From NCBI GenBank assembly GCA_921293015.1, contig OV121092.1:11104001-11168000 (forward strand): a DNA stretch of 64,000 nucleotides, written 5' to 3'. The notes under the pieces are model-generated. The model was given only the letters and a program-made list of their open reading frames with translations. It did no database searches and had not been told where the DNA came from. Within the stretch, counting starts at the first letter, position 1; each line of letters begins with the position of its first letter. The DNA is from Phorcus lineatus. Its lineage: Eukaryota > Mollusca > Gastropoda > Trochida > Trochidae. Both the position numbers and the translations under genes were made by a program. Shown piece by piece: positions 1 through 64,000 of this stretch.

Positions 1-61
1 TATGGAACATTTTATTCAACATTTAACGAAATCGAAATTTCGAAAATGTGACCCCTTCTGT

Positions 62-126
<65 letters not shown>

Positions 127-715
127 AAATTCGAATTTTTGCACAAGTGACCAAACAATGCCACAATGTGTTCAAGAATGGCTATTTCACACATGGACAG
201 TGGGTGATCCATTGTCAGTCTTGCTGAAGTTATTCTATTGACGTTGAAACGAAACCCAAATTACATGATAATTGCACTACGATTCAGTGGTAAGTGAACA
301 AACTTTCGGTATGCAGCTGTAGTGTAACAGAAACAATTTTTTTGTTATTTTGTTATTGTGTTATTTATTTTGAATAAATGGTCAAGACATGAGTAGCAGC
401 ATAAATGTAAATAAGAACACAAAGGAAATGATTTATAAGAAGAACAAAGTTTATTTTGGTGTATAATTTGTGTTAGAATATGACTGTAACGTGTTTTTCA
501 AAGCATGATACTATTTGATGTAAATCGAGATCACTTAGGGTAACGTCAGTGTTCTATTTGCACAATGGTGATATTTCTTAAAAGTATACCTGTTTACTAA
601 CATATCTATTTTCTATTTGAAATATTAGACTGCTTAAAGATTACCATATCTAAATTAAATGAAGCTACCTAATATCATAAACCTGAATCAACATATACGT
701 TTTAAAATTCAGTTA
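1..715. other. AT-rich upstream non-coding DNA
   Basis: Apart from the TA microsatellite no gene or element is recognised. The stretch around 290-440 shows weak similarity to 4300-4350 and 5720-5850 (a shared start near GCAGCTGTAG and an ACAGAAACAA stretch), so it may belong to the older duplicated sequence of this flank. Confidence 0.4.
64..123. repeat. (TA)n microsatellite
   Basis: An uninterrupted run of TA dinucleotides about 60 bp long. Overlapping Tyr-Ile open frames on both strands are artefacts of this run. Confidence 0.97.
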
Positions 716-960
716 TTACTCGCCCGTTGAAGATACCGCCATTTAATAAATCTACAATGTTATTTGTCATAACATCTCACGATCGTTAATATCGTCAGCC
801 GTGCGGCAGCAATGGTAATCTCGGGTATTACCACGCGTTTTCTATGATATAATTCAGCAAGTAATAAATGAAATACTAAACTCAGTCACGTATAAATACA
901 TCTTGATTAAACTCGCTTTCGCTTGTTAAAACCCAAACCACTTACTCGTTTCATAAAATT
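716..960 (+). mobile_element. Short dispersed element, copy 1 (relative of 55320-55640)
   Basis: The block begins TTACTCGCCCGT, then AAGATACCGC. It ends with AACTCGC, TTGTTA and TTACTCGTTT followed by an A-rich stretch. The same ordered landmarks recur at 55320-55640, including AAGTAATAAA and ACTAAA in the middle. It is relatively CpG-rich for this flank. I cannot assign a superfamily; a non-autonomous transposon is the likeliest explanation. Confidence 0.5.
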
Positions 961-1338
961 GTTTTTAAACGGGTCGTCGTTTAATATTCTTCTGTATGAA
1001 GATTGGACATTATTTTCATAACTAAGGTAAATGGTTATGTTAATTAAATTCTTGAATTTCTTTGACGTGATTTGCCTGTTAACTGTCATTTGATATTCTG
1101 ACATGACAAGATAAAAGAAATCATACATCAAAGCGAACATCAAAGTTTCTCTAAACAACGATTGGACACTTAGATTGAAAGTTGAATGAAAAAGTTTGCG
1201 TATTTTTAAAAGAATGATCATCATTACAATGTATTATAGTTATCGAGAATAAATTTTAAAATTAGTTATGAAAAAAATGTGCAATCTTCATACAGAAGAA
1301 TATTAAACGACGACCCGTTTAAAAACAATTTTATGAAA
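949..1338. mobile_element. MITE/foldback-like element with ~76-bp terminal inverted repeats
   Basis: The arm at 949-1024 is repeated in inverted orientation at 1263-1338. The outer ~58 bp are essentially identical, starting TTTCATAAAATTG; a few mismatches appear in the inner part. The 390-bp element holds about 240 bp of AT-rich spacer without a transposase. No convincing target-site duplication is visible. A 105-residue frame on the minus strand across it is not credible as a gene, because much of it is TIR sequence. Confidence 0.8.
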
Positions 1339-1539
1339 CCTTAGCGTTTGAAGTTGCAATTTAATCTCTGCACATCTGGTTTTAATTTTATTGTAAAATA
1401 AAAGTTCAAAATAAGAGAAGAGAAAAATCTATATTTCGTTGTGCGAGACATTTCTTCAGTTTGTAGAGGTAATGGTTATACATCTTGTTTGCATCAAAAT
1501 AGATGCTTATACCGTAATTAATAAAAAAAATGCAAATGC

Positions 1540-2830
1540 TTTAAACTTGAAAAGGGTTTAAACTGAGATTAAGAAGTTCTATGTATTCCAAGATATAGGC
1601 ACCGGTAAATGGCAGTGAGCAAGATTTGATGGCATTTTGAAAAGTGTTTGTTTAATAAGAGGTTTTAATGTATGTTTACTTAACACTGTTTCGATTATCT
1701 GCACAAGACTGTCACATAGAATGGATTATAAGAATGGTGATGAAAACAATTGATGAAATAGTAAAAGTGTCTAAGTGTTTATACATCATCTAACCAAACA
1801 CTCCGAAACACCACGGATTTTCCACTCTGTTAACTTCTTTAGACAAGCATCAAAATAAGACAGGATTGATTATTCATTGATGTAGAGTTCCCCTGTGGGA
1901 ATATACAACTGAATAAGAGTATTTCAAATTCAAGTACCTCCAAATTAACTCACATATTTGTCTACTCACATGTAGAAATGTATGATCTAGCCTGGAATTT
2001 AAATGATAATGATTACAATATTGTCTCTTTTCTAAAAGTGTTTTTTCAGAATTGGAATTATCGGAAGGAATTCCAAGTCTACTGTCGTCTTTTAAAAGCA
2101 ATTTCAACCATTGTGCAATTCACTAGAAATTTATCTGTCTCCAGTAGTGCTATGGACAGATTCAAGTACCTGTCTTGGTTGAACCTGATAATCAGACAAT
2201 CGTCTTCTGATGTCTGCAGCTGCAATTTCACATCGGTTGCCCAAAAATCGTTTAATATGGGAAATAATGGTGATTTACTCATAGTTTTGCAGAAAATTCA
2301 AACATCATAATTGGAGGTATTCTTTCTCTTTGACTTTATGTTATAATTAAATCCTATTTCATTCTACCCTATAACACCATATTAAAAGTTGCTCGCGAAA
2401 TTACATTGATTTTGCAAAAGGAAACAACACAGTGAATTGATATTTAATGATTGATGAAGTTTACACACCAACAGTTTTCTGTCAATGTTTTTTGCAAAAG
2501 AAACTTGTTCTTAGTGTCATTGGGTTGGTATGTGGAATAGTTTAAATGCTTTCAAATCATTAACAAACATGACATTCTTCGGTTATGTGCTCGTAATAAG
2601 CTTTTGGTGAAATTTAACAGCGCTTAAGTGTTTTTGGTCAAGTTGCCCTTGAAATCGATATTCCTGGTTTTCTAAAATGCTACCTTTCAAAGTCAGTGAC
2701 ATGATTGTATGTGCATCTTCTTGTGTTGGAATTTAATCAGAGTGGAGGGCTGATGGTTGAAATCGCACAGGGTTACCATGGACTTATTTTGCTTAGTCTG
2801 TCTTGTGCTTGTCTTGTGAAAGTTCCTTTC
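1540..2830 (+). repeat. Ancient segmental duplication, copy A
   Basis: This segment aligns with 6800-7890 at a constant shift of about 5071 bp. Exact anchors include a 26-bp identity at 2135-2160 versus 7207-7232 and a 27-bp identity at 2344-2370 versus 7415-7441. Between anchors the copies are clearly diverged. Small open frames in the two copies (1978-2310 and 7132-7371) lie in equivalent DNA but do not give clearly conserved proteins. Confidence 0.8.
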
Positions 2831-5800
2831 AAATAAGACGTCAAAATCGTCCTTTTATACCAAATGATGTTTATCGAGTGTTTAATATGTAAGACATGGA
2901 AATATGTGTCAGTTTCGCATTGTGTTACTTCAACATGGCTTAAGCTCTTCCTACAAAATTAAGAAATTTTATTGAATATGATAAGCAAATTGAAGTTCTC
3001 AGTTGTGCTGAAACCATTGTAGTTGTTCTAACTTATTTTTCTTGATTGAATCACAAGTGTAACAACTGAAATGATGATATGAGAAAAAAATATCATATCC
3101 CAGATATAACAAACGATGTGTATTACCCGATTAAAATGTATGTGGTGAAATTCCTTAAACTAGTAGTACTTTGATTGGTTGTCCATATTTAACCCATTCA
3201 AACAGAAATAAACTGTTGTAAGTGAGGGACTTTGGGGTGAAACAATTATGCCAAAACCATATTGGCTCTTAAATTGGTAGAGATTGATGACATAGATAAT
3301 CTAATTTATGTTTTTACATTTTGAAACTTTGTAAAAATTAGTAAGGTTTAACATTTGCTTGAATTATTTATTGGGGAGGTGAAGGATGAAATGATTTGAA
3401 AGAGATTATTGCATACTCTGGCACGTGTTGAAGTATGGTCCCCTTACACATTGCACTTTTGGTGTTTAAAAAGTTTTATGTAATAAAGTAAGATGAGACT
3501 AAAGATTCATGACTTGGATATAATGGGTTGAATTAAGGGTTATAACAGGTTATAAACCAAAAAAAACTGAATTAATGATACACAACATCGATTTCAGTCA
3601 AAATAACGATGCATGAGAGAAGATCCAAACGTTGATTAGTGCATTACTGCATTTTCATATTGTAACATTCAGTAAGATTCGACATAGTTATTTGAGTTTT
3701 CTATTAACAAAACCGAAATGTTTATGAAAACTAAGGGTTTATATTATGATATAAGAATACAGGTGCTGAGTATTAGTTTAATTCACTGTGTAATGATCTT
3801 GTACTTATATATATATTATATTTCATCAAAAATTTGAATTAGTCACCATTTCTTAGCAAAATACTTCTAATCAAAACTTTTATATCATTTTATGAAAGAG
3901 TCATTTTTACACTACATACCAGGGGCAGATACGTGCTATTCCAGGAAAATTGTTGACATTCCCCAAAAAGGGCATTTCTGCAAAAAAATATTATTTTGAC
4001 GTATGTTCGACAAGTATTTGGTCAAAATAGTCTACAAGGGTTAACGCAATGACATATCTAATGCTTTTTTACAAACAATTTTGAAATGACAATTCTATAA
4101 GACAATTAAAAAACGTAAGTTTAAGCAATTTGGACCCCAATATTGCATATATCCCTATCAAATGAGTTCTGTAGTACTATGTGTATTAAAATTAAAGATT
4201 ATAATTAGAATTCGTTCTAAGATTAACATTTGGATGAAGGATTCTTGAATGAGTCAACCTTAAGCGAATTCCCTTTTTAATTGATATTTGCATTAAATTT
4301 GAAAGTAATGAAACAAACTTTTGTTAGGCAGCTGTAGGAATAAAAGAGTTAATAGTTTCTATCATTGCTTGATTTTTGTCTTTCCCTAAACTGTGACTAA
4401 CAGGTCTAGATAATAAAGCTAATAAAATCCTTCAAATTTTGGTATACAGCTGAAATTTTACTTGTCACTCAAACTCAGGGATTGATAACTTGCATAACAA
4501 AAGATGATAACACTTTGCGTAAAAAGTTTAGGCATTTGTAAACACAATAAAGGAATAAACCTGGGAAATATTGTCTACCTTTGATTTGAAAAGAATGTCA
4601 CTCTGAGTATGGAGTGATATGATAACTCTTTTTTTCAACGCTAGATACAATCAGATTCTTCTGGTTTGAAATAAATGTAGAAAAGTACAAACTTGATTTG
4701 AATCAGATCCAAAAGGAGATCGTGATAGAAACTTTGCAAAGAATGGAAATTTGATTGGACCCATTGGACATTTTATTCTTTTTGGAATAAACTTTGCTAT
4801 TGATCTTGACAATATATCAATATTAAGGTGAACATGTTTTCTTTATTGAAAACAAAATGAATATTTGGTATGCCCGCAACCAAACTATATAAAAAAATCC
4901 TCTCTAGGTTAAATCACTTGTGTTATTCCGTACTATTTGGTTTACATTACAAACGACCAAGTATCATCGACTTATGTGTGACACACATTTTTTTCAGATT
5001 TCATTTCATAAGTGTGATATGACACGTATGCTCGTATGAAAATATCTCCAAAAAGTTATATGTGCGCAAATAAATATTTCTACTATATGTATACGTATTC
5101 CTTGGAAAAGGCCTAGTTCAAGAGTCGATTGATTAGCTCTGTAGCACGTTCAACCACTCCCTCGAACCCTGTGAGGAGACCATTCATTCATAATCTGCTT
5201 TCTTCATTCAAACAGAGCAAAGTGACCTGATATTGCATGTAGATGTTACTTGTCTTTCCCCTTACGTTGTTTCTTTCCATCAAGTGTGTGTCATTTCAGT
5301 TCCCTTTGAAAGAATTTACTTTCAAAATAATACATAAAAAATAGATAAATATGTTACGTATATCCATGACATCTTAAAAATGTCATAAAATGCTGAAATA
5401 TCTATTCATAAAAATTCGTATTCCCTTAAAATATCTAAAATTTTACTGTTAATATGACAATAGGGTGACAATGGGAATGTTCTGTGGTGTATGCCAAGCT
5501 GTGTGCCCGATAGATTAAATCCAAAACTTTGTCAATGTAACAACTTCATAAACTGACTCCATAATACACAAACATTTAGTAACTCAACCAGACAGATGAC
5601 TTTCAACAAGAAATCTTTTGACGATGATTTATCAATCCTTTGAAACCTTCTCATCTCCACCCTTTGTCTGTTAAACGCTGTCGTCGTTAGGATAAAGTTG
5701 GAAAGCAACCCCATTATGAATTAAGTGTCACAGAAACAAATATTTGTCGTTTTGATTTAATAGATGGTTGAGATATGCGTGTTGATTTAATGCATGTATT

Positions 5801-6799
5801 GCTTGTTAACACAAAGTTGATTATTTATGAGAAAAACAAGATTGAATATCAGTTGAAAATGTGTAAGAATATTACTGTTTCCTCCTGTCAAAGTGTTAAA
5901 ATATTTTATATAAGATCAGATTCGTGACATGACACCAAACGACAAGGGAATTACAATAAGGTCAACGGGCTACACAAACTGTTGTTGGGGTTCATCTTTT
6001 CATTAACGTTTATCTATGAACTAATTGATTTATTTCTATAAACTATCAGACTTCAGTAAACATATATAAGAAAACCTTATTTATACCATAAACTTGATTT
6101 TACATGAACCTTTTCAAAAATGTGTATTTATTTGAGTAAGGAACAAAAATTGTGTTCATAAACGAGCAAACCTGACACGATGAAAGATAGATCTTTGATG
6201 CAGAATTCACCAGAGATAGAGAAATACAAGCATTAATTAATACATTCAGACATTATAACTGTATAAAAAGGTCATTTGAAGACAGAGCAACGATATTATT
6301 GAAGAATATTTCATTTATGAAATCTAAAGTGTTGAATGCTAGAAACACTTTGATTGTTAAAGTGCGATTTGAAGGCGCTTTAAGAGATATGTCAGTTGTG
6401 AAAGATTCGTACATACAAGCATTTTATATTTCTTTCAAGAATAACTAAGTTATATGACTGTCGTTTGCATTCAAGACATAACAAGATATCAAAGATACAA
6501 AATATCAGAATATTCCTGAGCATCTATTGGACGCTTTGACTGAAGGATCAATTGAAACCTTTGTATATGATTTGATTAGCATCGCGATGTATTTATCATT
6601 AGTAACTTACTCTTGTGGTGAATTTCATGCACATCCCTTCTTTAATTACATTGTGGTATTGTAGCACAAAATAACAGACGAAAGACTGATTCATATTCTG
6701 TTATAAGAAGCATTCCTTAAATTGATAAAATCTCCCGTATTTAGGTTGCATAACGTCTTTGTTTCATTATAAATAATTGTACATTTTATAATCAGTCTT
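2831..6799. other. AT-rich non-coding spacer
   Basis: No ORF, RNA gene or clear element is recognised. Faint similarity of 4300-4350 and 5720-5850 to 290-440 suggests further decayed copies of the local duplication. Otherwise I see nothing distinctive. Confidence 0.5.
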
Positions 6800-7886
6800 T
6801 GCTTGAACTTTTAACCTTGAAAACGATCCAACGACCTATACCAACACTTTGATACTGAGATTAAAAACTTTGTTATCTACGAAGATTTAAAAAGTAGTAA
6901 AAAGTAGTTGGCAAGATTTGGAAGAATTCTGATAGATGTTCCTTTTACAAGATTACAGTTTAAACTCACTTTTCACTGTATTATCTTCATAACACATTCG
7001 CATAGGATTTTATTTCATTTTACGCGTAAAATTTAAATTACGTAACACAACTTCCAAGTCATTACTTAAAAGTGTTCAACAAGGAATCGTTGTGAAATTC
7101 ATTTTTACAAGGTGATATAGTTTTTTCAGAAGTGAAAGGAATCCCAATGCTTCTCTCGTCATTTAAAAGCAGTTTAACGATTGTGCTGCATTCACTCGTG
7201 ATTAAGCTGTCTCCAGTAGTGCTATGGACAGAGAACTACCGGTCCCTGTTCAACCTTATATTCAGACCATCTTGCTCTGAAGTTTGCCACTGCACTGCCA
7301 CATTGATTGCCCAAAAGGTGTTTAAAATGGAAACAAATGGTTATTTATGCATAGTTGTGTTGAAAATTTAAACATGATAATTGCAGGCAATCTTTATCTT
7401 AGACTTTACGGTTGTAATTAAATCCTATTTCATTCTACCCTTTAACTTTAAACTAAAACGTTGTTGCAGCCATTACATTGATTTATCAATGTGTTACAAC
7501 ACATCGAATTGATTTTAAAGTTTTCACAACAACGTTTACCTGTCAATATATTTTTTTTCAAAATCCCTATTTAAGGAAAATTTGATTTCTTAGCCAGTTA
7601 ATGCCATTTTTTTCGGCGTGAGATAGTTTTAATTAGTTTTACAATGCCTAACATTCTTCATGATCAGGCATTTTCATGATGGGTGAAAATTTAGCTTTAG
7701 TGTGAAAGAGTCAAGTTGCCAGAGAAATCAATATTCGAGGTTTTCTAAATCTCTACCTTTCAAGCTGTGGGACATGATTACATGTTTGTCTTCTAACATT
7801 GGATTTCAAACAGAGTTGAAGACTGATTGCAGGGTATGATCTAGCTCAACGCTGTTAGTCACGGTCACATTGACTTAGGTTGTCTT
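6800..7886 (+). repeat. Ancient segmental duplication, copy B
   Basis: This is the partner of 1540-2830. Similarity runs to about 7880, where a dispersed TIR element (7887 onward) begins that copy A lacks. The insertion therefore happened after, or only in, this copy. Confidence 0.8.
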
Positions 7887-8246
7887 AAAGAGCCAGTCCG
7901 TGATTTTCATAACATATTATTTGGCTTTGATACGAACCTAAATATGTTATGATATAAATTCAAAACATCTTAACTTTTCCTTTTCAAAAGACAAATATAT
8001 GACAAATACTGTTTTTCCAAGAAAATCTAAAAACAGCCTTATAAATACACAGAGGCGGAGATCACACGTTTAATTTACATGGATACTACTTATATAACCT
8101 CCTGGCCGCTTCAGATACGTCTCCAAAATTACGTTTGGCTGTTTGACGCGCGCCACTGTCCGGTTTTCGATCATAATTGCGACTTTCTACCTTCGTATTG
8201 TCACTGTACAAAACCAATTAGCTTTAAAATGATTCTTTTTGTTAAG
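7887..8246 (+). mobile_element. Dispersed TIR element, 3'-truncated copy
   Basis: Starts AAAGAGCCAGTCCGTGATTT and aligns over its whole length with 26558-26925, sharing AAACAGCCTTATAAAT and GCTTTAAAATG. The right terminal repeat seen in the 26.9-kb copy is missing here; the similarity stops at a poly-G run. The open frame at 8079-8294 is shadow sequence. Confidence 0.75.
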
Positions 8247-8249
8247 AAA

Positions 8250-8265
8250 GGGGGGGGGGGGGGGG
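8250..8265 (+). repeat. Poly-G tract
   Basis: Sixteen consecutive G residues at the point where similarity to the 26.6-kb element ends. Confidence 0.9.
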
Positions 8266-10130
8266 AATGTTTGCCTAAACAAAATTGTTCTTGAACTGAT
8301 AGATCAAAGATTGATAATTGATTTAATTTCCATTTTTTAAAACTTTGTAAAACTAAGTAATTCTATCATGGAAATGCCAATGCGGGGAAGGCTTCAGGGG
8401 ATTTCGTACATTGACGCGAGTTCAAATGTTTTGTCATACAAATTGAACTTTTGTGAGTTGAAAGCAATTTAATGTAAAATGTAAGATGCAGGTTACCATT
8501 AAATACAGAATTTAATGACTTATGAAATAATGTCATGTAAGGGAGTTATAAATTTTAATCAGCAAAACAAATAAACCAAATGATACAGAAAGTCGCTTTA
8601 CATTTAAAAAAGGATGCTTGAAAAAAATCCAAAATTTAAGTATGTATTTCTACACTATAACGTAAGAAATACAGTAAAATTCGACACATTAAATTTTTTT
8701 TTATAAAGATACATAATCAAACAACAACAGAATAACTTTGTATCTACATTTCAAAAATCGTTTTTTTTTCATATTAATTTTATGTCTATACTGAAAGTTA
8801 TAATAAAGTTTACCAAATAACACTTATCTTTTTCATTTTGAAAATCAAGTGTACGATGTTGCCTGAAATCTGATAATGATTTCAAAGCTACATTGCCTGC
8901 ATGTATATTATGACGAACTCAAGAAGAAGACGGGCGCTCTACCAATCACACTGATCATGCTAGCTTCCAAACGCATCACTCCAGAATGGCTAAGCTTCAA
9001 GGTAGTGTCGTGTTAAGGTTGACTTGATTGTTTATTGCCTCATGGGGTGTCGTGTTATACTATTTGATAACGAATCTTTAAACAGTGTTGCCGTTTCGAC
9101 AATGTATTTTGACGATTTGTTTACTTTGGCGTATCTCATTAACTGAATAACGATTCTTAATCATTTTTTACATGTAGCATTTTCGTTAAAAAGACATGTC
9201 TTTTTTCAGTATGTGTCTAGCAACGAAAATATGTTAATTAAATTTCTCTATGGCCGTGCATGATGATGTGTTCCGTTAAACATACTCGTACGTCAATTTG
9301 TCTTACCCTACCAAACTACCAGCATAAGAAAGCTGAAAACAGAAAGCTGTTTTGTTTTAATAATAACTACTAGGTGGTATCACTATAATTTCCCTTCAAA
9401 ACTATTCTTCTACGTTCTATATCGTAAATAACTTCTATTCTTATAAACTACATTTAGAGCCGCGCCATTTAATTGACATCTTTGTTCTGGTTTGCTCATA
9501 TTCCAATATTGTTCTTATTGTAAATACCCTTCTTATAATTATTTACTAGTAGCGTATACTATTTTGTATCACTACTAGTCGTATTCCCGATTCAAATAGG
9601 CTAAATTTCCAATTTCCAATTTAATCGATTACATATTCGGTTACATCCTTATTTCTACAAACGTGTTTTCGGATATATCAAATTTAGTTTCTAAATGGTC
9701 TTATTTAATTACAGTAAACGTACTTCAATTCCATTTATACATTTTCTTCTCGAAGACTGTTGTCCTTTCTTAACCAATAGAATTACATATGTTCAAGCGT
9801 TTAATCTTATTCTTAGACATACCCCCAGTGTATTATACATGTATATCACATCAGTTGTAGCGCTTAAAGTGGTTTATTACATGGTGTCCCACTGAGTGTG
9901 GTATGTCTTATCATCGAGATTGCAGATATGGTGTGGCTCATGTGACATAACACTGCAAATTGCGTGGTGGAGTTATATGGCAACGCACAGATATGGAGTG
10001 GAATCCTGGTTAGAAAGGTCTTGATTCCTACAGTCAGCACTATAAGACTTTATTTTATTGTAAGAATGTTTAGTGTTGTTTGATATCTTTCTAAGCACGT
10101 TAAAGGTTTATGTCCGTCATAGTATAATGT
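8266..10130. other. Non-coding spacer
   Basis: AT-rich sequence with no supported gene. The reading frame at 9695-9895 has no recognisable motif. Confidence 0.5.
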
Positions 10131-10132
10131 CA

Positions 10133-10227
10133 GTCTCATTAAAATCAGCCCGAGCCTAATCGCTCGTACCTCGCTCCGTTTCTTAGCGAGGTACGAGCGA
10201 CTAGGTTTGGGCTGAATTCAATGAGAT
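10133..10227. mobile_element. Foldback hairpin (MITE-like)
   Basis: Two arms, 10133-10169 and 10179-10227, are near-perfect reverse complements separated by a loop of about nine bases. The inner stem ends CGTACCTCGCT / AGCGAGGTACG and the outer part pairs CTCATT with AATGAG. The stem is CpG-rich in AT-rich surroundings. A solo foldback transposon is the likeliest origin; a transcribed hairpin cannot be excluded. Confidence 0.75.
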
Positions 10228-10377
10228 TCAGTATAACGTATTACTAGGATTCTACGACGGAGCAGAAAGTTATGGGTGTTTGGTTTTCGGTAAGGAACTT
10301 TAAGATCTAGGACAAGATGCTGACTGTACTGTTTCAACCATTTTCTAAGTTTCATGTAAGTTGGATTTAACTAGAAG

Positions 10378-10850
10378 CATTTACGTAAAGTTAAGAGACC
10401 GGGAGGAATGTTACAATAATTATATAATACATTTACGTAAAGTTAAGAGACTGGGAGGAATGTTACAATAATTATGTAATACATTTACATAAAGTTAAGA
10501 GACCGGGAGGAATGTTACAATAATTATATAATACATTTACATAAAGTTAAGAGACCGGGAGGAATGTTACAATAATTATATAATACATTTACATAAAGTT
10601 AAGAGACCAGGAGGAATGTTACAATAATTATATAATACATTTACATAAAGTTAAGAGACCGGGAGAAATGTTACAATAAATATATTATGCATTTACATAA
10701 AGTTAAGAGACCGGGAGGAATGTTACAATAATTATGTAATAGATTTACATAAAGTTAAGAGACCGGGAGAAATGTTACAATAAATATATTATGCATTTAC
10801 ATAAAGTTAAGAGACCGGGAGAAATGTTACAATAATTATGTAATACAATT
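10378..10850. repeat. 52-bp minisatellite, nine units
   Basis: Units start with CATTTAC(G/A)TAAAGTTAAG at 10378, 10430 and 10482 and continue at 52-bp steps. Variant units carry GAAATG and AAATATATTATG in place of GAGGAATG and AATTATATAAT. The variants recur, suggesting multi-unit amplification. Confidence 0.95.
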
Positions 10851-11723
10851 TAGGCCTCTTACGTGTTATTTTGGTTGTTAATGTTTACCGATCAATGACC
10901 TTTGTAGCATAAACTTAAAGGCACTAGTGCATGCTTTTACGGTCTAAATTGGCTATTTTAAGGTTTACGAGGACTTATGCATTCACTTAAACTTTCTATC
11001 GACGCAATGAAATACTAAACATTCTTTACAATTTACCTGCTATCAGCAATGAAAACGTTAAGACAGCCGCGGTCGGCTTGGACATATAAAAATCTATGGT
11101 TAGTTGTGCACAAAACGGATAAATTATTGGCACTTGGAAACGGTTGAACTAGTACTGTGTGCAGCTATTGAATTTACCTAAACTCTGAACTGAGAACAAA
11201 TCATGAAATATGTTTTTGAAAGCAATGTTGCAAATTAACCGATTTAATAACACAGTATTAGCATTGTTATTAGATTGACCATAGCGGCTGCCGTTTCAGC
11301 TTTTCTGGTTATGAGCAAAATCTTAATATTTCCGATATCGTTGTTCATGCGGATTTAATGTAACGTCACATTGAATACTTCCGGCCTATAAAAATCCACT
11401 TTACTACCTGAATACGAGGTAGATTACTTGAGTGAGGATAGTGAGTTATATCGAGAGTTATGCAGTATCTGTGCATTCGTTGTGTTTACGAAATATTGGC
11501 GTGCACTAGTGCGTTTAAAGACCGTTTTATTTTTCTGTTGTTCGACTCTGAAATATTCAAGGTTTTAACCTTTCTTAAAAACTAAAATTTCTTTTTAGAA
11601 TTATTTTGCACTTTTTCTTAAATGAATCCAAGGTCGGTAGTGATGTTTCATTTAGATTTTTTCATAAGGCGTAATTGCATTTATACAAAAACGAACCCTA
11701 AAAAACAATTGCGACAGTAGCTA
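10851..11723. other. Non-coding spacer with a TATA-like motif
   Basis: No gene is recognised. A TATA-box-like TATAAAAA at 11387-11394 lies about 24 bp after a CRE-like AACGTCAC (11363). This arrangement would suit a Pol II or LTR promoter, but no LTR pair or downstream gene was found. Confidence 0.3.
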
Positions 11724-12002
11724 TTAATTGTTATTTCGAAAGGCGCCCACTTCTTTAAAGTAGCCTTTTGGAACCTGTTTCACGAAGTTATTTAGGCGAA
11801 TTAATCTATCGACAAAATAACAATATAATACCCTGTATTCGCACCAGTAGTCGATGTTTCTCTCGTACTGAAATGACTTATCAATCCAAAGTACATATGC
11901 AAAATAATTATTAAAATATGAATATTTGTTTTTGCTTCTTTTTAAAACATTAATCAAATAGCCCTGATTTGTACATTTGAATCTAAAAGAAGACTGTTCC
12001 AT
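11724..12002 (-). CDS. Unrecognised 92-codon open frame
   Basis: The frame is rich in Tyr, Phe, Asn and Arg and has no motif I recognise. A TE-type motif, CAAAGGGAGATAAC, sits about 40 bp upstream of its start at 12044-12057. It is longer than most chance frames in this AT-rich DNA, so a fragment of a transposon protein is possible. It could equally be chance. Confidence 0.12.
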   Translation of the reverse strand: MEQSSFRFKCTNQGYLINVLKRSKNKYSYFNNYFAYVLWIDKSFQYERNIDYWCEYRVLYCYFVDRLIRLNNFVKQVPKGYFKEVGAFRNNN

Positions 12003-12599
12003 ATCGATGTTCTCACAGAAATGTACGATAAAAAATGAGGTATCAAAGGGAGATAACCAGTGTATTCCTCATCGATTGATCTGCAAAGGACCAGCGTCGA
12101 TATCAGGCCAAAAAATACCAAATAACTTCAATTGCTTCCAAATTTCCACTTGACTATTTTGTCGTAAAATAAATAATTGTTTAAAAGTGCTACTGCAACT
12201 TTGACGATATATGTACAACAAAATAAGTGAAGGTTCCCCGACTTTCATTATTGAGATAATCTTTACTACATATTATAAACGTTATATTGGAATGTTACTT
12301 AAGTTATTCTGCTCAGTATAGAACTCAGAACATCTGAAGAAAACCGATACTTTTGAAAATTAGTTCTTCCCTCTGATAATTTCAAGTAAAATCAACAATA
12401 ATGACTATATTATGCAGTATTATGTAAACAGAACTATGATTACTTTGTTAATCAATTTGAAAAATAAACAATGTCGATGTCGATTGATATGATATTTAGC
12501 ATTCGTTACATACGTATTTCTAAGAATTGGGTGAGTCATCTCTCACTATAAAACTTGTTAAAATTAAAAGAAACTGATATCATATACAGAATAGCGAAT

Positions 12600-12740
12600 G
12601 CTGTATGTATGTATGTATGTATGTATGTATACGAATGTATGTATGTATGAGTGTACGTATGTATGTATATGTATGTATGTGTGTGTATATATGTATGCAC
12701 TATGTATGTATGTATGTATGTATGTATGTATGTATTTTTG
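12600..12740. repeat. (TATG)n microsatellite, imperfect
   Basis: Tandem GTAT/TATG tetranucleotides with interruptions. The cysteine- and methionine-rich open frame across it is an artefact. Confidence 0.95.
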
Positions 12741-12779
12741 TATTTATTTATGTTTATATTTATATTTGAATAGAAATGT

Positions 12780-14450
12780 GCGATTGTTTCGAATCGTTTA
12801 ATGTATAATTTATTTCTATTTAATTAGATGTTTCTTGTTGACACCGTGAATGCATCGTTATACTTAGTTTAAAGAACGAGGTGTAATTAATTCCACAGAC
12901 CTAAAAAATAACTTGCATAGGTTTTAATACATATGTTCATTTGAAAAACAAAATAAAACCTAAAGATATCAACTGCCACCAGAAGTCGGGTGACATCATT
13001 GTCAAAATTTAATTTTTAGTTGTTTTACTGAAAGAAAATAACACAGTTAAAAAATAACACGAAATTTAAATACCTGTTTTGTGCCAAAAACGACATATTG
13101 TTTTTACCAATCTTACAAAAACAAGACCACCCATTAGTATATAACGTCCTTTTCGATGCCGCCTACGATTTGGTCTGCGTGGACGATCCTTAATTAGCCA
13201 AATTTATTGGAGAGGATATTGTCTGAATGGAACATTTAAGAAATGAGGAAGACACGTCTTGAAATACTTTTAATGGCACCAACGTGACAATGATAAATAA
13301 TAAATAAAAGCATTAGCGTTTCAAGATGTATGGTTTAGTTGGATATCTCGTAGATCGTAAATAAAATAACATTACATGACCAATACGTAGTTTTAAAAAT
13401 TTAAGATATTTGTAAACTTTCAGGATTTGAATTAAGAATAACCACCAAGATAAATTGTTTTATGAAAGTAAGGAGTTGAATCTAATTTGTAGATGAAACT
13501 TAAAGTTTAAGGATATATGTAGGTTGAAGTTTGCGAATGTTCTAAAACATATCAAGAGGACAGCAGACAATTTGCAAAAGAATAGGATATTGACCTCTTT
13601 GAAGAAAAACATAGTTGTATTTTTAACTTCTGATAAATAGGCAAACGGCAGAACGATGCTTTGCTTAATTTCAAGTAAGACGGTCTTGGTATCAGCTAAA
13701 GATGAAGATTAAATTAAGAATGAAGTAAACAAAGGAGACTTTTAAAAAGAAGAAGACAAATAAAGAAAAAAATAGCAAAGTATAAAAAAATTAAACTTAT
13801 TTTCTTACCTGACTCATCTGTTCGTACAAAGTATGACTCTTGGTAAACAATAAAGATGAATGGGAAAAAACACAAATGATCAAAATGAAAATTGAAAACA
13901 TATTGTATGTTTTACTTATATAAGAATCACGTTTACATAAGACGAAAACAAAATATTGAAGAGAATAAAGAAAGTACGAAATAGGACAGACTAGAACTAG
14001 ATAATGAGTATGATAGAATAAAAATGTATAATAGAAAGATACTAAAATTTACCAAAAACAAAAATAAAGCATTATCTTAAACTTTGGACCTAACTTGCGA
14101 AAATGGAGCGCGTTGACAACACATCGATACGGAGAAAAGAAAACGACATATTTGTATCTTGTACTTTCAAGCAACCTTTGATTGACTTAATTGGATGATG
14201 AATAGGTTCTATTCAACTTTTTCCTATATTGACAGATAAACATTGTATAAAACCAGTATAGTATAAACATAATACAATAATATGTTCAGCTTAGTGGTTT
14301 TGTAACATAGATATATATGTATATCTTAATGGTTTTATAGAATATGATGTGGGATAGAAGTCTTTCGGAATATGAGATAACAAGGACATTACAGTGTCAA
14401 ATGGATTTCATTCTCAAAAGAATGTTTGCATAAAAGATATTATTATATGA
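12780..14450. other. AT-rich non-coding spacer
   Basis: Long purine- and A-rich tracts, for example 13720-14080. No gene, RNA or clear repeat recognised. Confidence 0.5.
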
Positions 14451-14459
14451 TCAAAGATT

Positions 14460-14640
14460 TGTATCAATTTTGATTGGTCCAAAGACGGTCACATGACAGT
14501 CCATTGAAAGCGATATTGACTTGAGAACAATCGCAAAAGTCAATCAACTTTGATATTGACCCCTTGCTGACGTAATGCCTATGTGACGTCACGTCAACAA
14601 TTGCTTAGCAACGTTACGTCACCTTTGATGTCGTCGTCTC
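14460..14640. promoter_or_regulatory. Cluster of CRE/ATF-like sites with an X-box-like palindrome
   Basis: Within 14568-14625 there are TGACGTAA, the full palindrome TGACGTCA, CACGTCAA and TTACGTCACC, together with TTGCTTAGCAAC, which resembles an RFX X-box. An inverted CCAAT box (GATTGG) lies at about 14473. The block directly precedes the 14689-14824 hairpin, so it may be the promoter part of a transposon rather than a host enhancer. Confidence 0.35.
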
Positions 14641-14688
14641 TTATCGTTTCCTTCTGTTTACGATTTCCTTTAAAACATATACTAAATC

Positions 14689-14824
14689 AATTATAGACTT
14701 CTGTAGAGGTCAATATCGTTTTTCATTGACCTGAGTAAAACAATATAGACCTCGTAAGCTCGGTCAATATTGTTTTACTCAGGTCAATAAAAAACGATAT
14801 TTACCTCTACAGAAGTCTATAATT
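14689..14824. mobile_element. Large foldback palindrome, ~66-bp arms
   Basis: The sequence from AATTATAGACTTCTG to the centre (GACC..TAAG..GGTC near 14757) is mirrored almost perfectly to CAGAAGTCTATAATT. Only a few mismatches and one single-base length difference occur. The loop is only about four bases. It lacks coding capacity and resembles a MITE. Target-site duplication is not clear. Confidence 0.8.
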
Positions 14825-15102
14825 TAATGATATCGACTTCTTTTTCAACAGAAATATTACATCACTCATTAATCATTAAATTTAACGAACCCAAGCGATA
14901 GTTTACAAACACTTTTCTTAAATGATATGTTGTAATTGTTGACATATGTTTTTCTGATTCGAGTAAGCTTAAGGTTTTAGGTCTCCCGTGTCCATTATAT
15001 TGTGAACTTGAATGTAAAGTTGATTTCAATTCTTGACTGAATTATTGATCTAAGATAGAAATCATTGATAGAAATTTTAACACCTTCAACTATCCCACAC
15101 AA

Positions 15103-15436
15103 GTGAGTGAGTGAGTGAAGTGAGTGAGTTGGGGTTTAACGCCGCCTTCAAGATTATTTCACTTATATCACGGCTGCTAGTATTATTGCAGGAAGAAAGC
15201 CCGCAACACCATTGTGGCTATATATATGCATTGCGGTGCATTGCAGCGAGCATCGGCTGGAACTAGCGAACCATGGGTGGTACTCCGCTGAAACTCAGTG
15301 TAGCTTTGCACCCAAACCTGACTGCGGGTAGAACAGTTCTCTACTGCAGACAAAGTTGCCGAGCCCCTGGCGGGATTCGAACCACGGGCCTCTTGATCCG
15401 AAGCCGAACGCGCTAACCACTGCGCTATCCCGCCCC
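15103..15436 (-). mobile_element. Complete tRNA-derived SINE (family A)
   Basis: On the minus strand the element starts with a tRNA-like head: GGGGCGGGATAGCGCAGTGG is the A-box region and GTGGTTCGAATCC the B box. A body containing ACCACCCATGGTTCG and GTGTTGCGGGCTTTC follows, then ATATAAGTGAAATAATCTTG and GGCGTTAAACCCC, and a (TCAC)n tail. It is flanked by a perfect 13-bp target-site duplication, CTATCCCACACAA, at 15090-15102 and 15437-15449. The 88-residue open frame over it is SINE sequence, not a gene. Confidence 0.93.
15361..15436 (-). promoter_or_regulatory. Pol III internal promoter (A and B boxes) of SINE A
   Basis: The A box TAGCGCAGTGG and B box GGTTCGAATCC are well preserved and normally spaced. 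The anticodon arm is too altered for this to be a functional tRNA. Confidence 0.8.
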
Positions 15437-15889
15437 CTATCCCACACAACTGTATTGATCCAAAATCAAGAGTAAATAATGATTTTTTAAATAATATATC
15501 ATGTCCAAGTATGTTTTTTAAATATTATCTAAAAGCGTTATAAGCTCATTTAAGTAGACCTTTCTGGTTCATACTTTGAGTCTGAAACAAAATTTAACAT
15601 TTTATTTAAAATTTGATGTAAATCGGAAAGCTACCACAATTACCATGAATGTGGGTGTCGTTTGGTTGCCAATGAGATTTTTTTCCAATGCCACATCACA
15701 AAATGCATACTCTCTTATTATATAGAACGGTACTTATGGTTCCAACGTTGCATAAAACTGATATAACTAGTTATTTAAGCCTTCTTTTTTTTACCAAGTT
15801 AAGCAAAATTCTGTGTGCAATCAGTTTTGTTCCTTCTGTGTGAAAAAAAAAATCCTAAATAAGACTACGAATAGGATATTTCTTTAGGG

Positions 15890-16300
15890 TCAATTATGGA
15901 ATGCTCCAAGACATTCAACCAACTTCAGAATCTGAAAACATAACGACGTCGTCAGCAAAAGGGACTTCAGATTTCTACAAAACATGGGTCCTGTTGGTAT
16001 TCATTTTATCACCTCAAATGATATCATGTTACAATTTAATTATGAAAAGGAACAACAAGTGATTTAGGCAGCAACCTTGTCTGAAAGGGGCATCAACGAT
16101 ATATTACAATGCACACAAGCTCGAATACTACAATACATTGATTTCAGAATGTTGACCATTTCCCCTTGTAATCCTGCTTTAAGTAACCATCACCATAATT
16201 TAGAATCATAAACCAAATCAAAAGCTTTTTAGTTACAAATGATATTTACAATTCATCCTTTCGTTTTGACAATCCTTTCTGGGCCCCTAGGCCTGCATAT
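15890..16300 (-). pseudogene. Decayed non-LTR retrotransposon reverse-transcriptase fragment
   Basis: Read on the minus strand, motif blocks of a LINE reverse transcriptase appear in order. KAFDLVYD lies near 16208-16230, then an LLKAGLQGEMVNILKSM-type block, RQGC near 16067-16084, and FADDVV near 15940-15960 followed by a SDSEVG stretch. FADD is the catalytic aspartate motif of the palm domain. Stop codons and frameshifts occur between blocks (for example a TGA after KLW), so the copy is dead. The clade (CR1-like or other) cannot be fixed by eye. No 5' or 3' end was located. Confidence 0.85.
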
Positions 16301-17210
16301 AAAGAAATATTTCGATTTTGTAATGTATGAATAATTATTATAATGTCATATCTTGTTGATTTCTAAAAAAAAGATGATACTTATAGTTCGAATCAGTTAA
16401 TGTTTTTTAATGACCACGTGTTACTTCTGGGTCTATAATATATCTTCGTATGCTTTAATATCGATCTATGTTAGCTTCAGAGGAAAAAATAGTGAGATAT
16501 CAATGATAATATGTTCTATCTTTTGATTCAAGATGTCTTAAAACATAAAATAAAAACCTTTTTCGGGTGTGCATTATCATTTAACGCCTCATAGAGGAAA
16601 AATGTAAACGTTCAAATGTGCCCATTTTTATACATATTTTAGTTAAATGACTTGTTAACACCACCAACCCATATTTTTCTTTGTTGTCGAATTTAACCCT
16701 TTCACTATCAATTCACTGAACTGATAAGCATCATGAGTTCATGAGAACAACAACTTCTTCTCGATTAAATAGCACCATTTAGGAAGTTTGACATATTCGA
16801 CTCCAACATACTCTTTGCCCCTTTAAGATATTTCACTCAACAAATGTATATGAAAATGGTACTGACAATGCAAAACATATGATTCATTTTGTTAAATTTC
16901 AACTGTACAAATATTGCTTAATCTAGATATAAGTGTATGCATATAATTCCGCCATTTTAAATCCACATGCAGTTTTGATACAAATCATTTCACCACAAGT
17001 CTCATCATACGCGACTGATCTCTATGTGTGATCTGTGTTTAAAGAGTCGATACTTTTTTCAACTCACATTTAACAAATACAAACTAAAACTCTGTTCGGC
17101 TCATCAGAAGGCCTGTCCCTGAATAATGAGACAAACAAGATGCTTGTACGGGCAATTTCAGCTATCGTTTACCATTTTAAACAAGACCACCTAATCAGAG
17201 GGGGGCTATG
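16301..17210. other. Non-coding spacer, perhaps further LINE remains
   Basis: It lies on the 5' side of the minus-strand LINE relic, so more of that element may be hidden here, but I recognise no endonuclease motif. Confidence 0.3.
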
Positions 17211-17235
17211 CGTTAAACACCCTCACCAAAAGGCA

Positions 17236-17400
17236 GTGTATTTCGAACAGAGGCGGATCCAGAGGTGAACTTCACTTGGTTTTAACTCATCTCCCCCTCC
17301 CTCTCTTTAAATTATATATACCTCGTTAGTCACTCCCTTATACAATACCTTTTCAAATGTGAACCCCTTCATTACCCCTTTCTCCACATTCCTGGATCCT
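17236..17400. mobile_element. Possible MITE with degenerate GGATCCAG ends
   Basis: AGAGGCGGATCCAGAGG at the left and TTCCTGGATCCTAG at the right are imperfect inverted repeats around a 120-bp pyrimidine-rich core. The arrangement resembles common short TIR elements. No target-site duplication is clear. Confidence 0.4.
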
Positions 17401-19080
17401 AGATTCTGATTAGCAAAAGTGTCCTTCTTTGACGCCTTACGTGCTACAGCCAATTGCTTTTTAATTCGAAAAACAAATCAAACCATGTGTTACCATTTTG
17501 AGAGGGTAACTAAGTTACCATATCTCCTCCAAGATAGCCGTTGGATTACACTATAAGTAATGTCTTCATATAAAAAAGAACTCACTTCTACTGAAAAGTT
17601 TCATTTTAATGCTGACCAGCTTCAAATTGAAGGTTTAAAGCCTCGATACTGAAAGAAAAGCGGGAAGTGAAGAATAAATCATACATATTTTCAAACATAT
17701 CTAGATAAAAGGTAAAATTTTAGTTTTTAGTTATTGAAAGTTTTCATATGTGAAAGTAGGTGTGATATGGCTTCTGCATTTACAAAATGAAGCTGTTAGA
17801 ATTTTTATCAACATCTAAAGATTGATATAAATTTGGATTTTCTATAATATATCATGTGTTTTGAAAGAATATCATTATAATTGGTGTTTAGATGAGTATG
17901 AAAGCCAAATGGAATTAAAAGAAAAGCCAAATCGGTGTTTCTCTTTAACTTACACCGTTCTTCAGCATTTAACGAAGTCGTCAAAGAATGTAGTCTAGTT
18001 TGGAAAAGTCGTCTTGGATTACTTTTTTAAATCTGAAAGTTTTTCCTTCTTTCGGAAGTCCATCCCTGTTCAATCTCAGAACTCCTACATAAATTCATAG
18101 AATTTTGCAAATGCGCATTTCTGCATTAGCACTACACTGAACGCCCTTCTAGCTATAGGTTGAAACTCAACCACAGTAATCGAGCAAGTGTTTACTTCGA
18201 TAAATAATCACTTTGAGTTGCCTGAAAACTGAAATTTATTTAATATTTGATATCAAATAAAGGAAATCCCGAACATTACCTTCAAAGCTCAAGGAATCAT
18301 TTTGATATTATGGACTAGTACATTTTCTAGACTTCAGAAGGCTCTTTTTGATTTTTTTCTATTTTGTTTTGTTCTTCTTTGGGTCTTGATGCTGTCTGTA
18401 CATAAATGCAGCTAAAGAAATCCTCAAAACATAATTTGTCAATTATAAATACTAGTCAAAGACTATTTTACCAATGCAAAACAATCAAAACATTAATCAC
18501 AAAGTGTACCCCATGTTCACTTTTCAAGTAGTTTATATCTAACATACCAGACTATATTGATCAAAACTTCCATACTTTATCCTTAAATACAGCTATGTCA
18601 GCGTCTTTGAATCCGCTGAACTCCTTCCAAATACCCTGATTTCCTTCTTATCGCTTGCTATCTAACCATCCAACGAGACGGCTTGGCACAACCCGGATTT
18701 CAAGAGTTCAAGTTCAAGTTCAAGTTCAAGATAGTAGCTTCAATATTGTAAATATCACATAAAAGTATATATTAACCATGACCTTTTAAGGTTGGTCCTG
18801 GTAAAATCTCAGCATTTTGAACTAAACCATGTATAAAAAATATCCGTTATAAATTATTTGAAACCAATTAACTGAACACTAGGCTTTTGTGATTGAAAAC
18901 CCTTAATTAGTGATAGTAAAGTTCTAAAAATGAAGGCACCAGTATCATTGTAAATACTGCGGCATGAAATCTGGATTTAATACAAAATTAAATACTAAGT
19001 TTCATGTTAAACCATTCAGTCTATGGTGATTTTATTTTAGTTCGTTTTAATTATTGAACAACAGTCATGTTAGATAGTCT
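17401..19080. other. Non-coding spacer
   Basis: No gene recognised. It contains a short (AGTTCA)n run at 18706-18730. Confidence 0.5.
18706..18730. repeat. (AGTTCA)n hexanucleotide repeat
   Basis: Four tandem hexamers. Confidence 0.9.
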
Positions 19081-19084
19081 AATA

Positions 19085-20340
19085 AAATGACTAAATGTTT
19101 GTAGAGGAATACGGGTATAGGCCATTACCATCTTTTCGAGTTTGATACATTCTTCATAACTTTCTAGAAACCCTACAGGATACTTGTTTTCTCCGGCCTT
19201 GTCGTAATTATAAAGAAATGTATGGTAATATTTTACTCATGTTATTCATTGATGTATGGGTATATTTCAAATGTCTTACAATAGCTTAATGTTGGAAACA
19301 GAAGGTATGCCTTTACTCTATTGCAAAATTTTTCTTAGCTCTGGCCTTGTCAAGCGTATAAAGACATATTTTTTCTCATATTATTTTATTGATTCACAGA
19401 GAGATTTGTGATTCAAAAATAATTTTTAAATTGTTGTAGCCAAACATAGGTACGCCTTTACTATGTTAACAAACTTCATAAGGTAAAATATTTCTTTGAG
19501 GGTCTTCTTGAAAGTTTGTGAGATGAATGAGAACACATTCTGTGGATTTACAACTTCTTTATTGCAAAAGTGCGACGTTTCGCTATTAAGGAAATGACGA
19601 TGAAGGCAAATGAGAATAAGTTCTCATGCGCAAATCGTACTCTCGCAACAAAGAAGATCAGAAAGCTCTTCACTTTGTTCATAACATTATTGAAATATTA
19701 AAATTTACTTCAAAGCTCATGCCATGTCACAAGTAAGTTGAACTTATTTTCCTTTGTTTCATCCAATTATTAATCATGGACATATTTCAAATTCTAAGAT
19801 AAATCTAAGATAATGCCTAAATGTTGGTTTCGGAATACAGGTTCACCTTTACTGTGCTGTCAAGCTTGGTACAACCCTATAATGTTGTTGAAACATTGCA
19901 GGATACTTGTTGAATATGACTGTGCTGTCGAAAGTATAAGAGGGAAAATAAGTTCATCCTTTTCTTTATTATTGATCAATGGCCATAACTGAGAGTCTAA
20001 AATAATCCCAAAATGTTTGTAGCAGAATACAGGTACGCCCTTACCTTGTTACCAAGTTTTACACATCATTCACATCATTCATAACTTTGTTGAATACTTG
20101 TTAACTTTGGCCTTGAAGTTGGAAGTCCATCGAACTTATTTTGTTTTGTTTTTTTGTTCGTTTCATTGTAATCGTTGATCCATGGACATGTTTGAAATTT
20201 GAAATAAAAATGCATGTATGTTTGTAGCAAAATACAGGCACGCCTTTACTATGTTAGAGAGTTCGATACATCCTTCATAACGGCTTAGGAAGGTTGCAGA
20301 ATACTTGTTAACTCCGTCCTTGAAGTCTGAAGTCAAGGGG
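19085..20340 (+). repeat. Degenerate ~195-bp tandem array
   Basis: A phrase of the type GAATACAGGTACGCCTTTACTATGTT, followed by TTGATACATCCTTCATAAC and GGATACTTGTTAACTCTGGCCTTG, recurs at about 19100, 19297, 19437, 19828, 20018 and 20222. The 391-bp gap at 19437-19828 fits one extra unit disrupted by foreign sequence. The array ends at the border of the CpG-rich ERG promoter block. Confidence 0.75.
19545..19660 (-). mobile_element. Insertion of a dispersed element with GACGTTTCG motif (hammerhead-like relic?)
   Basis: Interrupting the 195-bp array is a block reading TGGATTTACAACTTCTTTATTGC, then GTGCGACGTTTCG. A second copy of this motif order is at 26068-26120. On the minus strand it reads CGAAACGTCGC, the 3' core of hammerhead ribozymes as carried by Penelope-like elements and retrozymes. 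The expected CTGANGA half is not intact here. A short perfect stem ATGAGAA/TTCTCAT follows. Confidence 0.35.
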
Positions 20341-21100
20341 ACTAATCACTATAACGTACGGCTCTACGAGCGCTTTCATTATCTGTTTTTCTCCTGTTAT
20401 TACGGGGGACCCGGTCGATATTTATCCGTATCAACCACGGTCAATTTACTTAATCAGTGGAACTCTAATGACGGGACAAGATTTCCCGATAATCCATAAA
20501 GCTTCTGCAAAAGGATATAATTTTTATTCACATTTCGACTCAGTTTATTTCACAAATCACCGCCAACGGCAATTTTATTTCAAAGCATTGGAATTGGAGG
20601 AACGAAACGAGGATGTTAACACTCGAAATCGGGAATAACCTCAAGGTCATAAAGAGATCACATCCACGCACAAAAATTCATAACCCCGCTTAAGCGATAT
20701 TGAACTTTGCACAGACTTTGGGATCATGTTTCATGTTCTTTGGGTGCGCCGTATCATGTGATAGAAAAGCTAGGGCAATTTGGTAGGTCGATAATTAAGT
20801 GTATCGATTTTGGGCGTGGTAAAATAGCTTCATGGCACACCATATGGGAAAGCTTACCGCATGTCTAGACTAACAGGATAGTGTTACGTAAGGCACAATC
20901 CTTGATTTATAGAAGCAACGTCCAACTTGACCAGGGCCGGAATTTAGTAATCCCGAGTCGACTGCACGTGCGCTTCTTTCCAACTGCCAGTCTCGACAGA
21001 CGACATCTCTGATCCTGCATGAAAACATATTCAATCAATAATCCTCGGTGGTGTGTTTTACCGAGTCGTGCTTTATGAACAAACTGGGCACCAAAGTGTG

Positions 21101-21141
21101 GAGACCCTCCGGTCTGGATGTTTTGCTACGAGGGTCTCGCC
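21101..21141 (+). other. Inverted repeat in the putative 5' leader
   Basis: GAGACCCT at the left is matched by AGGGTCTC at the right with about 24 nt between. This can form a stem of 8 bp in DNA or RNA, about 380-420 nt before the ERG start codon. The function is unknown and the stem is short. Confidence 0.35.
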
Positions 21142-21281
21142 TCCTTTGTTGACACGAGACCACCGTTCCTTCACGGCATTGGAATCGCGGAGCGATCTCC
21201 AGCAAAGTAGTTCGTGGTGCGGTCGAGAGCGGATCGACATTATTTACACGAGGTTGTGAAGCGCCAATTGCAGCAGCCGCG

Positions 21282-21505
21282 ATGGTTGAGTCTGTGACGT
21301 ACAGTTCATCACTCTTGGTACTGTGTTCTACATGATATCTCCTAGCGTCCTCTGAAACCTGCTTCTGTGTACCCCCAGTGGAGAATATTCTCTTTACTGT
21401 ATACATTTGTGCCAAGACTACGACGAATATTGTGGTTCAGCCTTTGAAAAAGCTTGATCTCAGCCATTTTGGAGTATGCATGTTGATGGTATATAGATGA
21501 TGTAA
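21282..21505 (+). promoter_or_regulatory. Cluster of short upstream ORFs in the ERG 5' leader
   Basis: If this stretch is transcribed unspliced, the leader carries at least five short uORFs. They are 21282-21335 (17 codons), 21332-21355 (7 codons, overlapping the first), 21476-21496 (6 codons), 21480-21500 (6 codons) and 21497-21505 (Met-Met-stop). The last ends 15 nt before the main start and supplies its in-frame upstream stop. Such a leader would be expected to lower translation of the channel. This depends on the transcript start, which is unknown. Confidence 0.4.
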
Positions 21506-21520
21506 AGGGACTGGTTTAAG

Positions 21521-21596
21521 ATGCCAGTTCGACGGGGCCATGTGGCACCGCCCAATATCTTCATCGATACCATAATCAGGAAATTTGACGGCCAAA
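21521..21596 (+). CDS. ERG-type (KCNH2/6/7, seizure-like) potassium channel, coding exon 1 only
   Basis: This 76-nt exon encodes the extreme N-terminus of an ERG-class voltage-gated K+ channel. It reads 25 codons plus one base, beginning MPVRRGHVAP and continuing through DTIIRKF (residues 16-22) to DGQ (23-25). This closely matches the family's invariant start, known from human KCNH2. In the channel this is the PAS cap, a flexible tail plus amphipathic helix preceding the PAS/eag domain; it acts on the cytoplasmic side of the plasma membrane and slows deactivation. The start is supported by an in-frame TAA at 21503-21505, an A at -3 and the conserved Met-Pro. The exon ends one base into codon 26, and GTAAGT follows at 21597. 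From memory, human KCNH2 coding exon 1 has the same length and phase. The PAS core, S1-S6 and CNBHD must lie beyond the window. Which vertebrate paralogue it corresponds to cannot be decided from 25 residues. Confidence 0.93.
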
Positions 21597-21602
21597 GTAA
21601 GT
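21597..21602 (+). other. Splice donor of ERG intron 1
   Basis: GTAAGT follows CCAAA at the point where similarity to ERG channels ends, leaving the exon in phase 1. Translation can continue past it for about 50 codons by chance, but that sequence has no ERG or PAS resemblance, which supports splicing here. Confidence 0.88.
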
Positions 21603-22049
21603 ACTATTTATCATTATTATTTTGGATTTTACATAACCATTGTTCGTGTTCTGTGATTTACCATTCTCCCGGTGCCAATATTACGCCTGTGACATCATCG
21701 ACGTTTGACCGTGCAGTAAGTGTTTTTATCACGCACACGGTGGTCTGAGAGTATAGAAAATGTTGCATTGTTATGAATACATGTCCCTCGATGACACTCT
21801 CCTACAAAACATCTGGCCAGCTGGAGCATCATACACTGCCATGTGCGGAGATAGCGAGCTCTAGACTGAACCCCCTCCCCTCCCTGACCACTGCAGGGGG
21901 TCGCGTAATGTGCTTTCATCAATGTTGTGGGAACCGCATTGTTATACATCGTATTACCAGTAGGGAATATAGTGAGTTATTGCATTGGAGCACATGCACT
22001 CACGGGAACCGTCTTAACATTTTATGGAACAGTGTTTATATGGCTTAGT

Positions 22050-25000
22050 GTTTAAGGGTTCTTTTCCTAAAATGTTGCATATGTATAGTAACAAGAATGT
22101 AATAGCATAATTGATAAAAATCCTTCTTATGAATTTAATTATTTTCATACCCCGATTTCAGGCTTGTGAATGTTATGTGGCAACTTAATCAGTAAGAACA
22201 TCTCAGAATGTGCAAAATTAGCAACAAAGATTCTTAGCTTAAATCATAAATATTTTGCATTCAAAGACTTCATAGCTTAAGCATTTATAATTTTATGTAT
22301 GTGGATAAATATAATTAAGCGTTACTCTGTGATTGTTTCATAAATGCAATGTATTTACATTCTGATAAGAAATATATTTTAAGCTTATGTTTTAAAATGT
22401 TTGTGTGGTTTATTTTTATATACTGTTTGAAAGTAGAATTTTTCAATATAGGTCGTCAGGCTTTATTTGGATAACAAATTTAAAAAAGAATATTGCAATG
22501 TTTTGCATTTTTAAAATTTTTTAGTTGTATGAAAGAAAATCTGTTTAATATTTATTTCTAGGTCTGTACTTTCATAAACATTGATAACATTGCACAAAAA
22601 CTAAATCATCCCTTTATAATGTTTTCTCAAATATTTTCCATCATAAAATATCTTTCTATTATAAAGTTAAAAATTGCTTGTTGCTACATTTTATCATCTT
22701 CAGAATGAACATTTATTCAACTGAAAGTAGCATAATCATTTATTCAATAAGGGAATAAATATATATTAAAACACTATTAGCATTAGAGAATATCAGTTTC
22801 ATTAAATTCTTGGAGGGTTATTATTTTCATAATGAATCTGGACATTTTGATATATTTGACTCCTTTTCATACTACAGATCAAAATTAACATAAGTTTGGA
22901 TTCATGATTACAAAATATATTTATTTGATAAATATAATAAAAATTTGGTGTTATTATTTTTAAATCCGCTAGCCTTGATCACTCTTTTAAGACTTTTACT
23001 TGACCATCTTCATACTTTGCATTTTCCAAAAATTTCTAGACTTGCTAGAACTCCCTTACATTGTTATACAGATCGAAATTGAACTTTACAATATGCGTTC
23101 GCATTATTTTGATTAATGTTTTCCCAAACAAAAGGAATATTGTTGTGGCATGAAAGACAAGTTAAAACAAGTCTATACAGTGCTTAATGTACATAGTTTG
23201 AGAGAAACATTACCCTCAATTCCATTGTGCTCTCAAACTGCCCTGATAAAATCATGTTAAGAATAACAGTTAAACAGCTTATGATTTATGACTTTTATAC
23301 TGGAGGTTGATTGATACTTTACTTGATTAGTGGGATGTTATAATTTTCTGAGGATAATATTAATAATGATATAATCCTTCTTAAACTGAAAATCATTTTT
23401 TCCTCTGCATTTTATTGGTGTATACAAACAGATCTTTTTCTGATCTGTCTGAATGTGAAGAGGATTTACAACAGCAATAACAATGCTCAAACAAAAGAAA
23501 TTAATGAAATAAATTAAAAGAGAGTGTGACCTGAAGCGCGAGTGAGCACTTTATCAATGTTAAGCAAAGGCAATAATAGCTTGTGACAGCTTGCAGTGGG
23601 AGAATTATTAGCTGTGTTCCATTATAAGAACAACATGTCCCAATAATTTTGTGAAACATCAATTTATCATAAATTTTTTTTAAATAATGTAACAAGCTCT
23701 CATTGGTCAATGTTTGCTTTATATTTTGTATCTATCATGCTTTTTGGCATATTAATGTTTTAAAAAAAATTTTGGAGGGACATTTTTGCATAATGTTGCA
23801 TTAGATAAACATTAATTTGTTCAAACAAGCTGTCCATAAATTCATTATACTTTGTGCTCTTTGTTTTGTTTAAGCATGTCACTAATAATGTTAAACCAAT
23901 GCATTTTTTATCTTGATGATAAAAATAACATTCTTTTTACAAGATTACTTGGTATCTCATATCAGACATCGCTTTGTGTTAATAAAATTTTTACTATTTT
24001 TATGAAGGTTCCCTTGTACAAATGTGCCAACATTGGTTAATGTTTACAAACCATTTCCCTTTCTAAAATGATTAAAAGGTGTTCACACCAAAATGGCTGA
24101 ATGCAGTTTTCACTTGATTCTTCTAAGTCTAAGGTTAATCAGTTTGAGTAATGGGATGTTTGACCCTCTGAAGATGATACATTTTGCATAAACTAATGTT
24201 TATTGGGGAATATTTGATGAAATGAAATTATTTAAAAATCTCTTTACCTTTCCTTTATGCATCCCATTCATTCAGGTGTTTATTGTGGAATATTTCTGAT
24301 ATAGGTGATTCAGAAAGATACATTTCCTACATATGTGTATTTTTACTACATTCTCAGTATTTCCAAATTATACAATTGAATCAACAGACTTGAGAAATAT
24401 TTTTACCATACCAGAATATTCTGAATGTGTCTCCATTGTGCCAGAATGCATTTTGATAACTGCTCCCAAGTGCATTTTGATGCATTCTGATACTCTTGTT
24501 CCATAATGACCACATCCTCAATATTCCGACTCCATAATACTCATTTTAACTGAAATTAAGAGTTTATTCACACATGATGTGAAAATGTGACACAAATGAA
24601 TGTTGTAAATTCTGAATAGATGGTAGTGACAAAAGTTTTTTTTACAAACAACATTCTTAAAAATTAAAACATATCTCAAATGCTACTATATTATTTTCTT
24701 GATATGATTAAGACATTATTGAGTTGTTGCAGGGACTTTATGTTTTTATCTTATTCATGTTATGATCAAAATGGTAATTGTATTACCATCTTCATTACAT
24801 TAGATCTACTAATTGTTTATTTCATAATACGCAGGAAATTACATTGCTCTGTGAGCAATTCAATAGATAACAATCAATTCTTCATTGATGTTACGATTAT
24901 CTTATATTACCATTGACTTGCTGTAACTACTGATTCGTAATTAAGTCAATTAGTTGATATGAATAGTTGATAGCTGATCAGCTGACAAAGAAGGTGTAGA

Positions 25001-26060
25001 TAATTTGTACCTGTACCAGCCACCTGTAAGACTATCAGAGTTCTGGATTACTGTTGTGTGATAAGCTACAGAGATTTACCAAGGTACTTTAAAGTATGGG
25101 GGTGGGGTGAGGGATGGGGTGACACGTAATGGAACAGGGACAGGGAGCATTCTATGGTTGGGTGTTTTATGCATCCTCTATAAATCAAATTGCACCAAAG
25201 CTATATGTAGAGGAATACTGCAACATTAACGCTGGATTATCAAGGATCATTTTTAACATCAATATATCAAAATCAATTTCAAAAGAGAAGAAAGAATCCC
25301 TACCCCACCCCTACCCCTGCATGACTTAGCAAATGATAACGAGGACAGGGGATGGGGATTGATATATTTGTTATCAGTTCTTATCACTGTTACTCTGTTA
25401 CACTCAGTGCAACAGTTGAGTCTGTGGGGGCGGTATATTTACCATATCACTTCGCTTGTTTTATGAAATAATGTTCTTATTCTTTGTGCTTTCCTTTTGC
25501 ATAAGCATAAATATTGACAAGGATAGTTTTGTTTTCTTTATCTGAGCATCAGAAATGATAGTAATTCGTTGATGTTGGATATTGTTTCATTGATTTTGGA
25601 TTTGAAAAAAATTGATAGTCTTTCAAATCAATTGAATGAAATTGCTGATGGTGATTTTTAACTTCCTTGAAGGTCATCAGTTTGTGTTAAAGAATTAAAC
25701 CTAAGTTTAAATTTTTAAATACTAGAGTTGTGACAATACAGACATTTCACAATAGAAAACATTTAACGATATAACAATAGAAATCAATGTAATACACCTC
25801 ACAATACTCTACTTTCAGCAGAAGAGAGATTAACTTTTGGCGGAACAAAATGAACAATTTCATTTATTAGGAGATGTCGCCAGATTTAGTATCACAATTC
25901 TAGAAACTACAATGTGTATTCAAAATCTATGAAATACAATATCTAATGTAATTTGTTTATGAATGTTTATCTTTTTTATATTTATCAATATGAAAATGAT
26001 ACAGTAATAACAATGAACAATTTAAGTGGTTTTCTAGGAGTTTTCAGTTTAAGGAAGGCG
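22050..26060. other. Very AT-rich intronic sequence
   Basis: Apart from the dispersed ~50-bp motif at 24065-24115 no element is recognised. Small open frames here look like chance. Confidence 0.5.
24065..24115 (+). repeat. Dispersed short repeat, copy 1
   Basis: AAAAGGTGTTCACACC then AAATGGCT and GCAGTTTTCA recur at 51590-51640 in the same orientation, and in part at 55015-55050 in the opposite orientation. Confidence 0.6.
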
Positions 26061-26067
26061 AGAAATG

Positions 26068-26150
26068 TTATGGATTATCAACTTCTTTATTATACTGATT
26101 GTGACTGATAGTGATGTTTCGGTAAAGGTTCTTATACTGTTTTCCAGCAA
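26068..26150 (-). mobile_element. Second copy of the ACTTCTTTATT / GTTTCG element (hammerhead-like relic?)
   Basis: TGGATTATCAACTTCTTTATT is followed by GTGATGTTTCGGTAAAGG, matching 19545-19610 in order. The minus strand shows TTTACCGAAACATCAC, a possible helix-II strand plus GAAAC core. The CTGANGA box is degraded. Confidence 0.35.
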
Positions 26151-26557
26151 TAGGATAATAGTGAGATATTCTACTTATATAATTATGTACAAAATGCTGT
26201 ATCTCAAAATTGTTTTCCAGTTATTACATTTTCTCTTAAAATTCTTTGATAGTTATCAAAGTTTATGAAAGAACATGTATGTTCTATGTATTTCAGGATA
26301 TTATTTCATTCAATTAAATGGGTTTTTTTATGAAGCTCTACTGATATGTTGTATGTTGAAACATCTGTCATTTTGACAACAGCTTGCGACCTATATTTTA
26401 ACTGATGGAAGAATGTTTTGTTATTGGGTTATACGGGATGGAACTTGATATTTTTGTTGACATATAAGCAAATTATTTCTTTGGCAAGGACACTGGACAT
26501 AGATGTTCTTGTTATCTAGTTATCTAGAGAATCAATGAGTTGGTAGTGACATATGTC

Positions 26558-27004
26558 AAAGAGCCACTCCGTGATTTCATAACATATAATTTACCTTTGA
26601 TACAAACCTAAATCTCACATGTGGTGATATAAAATAAAAACATCTTAACTTTTCATGTCCAAATACTGGTTTTCCATGAAAATCTAAAAACAGCCTTATA
26701 AATGCACAGAGGTGTAGATATCATGTCCAATATAAATGGATACTAGTTATATAACCTATCAAATGCTATCAACTCCTAACTGCCCTCCTGGCTGTTTTAG
26801 ATAAGTCTCCAAGATTACGTCTGACTATTTGATGTGCACCACTGTCCGATCATAATTGCGACGTTCTACCTTCATATTGTCACTGTAAAGAAAAAATAAG
26901 CTTTAAAATGTGTCTTTTTGGTAACAGTCAATACTTTGCGATCAAATGACACCATTGATTAAGTTTGGCATATATGACTCCAACAACTCACGGAGAGGTT
27001 CTTT
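26558..27004 (+). mobile_element. TIR element, full-length copy (relative of 7887-8246)
   Basis: The left end AAAGAGCCACTCCGTGATTT and the reverse complement of the right end (AAAGAACCTCTCCGTGAGTT, at 26985-27004) agree at most positions, defining a ~447-bp non-autonomous element. The first ~370 bp align with 7887-8246. No transposase is present and no clear target-site duplication was found. Confidence 0.7.
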
Positions 27005-27990
27005 AAGGAACTTGAATAAGTTTCATAGAAAGATAAGATAAGATATGTGACATTATCTTAAATGGCTGAAGAGAATTCAAATTGTAATCTAGTGAACACA
27101 AAGAATTTAGACGATAATATCATAAACTCTTTAAGTTGCAATTGTATTTATAATGTTTTTTTTTCTAACTTTTCTATTATTTTGTAATTTTTAAAAAATT
27201 TACATTGGAATAAACTAGCAGAAGAATTTAATAAACTGAGCATTTTAAATGGATAAAGAGAGTAAACCGAGATTATTTGAAAACATATGGAAGATCAATT
27301 GTGTGTGTCATTGTATCACTTATAAACCATCTGTTGTCAGTTGATCTTCAAATGATTTTTTCACATTTTGTGATTAGAAATGTGTTGTTTTTTTAAAACT
27401 ACATTATTTCCACTTTTTTAAATTCATAATTTACATATTTATGGTATTTTAACAATATTTTTCTTCTTTACAACTTAGATTGTAATAAGTGAATGTGTCA
27501 TGCAACATCAAGACATGACATGTCTACTCAGGAATAAGAAAAAGACGTGAAATGTAAACATTATGCTATTGCGCAGTTACAGTATCAAAATAAAATCAAT
27601 AAACTTTGACATTCAATCTTTCTTGTATCTTTATCTGTTTTCACTTCATTGGAGCAGTTATACTAATTTTCTTTTTAGATTTTGAAAATAGTTTTTCAAA
27701 TTAATTGCTAATCATATTTTGATGAAGAGATAATAACTCTCTTGGCTTAGTAAGTACTTTCACTTTTGTGTTTTTGTGACAAAATCTTTTTGTTTGTTCA
27801 TGATTTCTATTACGGTGCACTAAAGTTAATATTTTCCTATATTCATGTCAGTAATTATAAATTTTTGAAGTTTTCATTCCTAATAGATCATCAAGAGCAA
27901 ATAGTTCACGCACCGAAAGCTATAATGTGTAAAAGTATTTGTTCTTTTACCAATAGTGAAGAGAATTTCAGACGTAGGAAACAAAAAAAA
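27005..27990. other. AT-rich intronic sequence
   Basis: Nothing recognised beyond T-rich tracts. Confidence 0.5.
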
Positions 27991-28004
27991 GATAACAATA
28001 TTTT

Positions 28005-28215
28005 TTCATTCGAAGTTTTGCTTTGTTAAAGTTGAGATTGCTATGTGATTTTCATTGAACAAAGCTTTTAGTTTTTTTCATTCTGTTTTCCTTTATTCAA
28101 ATTGAGATGGCTATGTAATTTTCATTGAACGGGCTTATAATGGTTTTTTTTATTCCATGTTTTTCTTTATCCAAGTTGAGATCGCTGTGTAATTTTCATT
28201 GAAAACAAGTTATAA
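28005..28215. repeat. ~72-bp tandem repeat, three diverged units
   Basis: GTTGAGAT(T/G)GCTATGT(G/A)A followed by TTTTCATTGAA occurs at about 28031, 28101 and 28174. Confidence 0.75.
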
Positions 28216-28219
28216 GGAT

Positions 28220-29075
28220 ATCCAGCTTTATCTACTATTAGTCTATTGAGATGTTTTTATGTTAGCTTTTTATTTCTAACCTTCCCTTTCAAATGCGTCA
28301 TCTGACTAAGCCAGGTTTTGTGATTAACAATAGCGTATGAGGAATTATCGTGTGATTTACATTTGCTGTAATCAAAAATACATTTGATTTTTCCGATGGT
28401 AATATCTGTCTAAAAATAAATCAGAGGCTCAAAGTACAGGAGAAGAACCTCTTTGAATGAAACTTTCAGTCGGATTTTTACGATTGCGATGCACACGACA
28501 GAACTAAAAGGGCTCTGTGGCTTGTATGTTTATGACAACTTTCTAATCAGTTTTCATTGTTTTTTGGAGAATTATTTTAGATTAAAGGTAAAGGTTGTAT
28601 GTTTCACATAATGTCTGTCATATTATATTATTTTTTTATGAAAAGAACCGAATTATTTCTTCTGACTCAGGGTATGAAAATATCACATCTAATGAAGTAT
28701 TTAGACAAAATCTAGCTAGTGGCAGATAGTCTTCTCTGAGTTGTATTAAGTTTGTAATTCTTGAGCCTTGGAGAGAGAGTTATATCATTGTATAAAATGA
28801 GGAAAAGATAAAATATCCTTCCCCATCACATGGTGGTTATTGTTTGTATTCTGTTTTCTATAAAGGATTTGGGTGGGGAATCTCCAAATTCATACGCCTG
28901 TGCTGTGGGTTTACATCACACTTACTTGTGCACTATTAAAAAGTCTCTTGTGAAAAAGTTTCAAAGTCAAAGTTAACTATAGTTTTTGTTGAAGGTTTAT
29001 TTCTATCATTCAACATGTTGACATTGTTCTATTGTAATAATTATTATTATGTTAATTTTTAATAGTTTGAAGAGT
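28220..29075. other. AT-rich intronic sequence
   Basis: No element or gene recognised. Confidence 0.5.
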
Positions 29076-29079
29076 AATG

Positions 29080-29199
29080 ACTACTACTACTACTACTACC
29101 ACTACCACTACCACTACCACTACCACCACTACCACTACCACTACCACTACCACCACTACCACTACCACTACCACTACCACTACCACTACTACTACTACT
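29080..29199. repeat. (ACT/ACC)n trinucleotide microsatellite
   Basis: About forty ACT/ACC triplets, giving an artefactual poly-threonine frame. Confidence 0.97.
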
Positions 29200-29784
29200 C
29201 AAATTGAATTTAGTCCAAGCAAAACATTCATTTTGATTGGTTCACAACCACCAATCAAAAGTCAGGAAAATCTGTAATTCCTTTGTGAAAAACATGACCC
29301 TGTTTCCATCTTCTCATTTGGTAATTTAGTTATATATATATTACATCAATATCTTTGATAGAACTAAAATGTCAAAAACTATGACCTCTGTTTATTGAAG
29401 TGTGTTATCATAAATTATATGTTATTTATAAAAAAAATCATTTTAGGAAACAATTGAAATTTGGACACCTTAAAAGGGATTTTCAAAGAGATTATAGCAT
29501 TTCATATATTTTCAAGGTAGTTGGTTCACTCAGATGGTTAACATTTGGTATCAATGAGTTTAGGTTTTTGGGTTGAAAGAGGAATAATGTGTTGTCGACC
29601 ATCATCATTTCCAAGGAACCAATTTTCTAACAAAACAATCACCTTATCTAATGAATGAGTTTCTATAACAATAATTGGTAAAAACATTCCTTCTTATCAG
29701 TGACCATTCCTGATCCATAGCAGTCTGGTCTGAGAGGTTTTCTACGTCTTCAAGCTTTGATTAGATGTAATTCAATGACAAGGG

Positions 29785-30182
29785 CAGGGATTAGCACCAA
29801 AAGCAGAGCTATTTTAGTCCACACCAGCATACTAAAGCCCTCACTTGTATTCACTTAGGCATTATGACAGCAATTTCATTGGAGAAAATTCTCACTTTTA
29901 TCACCGTAAAATAGGACAAGGAATAAATGTTTACTGCCTTAATGGTCCCATCTGTTGAGTCAGTGATTGTTAGTGCCAAATGTTGTATAGGAACCCAGTG
30001 GCACCGATTCCGAAACATGTCCAGAGCTGGGGGCGCTATGGTGTGTAACATACAGACAGGCAGGCAATAGTGTGTATAACACACGTCCACATTGCATTTC
30101 TCCTTCTCTTACTCACCACCGGGAGTTTAACAACAGTATTGTATGCCATAGCGCCAAGGGTCAAATAGCCAATCCCTGCTGA
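29785..30182. mobile_element. Possible TIR element with CAGGGATT ends
   Basis: GGGCAGGGATTAGC near 29787 is matched by GCCAATCCCTGCT near 30170, and an inner pair GGCGCTATGG / CCATAGCGCC lies at about 30032 and 30146. This nested symmetry suggests a decayed non-autonomous DNA transposon. The flanks show no clear target-site duplication. Confidence 0.4.
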
Positions 30183-30249
30183 CTTCAATGAGAGCTTTCT
30201 TCTATGCTTGGAGTGTGAAAATTGTTTTGCTTATACGCAAGCAAGGAAG

Positions 30250-31300
30250 AGTATGGAGGAAATGTCCCTTTAAAAATAAACTGCTTATATTAACTGTGTC
30301 AGTGATTATCGAAGTAATTTGGTATTGAAGAAGCTTTAAGACCTATTTTTAATCTAAGTGATGTTAGAAATGAACATTAAATTCCATATTTGCTTATGAA
30401 ATTATTGATGAGAGAAAACATCAAAGGAGAACCCTTATCATAATTGCTCATTCTATTGATAACAATGGTTATGGAGAAAAGATAGGGTTATGAAGATAAG
30501 GAATATCGTAGGATCTCTCTATGTTCAGAAAGTGTTACATGTTACGGTGAACCCTGAAGGGATGCCCTGCTCATTCAATGGAGATACCATTTTAGGTAAA
30601 AGGTATGGATTGCCTTGACTTGAATCCTCAAACACCAGTTTCCCTTAGCTTAAGATCTTCATCACTATGGGCTAAGGATGCTTTAGCAGATGTCAGTTTC
30701 CGATATGGTATTCATTTGTAGAATTTTCGTGTAATTTTCAATATTTTACCATGGGGTTGAGCCATTGACATTCACTACCTAATGACTTTTCAACATTTAC
30801 CAAATGTTTCTATATAAACAGTGATTTTTTTGTTCTTAAATTATTTGCACAAAAGTGAGTTCATGTTGTTGTTTCATACAGTTTAACACTCTTGTATAAA
30901 ATTTTCATTTAATTAGATGCACAAAAAATTAAATATACAAAATTCCATTTGAAACCAATATTATAGAAATATTTCCTAGAATTTGTACAGAGTTGTTGAA
31001 CGACATGTTTATATTTGTTCCATACAAGATATTGAAAATGTACTACATAGAAATAGTGTGCATGTCAAAGTAAAATAGTGAAGATATCTGTCTTCTCACA
31101 CTTTGTCAGGGGTCGATCGTAGAAGATCATATATTATTGGTCCTATGAAAAAAATACATGTATTACAAATTATTTTAACATCAAACTACTGTAGTGTGCT
31201 GGTGACTTTCATGTCTAAGTAAAATATTGAAACTGTTACAGTCATAGAAATCCAAGATGACAATGGTTCAGGAGACAAATATTCACTACAAAGCAAAAAA
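30250..31300. other. AT-rich intronic sequence
   Basis: No gene or element recognised. Confidence 0.5.
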
Positions 31301-31565
31301 TGTCAGGGTTGTATGCTAGATATGTTAATCATGTCTAAGTGGTGTGTTGAGGAGCTGCCATCCTTCCAGGTACATGGTGCAGAGTTATAGAATGTCACAT
31401 TTGAGTATGTGAATAGTTTGTAAGAGATTTCCTCACACGTTGTGCTGAATTGTATAACATCAAAGTAGGGTGTTGAACTTGTTTCCATCTTTCCCCCAAA
31501 AATAGTACCGATTTGTAGATCCTTCAGTAGGATGTTGAGTTTGTTTTTAGACTGTGGCAGTAGGG

Positions 31566-31593
31566 GAGCTCCCGAGAGTCTTGTCGGGAGCTC
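31566..31593. other. Perfect 10-bp hairpin
   Basis: GAGCTCCCGA and TCGGGAGCTC flank an 8-nt loop. A minus-strand 100-codon frame (31303-31605) reads across it without recognisable motifs. The GC-rich stem contrasts with its surroundings. Confidence 0.6.
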
Positions 31594-31912
31594 AAAGTAT
31601 CTCAATTAGAGATCCATGTCAGTGATGAGCGCTGTGTATTGATTGGCTGTATTGAAGAGGTTGAAACCAACACTCACCACTCATATTAATTCCATACTTA
31701 TTATCCAACCTGTCTTTGAGCAAGCGCTTCTATTTGTACAAGATGAATACGCTGTAATTAAGACTCATCTGCCGTGGATCACCACCGCTGGACTCCTCGG
31801 GGTAGCTACATCAGTGAGCTGCCGACCATGCTTCTTCACTGTGTAACACATCTAGACTTAAACATGGTTGCTAAATAGTCTGTGGCAGATGTTGGAGGTG
31901 AACCGAGGTAAT

Positions 31913-32085
31913 TTGGGGTTTAACACCGCTTTCAAGAGTAATTCACTTATATCACGGCTGCTAGTATTAATGTAGGGAGAAAGCCCACAACACTATTGTG
32001 GCTATGCATTGTGGTGTAACCTGTGAGCATTAGTTGGAATTAGTGAACAATCAAACCATGGTTGGTACTGTGCTGAACAGCTCTT
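31913..32085 (-). mobile_element. SINE A, 5'-truncated copy
   Basis: The 3' half of the SINE seen at 15103-15436 is present in the same orientation (TTTGGGGTTTAACACCGC, CTTATATCACGGCTGCTAGT, AACCATGGTTGGTACT). The tRNA head is missing. The 23-bp minisatellite begins about 15 bp beyond the break. Confidence 0.85.
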
Positions 32086-32098
32086 TGAAATTTAAGGA

Positions 32099-32420
32099 GG
32101 GGGATTGGGTCGGAAGAGGAACGGGGATTGGGTCGGAAGAGGAACGGGGATTGGGTCGGAAGAGGAATGGGGATTGGGTCGGAAGAGGAATGGGGATTGG
32201 GTCGGAAGAGGAACGGGGATTGGGTCGGAAGAGGAACGGGGATTGGGTCGGAAGAGGAACGGGGATTGGGTCGGAAGAGGAACGGGGATTGGGTCGGAAG
32301 AGGAATGGGGATTGGGTCGGAAGAGGAACGGGGATTGGGTCGGAAGAGGAACGGGGATTGGGTCGGAAGAGGAACGGGGATTGGGTCGGAAGAGGAACGG
32401 GGATTGGGTCGGAAGAGGAA
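32099..32420. repeat. 23-bp G-rich minisatellite, 14 units
   Basis: The unit contains GGGGATTGGGTCGGAAGAGG plus AAC or AAT. Since 23 is not a multiple of three and the unit lacks stops, all three plus frames and one minus frame stay open. This yields 120-177 codon frames with identical GLGRKRNGDWVGRG-type repeats. They have no recognisable protein family and should not be called genes. The G runs could form G-quadruplexes on the plus strand. Confidence 0.97.
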
Positions 32421-32489
32421 CTATCAAAGGGAAGGGGTTCAGCAGTCTACGGTGCACTTTATTGTGTTTTTTTCGAAAGGGGAGTTTAA

Positions 32490-35340
32490 CCCTAACCTAC
32501 AATCTGATAGGCAAAATAAACAACATGTTAATAAAATCATCTGACACAGATTCCCAGGAATTTGGCATTGGCTATAAATATATACATTATTTGGTATCAA
32601 CCATAACTTCAGAATGTTCTCTTTCACATGTAGATTGAATTGTGGTTTCCAAGAGATGATTTCAATATCAGCTCAGGTTATGTAAAAGAAACACCTATTT
32701 GAATAATGAGCTGAGCAAATAAAGGTTTCATTTTCATTGTAGTACAAAAATATCAGCCGAGACTGATCCATTAAAGACTTCTCTTGCATCCTTTGTCCAC
32801 GAGAAAAAGTTTTGAAGTGACATGTTCTTTTGTACTTATCTTAAACATCTTTCTGCTTTTTCGTCAAAACTTCCTTTTTCAAGAAGAAGTAATTTTCCAA
32901 CATTAGTGTCCTCTTATGATGGATATGAGAGGTGTGCCCTTCACAGAGATCAAATCAGAATCCCTCTAAGAATCAGCAACTTGAAAAACTTCATGTCTTC
33001 AAGCTAAAAAAATCTATTTCTGACCAAAACTGAAGAGTATCAGTGAAAGACTATCAGAGCAAATGGCAATAAATCGAAGCAAAGGCAATAGATCCATGGC
33101 CGGAGGCTACAATGTCTTCTGTGGTCTCATCAAAGCTCCACTTCTTCTCCAAATGAGGCTCTGTCTAACCATTGTATCCCATCATGCCTCCTGGTTCTCC
33201 TCCCGCCGTTGACTTAAAGGAACTGTTCTATCTTCTTGTCAGCCATATTGGTTATTTTAGGTTTGGTGTACTAAACTAGTTTTATAATTTGATGAAAATG
33301 AAATTTGTGTAATGATAGTTGATAAGACTGATCTACAGTGCCCTGAAATAACGTTGCTTGGCATTCCATACTTGTAGCACCAGTGATTGGAACCATTTCT
33401 GAACAGTTTTCTTTTTGAAAATTTATCATCAAATTGTCAAATCTAAAGCAACCAAATTTTGACTGTTGTTAATGTTTCAAGCTCATTGATTGAAAATCCT
33501 CTTTTGGAAACACTGGAATCTTAGCCCCTTGAATTTTGTTTTAACAAAGATGATAAAATAGAAACAGATCTTTAACTCCAATATCCTTGACTGACAGTTA
33601 ACTGTTGAAGTAAGTAGGTTTCTGTGAGCCAAGAAATAGTAACATGTAATCTCTTGATATATAATTGCATTTGGATAGAGAATAGGACAAGAAAGAGTCT
33701 AAACAAAGTTTAGAGTTTGTCATTAGCCTTTTCCTGTTATCGTTTTCTGTCACTCAGTATTATCATAATATTTGAAAAAGAGTATACAATTATACAGTAT
33801 TATATATTATAAGACAAAAAATGAAACATAGCCAACATTACTCCAACATGTTTCATTGATATCTTCAGGGAGTCTATCTATTATATTGTATTTTATAATA
33901 ATAATTTTGATAATTATATATATTGAGATTTGACTTAATCAAACTGGTGGAGGGTTTATTAAGACAATATGTCATTTTGTTATTTTCTTTCCTTCTTCGG
34001 TGCCTGCATCTTAAGGGTTAAGTACTTTCACTTTGGAAAATAGACTCCTCCTTAATAACTTATATGTTTTAGATAAAAATATCTTTTTCGGAGAAAGACA
34101 TTCATTTGATTTTTTGTAGGAATTTTTTGGGACCTAATTTAGGTGCTACTAAAGAACTTCAACAATTGAAGTGCTGCTTATTTCTATTAAAATTTGTCAA
34201 ATTATTTCCAGAAAACAGATTTCATGACTTATTAGCATTATTGGAGTGAAACATCTTGAATTGAAGTTTAAAGATTTTTTTTAATTCTGACTGAGTCAAT
34301 TTAAGATTCACATCACAGGAAATGGAATCCTTAAGTTGTGTTTGAACAGAGTTGAATTGAGAAAAAATGAAATTGGTTTTGAACATAATGATTTTGTTTG
34401 ACAGAATCTGAAAGCAATAATTTTTTATTCTAACAAGAATTCATCTTGCTTCTTGTTTGTTAAAATCTCAATTCAGATTATTAAAAAGATTTTATCACGA
34501 TTTGGAAATGAAAACAATTGTCTCAGAATTTGTTTATCATTGTCAACCAAAATGGTTAAACATGTATTATTACTAGGAATTAATTATAAAATTTAACGTG
34601 CCCTAATGTTTTTATTGTAAAACCCAATTGTATAACATTTATTAATTTATTTATTTATTTCTGTTATGATTAAAAAGTAAAATTTACTCACTTTTGTTTA
34701 CATGTTTTCTCTTCTTTGGATAAAGGTATGCGAAATTCTTATTCTCCATATCCCACCTTATGAAGAAGTTAGCATCATATGGTGTATTTTCTCAATAAAG
34801 AAGTCATTTGAAGTAAATCTTTTTATATATTTGTGACTTCTAAATGCCAGTCAAATATAAATAATAATAAGATAAGATAATAAGATAAAGACATTACATG
34901 TTATCGTGGCTACCAGAAAGCTGTATTAAGAATTGTGTTTATTGTACAATAATCATGTTTTTTATAAGCAGTTATGACATTTCCAAGCTATCATCTCATT
35001 GCTGTAAGAGAATCAGAGGAAAGCCTTTAATCAAATTATCTGAGAGCTGAGAAATTATCTCATCTTCTTATTAAGTCAATTTATTCTCTCCATGTTATGT
35101 AATGTTCTTGTGATAAGAGAATGTAAAGAGAAGATATGGCTAATGTAATACTCTTCAGAGGTATGTCCAGGAGGTGATAGCTATAGCTGAAAACAGCGTT
35201 TTCATTCCGCAGAACCTTTCCTTCATAGAGCTTATCTGCTCCTGAAATTTGGTATTTACGATTTAGTACACATAACCTTCTACCCACTTCTTTCATGTGT
35301 TCTAAAGTTCATCTTCAGAGAATTATGTGTGTGTCTTGAC
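32490..35340. other. AT-rich intronic sequence
   Basis: No gene recognised. It contains a GC-richer patch at 33090-33215 of unknown nature. Confidence 0.5.
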
Positions 35341-35839
35341 TGCAGTAAACAATGAGATATGATGCCATTGTTTGCATCAACACTGTTCATCCTAGAACTC
35401 TCCCAGGAACATGATGTTAGGAACATTATACGATTCAAGAATGTTTAACAACTCAAGGATAGTGACATTTCTTCATGATTTCTAGTATATGTAGCCTTGT
35501 CAAAATCTGTCTTGTGCTGCAAAGAGAATCTGAAAAATGTTAACAAACCATGTCCTTAAGAGAAGATCAAGCTATCCCTATTTATTATAATTCATGAATA
35601 CTCTTGATCAAACTGAGGATTAATGCATGGATCTGCTTATATAAGAAGTGGAGGAATGTACATATACCATGAGAAACTAAAGAACAATACGTGTTCTTGG
35701 GAGGAGAGTTTGACCTATTTCTGTCTATCACAATTCAAGAATGTTGATCAACTGAGGAGCATTGCATCTGGTAATATCCACTACATGGAGAAGTGTACAC
35801 GTACAATGAGAAACAACACTACATATTCTTAAGAGATCA

Positions 35840-35957
35840 GGGCCTTCTTTCACAAAGCCCTAAATTGATCGTAAGTCCTTAAGGTAACCTTAGTGCAATG
35901 TTAAAGAATGGGAGTTAAGGTTAACCTTAGTAAAGGTTGCTTTGTGAAAGGATGCCC
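35840..35957. mobile_element. 118-bp MITE with GGGC ends
   Basis: The left end GGGCCTTCTTTCACAAAGC and the reverse complement of the right end (GGGCATCCTTTCACAAAGC) match except at three positions. Inside are near-palindromic TTAAGGTAACCTTA and TTAAGGTTAACCTTA. Too small to encode anything. Confidence 0.75.
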
Positions 35958-36024
35958 AGTTCTACCTGCAGTAACCAAATCATGAACTCAACATCTTCCA
36001 TCAGGATGGCAACTCAAGAACCAA

Positions 36025-36206
36025 ACATGTTAGTCATGGTAGCCTATCTGATGATCAGATCCAAGATAACATGTTAGTCATGGTAGCCTATCTGATGATC
36101 AGATCCAAGATAACATGTTAGTCATGGTAGACTGTCTGATGATCAGATCCAAGATAACATGTTAGTCATGGTAGCCTATCTGATGATCAGATCCAAGATA
36201 ACATGT
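36025..36206. repeat. 44-bp tandem repeat, four units
   Basis: Units begin ACATGTTAGTCATGGTAG at 36025, 36069, 36113 and 36157, with a partial fifth at 36201. Each contains the perfect palindrome ATCTGATGATCAGAT, except one unit with a GTCTGAT variant. Confidence 0.95.
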
Positions 36207-36693
36207 TCTTATGAAAATGAAGCCTGATCCGAAATGTGTGTCCAATTATGCATGCTTTTACAAACCCTTCAAGGAAGTAGTTGTTCATATAAATCCCCTG
36301 CTGTGTCTGTCCCTGTTCTGACTATGTGTGCAATCAAACTTGTTCTTGGAATTAAAATGTTTTTGAATTCCAAATTTGGCATGGATATTGCATATTTTGA
36401 GTCTTTTGAGGTAAGTATTGACCCTAAACATGAAGGCAGTCGAGCTGGAGACAGTGATATGTGAGCTTTGCTATGTTTTCCTTGCAAGGATAAAACATGA
36501 TCCGAGATATGGAATGTCCTACTGGAGAACAAGGCAAGTGCCTGAAAGACCACATCAAACTATTCAACTCTAGAACAGAGTTTCTGACCAGTATGTGTAC
36601 CCAAGATTGAGGCATGTTCCTATGTCATTTCCAAGTATATGAATCAGTTTATGAAATGAGGCACGATCAGGGAACATTAGACTAACATATAGA

Positions 36694-36907
36694 CCCTGAA
36701 AAAAAGGTTTCACCTAGAATGTATTTTTCAATATTTGGTATGAAATAATATAAAAAAGTTGTCCTGTACAATACTTATTTCCTATGGCTGAGGCAATGTA
36801 ATCCCTGAAAAAAGATTTCACTGTTTATCTAATTTTGAATATTTGATATTAAAAAATATATATAAAAGGAGTCCTGTACAATACTTTACTTCCTATGGCT
36901 GAGGCAA
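36694..36907. repeat. Tandem duplication, ~109-bp unit
   Basis: CCCTGAAAAAA with TTTCAC, then GTCCTGTACAATACTT and TTCCTATGGCTGAGGCAA, appear twice, starting at 36694 and 36803. Confidence 0.9.
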
Positions 36908-37140
36908 CTAGACTTGCCAACATTTCCTAGACTTAAGAATGCTCCTTTAATATTTTGCCATAGGGCCTGGATGACAGACTAGGGGAACTTGTGCTGAAAA
37001 GAATCTAAAATGTGCTGTACTATTGAAGAATAAGGCATGTTCTTGGAACAGCACACAGTGACCAACTCACAAACAACACGAGTTCCAATGGGAACCACAG
37101 CAACCAACAAGTAATTTATACTTTAACAAAGCTACTGCCT

Positions 37141-39110
37141 TCCTGCAAGGCATTGTATTAAGCAATTTGGATCCTATTGCATTTGGTAATGAGTGTGCAG
37201 TCACTGGATTTAACTGCATTCATTGTGCTGTTCTGGAAGTCTATTAGTTCTAGGCCTCGTTATAAGACTGAGGATTCCTCGTTGTAAGTGACCAATGAAC
37301 AGCCTGAATGGTAGACTAATTGTTACATGTGAAAGATGTTTTTCAATTAATGCAAAGCATTTCTTAGTTTCATTTTTCCCAGCATTCAATTTTAGTTTGG
37401 AACAATGAGAAGGCAACTGGTGGATCAGGGAGAAGGGGTATGTTTGAGGAATTTGGGGTCTGTAAGTGAAATTCTGTACAGGCTAGCTCCAATAGGAACC
37501 AATTCTATATACTGTAAGGGACCACCTCAAGCTGGATGCAACTGCATGTGGAGACGCCGAGCACTGAATGCATGTTTCAGATTACAATAATGATCCAGTC
37601 AAGCACAATCTGGTCGATCAGCTGATGAATTATATAAATAGCTTATTAAAGTGATCGCTCTCAAGATATGGATAGAAAAACTTGCAGGAATTGTATCGTA
37701 ATTCCAAAATCAATTTGATCATGGTCGGGTCTGAACTAGTTCTTTTCTCAACTTTCTGCTGGTGGATGTGGACTAGTACAGACGTAGGATTGTCAATGCT
37801 CTAGACATTTCAGTGTTGAGTTTAATACATATGTAGATTGAATATGTCTTAAATGATTATCAATTTCAGATTTTTTAGTTCTTAGCACAGTGTCTAAATA
37901 TATATATATCCCAAGACATGTATACTCAACAACAAAAGTTGAGGACCACCCAATATTCAATATTTGTGAATTGTATGGATCATTGTACAATAACTATACA
38001 ATATCTCAATATTCAAGATAATATTTAAAGATAATATCATTTGTTGAGATATTAAGGTTTTGAATGTTGATTTTTATTTTACATGCAATCATTTAATTTG
38101 ATAATTAATGTCATATTAATTTTGAAAAAAATTTATTAAGATGAATCCTTGTCATATTGAACTGTTTCTTTTCAAGATTGGAGTTTTAGAACTTTGATTA
38201 ACAGAAACTCATCAATCACGTCTTGATCAATCGCATTTATGAAATATTGATACAAAGATTCCTTAAATGATACACATCAATCAAAGTCTCTCAAACTACA
38301 AGGAATGAGTTTTAAAGATAAAAAAGCTTGTTTTATTGTTTTCACAAAAGAGTTGAGAGGTGAGAAGAAGAGATGAAAAAACTTTTTTATAGTTTGAACA
38401 AAAGAAGCAGAAAAGAGATGAGAAAAATCTTATTAATCGGCTTTAGTTAATGAGGTTAGACACGTCAAGAGACGACAATGGGTCTGCAAGGTCCCAGCAC
38501 TTCTCTTTGAAAGAGGAAGCTGTTGTGGGGACCAGTGTCACTGGGCATGCTGGTACAAGACAGCACAAGGCTAAATGAACAACTGTTCTCAGAGATCGAG
38601 GTGATGAAATTCATTTAGAACGGCATCTCTGACAGTGTGAATGAATTTGTCATTTAGTATTGACATTCTGTGGGCCTCCACGGCCCTTGAACCTCTTTGA
38701 AGCTCGGCAGACCAAAAATAGCCAATTAGTTTTCCATTTGGGTATAATTTATATCCTTGTAATGTTTCAGTATGTTTGAAGTAGCAAATCTGTGTAAATG
38801 ATGTTTGAATATTTTTATTGTGCAAGGGAATTTGATTTCCATTGACTTCTGTGATCAAGTGTTTGAACTAGTAACAAGTTTGGATGTGTGGCTAGTTTAG
38901 TATTATTTAATGACTGATATCAGTGGAATTCATTTCTTGAGTAATAATGAGAAAGATAATTTTAAAGTAAAATTATTGATGATGGATGAGGTTTATTATT
39001 AGATTAAAATCTTATTTTTTTCAAAAAGTGACAATTTCATGTTTTGAAAATATTAATCAGATTATTCAAATCTGATCTAATCCTCAAAAATTGTTTAAAA
39101 ATTCACAAGA
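37141..39110. other. Intronic sequence without recognised features
   Basis: Short open frames only. No gene supported. Confidence 0.5.
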
Positions 39111-39134
39111 GTAAAGAGAAAAAAAAGTCTCAAA

Positions 39135-39255
39135 GATCCATATCATTTTATTTTCGTATTAACAATTCTTTGACGATACAGCAAATATAATTGATAACAT
39201 TTTCCTTGATTTCTTACATTTCGGGGCTACTTCTTGCTCCTTCTTCAGGTGATAT
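39135..39255 (-). mobile_element. Possible hammerhead-ribozyme-like relic
   Basis: The minus strand of 39217-39251 reads ACCTGAAGAAGGAGC and then GCCCCGAAATGT. The CTGAAGA box fits the hammerhead CUGANGA core, followed by an imperfect stem and GAAA. Helix III and the cleavage site are not evident. The order resembles the terminal sequences of Penelope-like elements and retrozymes. Confidence 0.3.
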
Positions 39256-39407
39256 TGTTATCTCACCAACTACTTACGCCTTTGAAGAATTTCATTTCTA
39301 TGACCTTTTTTTAAAAACATTGTTCTGATATGACACAAGACTAACCAGAGTCATATTTGACCATAATGTCTCTAGATTCTCACAGGGTTATTCATCTCTA
39401 TAAAGCA

Positions 39408-39712
39408 CGGGGGCGGGATAGCGCAGTGGTTAGCACGTTCGGCTTTGGATCAGGAGGTCCGTGGTTCGAATCCAGCCAGGGGCTCGGCAACTTTGTCTGC
39501 AATAGAGAACTGTTCTACACGCAGTCAGATTTGGGTGCAATGCTACACTGAAATTCAGCGTAGTACCACCCATGGTTCACTGGTTCCAGCCGATGCTCGC
39601 AGGTTTCACCGCAATGCATAACCACAATGGTGTTGCGGGCTTTCTCCCTGCAATAATATTAGCAGCGGCGATATAAGTGAAATAATCTTGAAAGCGGCTT
39701 AAAACACCAACT
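39408..39712 (+). mobile_element. Full-length SINE A with Pol III promoter
   Basis: The same family as 15103-15436 but on the plus strand. The head is GGGCGGGATAGCGCAGTGG with B box GTGGTTCGAATCC; the body contains ACCACCCATGGTTC and GTGTTGCGGGCTTTCTCC; the 3' part contains ATATAAGTGAAATAATCTTG. Its 3' end runs directly into the (CACCT)n array. The 64-residue frame over it is not a gene. Confidence 0.92.
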
Positions 39713-39874
39713 CACCTCACCTCACCTCACCTCACCTCACCTCACCTCACCTCACCTCACCTCACCTCACCTCACCTCACCTCACCTCACCCCACCTCAC
39801 CTCACCTCACCTCACCCCACCCCACCCCACCCCACCCCACCCCACACCACCTCACCTCACCTCACCTCACCTCA
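39711..39874. repeat. (CACCT)n/(CACCC)n pentanucleotide array on a SINE tail
   Basis: About thirty CTCAC pentamers with a block of CCCAC variants follow the SINE end without a break. The array appears to be an expansion of the SINE tail. Confidence 0.95.
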
Positions 39875-39959
39875 TCCCTTCAGTCAGTATAACACATTCA
39901 TAAGGCTTGCTGTAACAACCTGCTATCAGTGAAGCGTCCTGGTAACGAGGGGTCACTAC

Positions 39960-42090
39960 ACCAGTGAGTGAGTGTAATATGTCTGCCACTAACGAAGAGG
40001 GTCGTTAGTACACGGTGTCTCCTGATGATGTTGCCATTTAATTACAAACACAGACACTTGCCTTACTTATAAGCACCAGTAGCCAAACGTTGTTAGAATA
40101 ATTGGCAGATGTACTGACGTTTGTACTTTCGGTTACTTGTCCAGTTTTAGCTAAGTTGAGTTTTTTTTCTTCAGTGAAGCAGAGATAGGGCTTAGCCCAA
40201 TTTTTATTGTGTTTATATTGCTTTAAATAGGATATTCTCAATCAAGGTTCATTCTAAGTTCAAAGTTATGAGTGTTTTATTAACATTTTCTTATGGTAAC
40301 GGCTCCATCTGCTTCGTGAAAAAGTTGAACTCTATGTGTGCTCTCTGTCACCAGACCAAGGTTCATGAGACAATCTAGTGAAGAATAGTTTAACCTTCTA
40401 ACTCTGAACAAAACTAAATCAGACTGACCCCAGGTTTTTATGTCTTAGCTTAGACTGGGCCCATGTTCATGAAAGGGTTAACCAACCATGATTTTATTGT
40501 CTCAACTATTTGAGATATCTTATTTATGGAATATGGCCATTTGAAAGGATTTTGCTCCAAGATTTTATATTTGATAATTTAAAGAAGATAACACCTGGCT
40601 CCCTCATCTTGCCTCCTAATATGGTTGCCTTTTGTAAAAACAAATGACCTGTTGACTAGAATTATGTTTTTAAAAGATAATCTTCAAACAAACTTAAAGC
40701 CAATGCAATTAACATTTTCATAGCACCCAAAAGGCTAATTTTCAGTTATTAGAATTAAAAATTTATTTAACGATGTCCTAAATATTGTACCATCCCACCA
40801 CCCACATTCCATGGTATAACATCTGCCCCTACGGTGCAATAGAGGAACTAGAAGCATCCACAATATGGCAGCCATTTATAAACCCTTTTCAGAGCAGAGC
40901 ACAGAAATCTGAAAGACTTTGCATAGAAGATGGGATTCAATGGATAGGTCCTGGAGGAAAACGATTATGGAAATGGATTTGAAAATCAGTAATCTTTATA
41001 AGTTAGACCAGAGTTGGCATGTTTGTCAAAGCATCATCTCAGAGCATTAACCCTTAACCTGAGGATATGCAAATATTACTAGACAACTAGTCACTAACAA
41101 AATGTCGGATTTTATGTGGATGATAAAAATTTTGTACCATTACCACACAGAATGTTTTTTCATTTTTTAAATAAAGATTTCAAACATTTTTATGTTTGAA
41201 CTGTTTCCTTTAAAATATCAAATATTTGTTTTGTCACATTCTGATGGTTCAAGATGGCATTTATTGGTAAAAGTTTTTTCTGTTTGAAGTTGAGCTCTAT
41301 GACAGACAACAGAGAAGATTACAGTGATTCTTAACCCTCTGCCTGCTAGAGTGTTTACAGGTTTTTACCTGGAACATAAAAATTGTTTGATTAAAACAAT
41401 TACCTCACATGCGTATGTAAACAAAAACTACAATGAAAACTTTTCCTTATTTATGTGCAGTCCTTTTTCAGGCCCTAAAAATTTCATGGAAATTATTAGT
41501 GTCAGTGTGCATGCCTTGTTTATTACTGGATACATTAAAATTGAACAAGAAATTTATCAGAGCATTCCCAGCTATTGAAAATAATATTTTTCATTTTCAG
41601 TTCAGGTTTTAGCAATGGATTCTTATTGATTATGTTGATAAGTATGACTTTTAGCACTTTTGATAATTTCGGAAATGTTGTATGTGAGTGTTATTACAGT
41701 CACATGCTTGTCCATTTGACTATCTTTTGAAAGTCAGATATTCAACAAGAAGCAATCTGAGATATTTATCATGTCTGAAAGATATCCAGACAATGTCTTA
41801 CACCTCCGTTATGCAAACCCTCTTTATGACAAGAAAACGTTCTTGTGGATGACATAAAGTGTGGTGTGTGACTGGGCGCTTACTTTGCCCGTCATTTATT
41901 CCTGTGTACATCTATTTTATTGATTTTGTGTTGAGATGCTGCAATCTGGGAATTTTCACAGAGATTGCTGAAGAAAGGCAATGATTATCATCATTATGTG
42001 GAAAGAATATGTGGAATATAAGACCATGTTGACGAGAAAATAGATTGTTATATGACTGGTGGTGAAATACCGGAATCTATCATTGAAAAC
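39960..42090. other. Intronic sequence without recognised features
   Basis: No gene supported. A solitary MITE-like end, TGGGCCCATGTTCATGAAAG, near 40456 has no partner nearby. Confidence 0.45.
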
Positions 42091-42106
42091 GAACCGTGTT
42101 ATCAGT

Positions 42107-42588
42107 CACTAGTGAATATAGCATTGGAACGTGTTATCAGTCACTAGTGAATATAGCATGGAAACGTGTTACAGTCTCTAGTGAATATGGCATTGGAACG
42201 TGTTATCAGTCACTAGCGAATATAGCATTGGAACGTGTTAAAGTCACTAGTGAATATAGCATTGGAATGTGTTACAGTCACAAGTGAATATAGCATTGGA
42301 ATGTGTTACAGTCACAAGTGAATATAGCATTGGAATGTGTTACAGTCACTAGTGAATATAGCATTGGAACGTGTTATCAGTCACTAGTGAATATAGCATT
42401 GGAACGTGTTATCGGTCACTAGTGAATATGGCATTGGAATGTGTTACAGTCACTAGTGAATATAGCACTGGAACGTGTTACAGTCACTAGTGAATATAGC
42501 ATTGGAACGTGTTATCAGTCACTAGTGAATATAGCATTGGAACGTGTTATCAGTCACTAGTGAATATAGCATTGGAACGTGTTACAGT
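42107..42588. repeat. 34/35-bp minisatellite, 14 units
   Basis: Each unit starts with the palindrome CACTAGTG (or a one-base variant), then AATATAGCATTGGAA(C/T)GTGTTA, ending TCAGT (35 bp) or CAGT (34 bp). The two length classes are interspersed. Confidence 0.96.
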
Positions 42589-42894
42589 CACTAGTGACTG
42601 ATAGCAACAATGACCTGACGTCACCGAACAATGTGTTGACTTAATGACACGCTCATGATGTCATATTGTTGCTTAGGTGACAGACTCTTTCAGGGGTCGA
42701 CTCAAAGTAAATACGCTTTGATTTCCGTAAAACTACACAATTAAATAATAAAATAGATAGAAAATTTGTCTACGCCACACATGATATTATGAATATTCTA
42801 CTTCACTCATTGAGATAAACATGGTATTTGTCAAGAAAAATAAATATATCCTATCATATCATGCAGATTCTGAGTTCGGAGGAGAACTGCTGTC

Positions 42895-42990
42895 ATTGCC
42901 TAATGGATATTCTCCCTGCAAAAATACTAGCAGCCATGATACAAGTGAAATACTCTTGAAAGCAGTGTTAAACCCAAAATCCCCCCACTT
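42895..42990 (+). mobile_element. SINE A, 3'-end fragment
   Basis: TTCTCCCTGCAAAAATACTAGCAGCC, then ATACAAGTGAAATACTCTTG and GTGTTAAACCC, match the 3' third of SINE A. The rest is missing. Confidence 0.8.
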
Positions 42991-44085
42991 CAGCTAAATC
43001 AGAGTTAAGATTTCAGATTTGAGCTGATGAATGATGATAATGTACATATGAAGTTGAAGTATGTATACATAAGTATTCGATCAGGTTTATTGAATGTTGA
43101 TTGTTATCGTTTATGTATGGGTGAGAATGGGAAAAATTAAATACTGTAATAGCAATGTGATTTGATTAGATATTCTACATAGCTTTTGCTAAAAAATTTT
43201 TATTTAAAAAGAAAATTTAAGCTGTATGCTGGTTTTCTTTCTTTTTTAAGAATTTTTCTGCTCTATTGATGAATGTTTATTTAAACAGTATTAGAATTAT
43301 TTTTTTAGTTTTTTAATAAAAATGTCTTTGATCATGATTCACATAAACAGTGAAACTGTTCTTAATTAGATTCAGCTACAAACTTTAAAATCTTTGTAAT
43401 TTGTATTAAATGCATAACATAATTCAACACTCACATCCTAAAAAACAAAATCTTATCTTCCAGTTTGATGTATTTTATATCTTTGCCTTGTTTCAGAAAT
43501 AAGGTTTGATTTTTTTCTCATATAGATCTGAAATACGTTTGGTAATTTTCAAAACCAGATGGCTCAAGAGATGAGTTTCCACAAAAAGATATATAAAAGT
43601 CGATCAAATATCTTTTACGATGTTTTTGATGATCTGAAATCGTTATTGATCAAGGTGGAGAAACCAGTCTAGAAGCCTACATTCCTGGCTATCTACTTAT
43701 CTACATAGCAGTAGTCTTATGAGCTGTAGAACAGAGAAGAAAAAGCTTATCTAGCAAAAAAATGAAACCAGATCTGAAAAAGGTCCTCTTCTCTTACTTT
43801 CAAAACATTATGATGATTTAACTCACAATTAGACAATAAGACCGAAACCCCCTTTCACTATCCCCATTCCCACTCCCCCATTTGAAAATTCTTGATCCCT
43901 CCTCCGTATAGTGATTGAAAATGTCTCAATACTGCAATGCTTTCTTTCAGATCATGAAATAAGTTGTTTTTTTGAAGGCTGAAAACAATGAAAGTAGCCA
44001 TATTTTATGAAATGTCATATCTTCGACACCAAAATTTGATATCCAAATATACTCTTATATTTTAACTTTTATCAACTTTTGTTTA
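42991..44085. other. AT-rich intronic sequence
   Basis: No gene or element recognised. Confidence 0.5.
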
Positions 44086-44093
44086 TTTATTTG

Positions 44094-44487
44094 TAGGGCT
44101 ATCACGGGTACCCGAGTACTCGAGTACAAGTCGGGATTAGTTGGACTCGAGGACTCGACAAAGGGAAATAACTCTAATTAAGTTACTTTTGAAAACGTTT
44201 ACTGGCGGCATGATCGTGCAGAGACGATAACACTAGAACGACCAATGTGAATTATAGTGAATAAACTTGGATACATTGTCGTATCGTCGGAACTTGGACG
44301 TGATTGACTTACAAAGTTGTCAGCTGAAGATTTAAAATGGCATGTGTATGCCTGATCTCTTAGGTAAATGTCGTTGTTTCAAAATATATTACACAGTTAC
44401 ACTTACATTTACATCTTTATTTCTGAAATGTGAGAAATTCGAGTACTCCAGTCCGAGTCGAGTCTGACCCCTCGAGTGGAAGCCCTA
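44094..44487 (+). mobile_element. Non-autonomous hAT transposon with 8-bp TSD
   Basis: The element starts TAGGGCTATCACGGG and ends TCGAGTGGAAGCCCTA, with short terminal inverted repeats (TAGGGCT) and related CTCGAGTAC-type subterminal motifs. It is flanked by a perfect 8-bp direct repeat, TTTATTTG, at 44086-44093 and 44488-44495. An 8-bp duplication with TAGGG-type ends is diagnostic of the hAT superfamily. The 394 bp encode no transposase. Subterminal AAAGGGAAATAACT recurs elsewhere in the window. Confidence 0.93.
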
Positions 44488-44602
44488 TTTATTTGATATC
44501 AGAAGAAACTCGGGCGATATTCTCTGTATAAAAATAAAATATCTTGCCTTACTAAAACTCATAATGACAGAAAAGTAGCAATAAACTTTGTACCAATCAT
44601 GA

Positions 44603-44836
44603 ATAATCCTGGACATTTCTGATTAGAAAACTTCCTGTATGTCTACATTGGAAAAAGAATTAGGTTGAATAAGAAAAGCGTATTTAGAAAATAACATATC
44701 CATTCGAGTATCGAGCTTATAATCCTGGACATTTCTAATTAGAAAACTTCCTGTATATCTACATTGAAAAAAGAATTAGGTTAAATAAGCAAAGTGTATT
44801 TAGTAAATAACGTATCCATCCCAGTATCGGGCTAAT
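44603..44836. repeat. Tandem duplication, 117-bp unit
   Basis: TAATCCTGGACATTTCT, ATTAGAAAACTTCCTGTAT and AAAGAATTAGGTT appear at 44603 and again at 44720. A partial third start (TAATAATCCAAGAC) is at 44832. Confidence 0.92.
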
Positions 44837-45229
44837 AATCCAAGACTTATCTGATGAGCCAGGATGGACATTTTACCACCTAGCAATCACATAATATCAC
44901 AGATACCTGCCCAGACTAACAACTAGTCTCCGAAAAATTAGATTTGTATGTAAATAATCTCCCTTGCCTTGACGATTGATCAAGCTCATGGTTTGTATGC
45001 ATTTCAGGCTTTCAATCAAATTTATTGCCAACCTAATTTGGGAGTTCTTTGCCAAGGAACAAATTTAGTCAAATAATGTTAGAAAAAGTTCGTAAAAGAG
45101 TTCTAGAAGTAATTTGTCGTGACAAGTAATATGATCGGCAGTTCATGGAGGCGCTGCAAACATAATGTAGCGAGGAACACAGGTCTCTCTCTCGAGTTGA
45201 TTAGGGTGCCGCATCAATAGGACATGATA

Positions 45230-45430
45230 TACTGGAAAGCTTTAAGAACTCTAAACTGAACTCGCAGCTGCCTTAAAGGGACAGAGGCACAAGGATTTTT
45301 GTGAAATCAAAATAGTATTGTACATCAATGCAACATGAACTGGCAAGCTTCGAGCAGCTAACCTTCTCTATTAGCTTCCTAAAGGGAAAGTAATACAAGG
45401 AATCAAAATAATACAGTACCATTTAACCAT
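45230..45430. repeat. Diverged ~98-bp tandem duplication
   Basis: CTGCCTTAAAGGGACAG with CACAAGG and AATCAAAATA near 45268 recurs as CTTCCTAAAGGGAAAG with ACAAGG and AATCAAAATA near 45366. Confidence 0.55.
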
Positions 45431-45617
45431 TCTCTCAGTTTCGAGTTCGGGGTTTTTTTTGGAAAAGAAACGAAAGGAATGCATGGTATAATACAGTCCA
45501 TGGGAAACCAATCCTTGTGGTCAGTATTTTGATGAATATGAGCATAGGAATTTGCCTTTAAAACCATTTGCTAGTTATAAAGAGTCTTTTTACATGATAT
45601 ACTTCTTCGGGCCAAGG

Positions 45618-45835
45618 CCTTTTGAGACTGTTTCACAGTTTCTTTAACCCTTATGCTGAGCTTTCTGAGACTGTTGTACCATTTCCTTAACCCTTACCCT
45701 AAGCTTTCTGAGAATGTTGTACTGTTTCCTTAACCTTTACCCTAAGCTTTCTGAGAATGTTGTACTGTTTCCTTAACACTTACCCTAAACTTTATGAGAC
45801 TGTTGTACCGTTTCCTTAACCCTTAACCTTCAGTT
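45618..45835. repeat. 43-bp tandem repeat, five units
   Basis: CTTTCTGAGAATGTTGTACTG plus TTTCCTTAACCCTTACCCTAAG repeats at 43-bp steps (45661, 45704, 45747), with diverged outer units. Confidence 0.93.
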
Positions 45836-46081
45836 CCAGGGATATTTCAGGGTAGCATATATTCAGCAAGAGTGCAATCTTGTATAACTCCTCTAATTAA
45901 TGACCCGTGATGCCTGCATTTTAGCAAACTAGAATGACATTGTGATATTGATAAAGTGGAATGTTTTTCATTGAATTATAATCATAGATAAAGTAGAAAT
46001 ATAAATGTCCTATTGAGAGGTTTTAAGAATTCTTTGCATATGAAAAAGGAGTGAAAGTTAATATTTCATTATGTAGATTAT

Positions 46082-46137
46082 TTGAACCCAGCACCTATAT
46101 GTTAAAGTCCAACACTTGACCAATTCACCCCAAGGGA
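46082..46137 (-). mobile_element. tRNA-like SINE head (family C type)
   Basis: The minus strand reads TGGGGTGAATTGGTCAAGTG (A-box region) and GCTGGGTTCAAATA (B-box region), similar to the head at 58884. The body was not delimited. Confidence 0.55.
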
Positions 46138-46149
46138 TATTCCACTACC

Positions 46150-46395
46150 CAGAGACCTCATAGTTAATAATAGCTTTATTGTCCTCAATACATGTTGAAT
46201 ATGAATTTCTCTTTGTGCCTAAGCACCTGGCAGCCAAAGTGCAGTGCCAGTTACAACATTGTTCTATTCTTATAAAACTGAGTGTCAAGCAAGGAAGTAA
46301 CAACTGCCATCTTTTAAAGTCTTCTGGTGTGACACGGCCAGGAATTGAACCCAAGTCTTTGGGGCGTTCAGTTGGCATTCTACCAATTGAGCAAA
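46150..46395 (-). mobile_element. tRNA-derived SINE (family B)
   Basis: On the minus strand a tRNA-like head lies at 46330-46395, with A-box CTCAATTGGTAGAATGCC and B-box GGGTTCAATTCC. It is followed by a body with TGGCAGTTGTTACTTCC and ACTCAGTTTTATAAG, and a 3' region reading GACAATAAAGC. The plus-strand 129-codon and minus-strand 77-codon frames overlap it and are not genes. It resembles SINE families with a conserved central domain reported from molluscs; this is not verified. Confidence 0.8.
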
Positions 46396-46399
46396 ATGT

Positions 46400-49200
46400 T
46401 AGGAAGGTTAGGAAGACCGGAGTTCAGTCTACAGTAAGAAAGTTTGCATTGAACAAACAAACTGGAAGTGGAATTGTTCCATCTTCCCTCACTGCACAAC
46501 AGTCTGGCGGAGCAACCTTGATGAATTCTGGAATCGTGAATGTCCACTCGGAGACTGATTTACCATGAATGTCCACTCCGAGACTGATTTACCGATAGCC
46601 TGCCACAGCAGTGGAATCTGTCCCTTCTGGATCTGATGTATGAACCCCAGACCAGCTCTGTTTTGCATTCACAGGTTATCAGTTTGCCAATGAATACTGG
46701 TGAAAATGGAGGCACTAAAATCGAGATGAGACTCTGGTTTTGGCTAAACTTGTGGCCTCTTGGCTGGCATACAAGTTTTCAGTGAATTAGATGATTTGGA
46801 GATTTGTATTTAGACATTTGTTATGCGGTCTCCTTGAACACTGGGCCATGGAGTATGTAAGAGATTATTGTTATTTTGGGACGACCAGTCTGGTACCTTT
46901 TAGGAGGCAACTGGGTATAGTTTTGAGCGCAGTGAATACTTTCTTCTACTGAATAAAAGGGTTTGGCAAACTCTCATCCCTTGAATAGAGCTATCAGGAG
47001 TTGAATATTATTAACTGTAAGGTCTATTTATTAAATTTGATACAAAAGGTAAAAATTGAACCGAGTGTTTCCTCCTTTTATTCAATTTCATTTATTAAGG
47101 ATAAAATGACACCAAGATTAGATAAAAGTTGCAATTATGAATGAAACATATAATTAAAATTCTCAAAACATTTTATAAATGAAAATATTCAATTTGTAAT
47201 GTTTTGCATTGTAAAAGGAATTTATTTGTTAAATTAATAAATTGATGGTATTCGCTATGAATCAAACACTTGAAGTAGTGGAGTGTGTTCTCTGACAGAA
47301 AAGACATGTTTTAAATGTTCCATATAAGAACATTTAAATATTGTCCGAAATAGCAAAGTATACATGAGGATTAATTGATACTATATCTTGTGAAACAGAA
47401 TCAAAATGACATTTGAGCACGTTTTGGAGTGATATCTAAGATTGATGAGAAGAAATGTAGGTGGGTGGATGGTCCCTAGTTACCTCCCTTGATAACCAAT
47501 CGGCTGAGTCGCTTCCCATCATCACAGATCCGTGCCGAAATTCTATACTCAAACCTTGTGTTCTGTCAATACTCACACAGGCCAACCAGAAACTGGTCAC
47601 TTAATCAAACTATGACTCCAATACAAGCTGGCTGCCCAATGTCCTCATGTATCGTGCCCTGTTCCTGTCAGTCAAATCTGGAGGCTGGATAGGGGCCGCC
47701 TCAATGTTGGTGAAAAGAGAGGATTATTCTGGATGTCATCAGACATTAAAGCAAATGAATGATATTCAGTATTGTAGGTCATATTATTTTGTTGAATAAA
47801 TTTTCTTCTATTTTTAAAGGGCTATTTCGTGTACTTTACTTCTCTGACTTGTTGTACAAGTCCTGAAACTGTACCTTGAAATAGGTGGATGTAGAGTGAG
47901 TCTCGTTTTGTGTTAAAGAAAGTGAACTATTGTTCTAATTCAAAGGATACGAGCAACAGATACTTGCACAGTGACTTCTGTATATTTTGGCAAATTAATC
48001 CCTTTTATAGCTAGGTGACCCCTTTCTCCTTCCAATAGATTTACCAGTGGATAGTAACCAGCTCAGTGTTCAAGAGTGTTAGTTTTATCTAAACCCTGCA
48101 CAGCTGCCTGTGCAGTCTAGAAGGTTTGCTCTTGAACAAGTCCTAGAAAGATTCCAGGGAGCGTGACAGAAAAGATCAGGTCATCATTACAGTCTGATTT
48201 CTCTTATTGATAAGAAATAAGACAAAGTTTGCTTTGTCTGTTTCACAAAAAAAGTAAACATTTCACTACAATGTTATTAAATAATCTTTGATCGTTGTCA
48301 AAAAATCGAAAAACAATAAGGTAATTTTTTAATCAACAAAGGTAAATTGCGAGAATGTATAGCCACAGACACGGAGGTAGAATGAACTTCAAAGGCCTTA
48401 ACATAATACATGGGGAGGTTGTGTAAATGAAGAAATTTAAAAAAACTTGACTTTCTGCAATGTTTACGAGTGAGTGCAAGAAAGGGAGTCTGGAAGCTGA
48501 GATGTCCTTGGAGACGGAACAGAAGCTGAATTTCTGTGCCTGTGTTTAAACTTATACTCTGGTAGTTCACACTGGGCCATGTTGTGAACCCTGGTATAAA
48601 TCAGTTTTATCTTGCAGTTGTGTCTTAAAGTCACACTTGCATTATATTTGAGACCTTATTCCACTATTTGTGAACGCTGTTTAAGTCCGTAGTGGTTCCA
48701 TGGATAAAAAAAGGCGAAAGTATATGAGTTTGAATCTACCATCGAGACGTTTATATTCATTTTCATTTTCAATTAAAGCATGGTATCTAGAAAAACATTT
48801 TGAAAAAACTTTAGATCATGCACAAACAACAGCTCGGTTACCTCAAAGCCAAAGAAAGGAGGATTTATTTGTTGTCAATTAACCGTGAATATCATTATGC
48901 TGTTCATTTGCATATATCGCAATGCGCGCATTTGAAGACAACTTCTGCTGGTTCAGAAATGTTGCAAGGCTTGCAGAATGATGTTGTATGAGAAAGAGAG
49001 TATTATGCCAGTATGTTTTGGGATAATAAATATCCTTCATGATGAATAAACAGTATGTATTTAGCTTGCAAAGGCACACAAAATACAATGTTTAATCCTG
49101 ATGCAGGATATTTGCCAAACATAGTCGCACTGTTACGACTTTGTCCTAACAGATTAATTTTGATCAACTTACTTCAGACATCAAAACAATCTTAAATTAC
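46400..49200. other. Intronic sequence without recognised genes
   Basis: A GC-richer patch at 47460-47720 is unexplained. Other small frames look like chance. Confidence 0.45.
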
Positions 49201-49204
49201 TGAA

Positions 49205-49302
49205 ATAAGAAAGTTATCTCCCCTTTAAAGTTTTCAAGTCCAAGAAAATGGACTCCAGTCCAGCTGGATCCAACCCGAGCTCTTGTACCCATGGAAGCCC
49301 TT
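49205..49302 (-). mobile_element. Fragment of the left end of the hAT element
   Basis: The reverse complement starts AGGGCTTCCATGGGTAC, passes through GGACTGGAGTCC and TTGGACTTG and reaches AAAGGGGAGATAACTT. This is the same order of landmarks as 44094-44175. It is diverged and lacks the other end. Confidence 0.6.
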
Positions 49303-49870
49303 GAAGTGTGTCTTATTAAAGCATTATCTTAAAATTGGGCATACTAACACATTATTTAAGGCCATTATCCACAATTGACACTTATTTAACTTCTCGAAAA
49401 GTGATATATATTCCAATTTCAATTTCAAGATTTATCACATCTAACCTCAACCAAGCAATAGAATCTGGCCTTCAGAAACATCATGGACACATTTCTGAAT
49501 ATCATTTGCTGATGAATTTCATAAGATTTTGAATTCCAATGACAAAATAAGATAAGAACAGTAAAGATGCTTGTGACATCCTGCAGGCCTGCATCTGTTA
49601 GGTGTGTGTCCCATAAAATGGCGGTTGAATACTGTTATACTATAAATTATACGATAAGCAAGTGGCATTCAGTTGGTCTTTGGGTCAGCCTGACCTAGCT
49701 GAAATGACACCATCTGAATCCTTCTGAAAGAGATCAGTAAGGATTTTTAATGTAAACAGGACTGCTGATGGTGTTGGTTTGAAATGTCAAGCTGGAAGCA
49801 TGATTTGCTTTATGTCTTCATTGCATCTCCAAATGTCTTCGAGATCACAGAGAGGCCATTTCTGAATGCC

Positions 49871-49903
49871 AACCACCCCCCCCACCCCCACCCCCCCACT
49901 ACC
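49871..49903. repeat. C-rich tract
   Basis: Runs of C broken by single A residues. Confidence 0.9.
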
Positions 49904-49904
49904 A

Positions 49905-52400
49905 GGAAGTCTTGAGTTAGAAGTGAAATACATTTTCCTGTCCTAGATGTTTAGTTTATAAGAATGGATATTTAATCCTTTTAGTTATTTTCTGTCTTTG
50001 TTTGGAAGACATATTTTTGATATGTGTGACAATATTAGTCATATTCCGTATTTTCAGTTGTCATTCCAGTTTTTATATGTGCTTGGCTGAATGATTGAGT
50101 TGCAAGTACCTACCATTGTGAATTAATATCATGAATATAAACAATATACAATGTGTTGCTTTTTATGTTTTATGTTTGTGAATTGATCGTAAATAGTTGA
50201 GCTATTATATCCTGGATGGAACAATCTACTTTTGTGCTTGAATTATAAATGTAGCTAATGTAGAAGTCTTTGTTCTTGTTAAATTGTAATTTAGTTAAAG
50301 AGAAATGAATGTTTATTATAAAAACTCGTTGAAAGTATGTATGCATGCAGTTGTATCATAAATGTAGTTTATTATCATGACCGTTTGAAAGTCACTTTTT
50401 GAAATAATTTCCAATAAAGTATAGTTGAGTTAAACTTGTAGTATATCCTGAAGTTGTCATATATCCTTTAACCAAAATTGTCAAAACATCAAAATGGCAA
50501 GCTGAAAATAACATTTTTAGGTTAGGCAGAGTCATTGACACAAAGTTAAGTTGTTGACACCAACCATTAAACTCCACGCTCGGAATGACAAATATCCAAC
50601 ACCTTGTCCAGGAAATCTGGAATGATCTTCTTGGGAGTTATCTCCCTTGTGCATTTACTCCCTTCAGGAGGAGAGATTTACCGGTTTACGGCGTCTTAAA
50701 CTGACAGAGGCTTTTACCATATCAATAAGATTCCAGGTTTTGTTAACTTTTTATGTCTGCTCTTTTGAATTCAGCGTCAGGTTTGCTCTAGAAAGTTGCA
50801 GTGTGGCAGACATTATTTGTTCGTCATCACCATTGTTTTGACTGATTCAAATGAATTATGGAATTGCACCTTATGATAAAAGGCTGGTTTCAGACAAAAA
50901 TCATTGATTGATTTCACGAAAATGTATCTGAATCTGGGAAGCTAATCAAGTTAAATGTCTGTATCAATCAATGGTTAGCTGTCTTCTGTGAGACTTTAAG
51001 CTTTGAAATGTGTTTCTGGTGTTTAAAATGAAATGTATTTTTGATCTCTTTGGTTAGATTTGTATTGAATTCTGATTATGTCTAAGAATAGAAATGAATT
51101 ATATCTTTAAGCTACTGGCTTAGTCTGTTTTTCATTCTAGAACTGTCAAATTCTGAATATTTTGAAACATTATATAATATTTGAAGATTAATGTTTCCTG
51201 AATTTGATTTCAATTCTGAAGAGTATAAAAAAATACAGTTATTTATGGTTGAATCAATGTGAATTTTTTCCTTTGTTATTTCAAAAAGTTTAATGTGTTA
51301 AAACAGATAAATTTTTAAATCCATTTTAATGCTCCATGATAAATATGAATATTGAAATAGAGGACTTATAGAGGAAATAGATAACTCTTTTTATCAAACA
51401 TAATTCATGGCCTCTCTAAACAAAGTATGTTTTGTCAAACTTTTCTTGCGTTCTTCCTTTTCTGGATTCAAATTACATTGACGAGGACTTAGTATTGAAG
51501 CATTTAAAGGTACTTTAACAGGCTTTTTAAGGTAAATCTATATGAATGTACCAACTTCGTTAAGCCATATTTGAATCCATTTCAAATGATTGAAAGGTGT
51601 TCACACTTAAATGGCTTCATGCAGTTTTCAGTTGATACTTTATCCTTTGTTCTTTGGACCGTGGACAGTTGGATTGAGGAGTGAGAAAAATGTATTGACG
51701 ATACTAAATGAGGAAATTGTGAACAAATGAAATATTTCTATATTGCCTTCAATGCAAGAGCGCTTTACCCTCTACAATAGGAGTGTGACTTTAAGAATGT
51801 TCATCTTAAAGTATTTTGAAAGGAACTATCAAATGAGAGGTCCACCACAATATTCACAGCTTATTTCAGGTGGGGGGTGGAACCATCGAACAAAAACCCG
51901 CAGGACGATAGGCATTACCGTCTCACAGGTTGACACCAGTTTAGACTTATCCCAGGGAATTAGCTTGATGCTATAGGATCCAACCTCGGAGTTCCGAGGA
52001 GAGCATCTAAACAGAGACACACACACAAGAAGATGACGTCATAGAGATGATGGTTTATTTCATTATGACATCATGAGTATGAAGCAAACGGTGGCAAAGG
52101 GACTGCCCCTTTGCCCATACCTCACTTAGCAGCCAACTCTAAACTCCAGTCTCATTCCCCACTGTAGATTCCACTGTCGTTCCTTTCGGAGAGGGCCCTA
52201 TTTAACAACTTGAAAATATTGAAAAACATATACATAGGAATATATATAGAAAAATATGAAGAATATATATACAGTTATTAGCACTGTCATAGTACAATAG
52301 CATGTTTTAATTGCACCATTTCACCACCCTTGTGAAACCATGAAATGACACCCTCAATATCTCTGAAGTAATTGCTATGACAACTCTTCTCAACATAAAG
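49905..52400. other. AT-rich intronic sequence
   Basis: No gene recognised apart from the short dispersed repeat at 51590. A CRE palindrome TGACGTCA lies at 52034. Confidence 0.45.
51590..51640 (+). repeat. Dispersed short repeat, copy 2
   Basis: Shares GAAAGGTGTTCACACTTAAA, ATGGCT and ATGCAGTTTTCA with 24065-24115. Confidence 0.6.
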
Positions 52401-52479
52401 ACTCTTTGAACTGTTCCCTATCGCTGCAGTTCTCTAAGGTAACAGCCATGTATGTAGGAGGGGGTTGCTCTACCATTCA

Positions 52480-52850
52480 GTGTCTCTTTTGACTGTTTCC
52501 AATGCATTCCTGAAATTCTTTGGCTTCCAAGTTTTCCATGTGTACACTTTAAACCGCTTCTATTTACTTAGATTATCTGAGCTTCCAGACATGTTAACAA
52601 AACTGCCACCTGACATACATGTCACATCGAACTGGTCTATTTCCTTGAATTATTTCAGCTTCCAGACATGTTAACGAGTCTGCCATGTGTAGATTCATGT
52701 CATTTCATGGTTTCATGTCACCTTGTACTGTTTGTCATTCCTTAAATTATTTGAGCTTCCAGACATGTTAACAAGACTGCCATGTGTTCATATGTGTCAC
52801 CTTGAACTGTTTCTAATATCTGAAGTTGCACATTGAGTTTACAGCCATGT
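52480..52850. repeat. Degenerate 77-97-bp tandem repeat
   Basis: GCTTCCAGACATGTTAAC followed by CTGCCA occurs at 52581, 52658 and 52755, each followed by variants of ATGTCAC.TTGAACTG. Fainter units may extend to 53050. Confidence 0.8.
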
Positions 52851-53264
52851 CGATAAATCTGTACCGCTTTTGGATATAGGGCTGTTTTTAATCACTAAAA
52901 TAAAACAAGGACGAACTGATTGTGCATCGTCCGGAATCCATGTTCATAAGAATGATATCATCACAGCAAATCTTATTCGATCCCTATTTCACTTTGAACT
53001 ATATATCTCTTAGAACTTTTCTAAATGCCAGAAATGCTCCCAGACTTGTTAAAAAGGTATATCGACCAAGCCTTTCGCAGTTCTCCTTCAATTGAGTGAT
53101 TATTATTCTCTTGTCTCCATGATAATTAGTTGGGATTTGTTACTTATATTGCTCATTCAACCGTATCTCTCCCAAATTGTAGCCATGCTGTTCGACCATG
53201 CCTGGTTCATTCTAGTCACTGTATTCTTGTATAAAAACAATTTGAATAATTCTCTGGCTGTCTG

Positions 53265-53627
<363 letters not shown>

Positions 53628-53639
53628 ACACCAGACTCC

Positions 53640-55310
53640 ATAAGGAGGCCCACATGTTTCAGCAGGTGCTCGAATCCCAAAGTTTTAGAAATCAATACTC
53701 GTGTTTTTGTGTACGTTCTTCTGTAGTTCTCTGCTTTGTTTGTTTATAACAGTTGTTTTTTCTCCTCCTATTGTCCGGGCAGCTGAGGCTGATCTTAACC
53801 CTAATTGTTCTTGTGGGACTGTTCTCTAAAAAGGAAATTGAGCCTTGCATGAATGTGTATGAGTCGTGTACAACACCTCAAACGGTTTTCCTTGTTTGTA
53901 TTAGCTGTTGAATAAGTTGGTGCAAAATATTTTGAGTTGTGAATTTACAAAAATTGAATTATTCACTTTAAGGATCTTAAATAATGATAATAACAACAAC
54001 CCTTTTTTGTCCTAGTTACAGACTAATTTCAGGAAAATGGTTTGTTAAGAGCAAACATCAGAAGGTTTCGCAATACAGGGGGGTAGTCTTCCATACCTTC
54101 GCACCCTTCAACCTGTGTCTAACTCTGATGTGACTACCATTGGATCCTTTGATGTAAAATTGCTTACTTCCTTGTAAAGTATTTAGGTAGTGTGATATTC
54201 ATGTAGAATAATTATGATGTGTAAACATTTTTCTGTTGAACCAGAACATTAACAGTAAGTGAGAAACATTTAAACTAAAATCTACAGCGTTTTCACTTGT
54301 TAATCAGTGATGGAGAGCTGATAAGGAATGAGTGCTGTTGTTACGCATGGCGCAGGTTACGGGCCTGAATTCATCGGCTAAGGAGCCAAAGACATTGATA
54401 TACGCGTTAGCGGGCTAACACTGCATGGAGTTTGAGGAGTTGTTGTGTAATAAAGGTCATGCAGCTGGACTCCACACATTGCATGCAACATTATGTAGGT
54501 TGCTTAATACCACGGAATACACTATATTATTATGTGTCATATGATTCATGGTGTATTGATCCAAGTTCTGATGTGGTCTCAATCCTTTCTGACATGTAAA
54601 GCTATATCACACATATGTATATATATATGTACATGATGATGACATTTGTGTGAAAACCGGTTGGATATGAACTTACATGCAAAGTTTCATCTTTAATCTT
54701 TAATTTTTAAGAATAAATATATAGTTGTGCTGACATATTTAACTTAAATTTAACATATATTTTGTAATATAGAAGAAGGCTGATGTTATATTACTTCATA
54801 CCAGATACATGAATCCAAGCACTTAAATGTCTGTGTCTACATCCAACACACTGTAGCATGTTTTTGGACGTTTTATTTCTTCATTTTCTTCCATTAAACT
54901 TTAGTTTAAGCAAAGCAATTTTCTTCTTTCTTTCTGAGAGTGAACAATGTCATTTCTCAAATATTCATTCATAGTCACAGATTAAGGTGCCCAATATTAA
55001 ATCAAAACTGTTTGTAGCCATTTCAGTGTGAACACTTTCAGCCCGTTCAAGTTGGAGAAATACATTTGCATACCTCGAAAAAATTTAGTATGTAAGAAAT
55101 CCTGGTATAGTTGAAAAAGATTGATGACATTATTTCTTATTGAGATTCCCTTATTGCCATTAGAATTTTTTTTCATAAAATCATGCTATGGTGCCTTTAA
55201 TGCCTCAATGTCTTCTATATTTCTCCGTCCATTCACTACACATCACCTCTCTTACTTGTCTGCCTAACATACATGGTTAACTTGGTCTCCAAATGGAGGC
55301 CTTGTGAAAT
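53640..55310. other. Intronic sequence without recognised genes
   Basis: A CpG-containing patch at 54340-54440 stands out slightly. Nothing else recognised. Confidence 0.4.
55015..55050 (-). repeat. Dispersed short repeat, copy 3 (partial, inverted)
   Basis: The reverse complement reads GAAAGTGTTCACACTGAAATGGCT, matching the core of the copies at 24065 and 51590. Confidence 0.5.
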
Positions 55311-55319
55311 GTGCATTTA

Positions 55320-55640
55320 TTACTTGCCCGTGTAAGATACTGCAGTGTAATATCTACACAGCGATATTAAACTAGTGTAATACCGCTGCATGTATGACTT
55401 CACAATGTCGTGTAGTTGTGACGTCACAATGATGGCATTGCCGTCACAATTGCGGCAAAGTCGCGGAAATGTTTCGTATCAGTACACTTTCGGCAATCAT
55501 GCTTGATTACTGAGGTTAAGTAATAAACAAATTACTAAATTTTCTTCAATTTAATACTATTTCATTATACTCGTTAATGATTCGGTCTCAAACTCGCGTT
55601 CGATTGTTATACCTAATCATTTACTCGTTTAATAAAAATA
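55320..55640 (+). mobile_element. Short dispersed element, copy 2 (relative of 716-960)
   Basis: Starts TTACTTGCCCGTG then AAGATACTGC, includes TGACGTCACAATG, AAGTAATAAACAAATTACTAAA and AACTCGCGTTCG, and ends TTACTCGTTTAATAAAA. The order of landmarks matches 716-960. Confidence 0.5.
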
Positions 55641-55810
55641 GTATAAAATCGAAGGTCATATAGTATCCTCTATTTATTATGTAGACCTGCTTTAATGGCT
55701 ACCTTTGTCACTTAACTGACTAAATGTTTAATTTTTTACTTTTGACCCCTTTATCACCAAGAAAGTTTTGTGCAATGAGCCCCAGAAGGATATCATGTGA
55801 TAACTGGCTG

Positions 55811-55812
<2 letters not shown>

Positions 55813-55890
<78 letters not shown>

Positions 55891-55892
55891 TA
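55813..55892. repeat. (TA)n(CATA)n compound microsatellite
   Basis: About 47 bp of TA dinucleotides, then CATA tetramers and a further TA run. Confidence 0.97.
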
Positions 55893-55899
55893 AATTTTA

Positions 55900-58740
55900 A
55901 GGTTATTTTCATTTATGAAACTCAACCTAGGAAGAAATGAGTGTTCTTCTAAAATAAAATCAAAATTAAAAAAATAAAATCAATTTGTTGTATGGAAATG
56001 TAATCGAAGAATGATTTTAATTCATGAAAATTGATAATTCATCACTTTTAAGTAATGTATGGTTTTCAAAGGTTTTTCGATTTACTAAGCAGTTACAACA
56101 TGACAGTTACGTAAATGCTTAATGGCGACCGTTGATGCCTTTTAGTGTCATTTCTACCGATACCGCCACATATAAGTATGAAAAACTGGTGAAAAACATC
56201 CCGGATCTTATATCACTTTAAAGGGAAGCATGACAATCTGCCACCTCTGTCATCATAACATGGTATTACCACATAAAGAAATGACATCCCCTCTATCAAG
56301 AGTACCCAAAAACTCCCAAAAGCGGCATCTGTTTCTATGGCAACCTAATGTCGCTTGACAGCTGATGCATTGACAAAATTCATTCCTGAAAGAAATGACT
56401 TCAAATTTGTTGTCATTTCTAGTTTCAAATTTCTGCTCTGACAGAAAAGCAGAAAGAACTCTTTTAGATTAAAATTGCAGTTGAAGTAGTTCTTACACTA
56501 GTGACTTTGGTATTGTGAATTGTAGTTCGATGGAAATCATTTATAACTGAAAGAAGGGAGGGAGAAATAAGATTAAGCAGAGATGTCAAATAAAACTGGG
56601 GGTTAGGAAGTATGATTTAACTCTTAGATTCCATCTAGAGTTATGGAAGTGCTGTAGAAACTTTGGGAAATGTAAGCATAGACCAGTAGGTAGATATAAA
56701 ACTTGTTGAAATGTTGCTGCATTTGATAACAGTGTTCGTATCTACACTAAACCTCCGCATCTCTTCGCAATAAAGAAGTTGTAAATCCATAACATTCTTA
56801 TTTCTTGAAACAATTACTTTGACCTTGATCATGATTTATAAAAAAAAACTCTCATGGTGAACATGAATTCATTTAAAAGTTTTCCTTGTAAAATTTGTGT
56901 TTTGATCTTGTCAGTAAAATGTAAAATGTAAGTTGGTTATGTCAGTAGGCTCTCAAGTTGATGGATTGTTGATCTAAGATATAAAGAACTTTCCAAATAT
57001 ATTCTAAAACATATTTGACCTTTCAGATTTGTTTTTTGAGCAAAACCATTTTTAAAATATAAATTTGTGTTTTTTAATGTTTTAGTCAAGTTGAATGGGC
57101 CATTTCCTGCCAGCTTGCAATAGTAACCCACTAGATTGACACTTGAGAGGTTTTCAGAAAAAATGTCAGAAAATGCAAGTGATTTAGGCATCGATATCAT
57201 CTTTCACAAGAACCTCTTGTCGGTGACTCTTTATTTTATATTACACTATTTATTATACAAGATGCGCCCCTATGGGGAGATTCATACACTGATAGGATAT
57301 TTTATTCGAAGGGACTTTCTAAAGCTCAAGCTTAATTAGAATAAGAATGTCATTTTGAACATCGATTTTCAATTTTACGTTGATAAGAGATGTAGCCTCT
57401 GACAGGCATGTGTTGTATCCCGCTTCATAAAGGTAACTGGCAGTCTCACTTTACAGACTTTTGGTCGAAAGTAGGGAACTACGACCTTTTAGAGAACTGC
57501 CTTTGTCGCTCCAATGAAATTTATTGGCTGAAATCAATTTTTGAATAGCGTCAGATGAACACAGAGAGCATTTATTGCTGCCATGAAATGTTCAGAGGAA
57601 GAGGGTTGCGTATAACCCTTGTGGGCTTCTCAAACATCATTCCCAATCTTTCCTTTGGAGAATTTCCCTTCAATGAATAAGATATTTAATTTTGCTAGGA
57701 AGTTTGCTTTACGAACATCAAAAGGAAAGGGTCTTGATTGGACAATTGACGAAATGCATTTGTGAAGGGGGTCCTGTGCAGGATGGAAGCAGCATGAAAT
57801 GAGTTCCTCGGGGTGCTATTAGACAACTCTCAGCCCTCGCTTTTATGACCTGCGTATTTCTGTGAGTGTTAGACACGGGTATAGAACACTAATACACTAG
57901 CCTCTCCATTACGTTGTTAACGCTCAACTGGTTTGTTCTGAGAATTTAACTGAACATTCTCCTCTGTCACAAAGCTAAAGACAATCTACTTTGCTTGATT
58001 CCTTAATGGCTTATAACTGTAGTAAATATAATTCATTGTTTAGGTCTTTTTGAGTATTTTTGTTTCAGTGCATAGGTTATCTAGCAAATCTAAGAGGTTA
58101 AAATTCTAACACTCAAGGATTAATGTCTGGTTATGATTCTGATTGTCGATTTATGTTTGAAGGTTCCTTCAAAATTCATTTCTTTGTTCAAGTTTGTTAA
58201 TCTATTGATTCAGATAGTACTATTGACCCTTCACATGAAGCGTCTAAAAGTTGTTGTTTTGCAATGAGTACAATGCAATTCAACTTTAAGTTCTGATTTG
58301 CATTAAAAACAATTCTGACAGATTTAGATTTTTTTGTGAACATTTGTTGAGTTTTCCAAACAATTTAGAGAAAGGCAAAGAATTCTTGATACCAATTCTT
58401 TCTTAAGAACAACATGACTTTACAGAGTCATTGCTTACTTGACTTACATCTTGAGCTTTTATAAAATTTCCACCACTTATTTCCTACAAGATCTGTCCAC
58501 TTTGCTGCAGACTGATTGGTGTTGAAGAAAAACAACTGACAGTTTTTGTCTCCCTCATAGGACATTCAAGCCATTAATTCATCCCGTGAACCTCATCTTA
58601 AAAGTGGGACATATTTCTCATTTCCTGCAAAATCCCCTAAATGAGAAAATTTGCAAAACAAAACCCTTTTTCTTTTTATACCTCCACAAAATAATTATAT
58701 TGCTTTGATTAACAAATTTAAGAAGAATTTAAACTCTTGC
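55900..58740. other. Intronic sequence without recognised genes
   Basis: A somewhat GC-richer stretch at 57390-57660 has no coding motif that I recognise. Confidence 0.45.
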
Positions 58741-58741
58741 A

Positions 58742-58800
58742 GATAGTGTACGTGATCCCAAATTTAACAATATTACATTTGTTCACCACCTCCACTAAAT
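58742..58800 (+). mobile_element. SINE C tail fragment
   Basis: GTGATCCCAAATTTAACAAT followed by ATTTGTTCAC matches the 3' regions of the elements at 62160-62230 and 62290-62400. Confidence 0.5.
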
Positions 58801-58879
58801 AGCACATGTATTTAATGTATTCAACCTTGGAATCAATTTCTGTCTAACTAACGGGTACAACCTTCTTCTTTGGACTTGA

Positions 58880-59080
58880 TTTTTGACAGGACTGGTGGGA
58901 GAGTTGGTTAAGTGTTGGTACAGTTAGTCCTGCTTGTGTTGCCTGACTTTGAAGGTCTGGGTTTGAATCCTGATTGCGACATCCCAGAAAGGAACGATAA
59001 TATGTACTATTTTTACTATTGTAGATAGCGTGATCCCAACATAACAATTGTATAACTTTTGTTTTGTTTAAATTTTTTGC
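58880..59080 (+). mobile_element. tRNA-derived SINE (family C)
   Basis: A tRNA-like head with A-box TGGGAGAGTTGGTTAAGTG and B-box GGGTTTGAATCC spans about 58891-58985. The tail contains GTGATCCCAACATAACAAT, shared with the fragments at 58742 and 62290. The minus-strand 97-codon frame over it is shadow sequence. Confidence 0.7.
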
Positions 59081-59639
59081 ATTGCATAGTTGAAGAGAAA
59101 AAAAGTCTGGGAATAGAGCCATATGATATTGAAACAAAGTTCCTTATTGGGCAACATACTGTAATTGGAACCAATCAGGATTCTCTAATCTGAAAAGTGT
59201 TTCAAGTTTAGCAGAGGTAGAAGTGACTTGTGTAACCTTGGTGGTCAGAGAACCGTTTGTTGCTGCCGGTGAGTTTTAAGATGGCCTATTTTTTACCTTG
59301 TAGGTTTGTAGGTTAGAGAACCAGAAAGTAATTGCTACAATCAGCAATGTTTATTTCCAGCAGTCCTGTGGGAAGAATATGTATTTCATTTGGATTGCCT
59401 AAATCACACTCTGACCTATAAACAGCGAACTAGATCAATAAATCAAGCAATGGCAATATTAAAACAAGAGCCTCAGATTGGTAGAAATCTTTTATGTGTT
59501 ATATTCCTATAGTCCTGATCAAGTCCTACAAATTGATGAGATTATGGAAACCATATTATTTACAATTTTCGCCTTCAGTGCTTTGCAATATACTTAGTGA
59601 AAGCAACATGGATCTTGTATGTGATGGATGATATGAAAA

Positions 59640-60730
59640 GTATGTAAATTAGATCTTCCTGAAGAATTCATATCAGCCCTGGAGCAAATATCCATATCGG
59701 CTGTCATCAATAACTTCAATCAATATTCTCCCGTCAAGAAGAAAGTCCATGTCAGCTCTTCCACGAGAAAGATATTCATGCTGGGAGGTTATCAAGATTG
59801 TCAATTCACATCAAATCATCTTCACAGAGCCAAATCCATATCAACTCGATATCTAGAGCCAGAATCCTTGCAAACCCATCATCCAAAGTATAAATCTATC
59901 AGCTCATCATCAAAGAGAAGGCAGGCCAAGTCCATTAGTGGTGGCGGGTCTGTGCTAGAATGACCGGTGTCTGTCTGTCCTCTGTCAGAGACAGTGTCTA
60001 CTTCAGTCTGCTGTCGAGGACCTATATATCCTTATGAAGTGATAGTCAAGGAGCTTCCTTGATAAAATCTTGTTGTCAAGGAGTTGTATCATTATTGATC
60101 AGCTGTCCTTACAGTATGTGATAAGCCTGTTATCAACACATCAAATATGGTAACCTGTTGTCAAGGAGTTGCATCGATATCAGTCAGTTGTAATGTAATT
60201 GACTGAAAATCAACCAGTTCTAAAGGAGTTGCATCATTGTGTCGATTAATTGTCAAGGAGTTGTTTTCATATCAACCTGTTGTCAAGGAGATATTTCATT
60301 GTGCCAATCAGTTGTCAAGAAATGGTATCCATATCAATCTCTTGTCAAGAAGTTATCAACCTGTTGTCAAGGAGATATATCTTTGTATTGGTTATTTGTA
60401 AAGGAGTTTTATCTATATCACTGATTGGTCATGGAGTTATGTCCGTATAGACCTGTTTTAAGGAGGTATATCATTATCAACCTGTTGTCGAGGAGATGTA
60501 TCATTGTGTCAAGCTGTTGCCAAGCTGTTGCCAAGCAATGTCAAACTGACATTGAATTGTCAAGAAGTTGTATTTTTGTATCAACAATTGTTATATTATT
60601 CTATCAATCATAGTCAAAAAGTTCCATGACTTTCAACAAATTGGAATGGAGTTTTCTCAACCTGCTGTAAAGGAGTTTTATCAATTAACCTGTTGTCAAG
60701 GAGTTTTCATATCAACCTTGTGTCACTTTG
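59640..60730. repeat. Decayed short-unit tandem-repeat domain
   Basis: From about 60060 the phrase CTGTTGTCAAGGAGTTGTATC, with ATCAAC before it, recurs many times with 30-50-bp spacing and strong divergence. At 59640-59930 a different phrase (TCCATATCAGCTC, TCATC.AGAG) recurs similarly. Open frames here are by-products. Confidence 0.7.
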
Positions 60731-60974
60731 TAGTATGATTAAGGTGAACAGGTTCTTGTAATAACTTCAAGAAATATTCAAATCAGCATTTTCTCGAAAG
60801 GATGAAATAAATTTATCGTGGTATATATAAATGTACATACTTAAGTAAATTACTTGTCGAGGTATCAATAATTGTACTTTATTTAGTAAATAGTTAAAAA
60901 TGATATAATCAGATTGATGTAATCATGCATATCATGTAATCAAGTGTTACACAGAGCCTCTTCCCCACTAACTA

Positions 60975-61735
60975 TATATTCAGAGAGCAATTGCATATAT
61001 GTCAACTGTTCTGAAAGGCCAATTTCCAAATATTAGAAGATATTCAAAGAGCTATGTGCATGTACATATCAACAGTTCAGAAAACCCGATTCCCAATTGT
61101 GAGAAGATATTCAAGGAGCTATGTGCATGTACATATCATCGGTTCAGAAAACCCGATTCCCAATTGTGAGAAGATATTCAAAGAGCTATGTGCATGTACA
61201 TATCATCGGTTCAGAAAACCCGATTCCCAATTAGGAGAAGATATTTAAAGAGCTATGTGCATGTACATATCATCGGTTCAGAAAACCCGATTCCCAATTG
61301 TGAGAAGATATTCAAAGAGCTATGTGCATGTACATATCAACAGTTCAGAAAACCCGATTCCCAATTGTGAGAAGATATTCAAGGAGCTATGTGCATGTAC
61401 ATATCATCGGTTCAGAAAACCCGATTCCCAATTGTGAGAAGATATTCAAAGAGCTATGTGCATGTACATATCATCGGTTCAGAAAACCCGATTCCCAATT
61501 AGGAGAAGATATTCAAAGAGCTATGTGCATGTACATATCATCGGTTCAGAAAACCCGATTCCCAATTGTGAGAAGATATTCAAAGAGCTATGTGCATGTA
61601 CATATCATCGGTTCAGAAAACCCGATTCCCAATTGTGAGAAGATATTCAAAGAGCTATGTGCATGTACATATCATCGGTTCAGAAAACCCGATTCCCAAT
61701 TGTGAGAAGATATTCAAAGAGCTATGTGCATGTAT
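60975..61735. repeat. 67-bp minisatellite, about eleven units
   Basis: Each unit contains GAAGATATTCAAAGAGCTATG, TGCATGTACATATCATCGG and TTCAGAAAACCCGATTCCCA. Starts are regularly spaced by 67 bp, and the first unit (60975-61035) is diverged. Sub-variants (CAACAG versus CATCGG; TTGTGAG versus TTAGGAG) are shared between non-adjacent units. The 60-127 codon frames are artefacts of a repeat that lacks stops in plus frames. Confidence 0.97.
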
Positions 61736-62080
61736 ATAAATACTGCTATCATCACAGGTCGGACAAGCATCAGTCATGTTGGATTAGGTTGACCGTGTCT
61801 CATACATAGTCAATATGTCATTATTCTGTGTGTTAGAAGAGTCTGTATCAGGTCATCTCTCTGTCTTACCAACGATCAGACAAGTGGGAGAAATAATGTG
61901 CTGATAACTTCAAAGCGACCAAAGGATTCATACACATCATGGAAGAATATTTTAGTCAGATTAAGGTTTAATAAAAGCAAGTTTCTAATAATAATACACA
62001 TATTTTAGGAAGACTTGGAATCTAATGCTTCACCTCTACAGTAGGGAGATGCTTTTCTTGCCTGTTTTTCTGTATTCAAG

Positions 62081-62260
62081 TCTTTGTGGCTGAGTTGGTA
62101 AGCTGTTGTTAAAGTCAGTGTGTGGTTCAGATTCTGCCAGGAACTCGAGAATTTATACCTTTACAGATGTTGTGATAACAAACATGACAATGTTCATTTG
62201 TTCACTTTATAAATGGCAAGTATTTCTAATTATTTATGTAGTTCTACAATGTCACTCTAA
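62081..62260 (+). mobile_element. tRNA-derived SINE (family C), second copy
   Basis: Head with TGGCTGAGTTGGTAAGC and GTGGTTCAGATTCTGCC, then a 3' part with AACAATGTTCATTTGTTCAC-like sequence and GGCAAGTATTTC. Confidence 0.6.
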
Positions 62261-62289
62261 GACATGATTTAAGCATTCAAGATGACATT

Positions 62290-62420
62290 TTGTGATCCTG
62301 TTAGGGTTTTATTTTGATACCAAATATAACAATGTTTCATTTGTTCACTTTTTAAAGGGCAAGTATTTCAAATCCTACAATGTCCATCTAAGACTGTTTT
62401 CAAGGATGAAATTTGTCATT
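62290..62420 (+). mobile_element. SINE C tail, tandem partial copy
   Basis: TGTGATCC, CCAAATATAACAATG, ATTTGTTCAC and GGGCAAGTATTTC repeat the end of the element at 62081-62260 about 146 bp later. Confidence 0.6.
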
Positions 62421-64000
62421 TTGAACACCAAAAGCAAAGAATATTGCATGATGAATTCTATCAAACTTCTCATGTACCTGAACTTTTTCACATCTAAATA
62501 AACCATATAAAGATAAAAAAATTCTTATCAAAAATAACATTTTAACTTTTTAAGAGTGCATGATGAATGACTTTATGCCGATTGTCCCTACAGACGATAC
62601 ATTGCCCAGATGATAAATATGTTTATTGGATTTGTTCCTCACGGCTAACACAATGAAATACAGCACATCCCCGAGGAGGTATTCTTCGCACGGTTCGAAA
62701 AACACTGAAAATGATACTTTATATACAAGATGATTTAAATGTGAAAGGAAGAAAAAGAGGATTGTAGACAAGATTGATGTATTGCTTGTCAGGACACAAT
62801 TGGCACTGAGTTGATCATGATGTCGAGATTAGTTGTCCTGACAGTGGTTTAATGGAGGCAGGACAGATACACACTCCACTTCCCTATTGTTGTTCCTCAG
62901 ATTTGTGTTCTTGGCTTGTCAAAGGATTGGTAAATTGTTTTCAAATTGATATTGGCTTGAAGATTTGGATTTACACATCTGTTGTCATTAGAAATTGTAA
63001 ATTTGTTTTAATCTATCAAAATTCAGATGTTATTGTAGCATATGGATAGCTACTATGATAGGTTGTATGCTGTATTTGATAGAAGCTAGATCATAAAGTA
63101 ATAACAGTTTAGTGAGTGTATTTGAATCAAGGATGGATGATCTATTCAAAGAAAAATAATCTTTGGTAAGAGGAAAATAATCCACACATTTTAAACCTCT
63201 GTGAAATGTATGTGACATTTTCTTTGCATAAAAACTGATATGTTTAAAAAAGTCCTCAGCTCAGAAAAACATAAAAACTTTTGTGTCAAATTAGCATCAC
63301 AACTTACAGAAGCTAAGAAGCTAATTCATGAATTTAGCAAACTTCTTGTACTATTCTGACACTCTTTTAAGGATTCCGAAGGCAGATATGAAATACAAGT
63401 TCCTCGTCGCTAGATCTTTTATGATTCCGTCTGACTTTCAAACCAAGGATTCTGATACCACACACTAGTATGCTATCTCTCAGCGCTACACAAGGTTTAT
63501 ACAAAAGTGTCATTTTCATTTGTTTTGGCACTTGAAATGAGTTTTGGGTCTTGAATCAAAACAATTGAGAAAAAACAACATGGCGATCTTAGAGCTGAGT
63601 TGGAGGCACTTCTTAGAAGAGAAAGGATGTTTTGAAACATGCCCCCTTTAGTTTTTGGAAAGTTGTTTTTAAGTCAGTTTCGAAGTAAACATCAAGACAT
63701 ATAGATTTCAAAAGAAAGGTAAGATATATAAAGATTTGTGAAGAGGAACTTTCAAAAAAGTTTGTTCAAAGAAACGACTAAAAGATTTTTTTTGTGGCAC
63801 GAGAACAGCAAGAGAAGCATTGTTATATAGTACAATGACGTTTTTTTGTTCTCAATTTCCATGAAAGCAGGCCAACGAAGTATTGAATCTAAATGGGATT
63901 TGATAGAAAAGTAAGTAGACTTTGGTATTTGCATTGCTCTATTTCAGATTGGAAACTTCTAATTTTGTTTTTGAATGTTTGTTCAGTATGTAATGTTGTG
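62421..64000. other. AT-rich intronic sequence
   Basis: No gene, RNA or clear element recognised to the end of the window. Confidence 0.5.

Follow-up and report, generated by a model that had tools for sequence, protein, structure and literature searches.

In human ERG, the PAS-cap is described as pointing to S4, the S4-S5 linker, and the C-linker, and its removal is reported to alter channel closing much as removal of the PAS domain does (PMC7515569). The ERGs of fly and worm are reported to have lost the eag domain independently. Nematostella NvErg1 is described as having retained this domain and as resembling human cardiac ERG in behavior (PMC9989356).

We analyzed a 64,000-nt stretch of the Phorcus lineatus genome (the window; C19:11104001-11168000). 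Judging from its sequence, 21521-21596 is almost certainly coding exon 1 of an ERG gene (Kv11, KCNH2/6/7-type), the only one with an eag domain found in this genome, compared with KCNH2, 6, and 7 in vertebrates (PMC13398235). The gene falls on the eag-keeping side, like NvErg1 and unlike the fly and worm ERGs as reported (PMC9989356).

Identification of the first coding exon

The features at the start of the gene were as follows.

21503..21505, + strand: in-frame TAA upstream of the ERG start codon, which also closes a two-codon upstream ORF
21521..21596, + strand: ERG coding exon 1, 76 nt, ending in phase 1; PAS-cap residues 1-25 and the first base of codon 26
21597..21602, + strand: splice donor GTAAGT of intron 1

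The exon opens with an ATG at 21521, and its 25 codons, MPVRRGHVAPPNIFIDTIIRKFDGQ, are followed by one nucleotide and then GTAAGT. Compared with residues 1-25 of human KCNH2, 21 of the 25 residues are identical (84%). When the 26-residue reading of the exon was searched against PDB chains using phmmer, the E-values were 4.9e-10 for KCNH2, 1.1e-8 for KCNH7, and only 0.35 for KCNH1. In an ungapped comparison with the human residues, the exon scored 115. The second-best place in the window scored 26, and among 30 randomized versions made with a first-order Markov model the highest score was 36. ERG codons 1-10, written as a degenerate 29-base pattern, matched once in the 957.8 Mb assembly (74 contigs), and the reversed control had no match. 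A chance match was ruled out by the PDB E-values, the genome-wide pattern count, and the scores of the Markov versions.

The original prediction of a 76-nt ERG first exon, with 25 codons matching the ERG start and ending at a donor, was thus correct in sequence and frame. Its extent, given as 21521..21602, holds at the start; the exon ends at 21596 and the last 6 nt are the donor. Codon 26 had been read as Ser, which is what the unspliced open frame gives because it runs into the intron. The spliced codon is A+AT, and AAT encodes Asn. Exon 1 is an ordinary, well-conserved exon, and the novelty earlier attached to it was overstated. A short upstream ORF, ATG ATG TAA at 21497-21505 (+), lies in frame with the ERG start, 15 nt before it.

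Downstream exons and gene model

A tblastn search of the 200 kb following the window with a human query yielded a PAS-core match at window-scale 114306-114551 (+) and a second PAS exon match at 181688-181783 (+); the N-linker was matched weakly, with E 0.012, at 202341-202526. The first of these corresponds to the following exon.

Window-scale 114304-114534 = C19:11218304-11218534, + strand: ERG exon 2 (PAS core, 231 nt)

The PAS core had been predicted to lie downstream of 64000. Indeed, the PAS-core exon was found on the same contig and strand, 92.7 kb from exon 1. A whole-genome search placed the core exons at C19:11377335-11382239 (+), where identity to the query was 76, 74, and 87% for the three best. 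The PAS exons are followed by an N-linker exon and then by six exons for S1-S6, the C-linker, and the CNBHD. A lack of ERG PAS or S1-S6 exons downstream had been named as evidence against the original prediction; the PAS, S1-S6, and CNBHD exons are present, on the same strand, and joined in phase.

The ten predicted exons, of 76, 231, 135, 230, 435, 400, 200, 88, 165, and 194 nt, have GT/AG borders and compatible phases. Together they encode 718 residues without a stop, ending at the CNBHD, and span 256,716 nt (256.7 kb). Four introns are long: 92.7, 67.2, 20.5, and 70.8 kb. The splice borders were set by eye and chosen to fit the protein, so the phase agreement is partly by construction; this does not apply to the sequence identity or to the human-sized exons 1 and 2. 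The model was built without C19:11368001-11376900, and a small N-linker exon might have escaped detection there or elsewhere, though no such exon is needed to close the phases.

The distance of 92.7 kb to the next exon, together with the independent loss of the eag domain by fly and worm ERG (as reported in PMC9989356), would fit a relic exon left behind after the start of the gene had moved, as in an eag-less ERG of the fly and worm type. We regard this as very improbable: exon 1 and the two eag exons downstream are all intact, the former ending at a consensus donor and the latter joining in phase, and 84% identity to human over 25 residues would hardly be kept by an unused exon. The preferred reading is that of the first coding exon of the gene, which would be spliced across the 92.7-kb intron to the PAS-core exon.

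The predicted protein

The 718-residue model matched PDB chains of KCNH2 at 1072 bits, KCNH5 at 596 bits, and KCNH1 at 595 bits. The comparison with Elk was restricted to the eag domain because no full-length Elk chain was among the PDB matches; over this domain, the model scored 188 bits against KCNH2 versus 120 bits against the Eag-like channel 4hp4. Based on these bit scores and on the presence of separate Eag and Elk loci, the predicted protein is more similar to ERG than to either of the other subfamilies. In a BLASTP comparison with a typed human query, the eag domain was 64% identical (134 columns) and the rest 71% (559 columns).

The eag domain, encoded by exons 1-3 (PAS-cap and PAS core), matched KCNH2 eag-domain chains at E 2.4e-54 and contains the Pfam family PAS_9; Ion_trans (257-522) and cNMP_binding were the other families detected in the model. 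The six-transmembrane core is present, with the selectivity filter SVGFGN, as are the C-linker and CNBHD. The gene shares with human KCNH2 (hERG1a, Kv11.1) the PAS-cap (21/25), the PAS domain, the six-transmembrane core with SVGFGN, and the C-linker/CNBHD. It differs in having Asn26 where human has Ser26, and FDL in place of the FNL of hERG at the position of the intrinsic-ligand motif.

The Anopheles ERG (AGAP007709-PA, PDB 4l11, which we take to be the Anopheles entry) was compared over the C-linker/CNBHD alone: of 196 residues, 155 are identical in the C19 gene and 154 in human ERG. We assume that the mosquito ERG lacks an eag domain, as in fly.

Exon borders in KCNH2 and in Eag and Elk genes

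The original prediction held that exon 1 has the same length and phase as in human KCNH2. Published positions support this: c.77-1 is the exon-2 splice acceptor and c.77G>T is p.Ser26Ile (PMC12251465), and therefore human intron 1 comes directly after c.76 and is in phase 1. This source is inconsistent on c.77-2, which one sentence calls a donor and Table 1 assigns to the acceptor of exon 2. As c.307+585 is reported to lie in human KCNH2 intron 2 (PMC2890623), the borders c.76 and c.307 give, by subtraction, a human exon 2 of 231 nt, as in the C19 gene. On these reports, the two genes share an intron 1 in codon 26 in phase 1, a 76-nt exon 1, and a 231-nt exon 2.

Similar borders occur in other genes of the same genome. 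A gene on C7 (PAS exon plus first exon) had KCNH1 as its best PDB match at 151 bits, versus 106 bits for KCNH2, and was assigned to Eag. The PAS exon on C17 matched an Eag-like channel best at 89 bits, followed by KCNH1 at 79 and KCNH2 at 67, and was assigned to Elk by this modest margin. Both PAS exons are 231 nt long, with phase-1 borders on either side at the codons where the ERG exon is cut. Exon 1 of the Eag gene lies 25 kb upstream of its PAS exon and comprises 26 residues and one base, 79 nt, followed by GTAAGT. The pattern that found it had that one match only, and with it no Elk exon 1 was found on C17. As the cut is also present in Eag, and at the acceptor in Elk, it is not special to ERG. 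Its presence in Erg, Eag, and Elk would reflect common descent, parallel gain being the alternative.

The N-terminal motif is common to the subfamilies, and the phase-1 cut recurs in the 79-nt Eag exon 1 and the Elk PAS exon, as would be expected if exon 1 in the window belonged to an Eag or Elk gene. Such an assignment is refuted by the ERG identity of the downstream exons (KCNH2 1072 bits); in addition, exon 1 itself matches KCNH2 at 4.9e-10 versus KCNH1 at 0.35, and the Eag and Elk genes sit elsewhere, on C7 and C17. We consider it extremely improbable and retain exon 1 as that of the ERG gene on C19.

A second ERG-like gene

The whole-genome search also detected exons at C25:15856257-15872773, the two best sharing 60 and 66% of their residues with the human query. 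Six of these exons, joined by hand, scored 654 bits against KCNH2 versus 404 against KCNH1 and were 64% identical to the C19 core. Searching the whole genome with the eag domain of the C19 gene (E limit 10) gave seven matches. Three lie on C19, two on C17, and one each on C7 and C2, the last with E 1.47; no eag/PAS exon was found on C25. This absence is provisional because the search scores the best candidates only and the assembly may have gaps. The Anopheles CNBHD was 79% identical to C19, 79% to human, and 65% to C25, identities that give no sign of a single eag loss common to insect ERG and the C25 gene. Among the best literature matches, no title concerned an eag-less ERG paralogue in molluscs; novelty is not claimed.

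The human 1b variant uses its own first exon. The exon in the window might likewise be a genuine ERG exon that shares its role with other first exons, with a 1b-like short ERG starting inside the long introns. Human ERG1 is reported to have forms 1a and 1b, the latter without the PAS region (PMC5907531), and the four long introns of the C19 gene would leave room for such a start. However, no alternative exon was found in the genomic sequence, and the C25 gene, for which no eag exon was found, could make a 1b-like form needless. Additional first exons are unlikely, and exon 1 is the predicted start of the C19 gene. A more speculative arrangement, which we hold to be conceivable if rather doubtful, is that the long eag-bearing ERG on C19 and a separate eag-less ERG on C25 provide subunits that mix to tune closing speed, like hERG1a/1b, and, separately, that the phase-1 cut is older than the Eag/Erg/Elk split.

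Surroundings of exon 1 in the window

Two further features of the window concern this gene.

20251..21750, strand not assigned: G+C- and CpG-richer patch around exon 1; possible promoter/5' UTR region
21597..64000, + strand: 5' portion of intron 1; the window yielded no further ERG exon

In the patch, CpG observed/expected was 0.58-1.27 over six 250-base bins and above 0.95 in five of them, versus 0.56 for the window. The transcription start of the ERG gene may lie here. Intron 1 has a whole length of 92,707 nt, separating exon 1 from the PAS-core exon.

The window had been called otherwise geneless. This fits the searches: no Rfam family at the gathering score and no tRNA gene were found in the window. 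Of its 39 stop-to-stop frames with at least 85 residues, 10 were scanned and contained no Pfam family at E 0.01; among the other 29, 13 are in repeat arrays (~32.0-32.6, 53.2-53.7, and 61.3-61.7 kb) and 16 have 85-99 residues. With the eag-domain query, the next best hit in the window had E 4.2 among the best 40 matches listed. A tblastn search with both parts of the query, covering the window and the 200 kb after it at an E limit of 0.5, detected no ERG core exon in the window. Minisatellite arrays occur at 10378-10852 (52-bp unit), 32100-32421 (23), 42095-42606 (34), and 61035-61738 (67); those at 32100 and 61035 create long spurious open frames.

Duplicated exon ends and other observations

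A tandem array at C19:11379138-11380232 (L022:2238-3332), with an 86-bp unit, 12.7 copies, and 97% matches, starts inside ERG exon 7. It repeats the last codons of this exon with the donor ATG|GTGAGT, which occurs 13 times at exact 86-bp spacing, the first copy being the exon's own. As 86 is not a multiple of 3, most of the later donors, if used, would shift the frame. In a second exon-end duplication in this gene, the 3' end of exon 10 (..NLEITFDLRD) and its GTAAGT donor recur 111 nt downstream (L022 ~5400-5447, C19). The frame between the two donors is open, so the later one would add 37 residues.

On C2, Myosin_head exon matches are clustered on both strands at C2:56253553-57074307, at least 13 of them near profile positions 237-393. 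The cluster may comprise perhaps 13 or so copies of a muscle-type myosin heavy chain in 0.8 Mb. A muscle-myosin exon from C2 scored 224 bits against PDB chain 3i5f, presumably squid myosin, 201-203 bits against the next entries, presumably scallop myosins, and 189 bits or less against vertebrate myosins. This ranking agrees with the original description of the genome as mollusc-like; as no annelid or brachiopod entry was recognized among the 54 PDB hits, lophotrochozoan is the more cautious term.

Discussion

The PAS-cap encoded by exon 1 would form the N-terminal tail of the channel and, as in human ERG, would slow channel closing. Slow deactivation of the C19 channel may be expected on this basis. 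The side results, namely the cut common to KCNH genes, the second ERG without a found eag exon, and the repeated donor, appear to be of modest interest. Exon 1 itself illustrates cleanly how ORF-length filters miss very short exons. A PAS exon of 231 nt bounded in phase 1, as seen in Erg, Eag, and Elk alike, would be a simple marker of the common origin of the three subfamilies. Finally, in contrast to the ERGs of fly and worm as reported, the C19 gene is an ERG in a lophotrochozoan that has kept the whole eag gating domain and the exon boundaries of its human counterpart.
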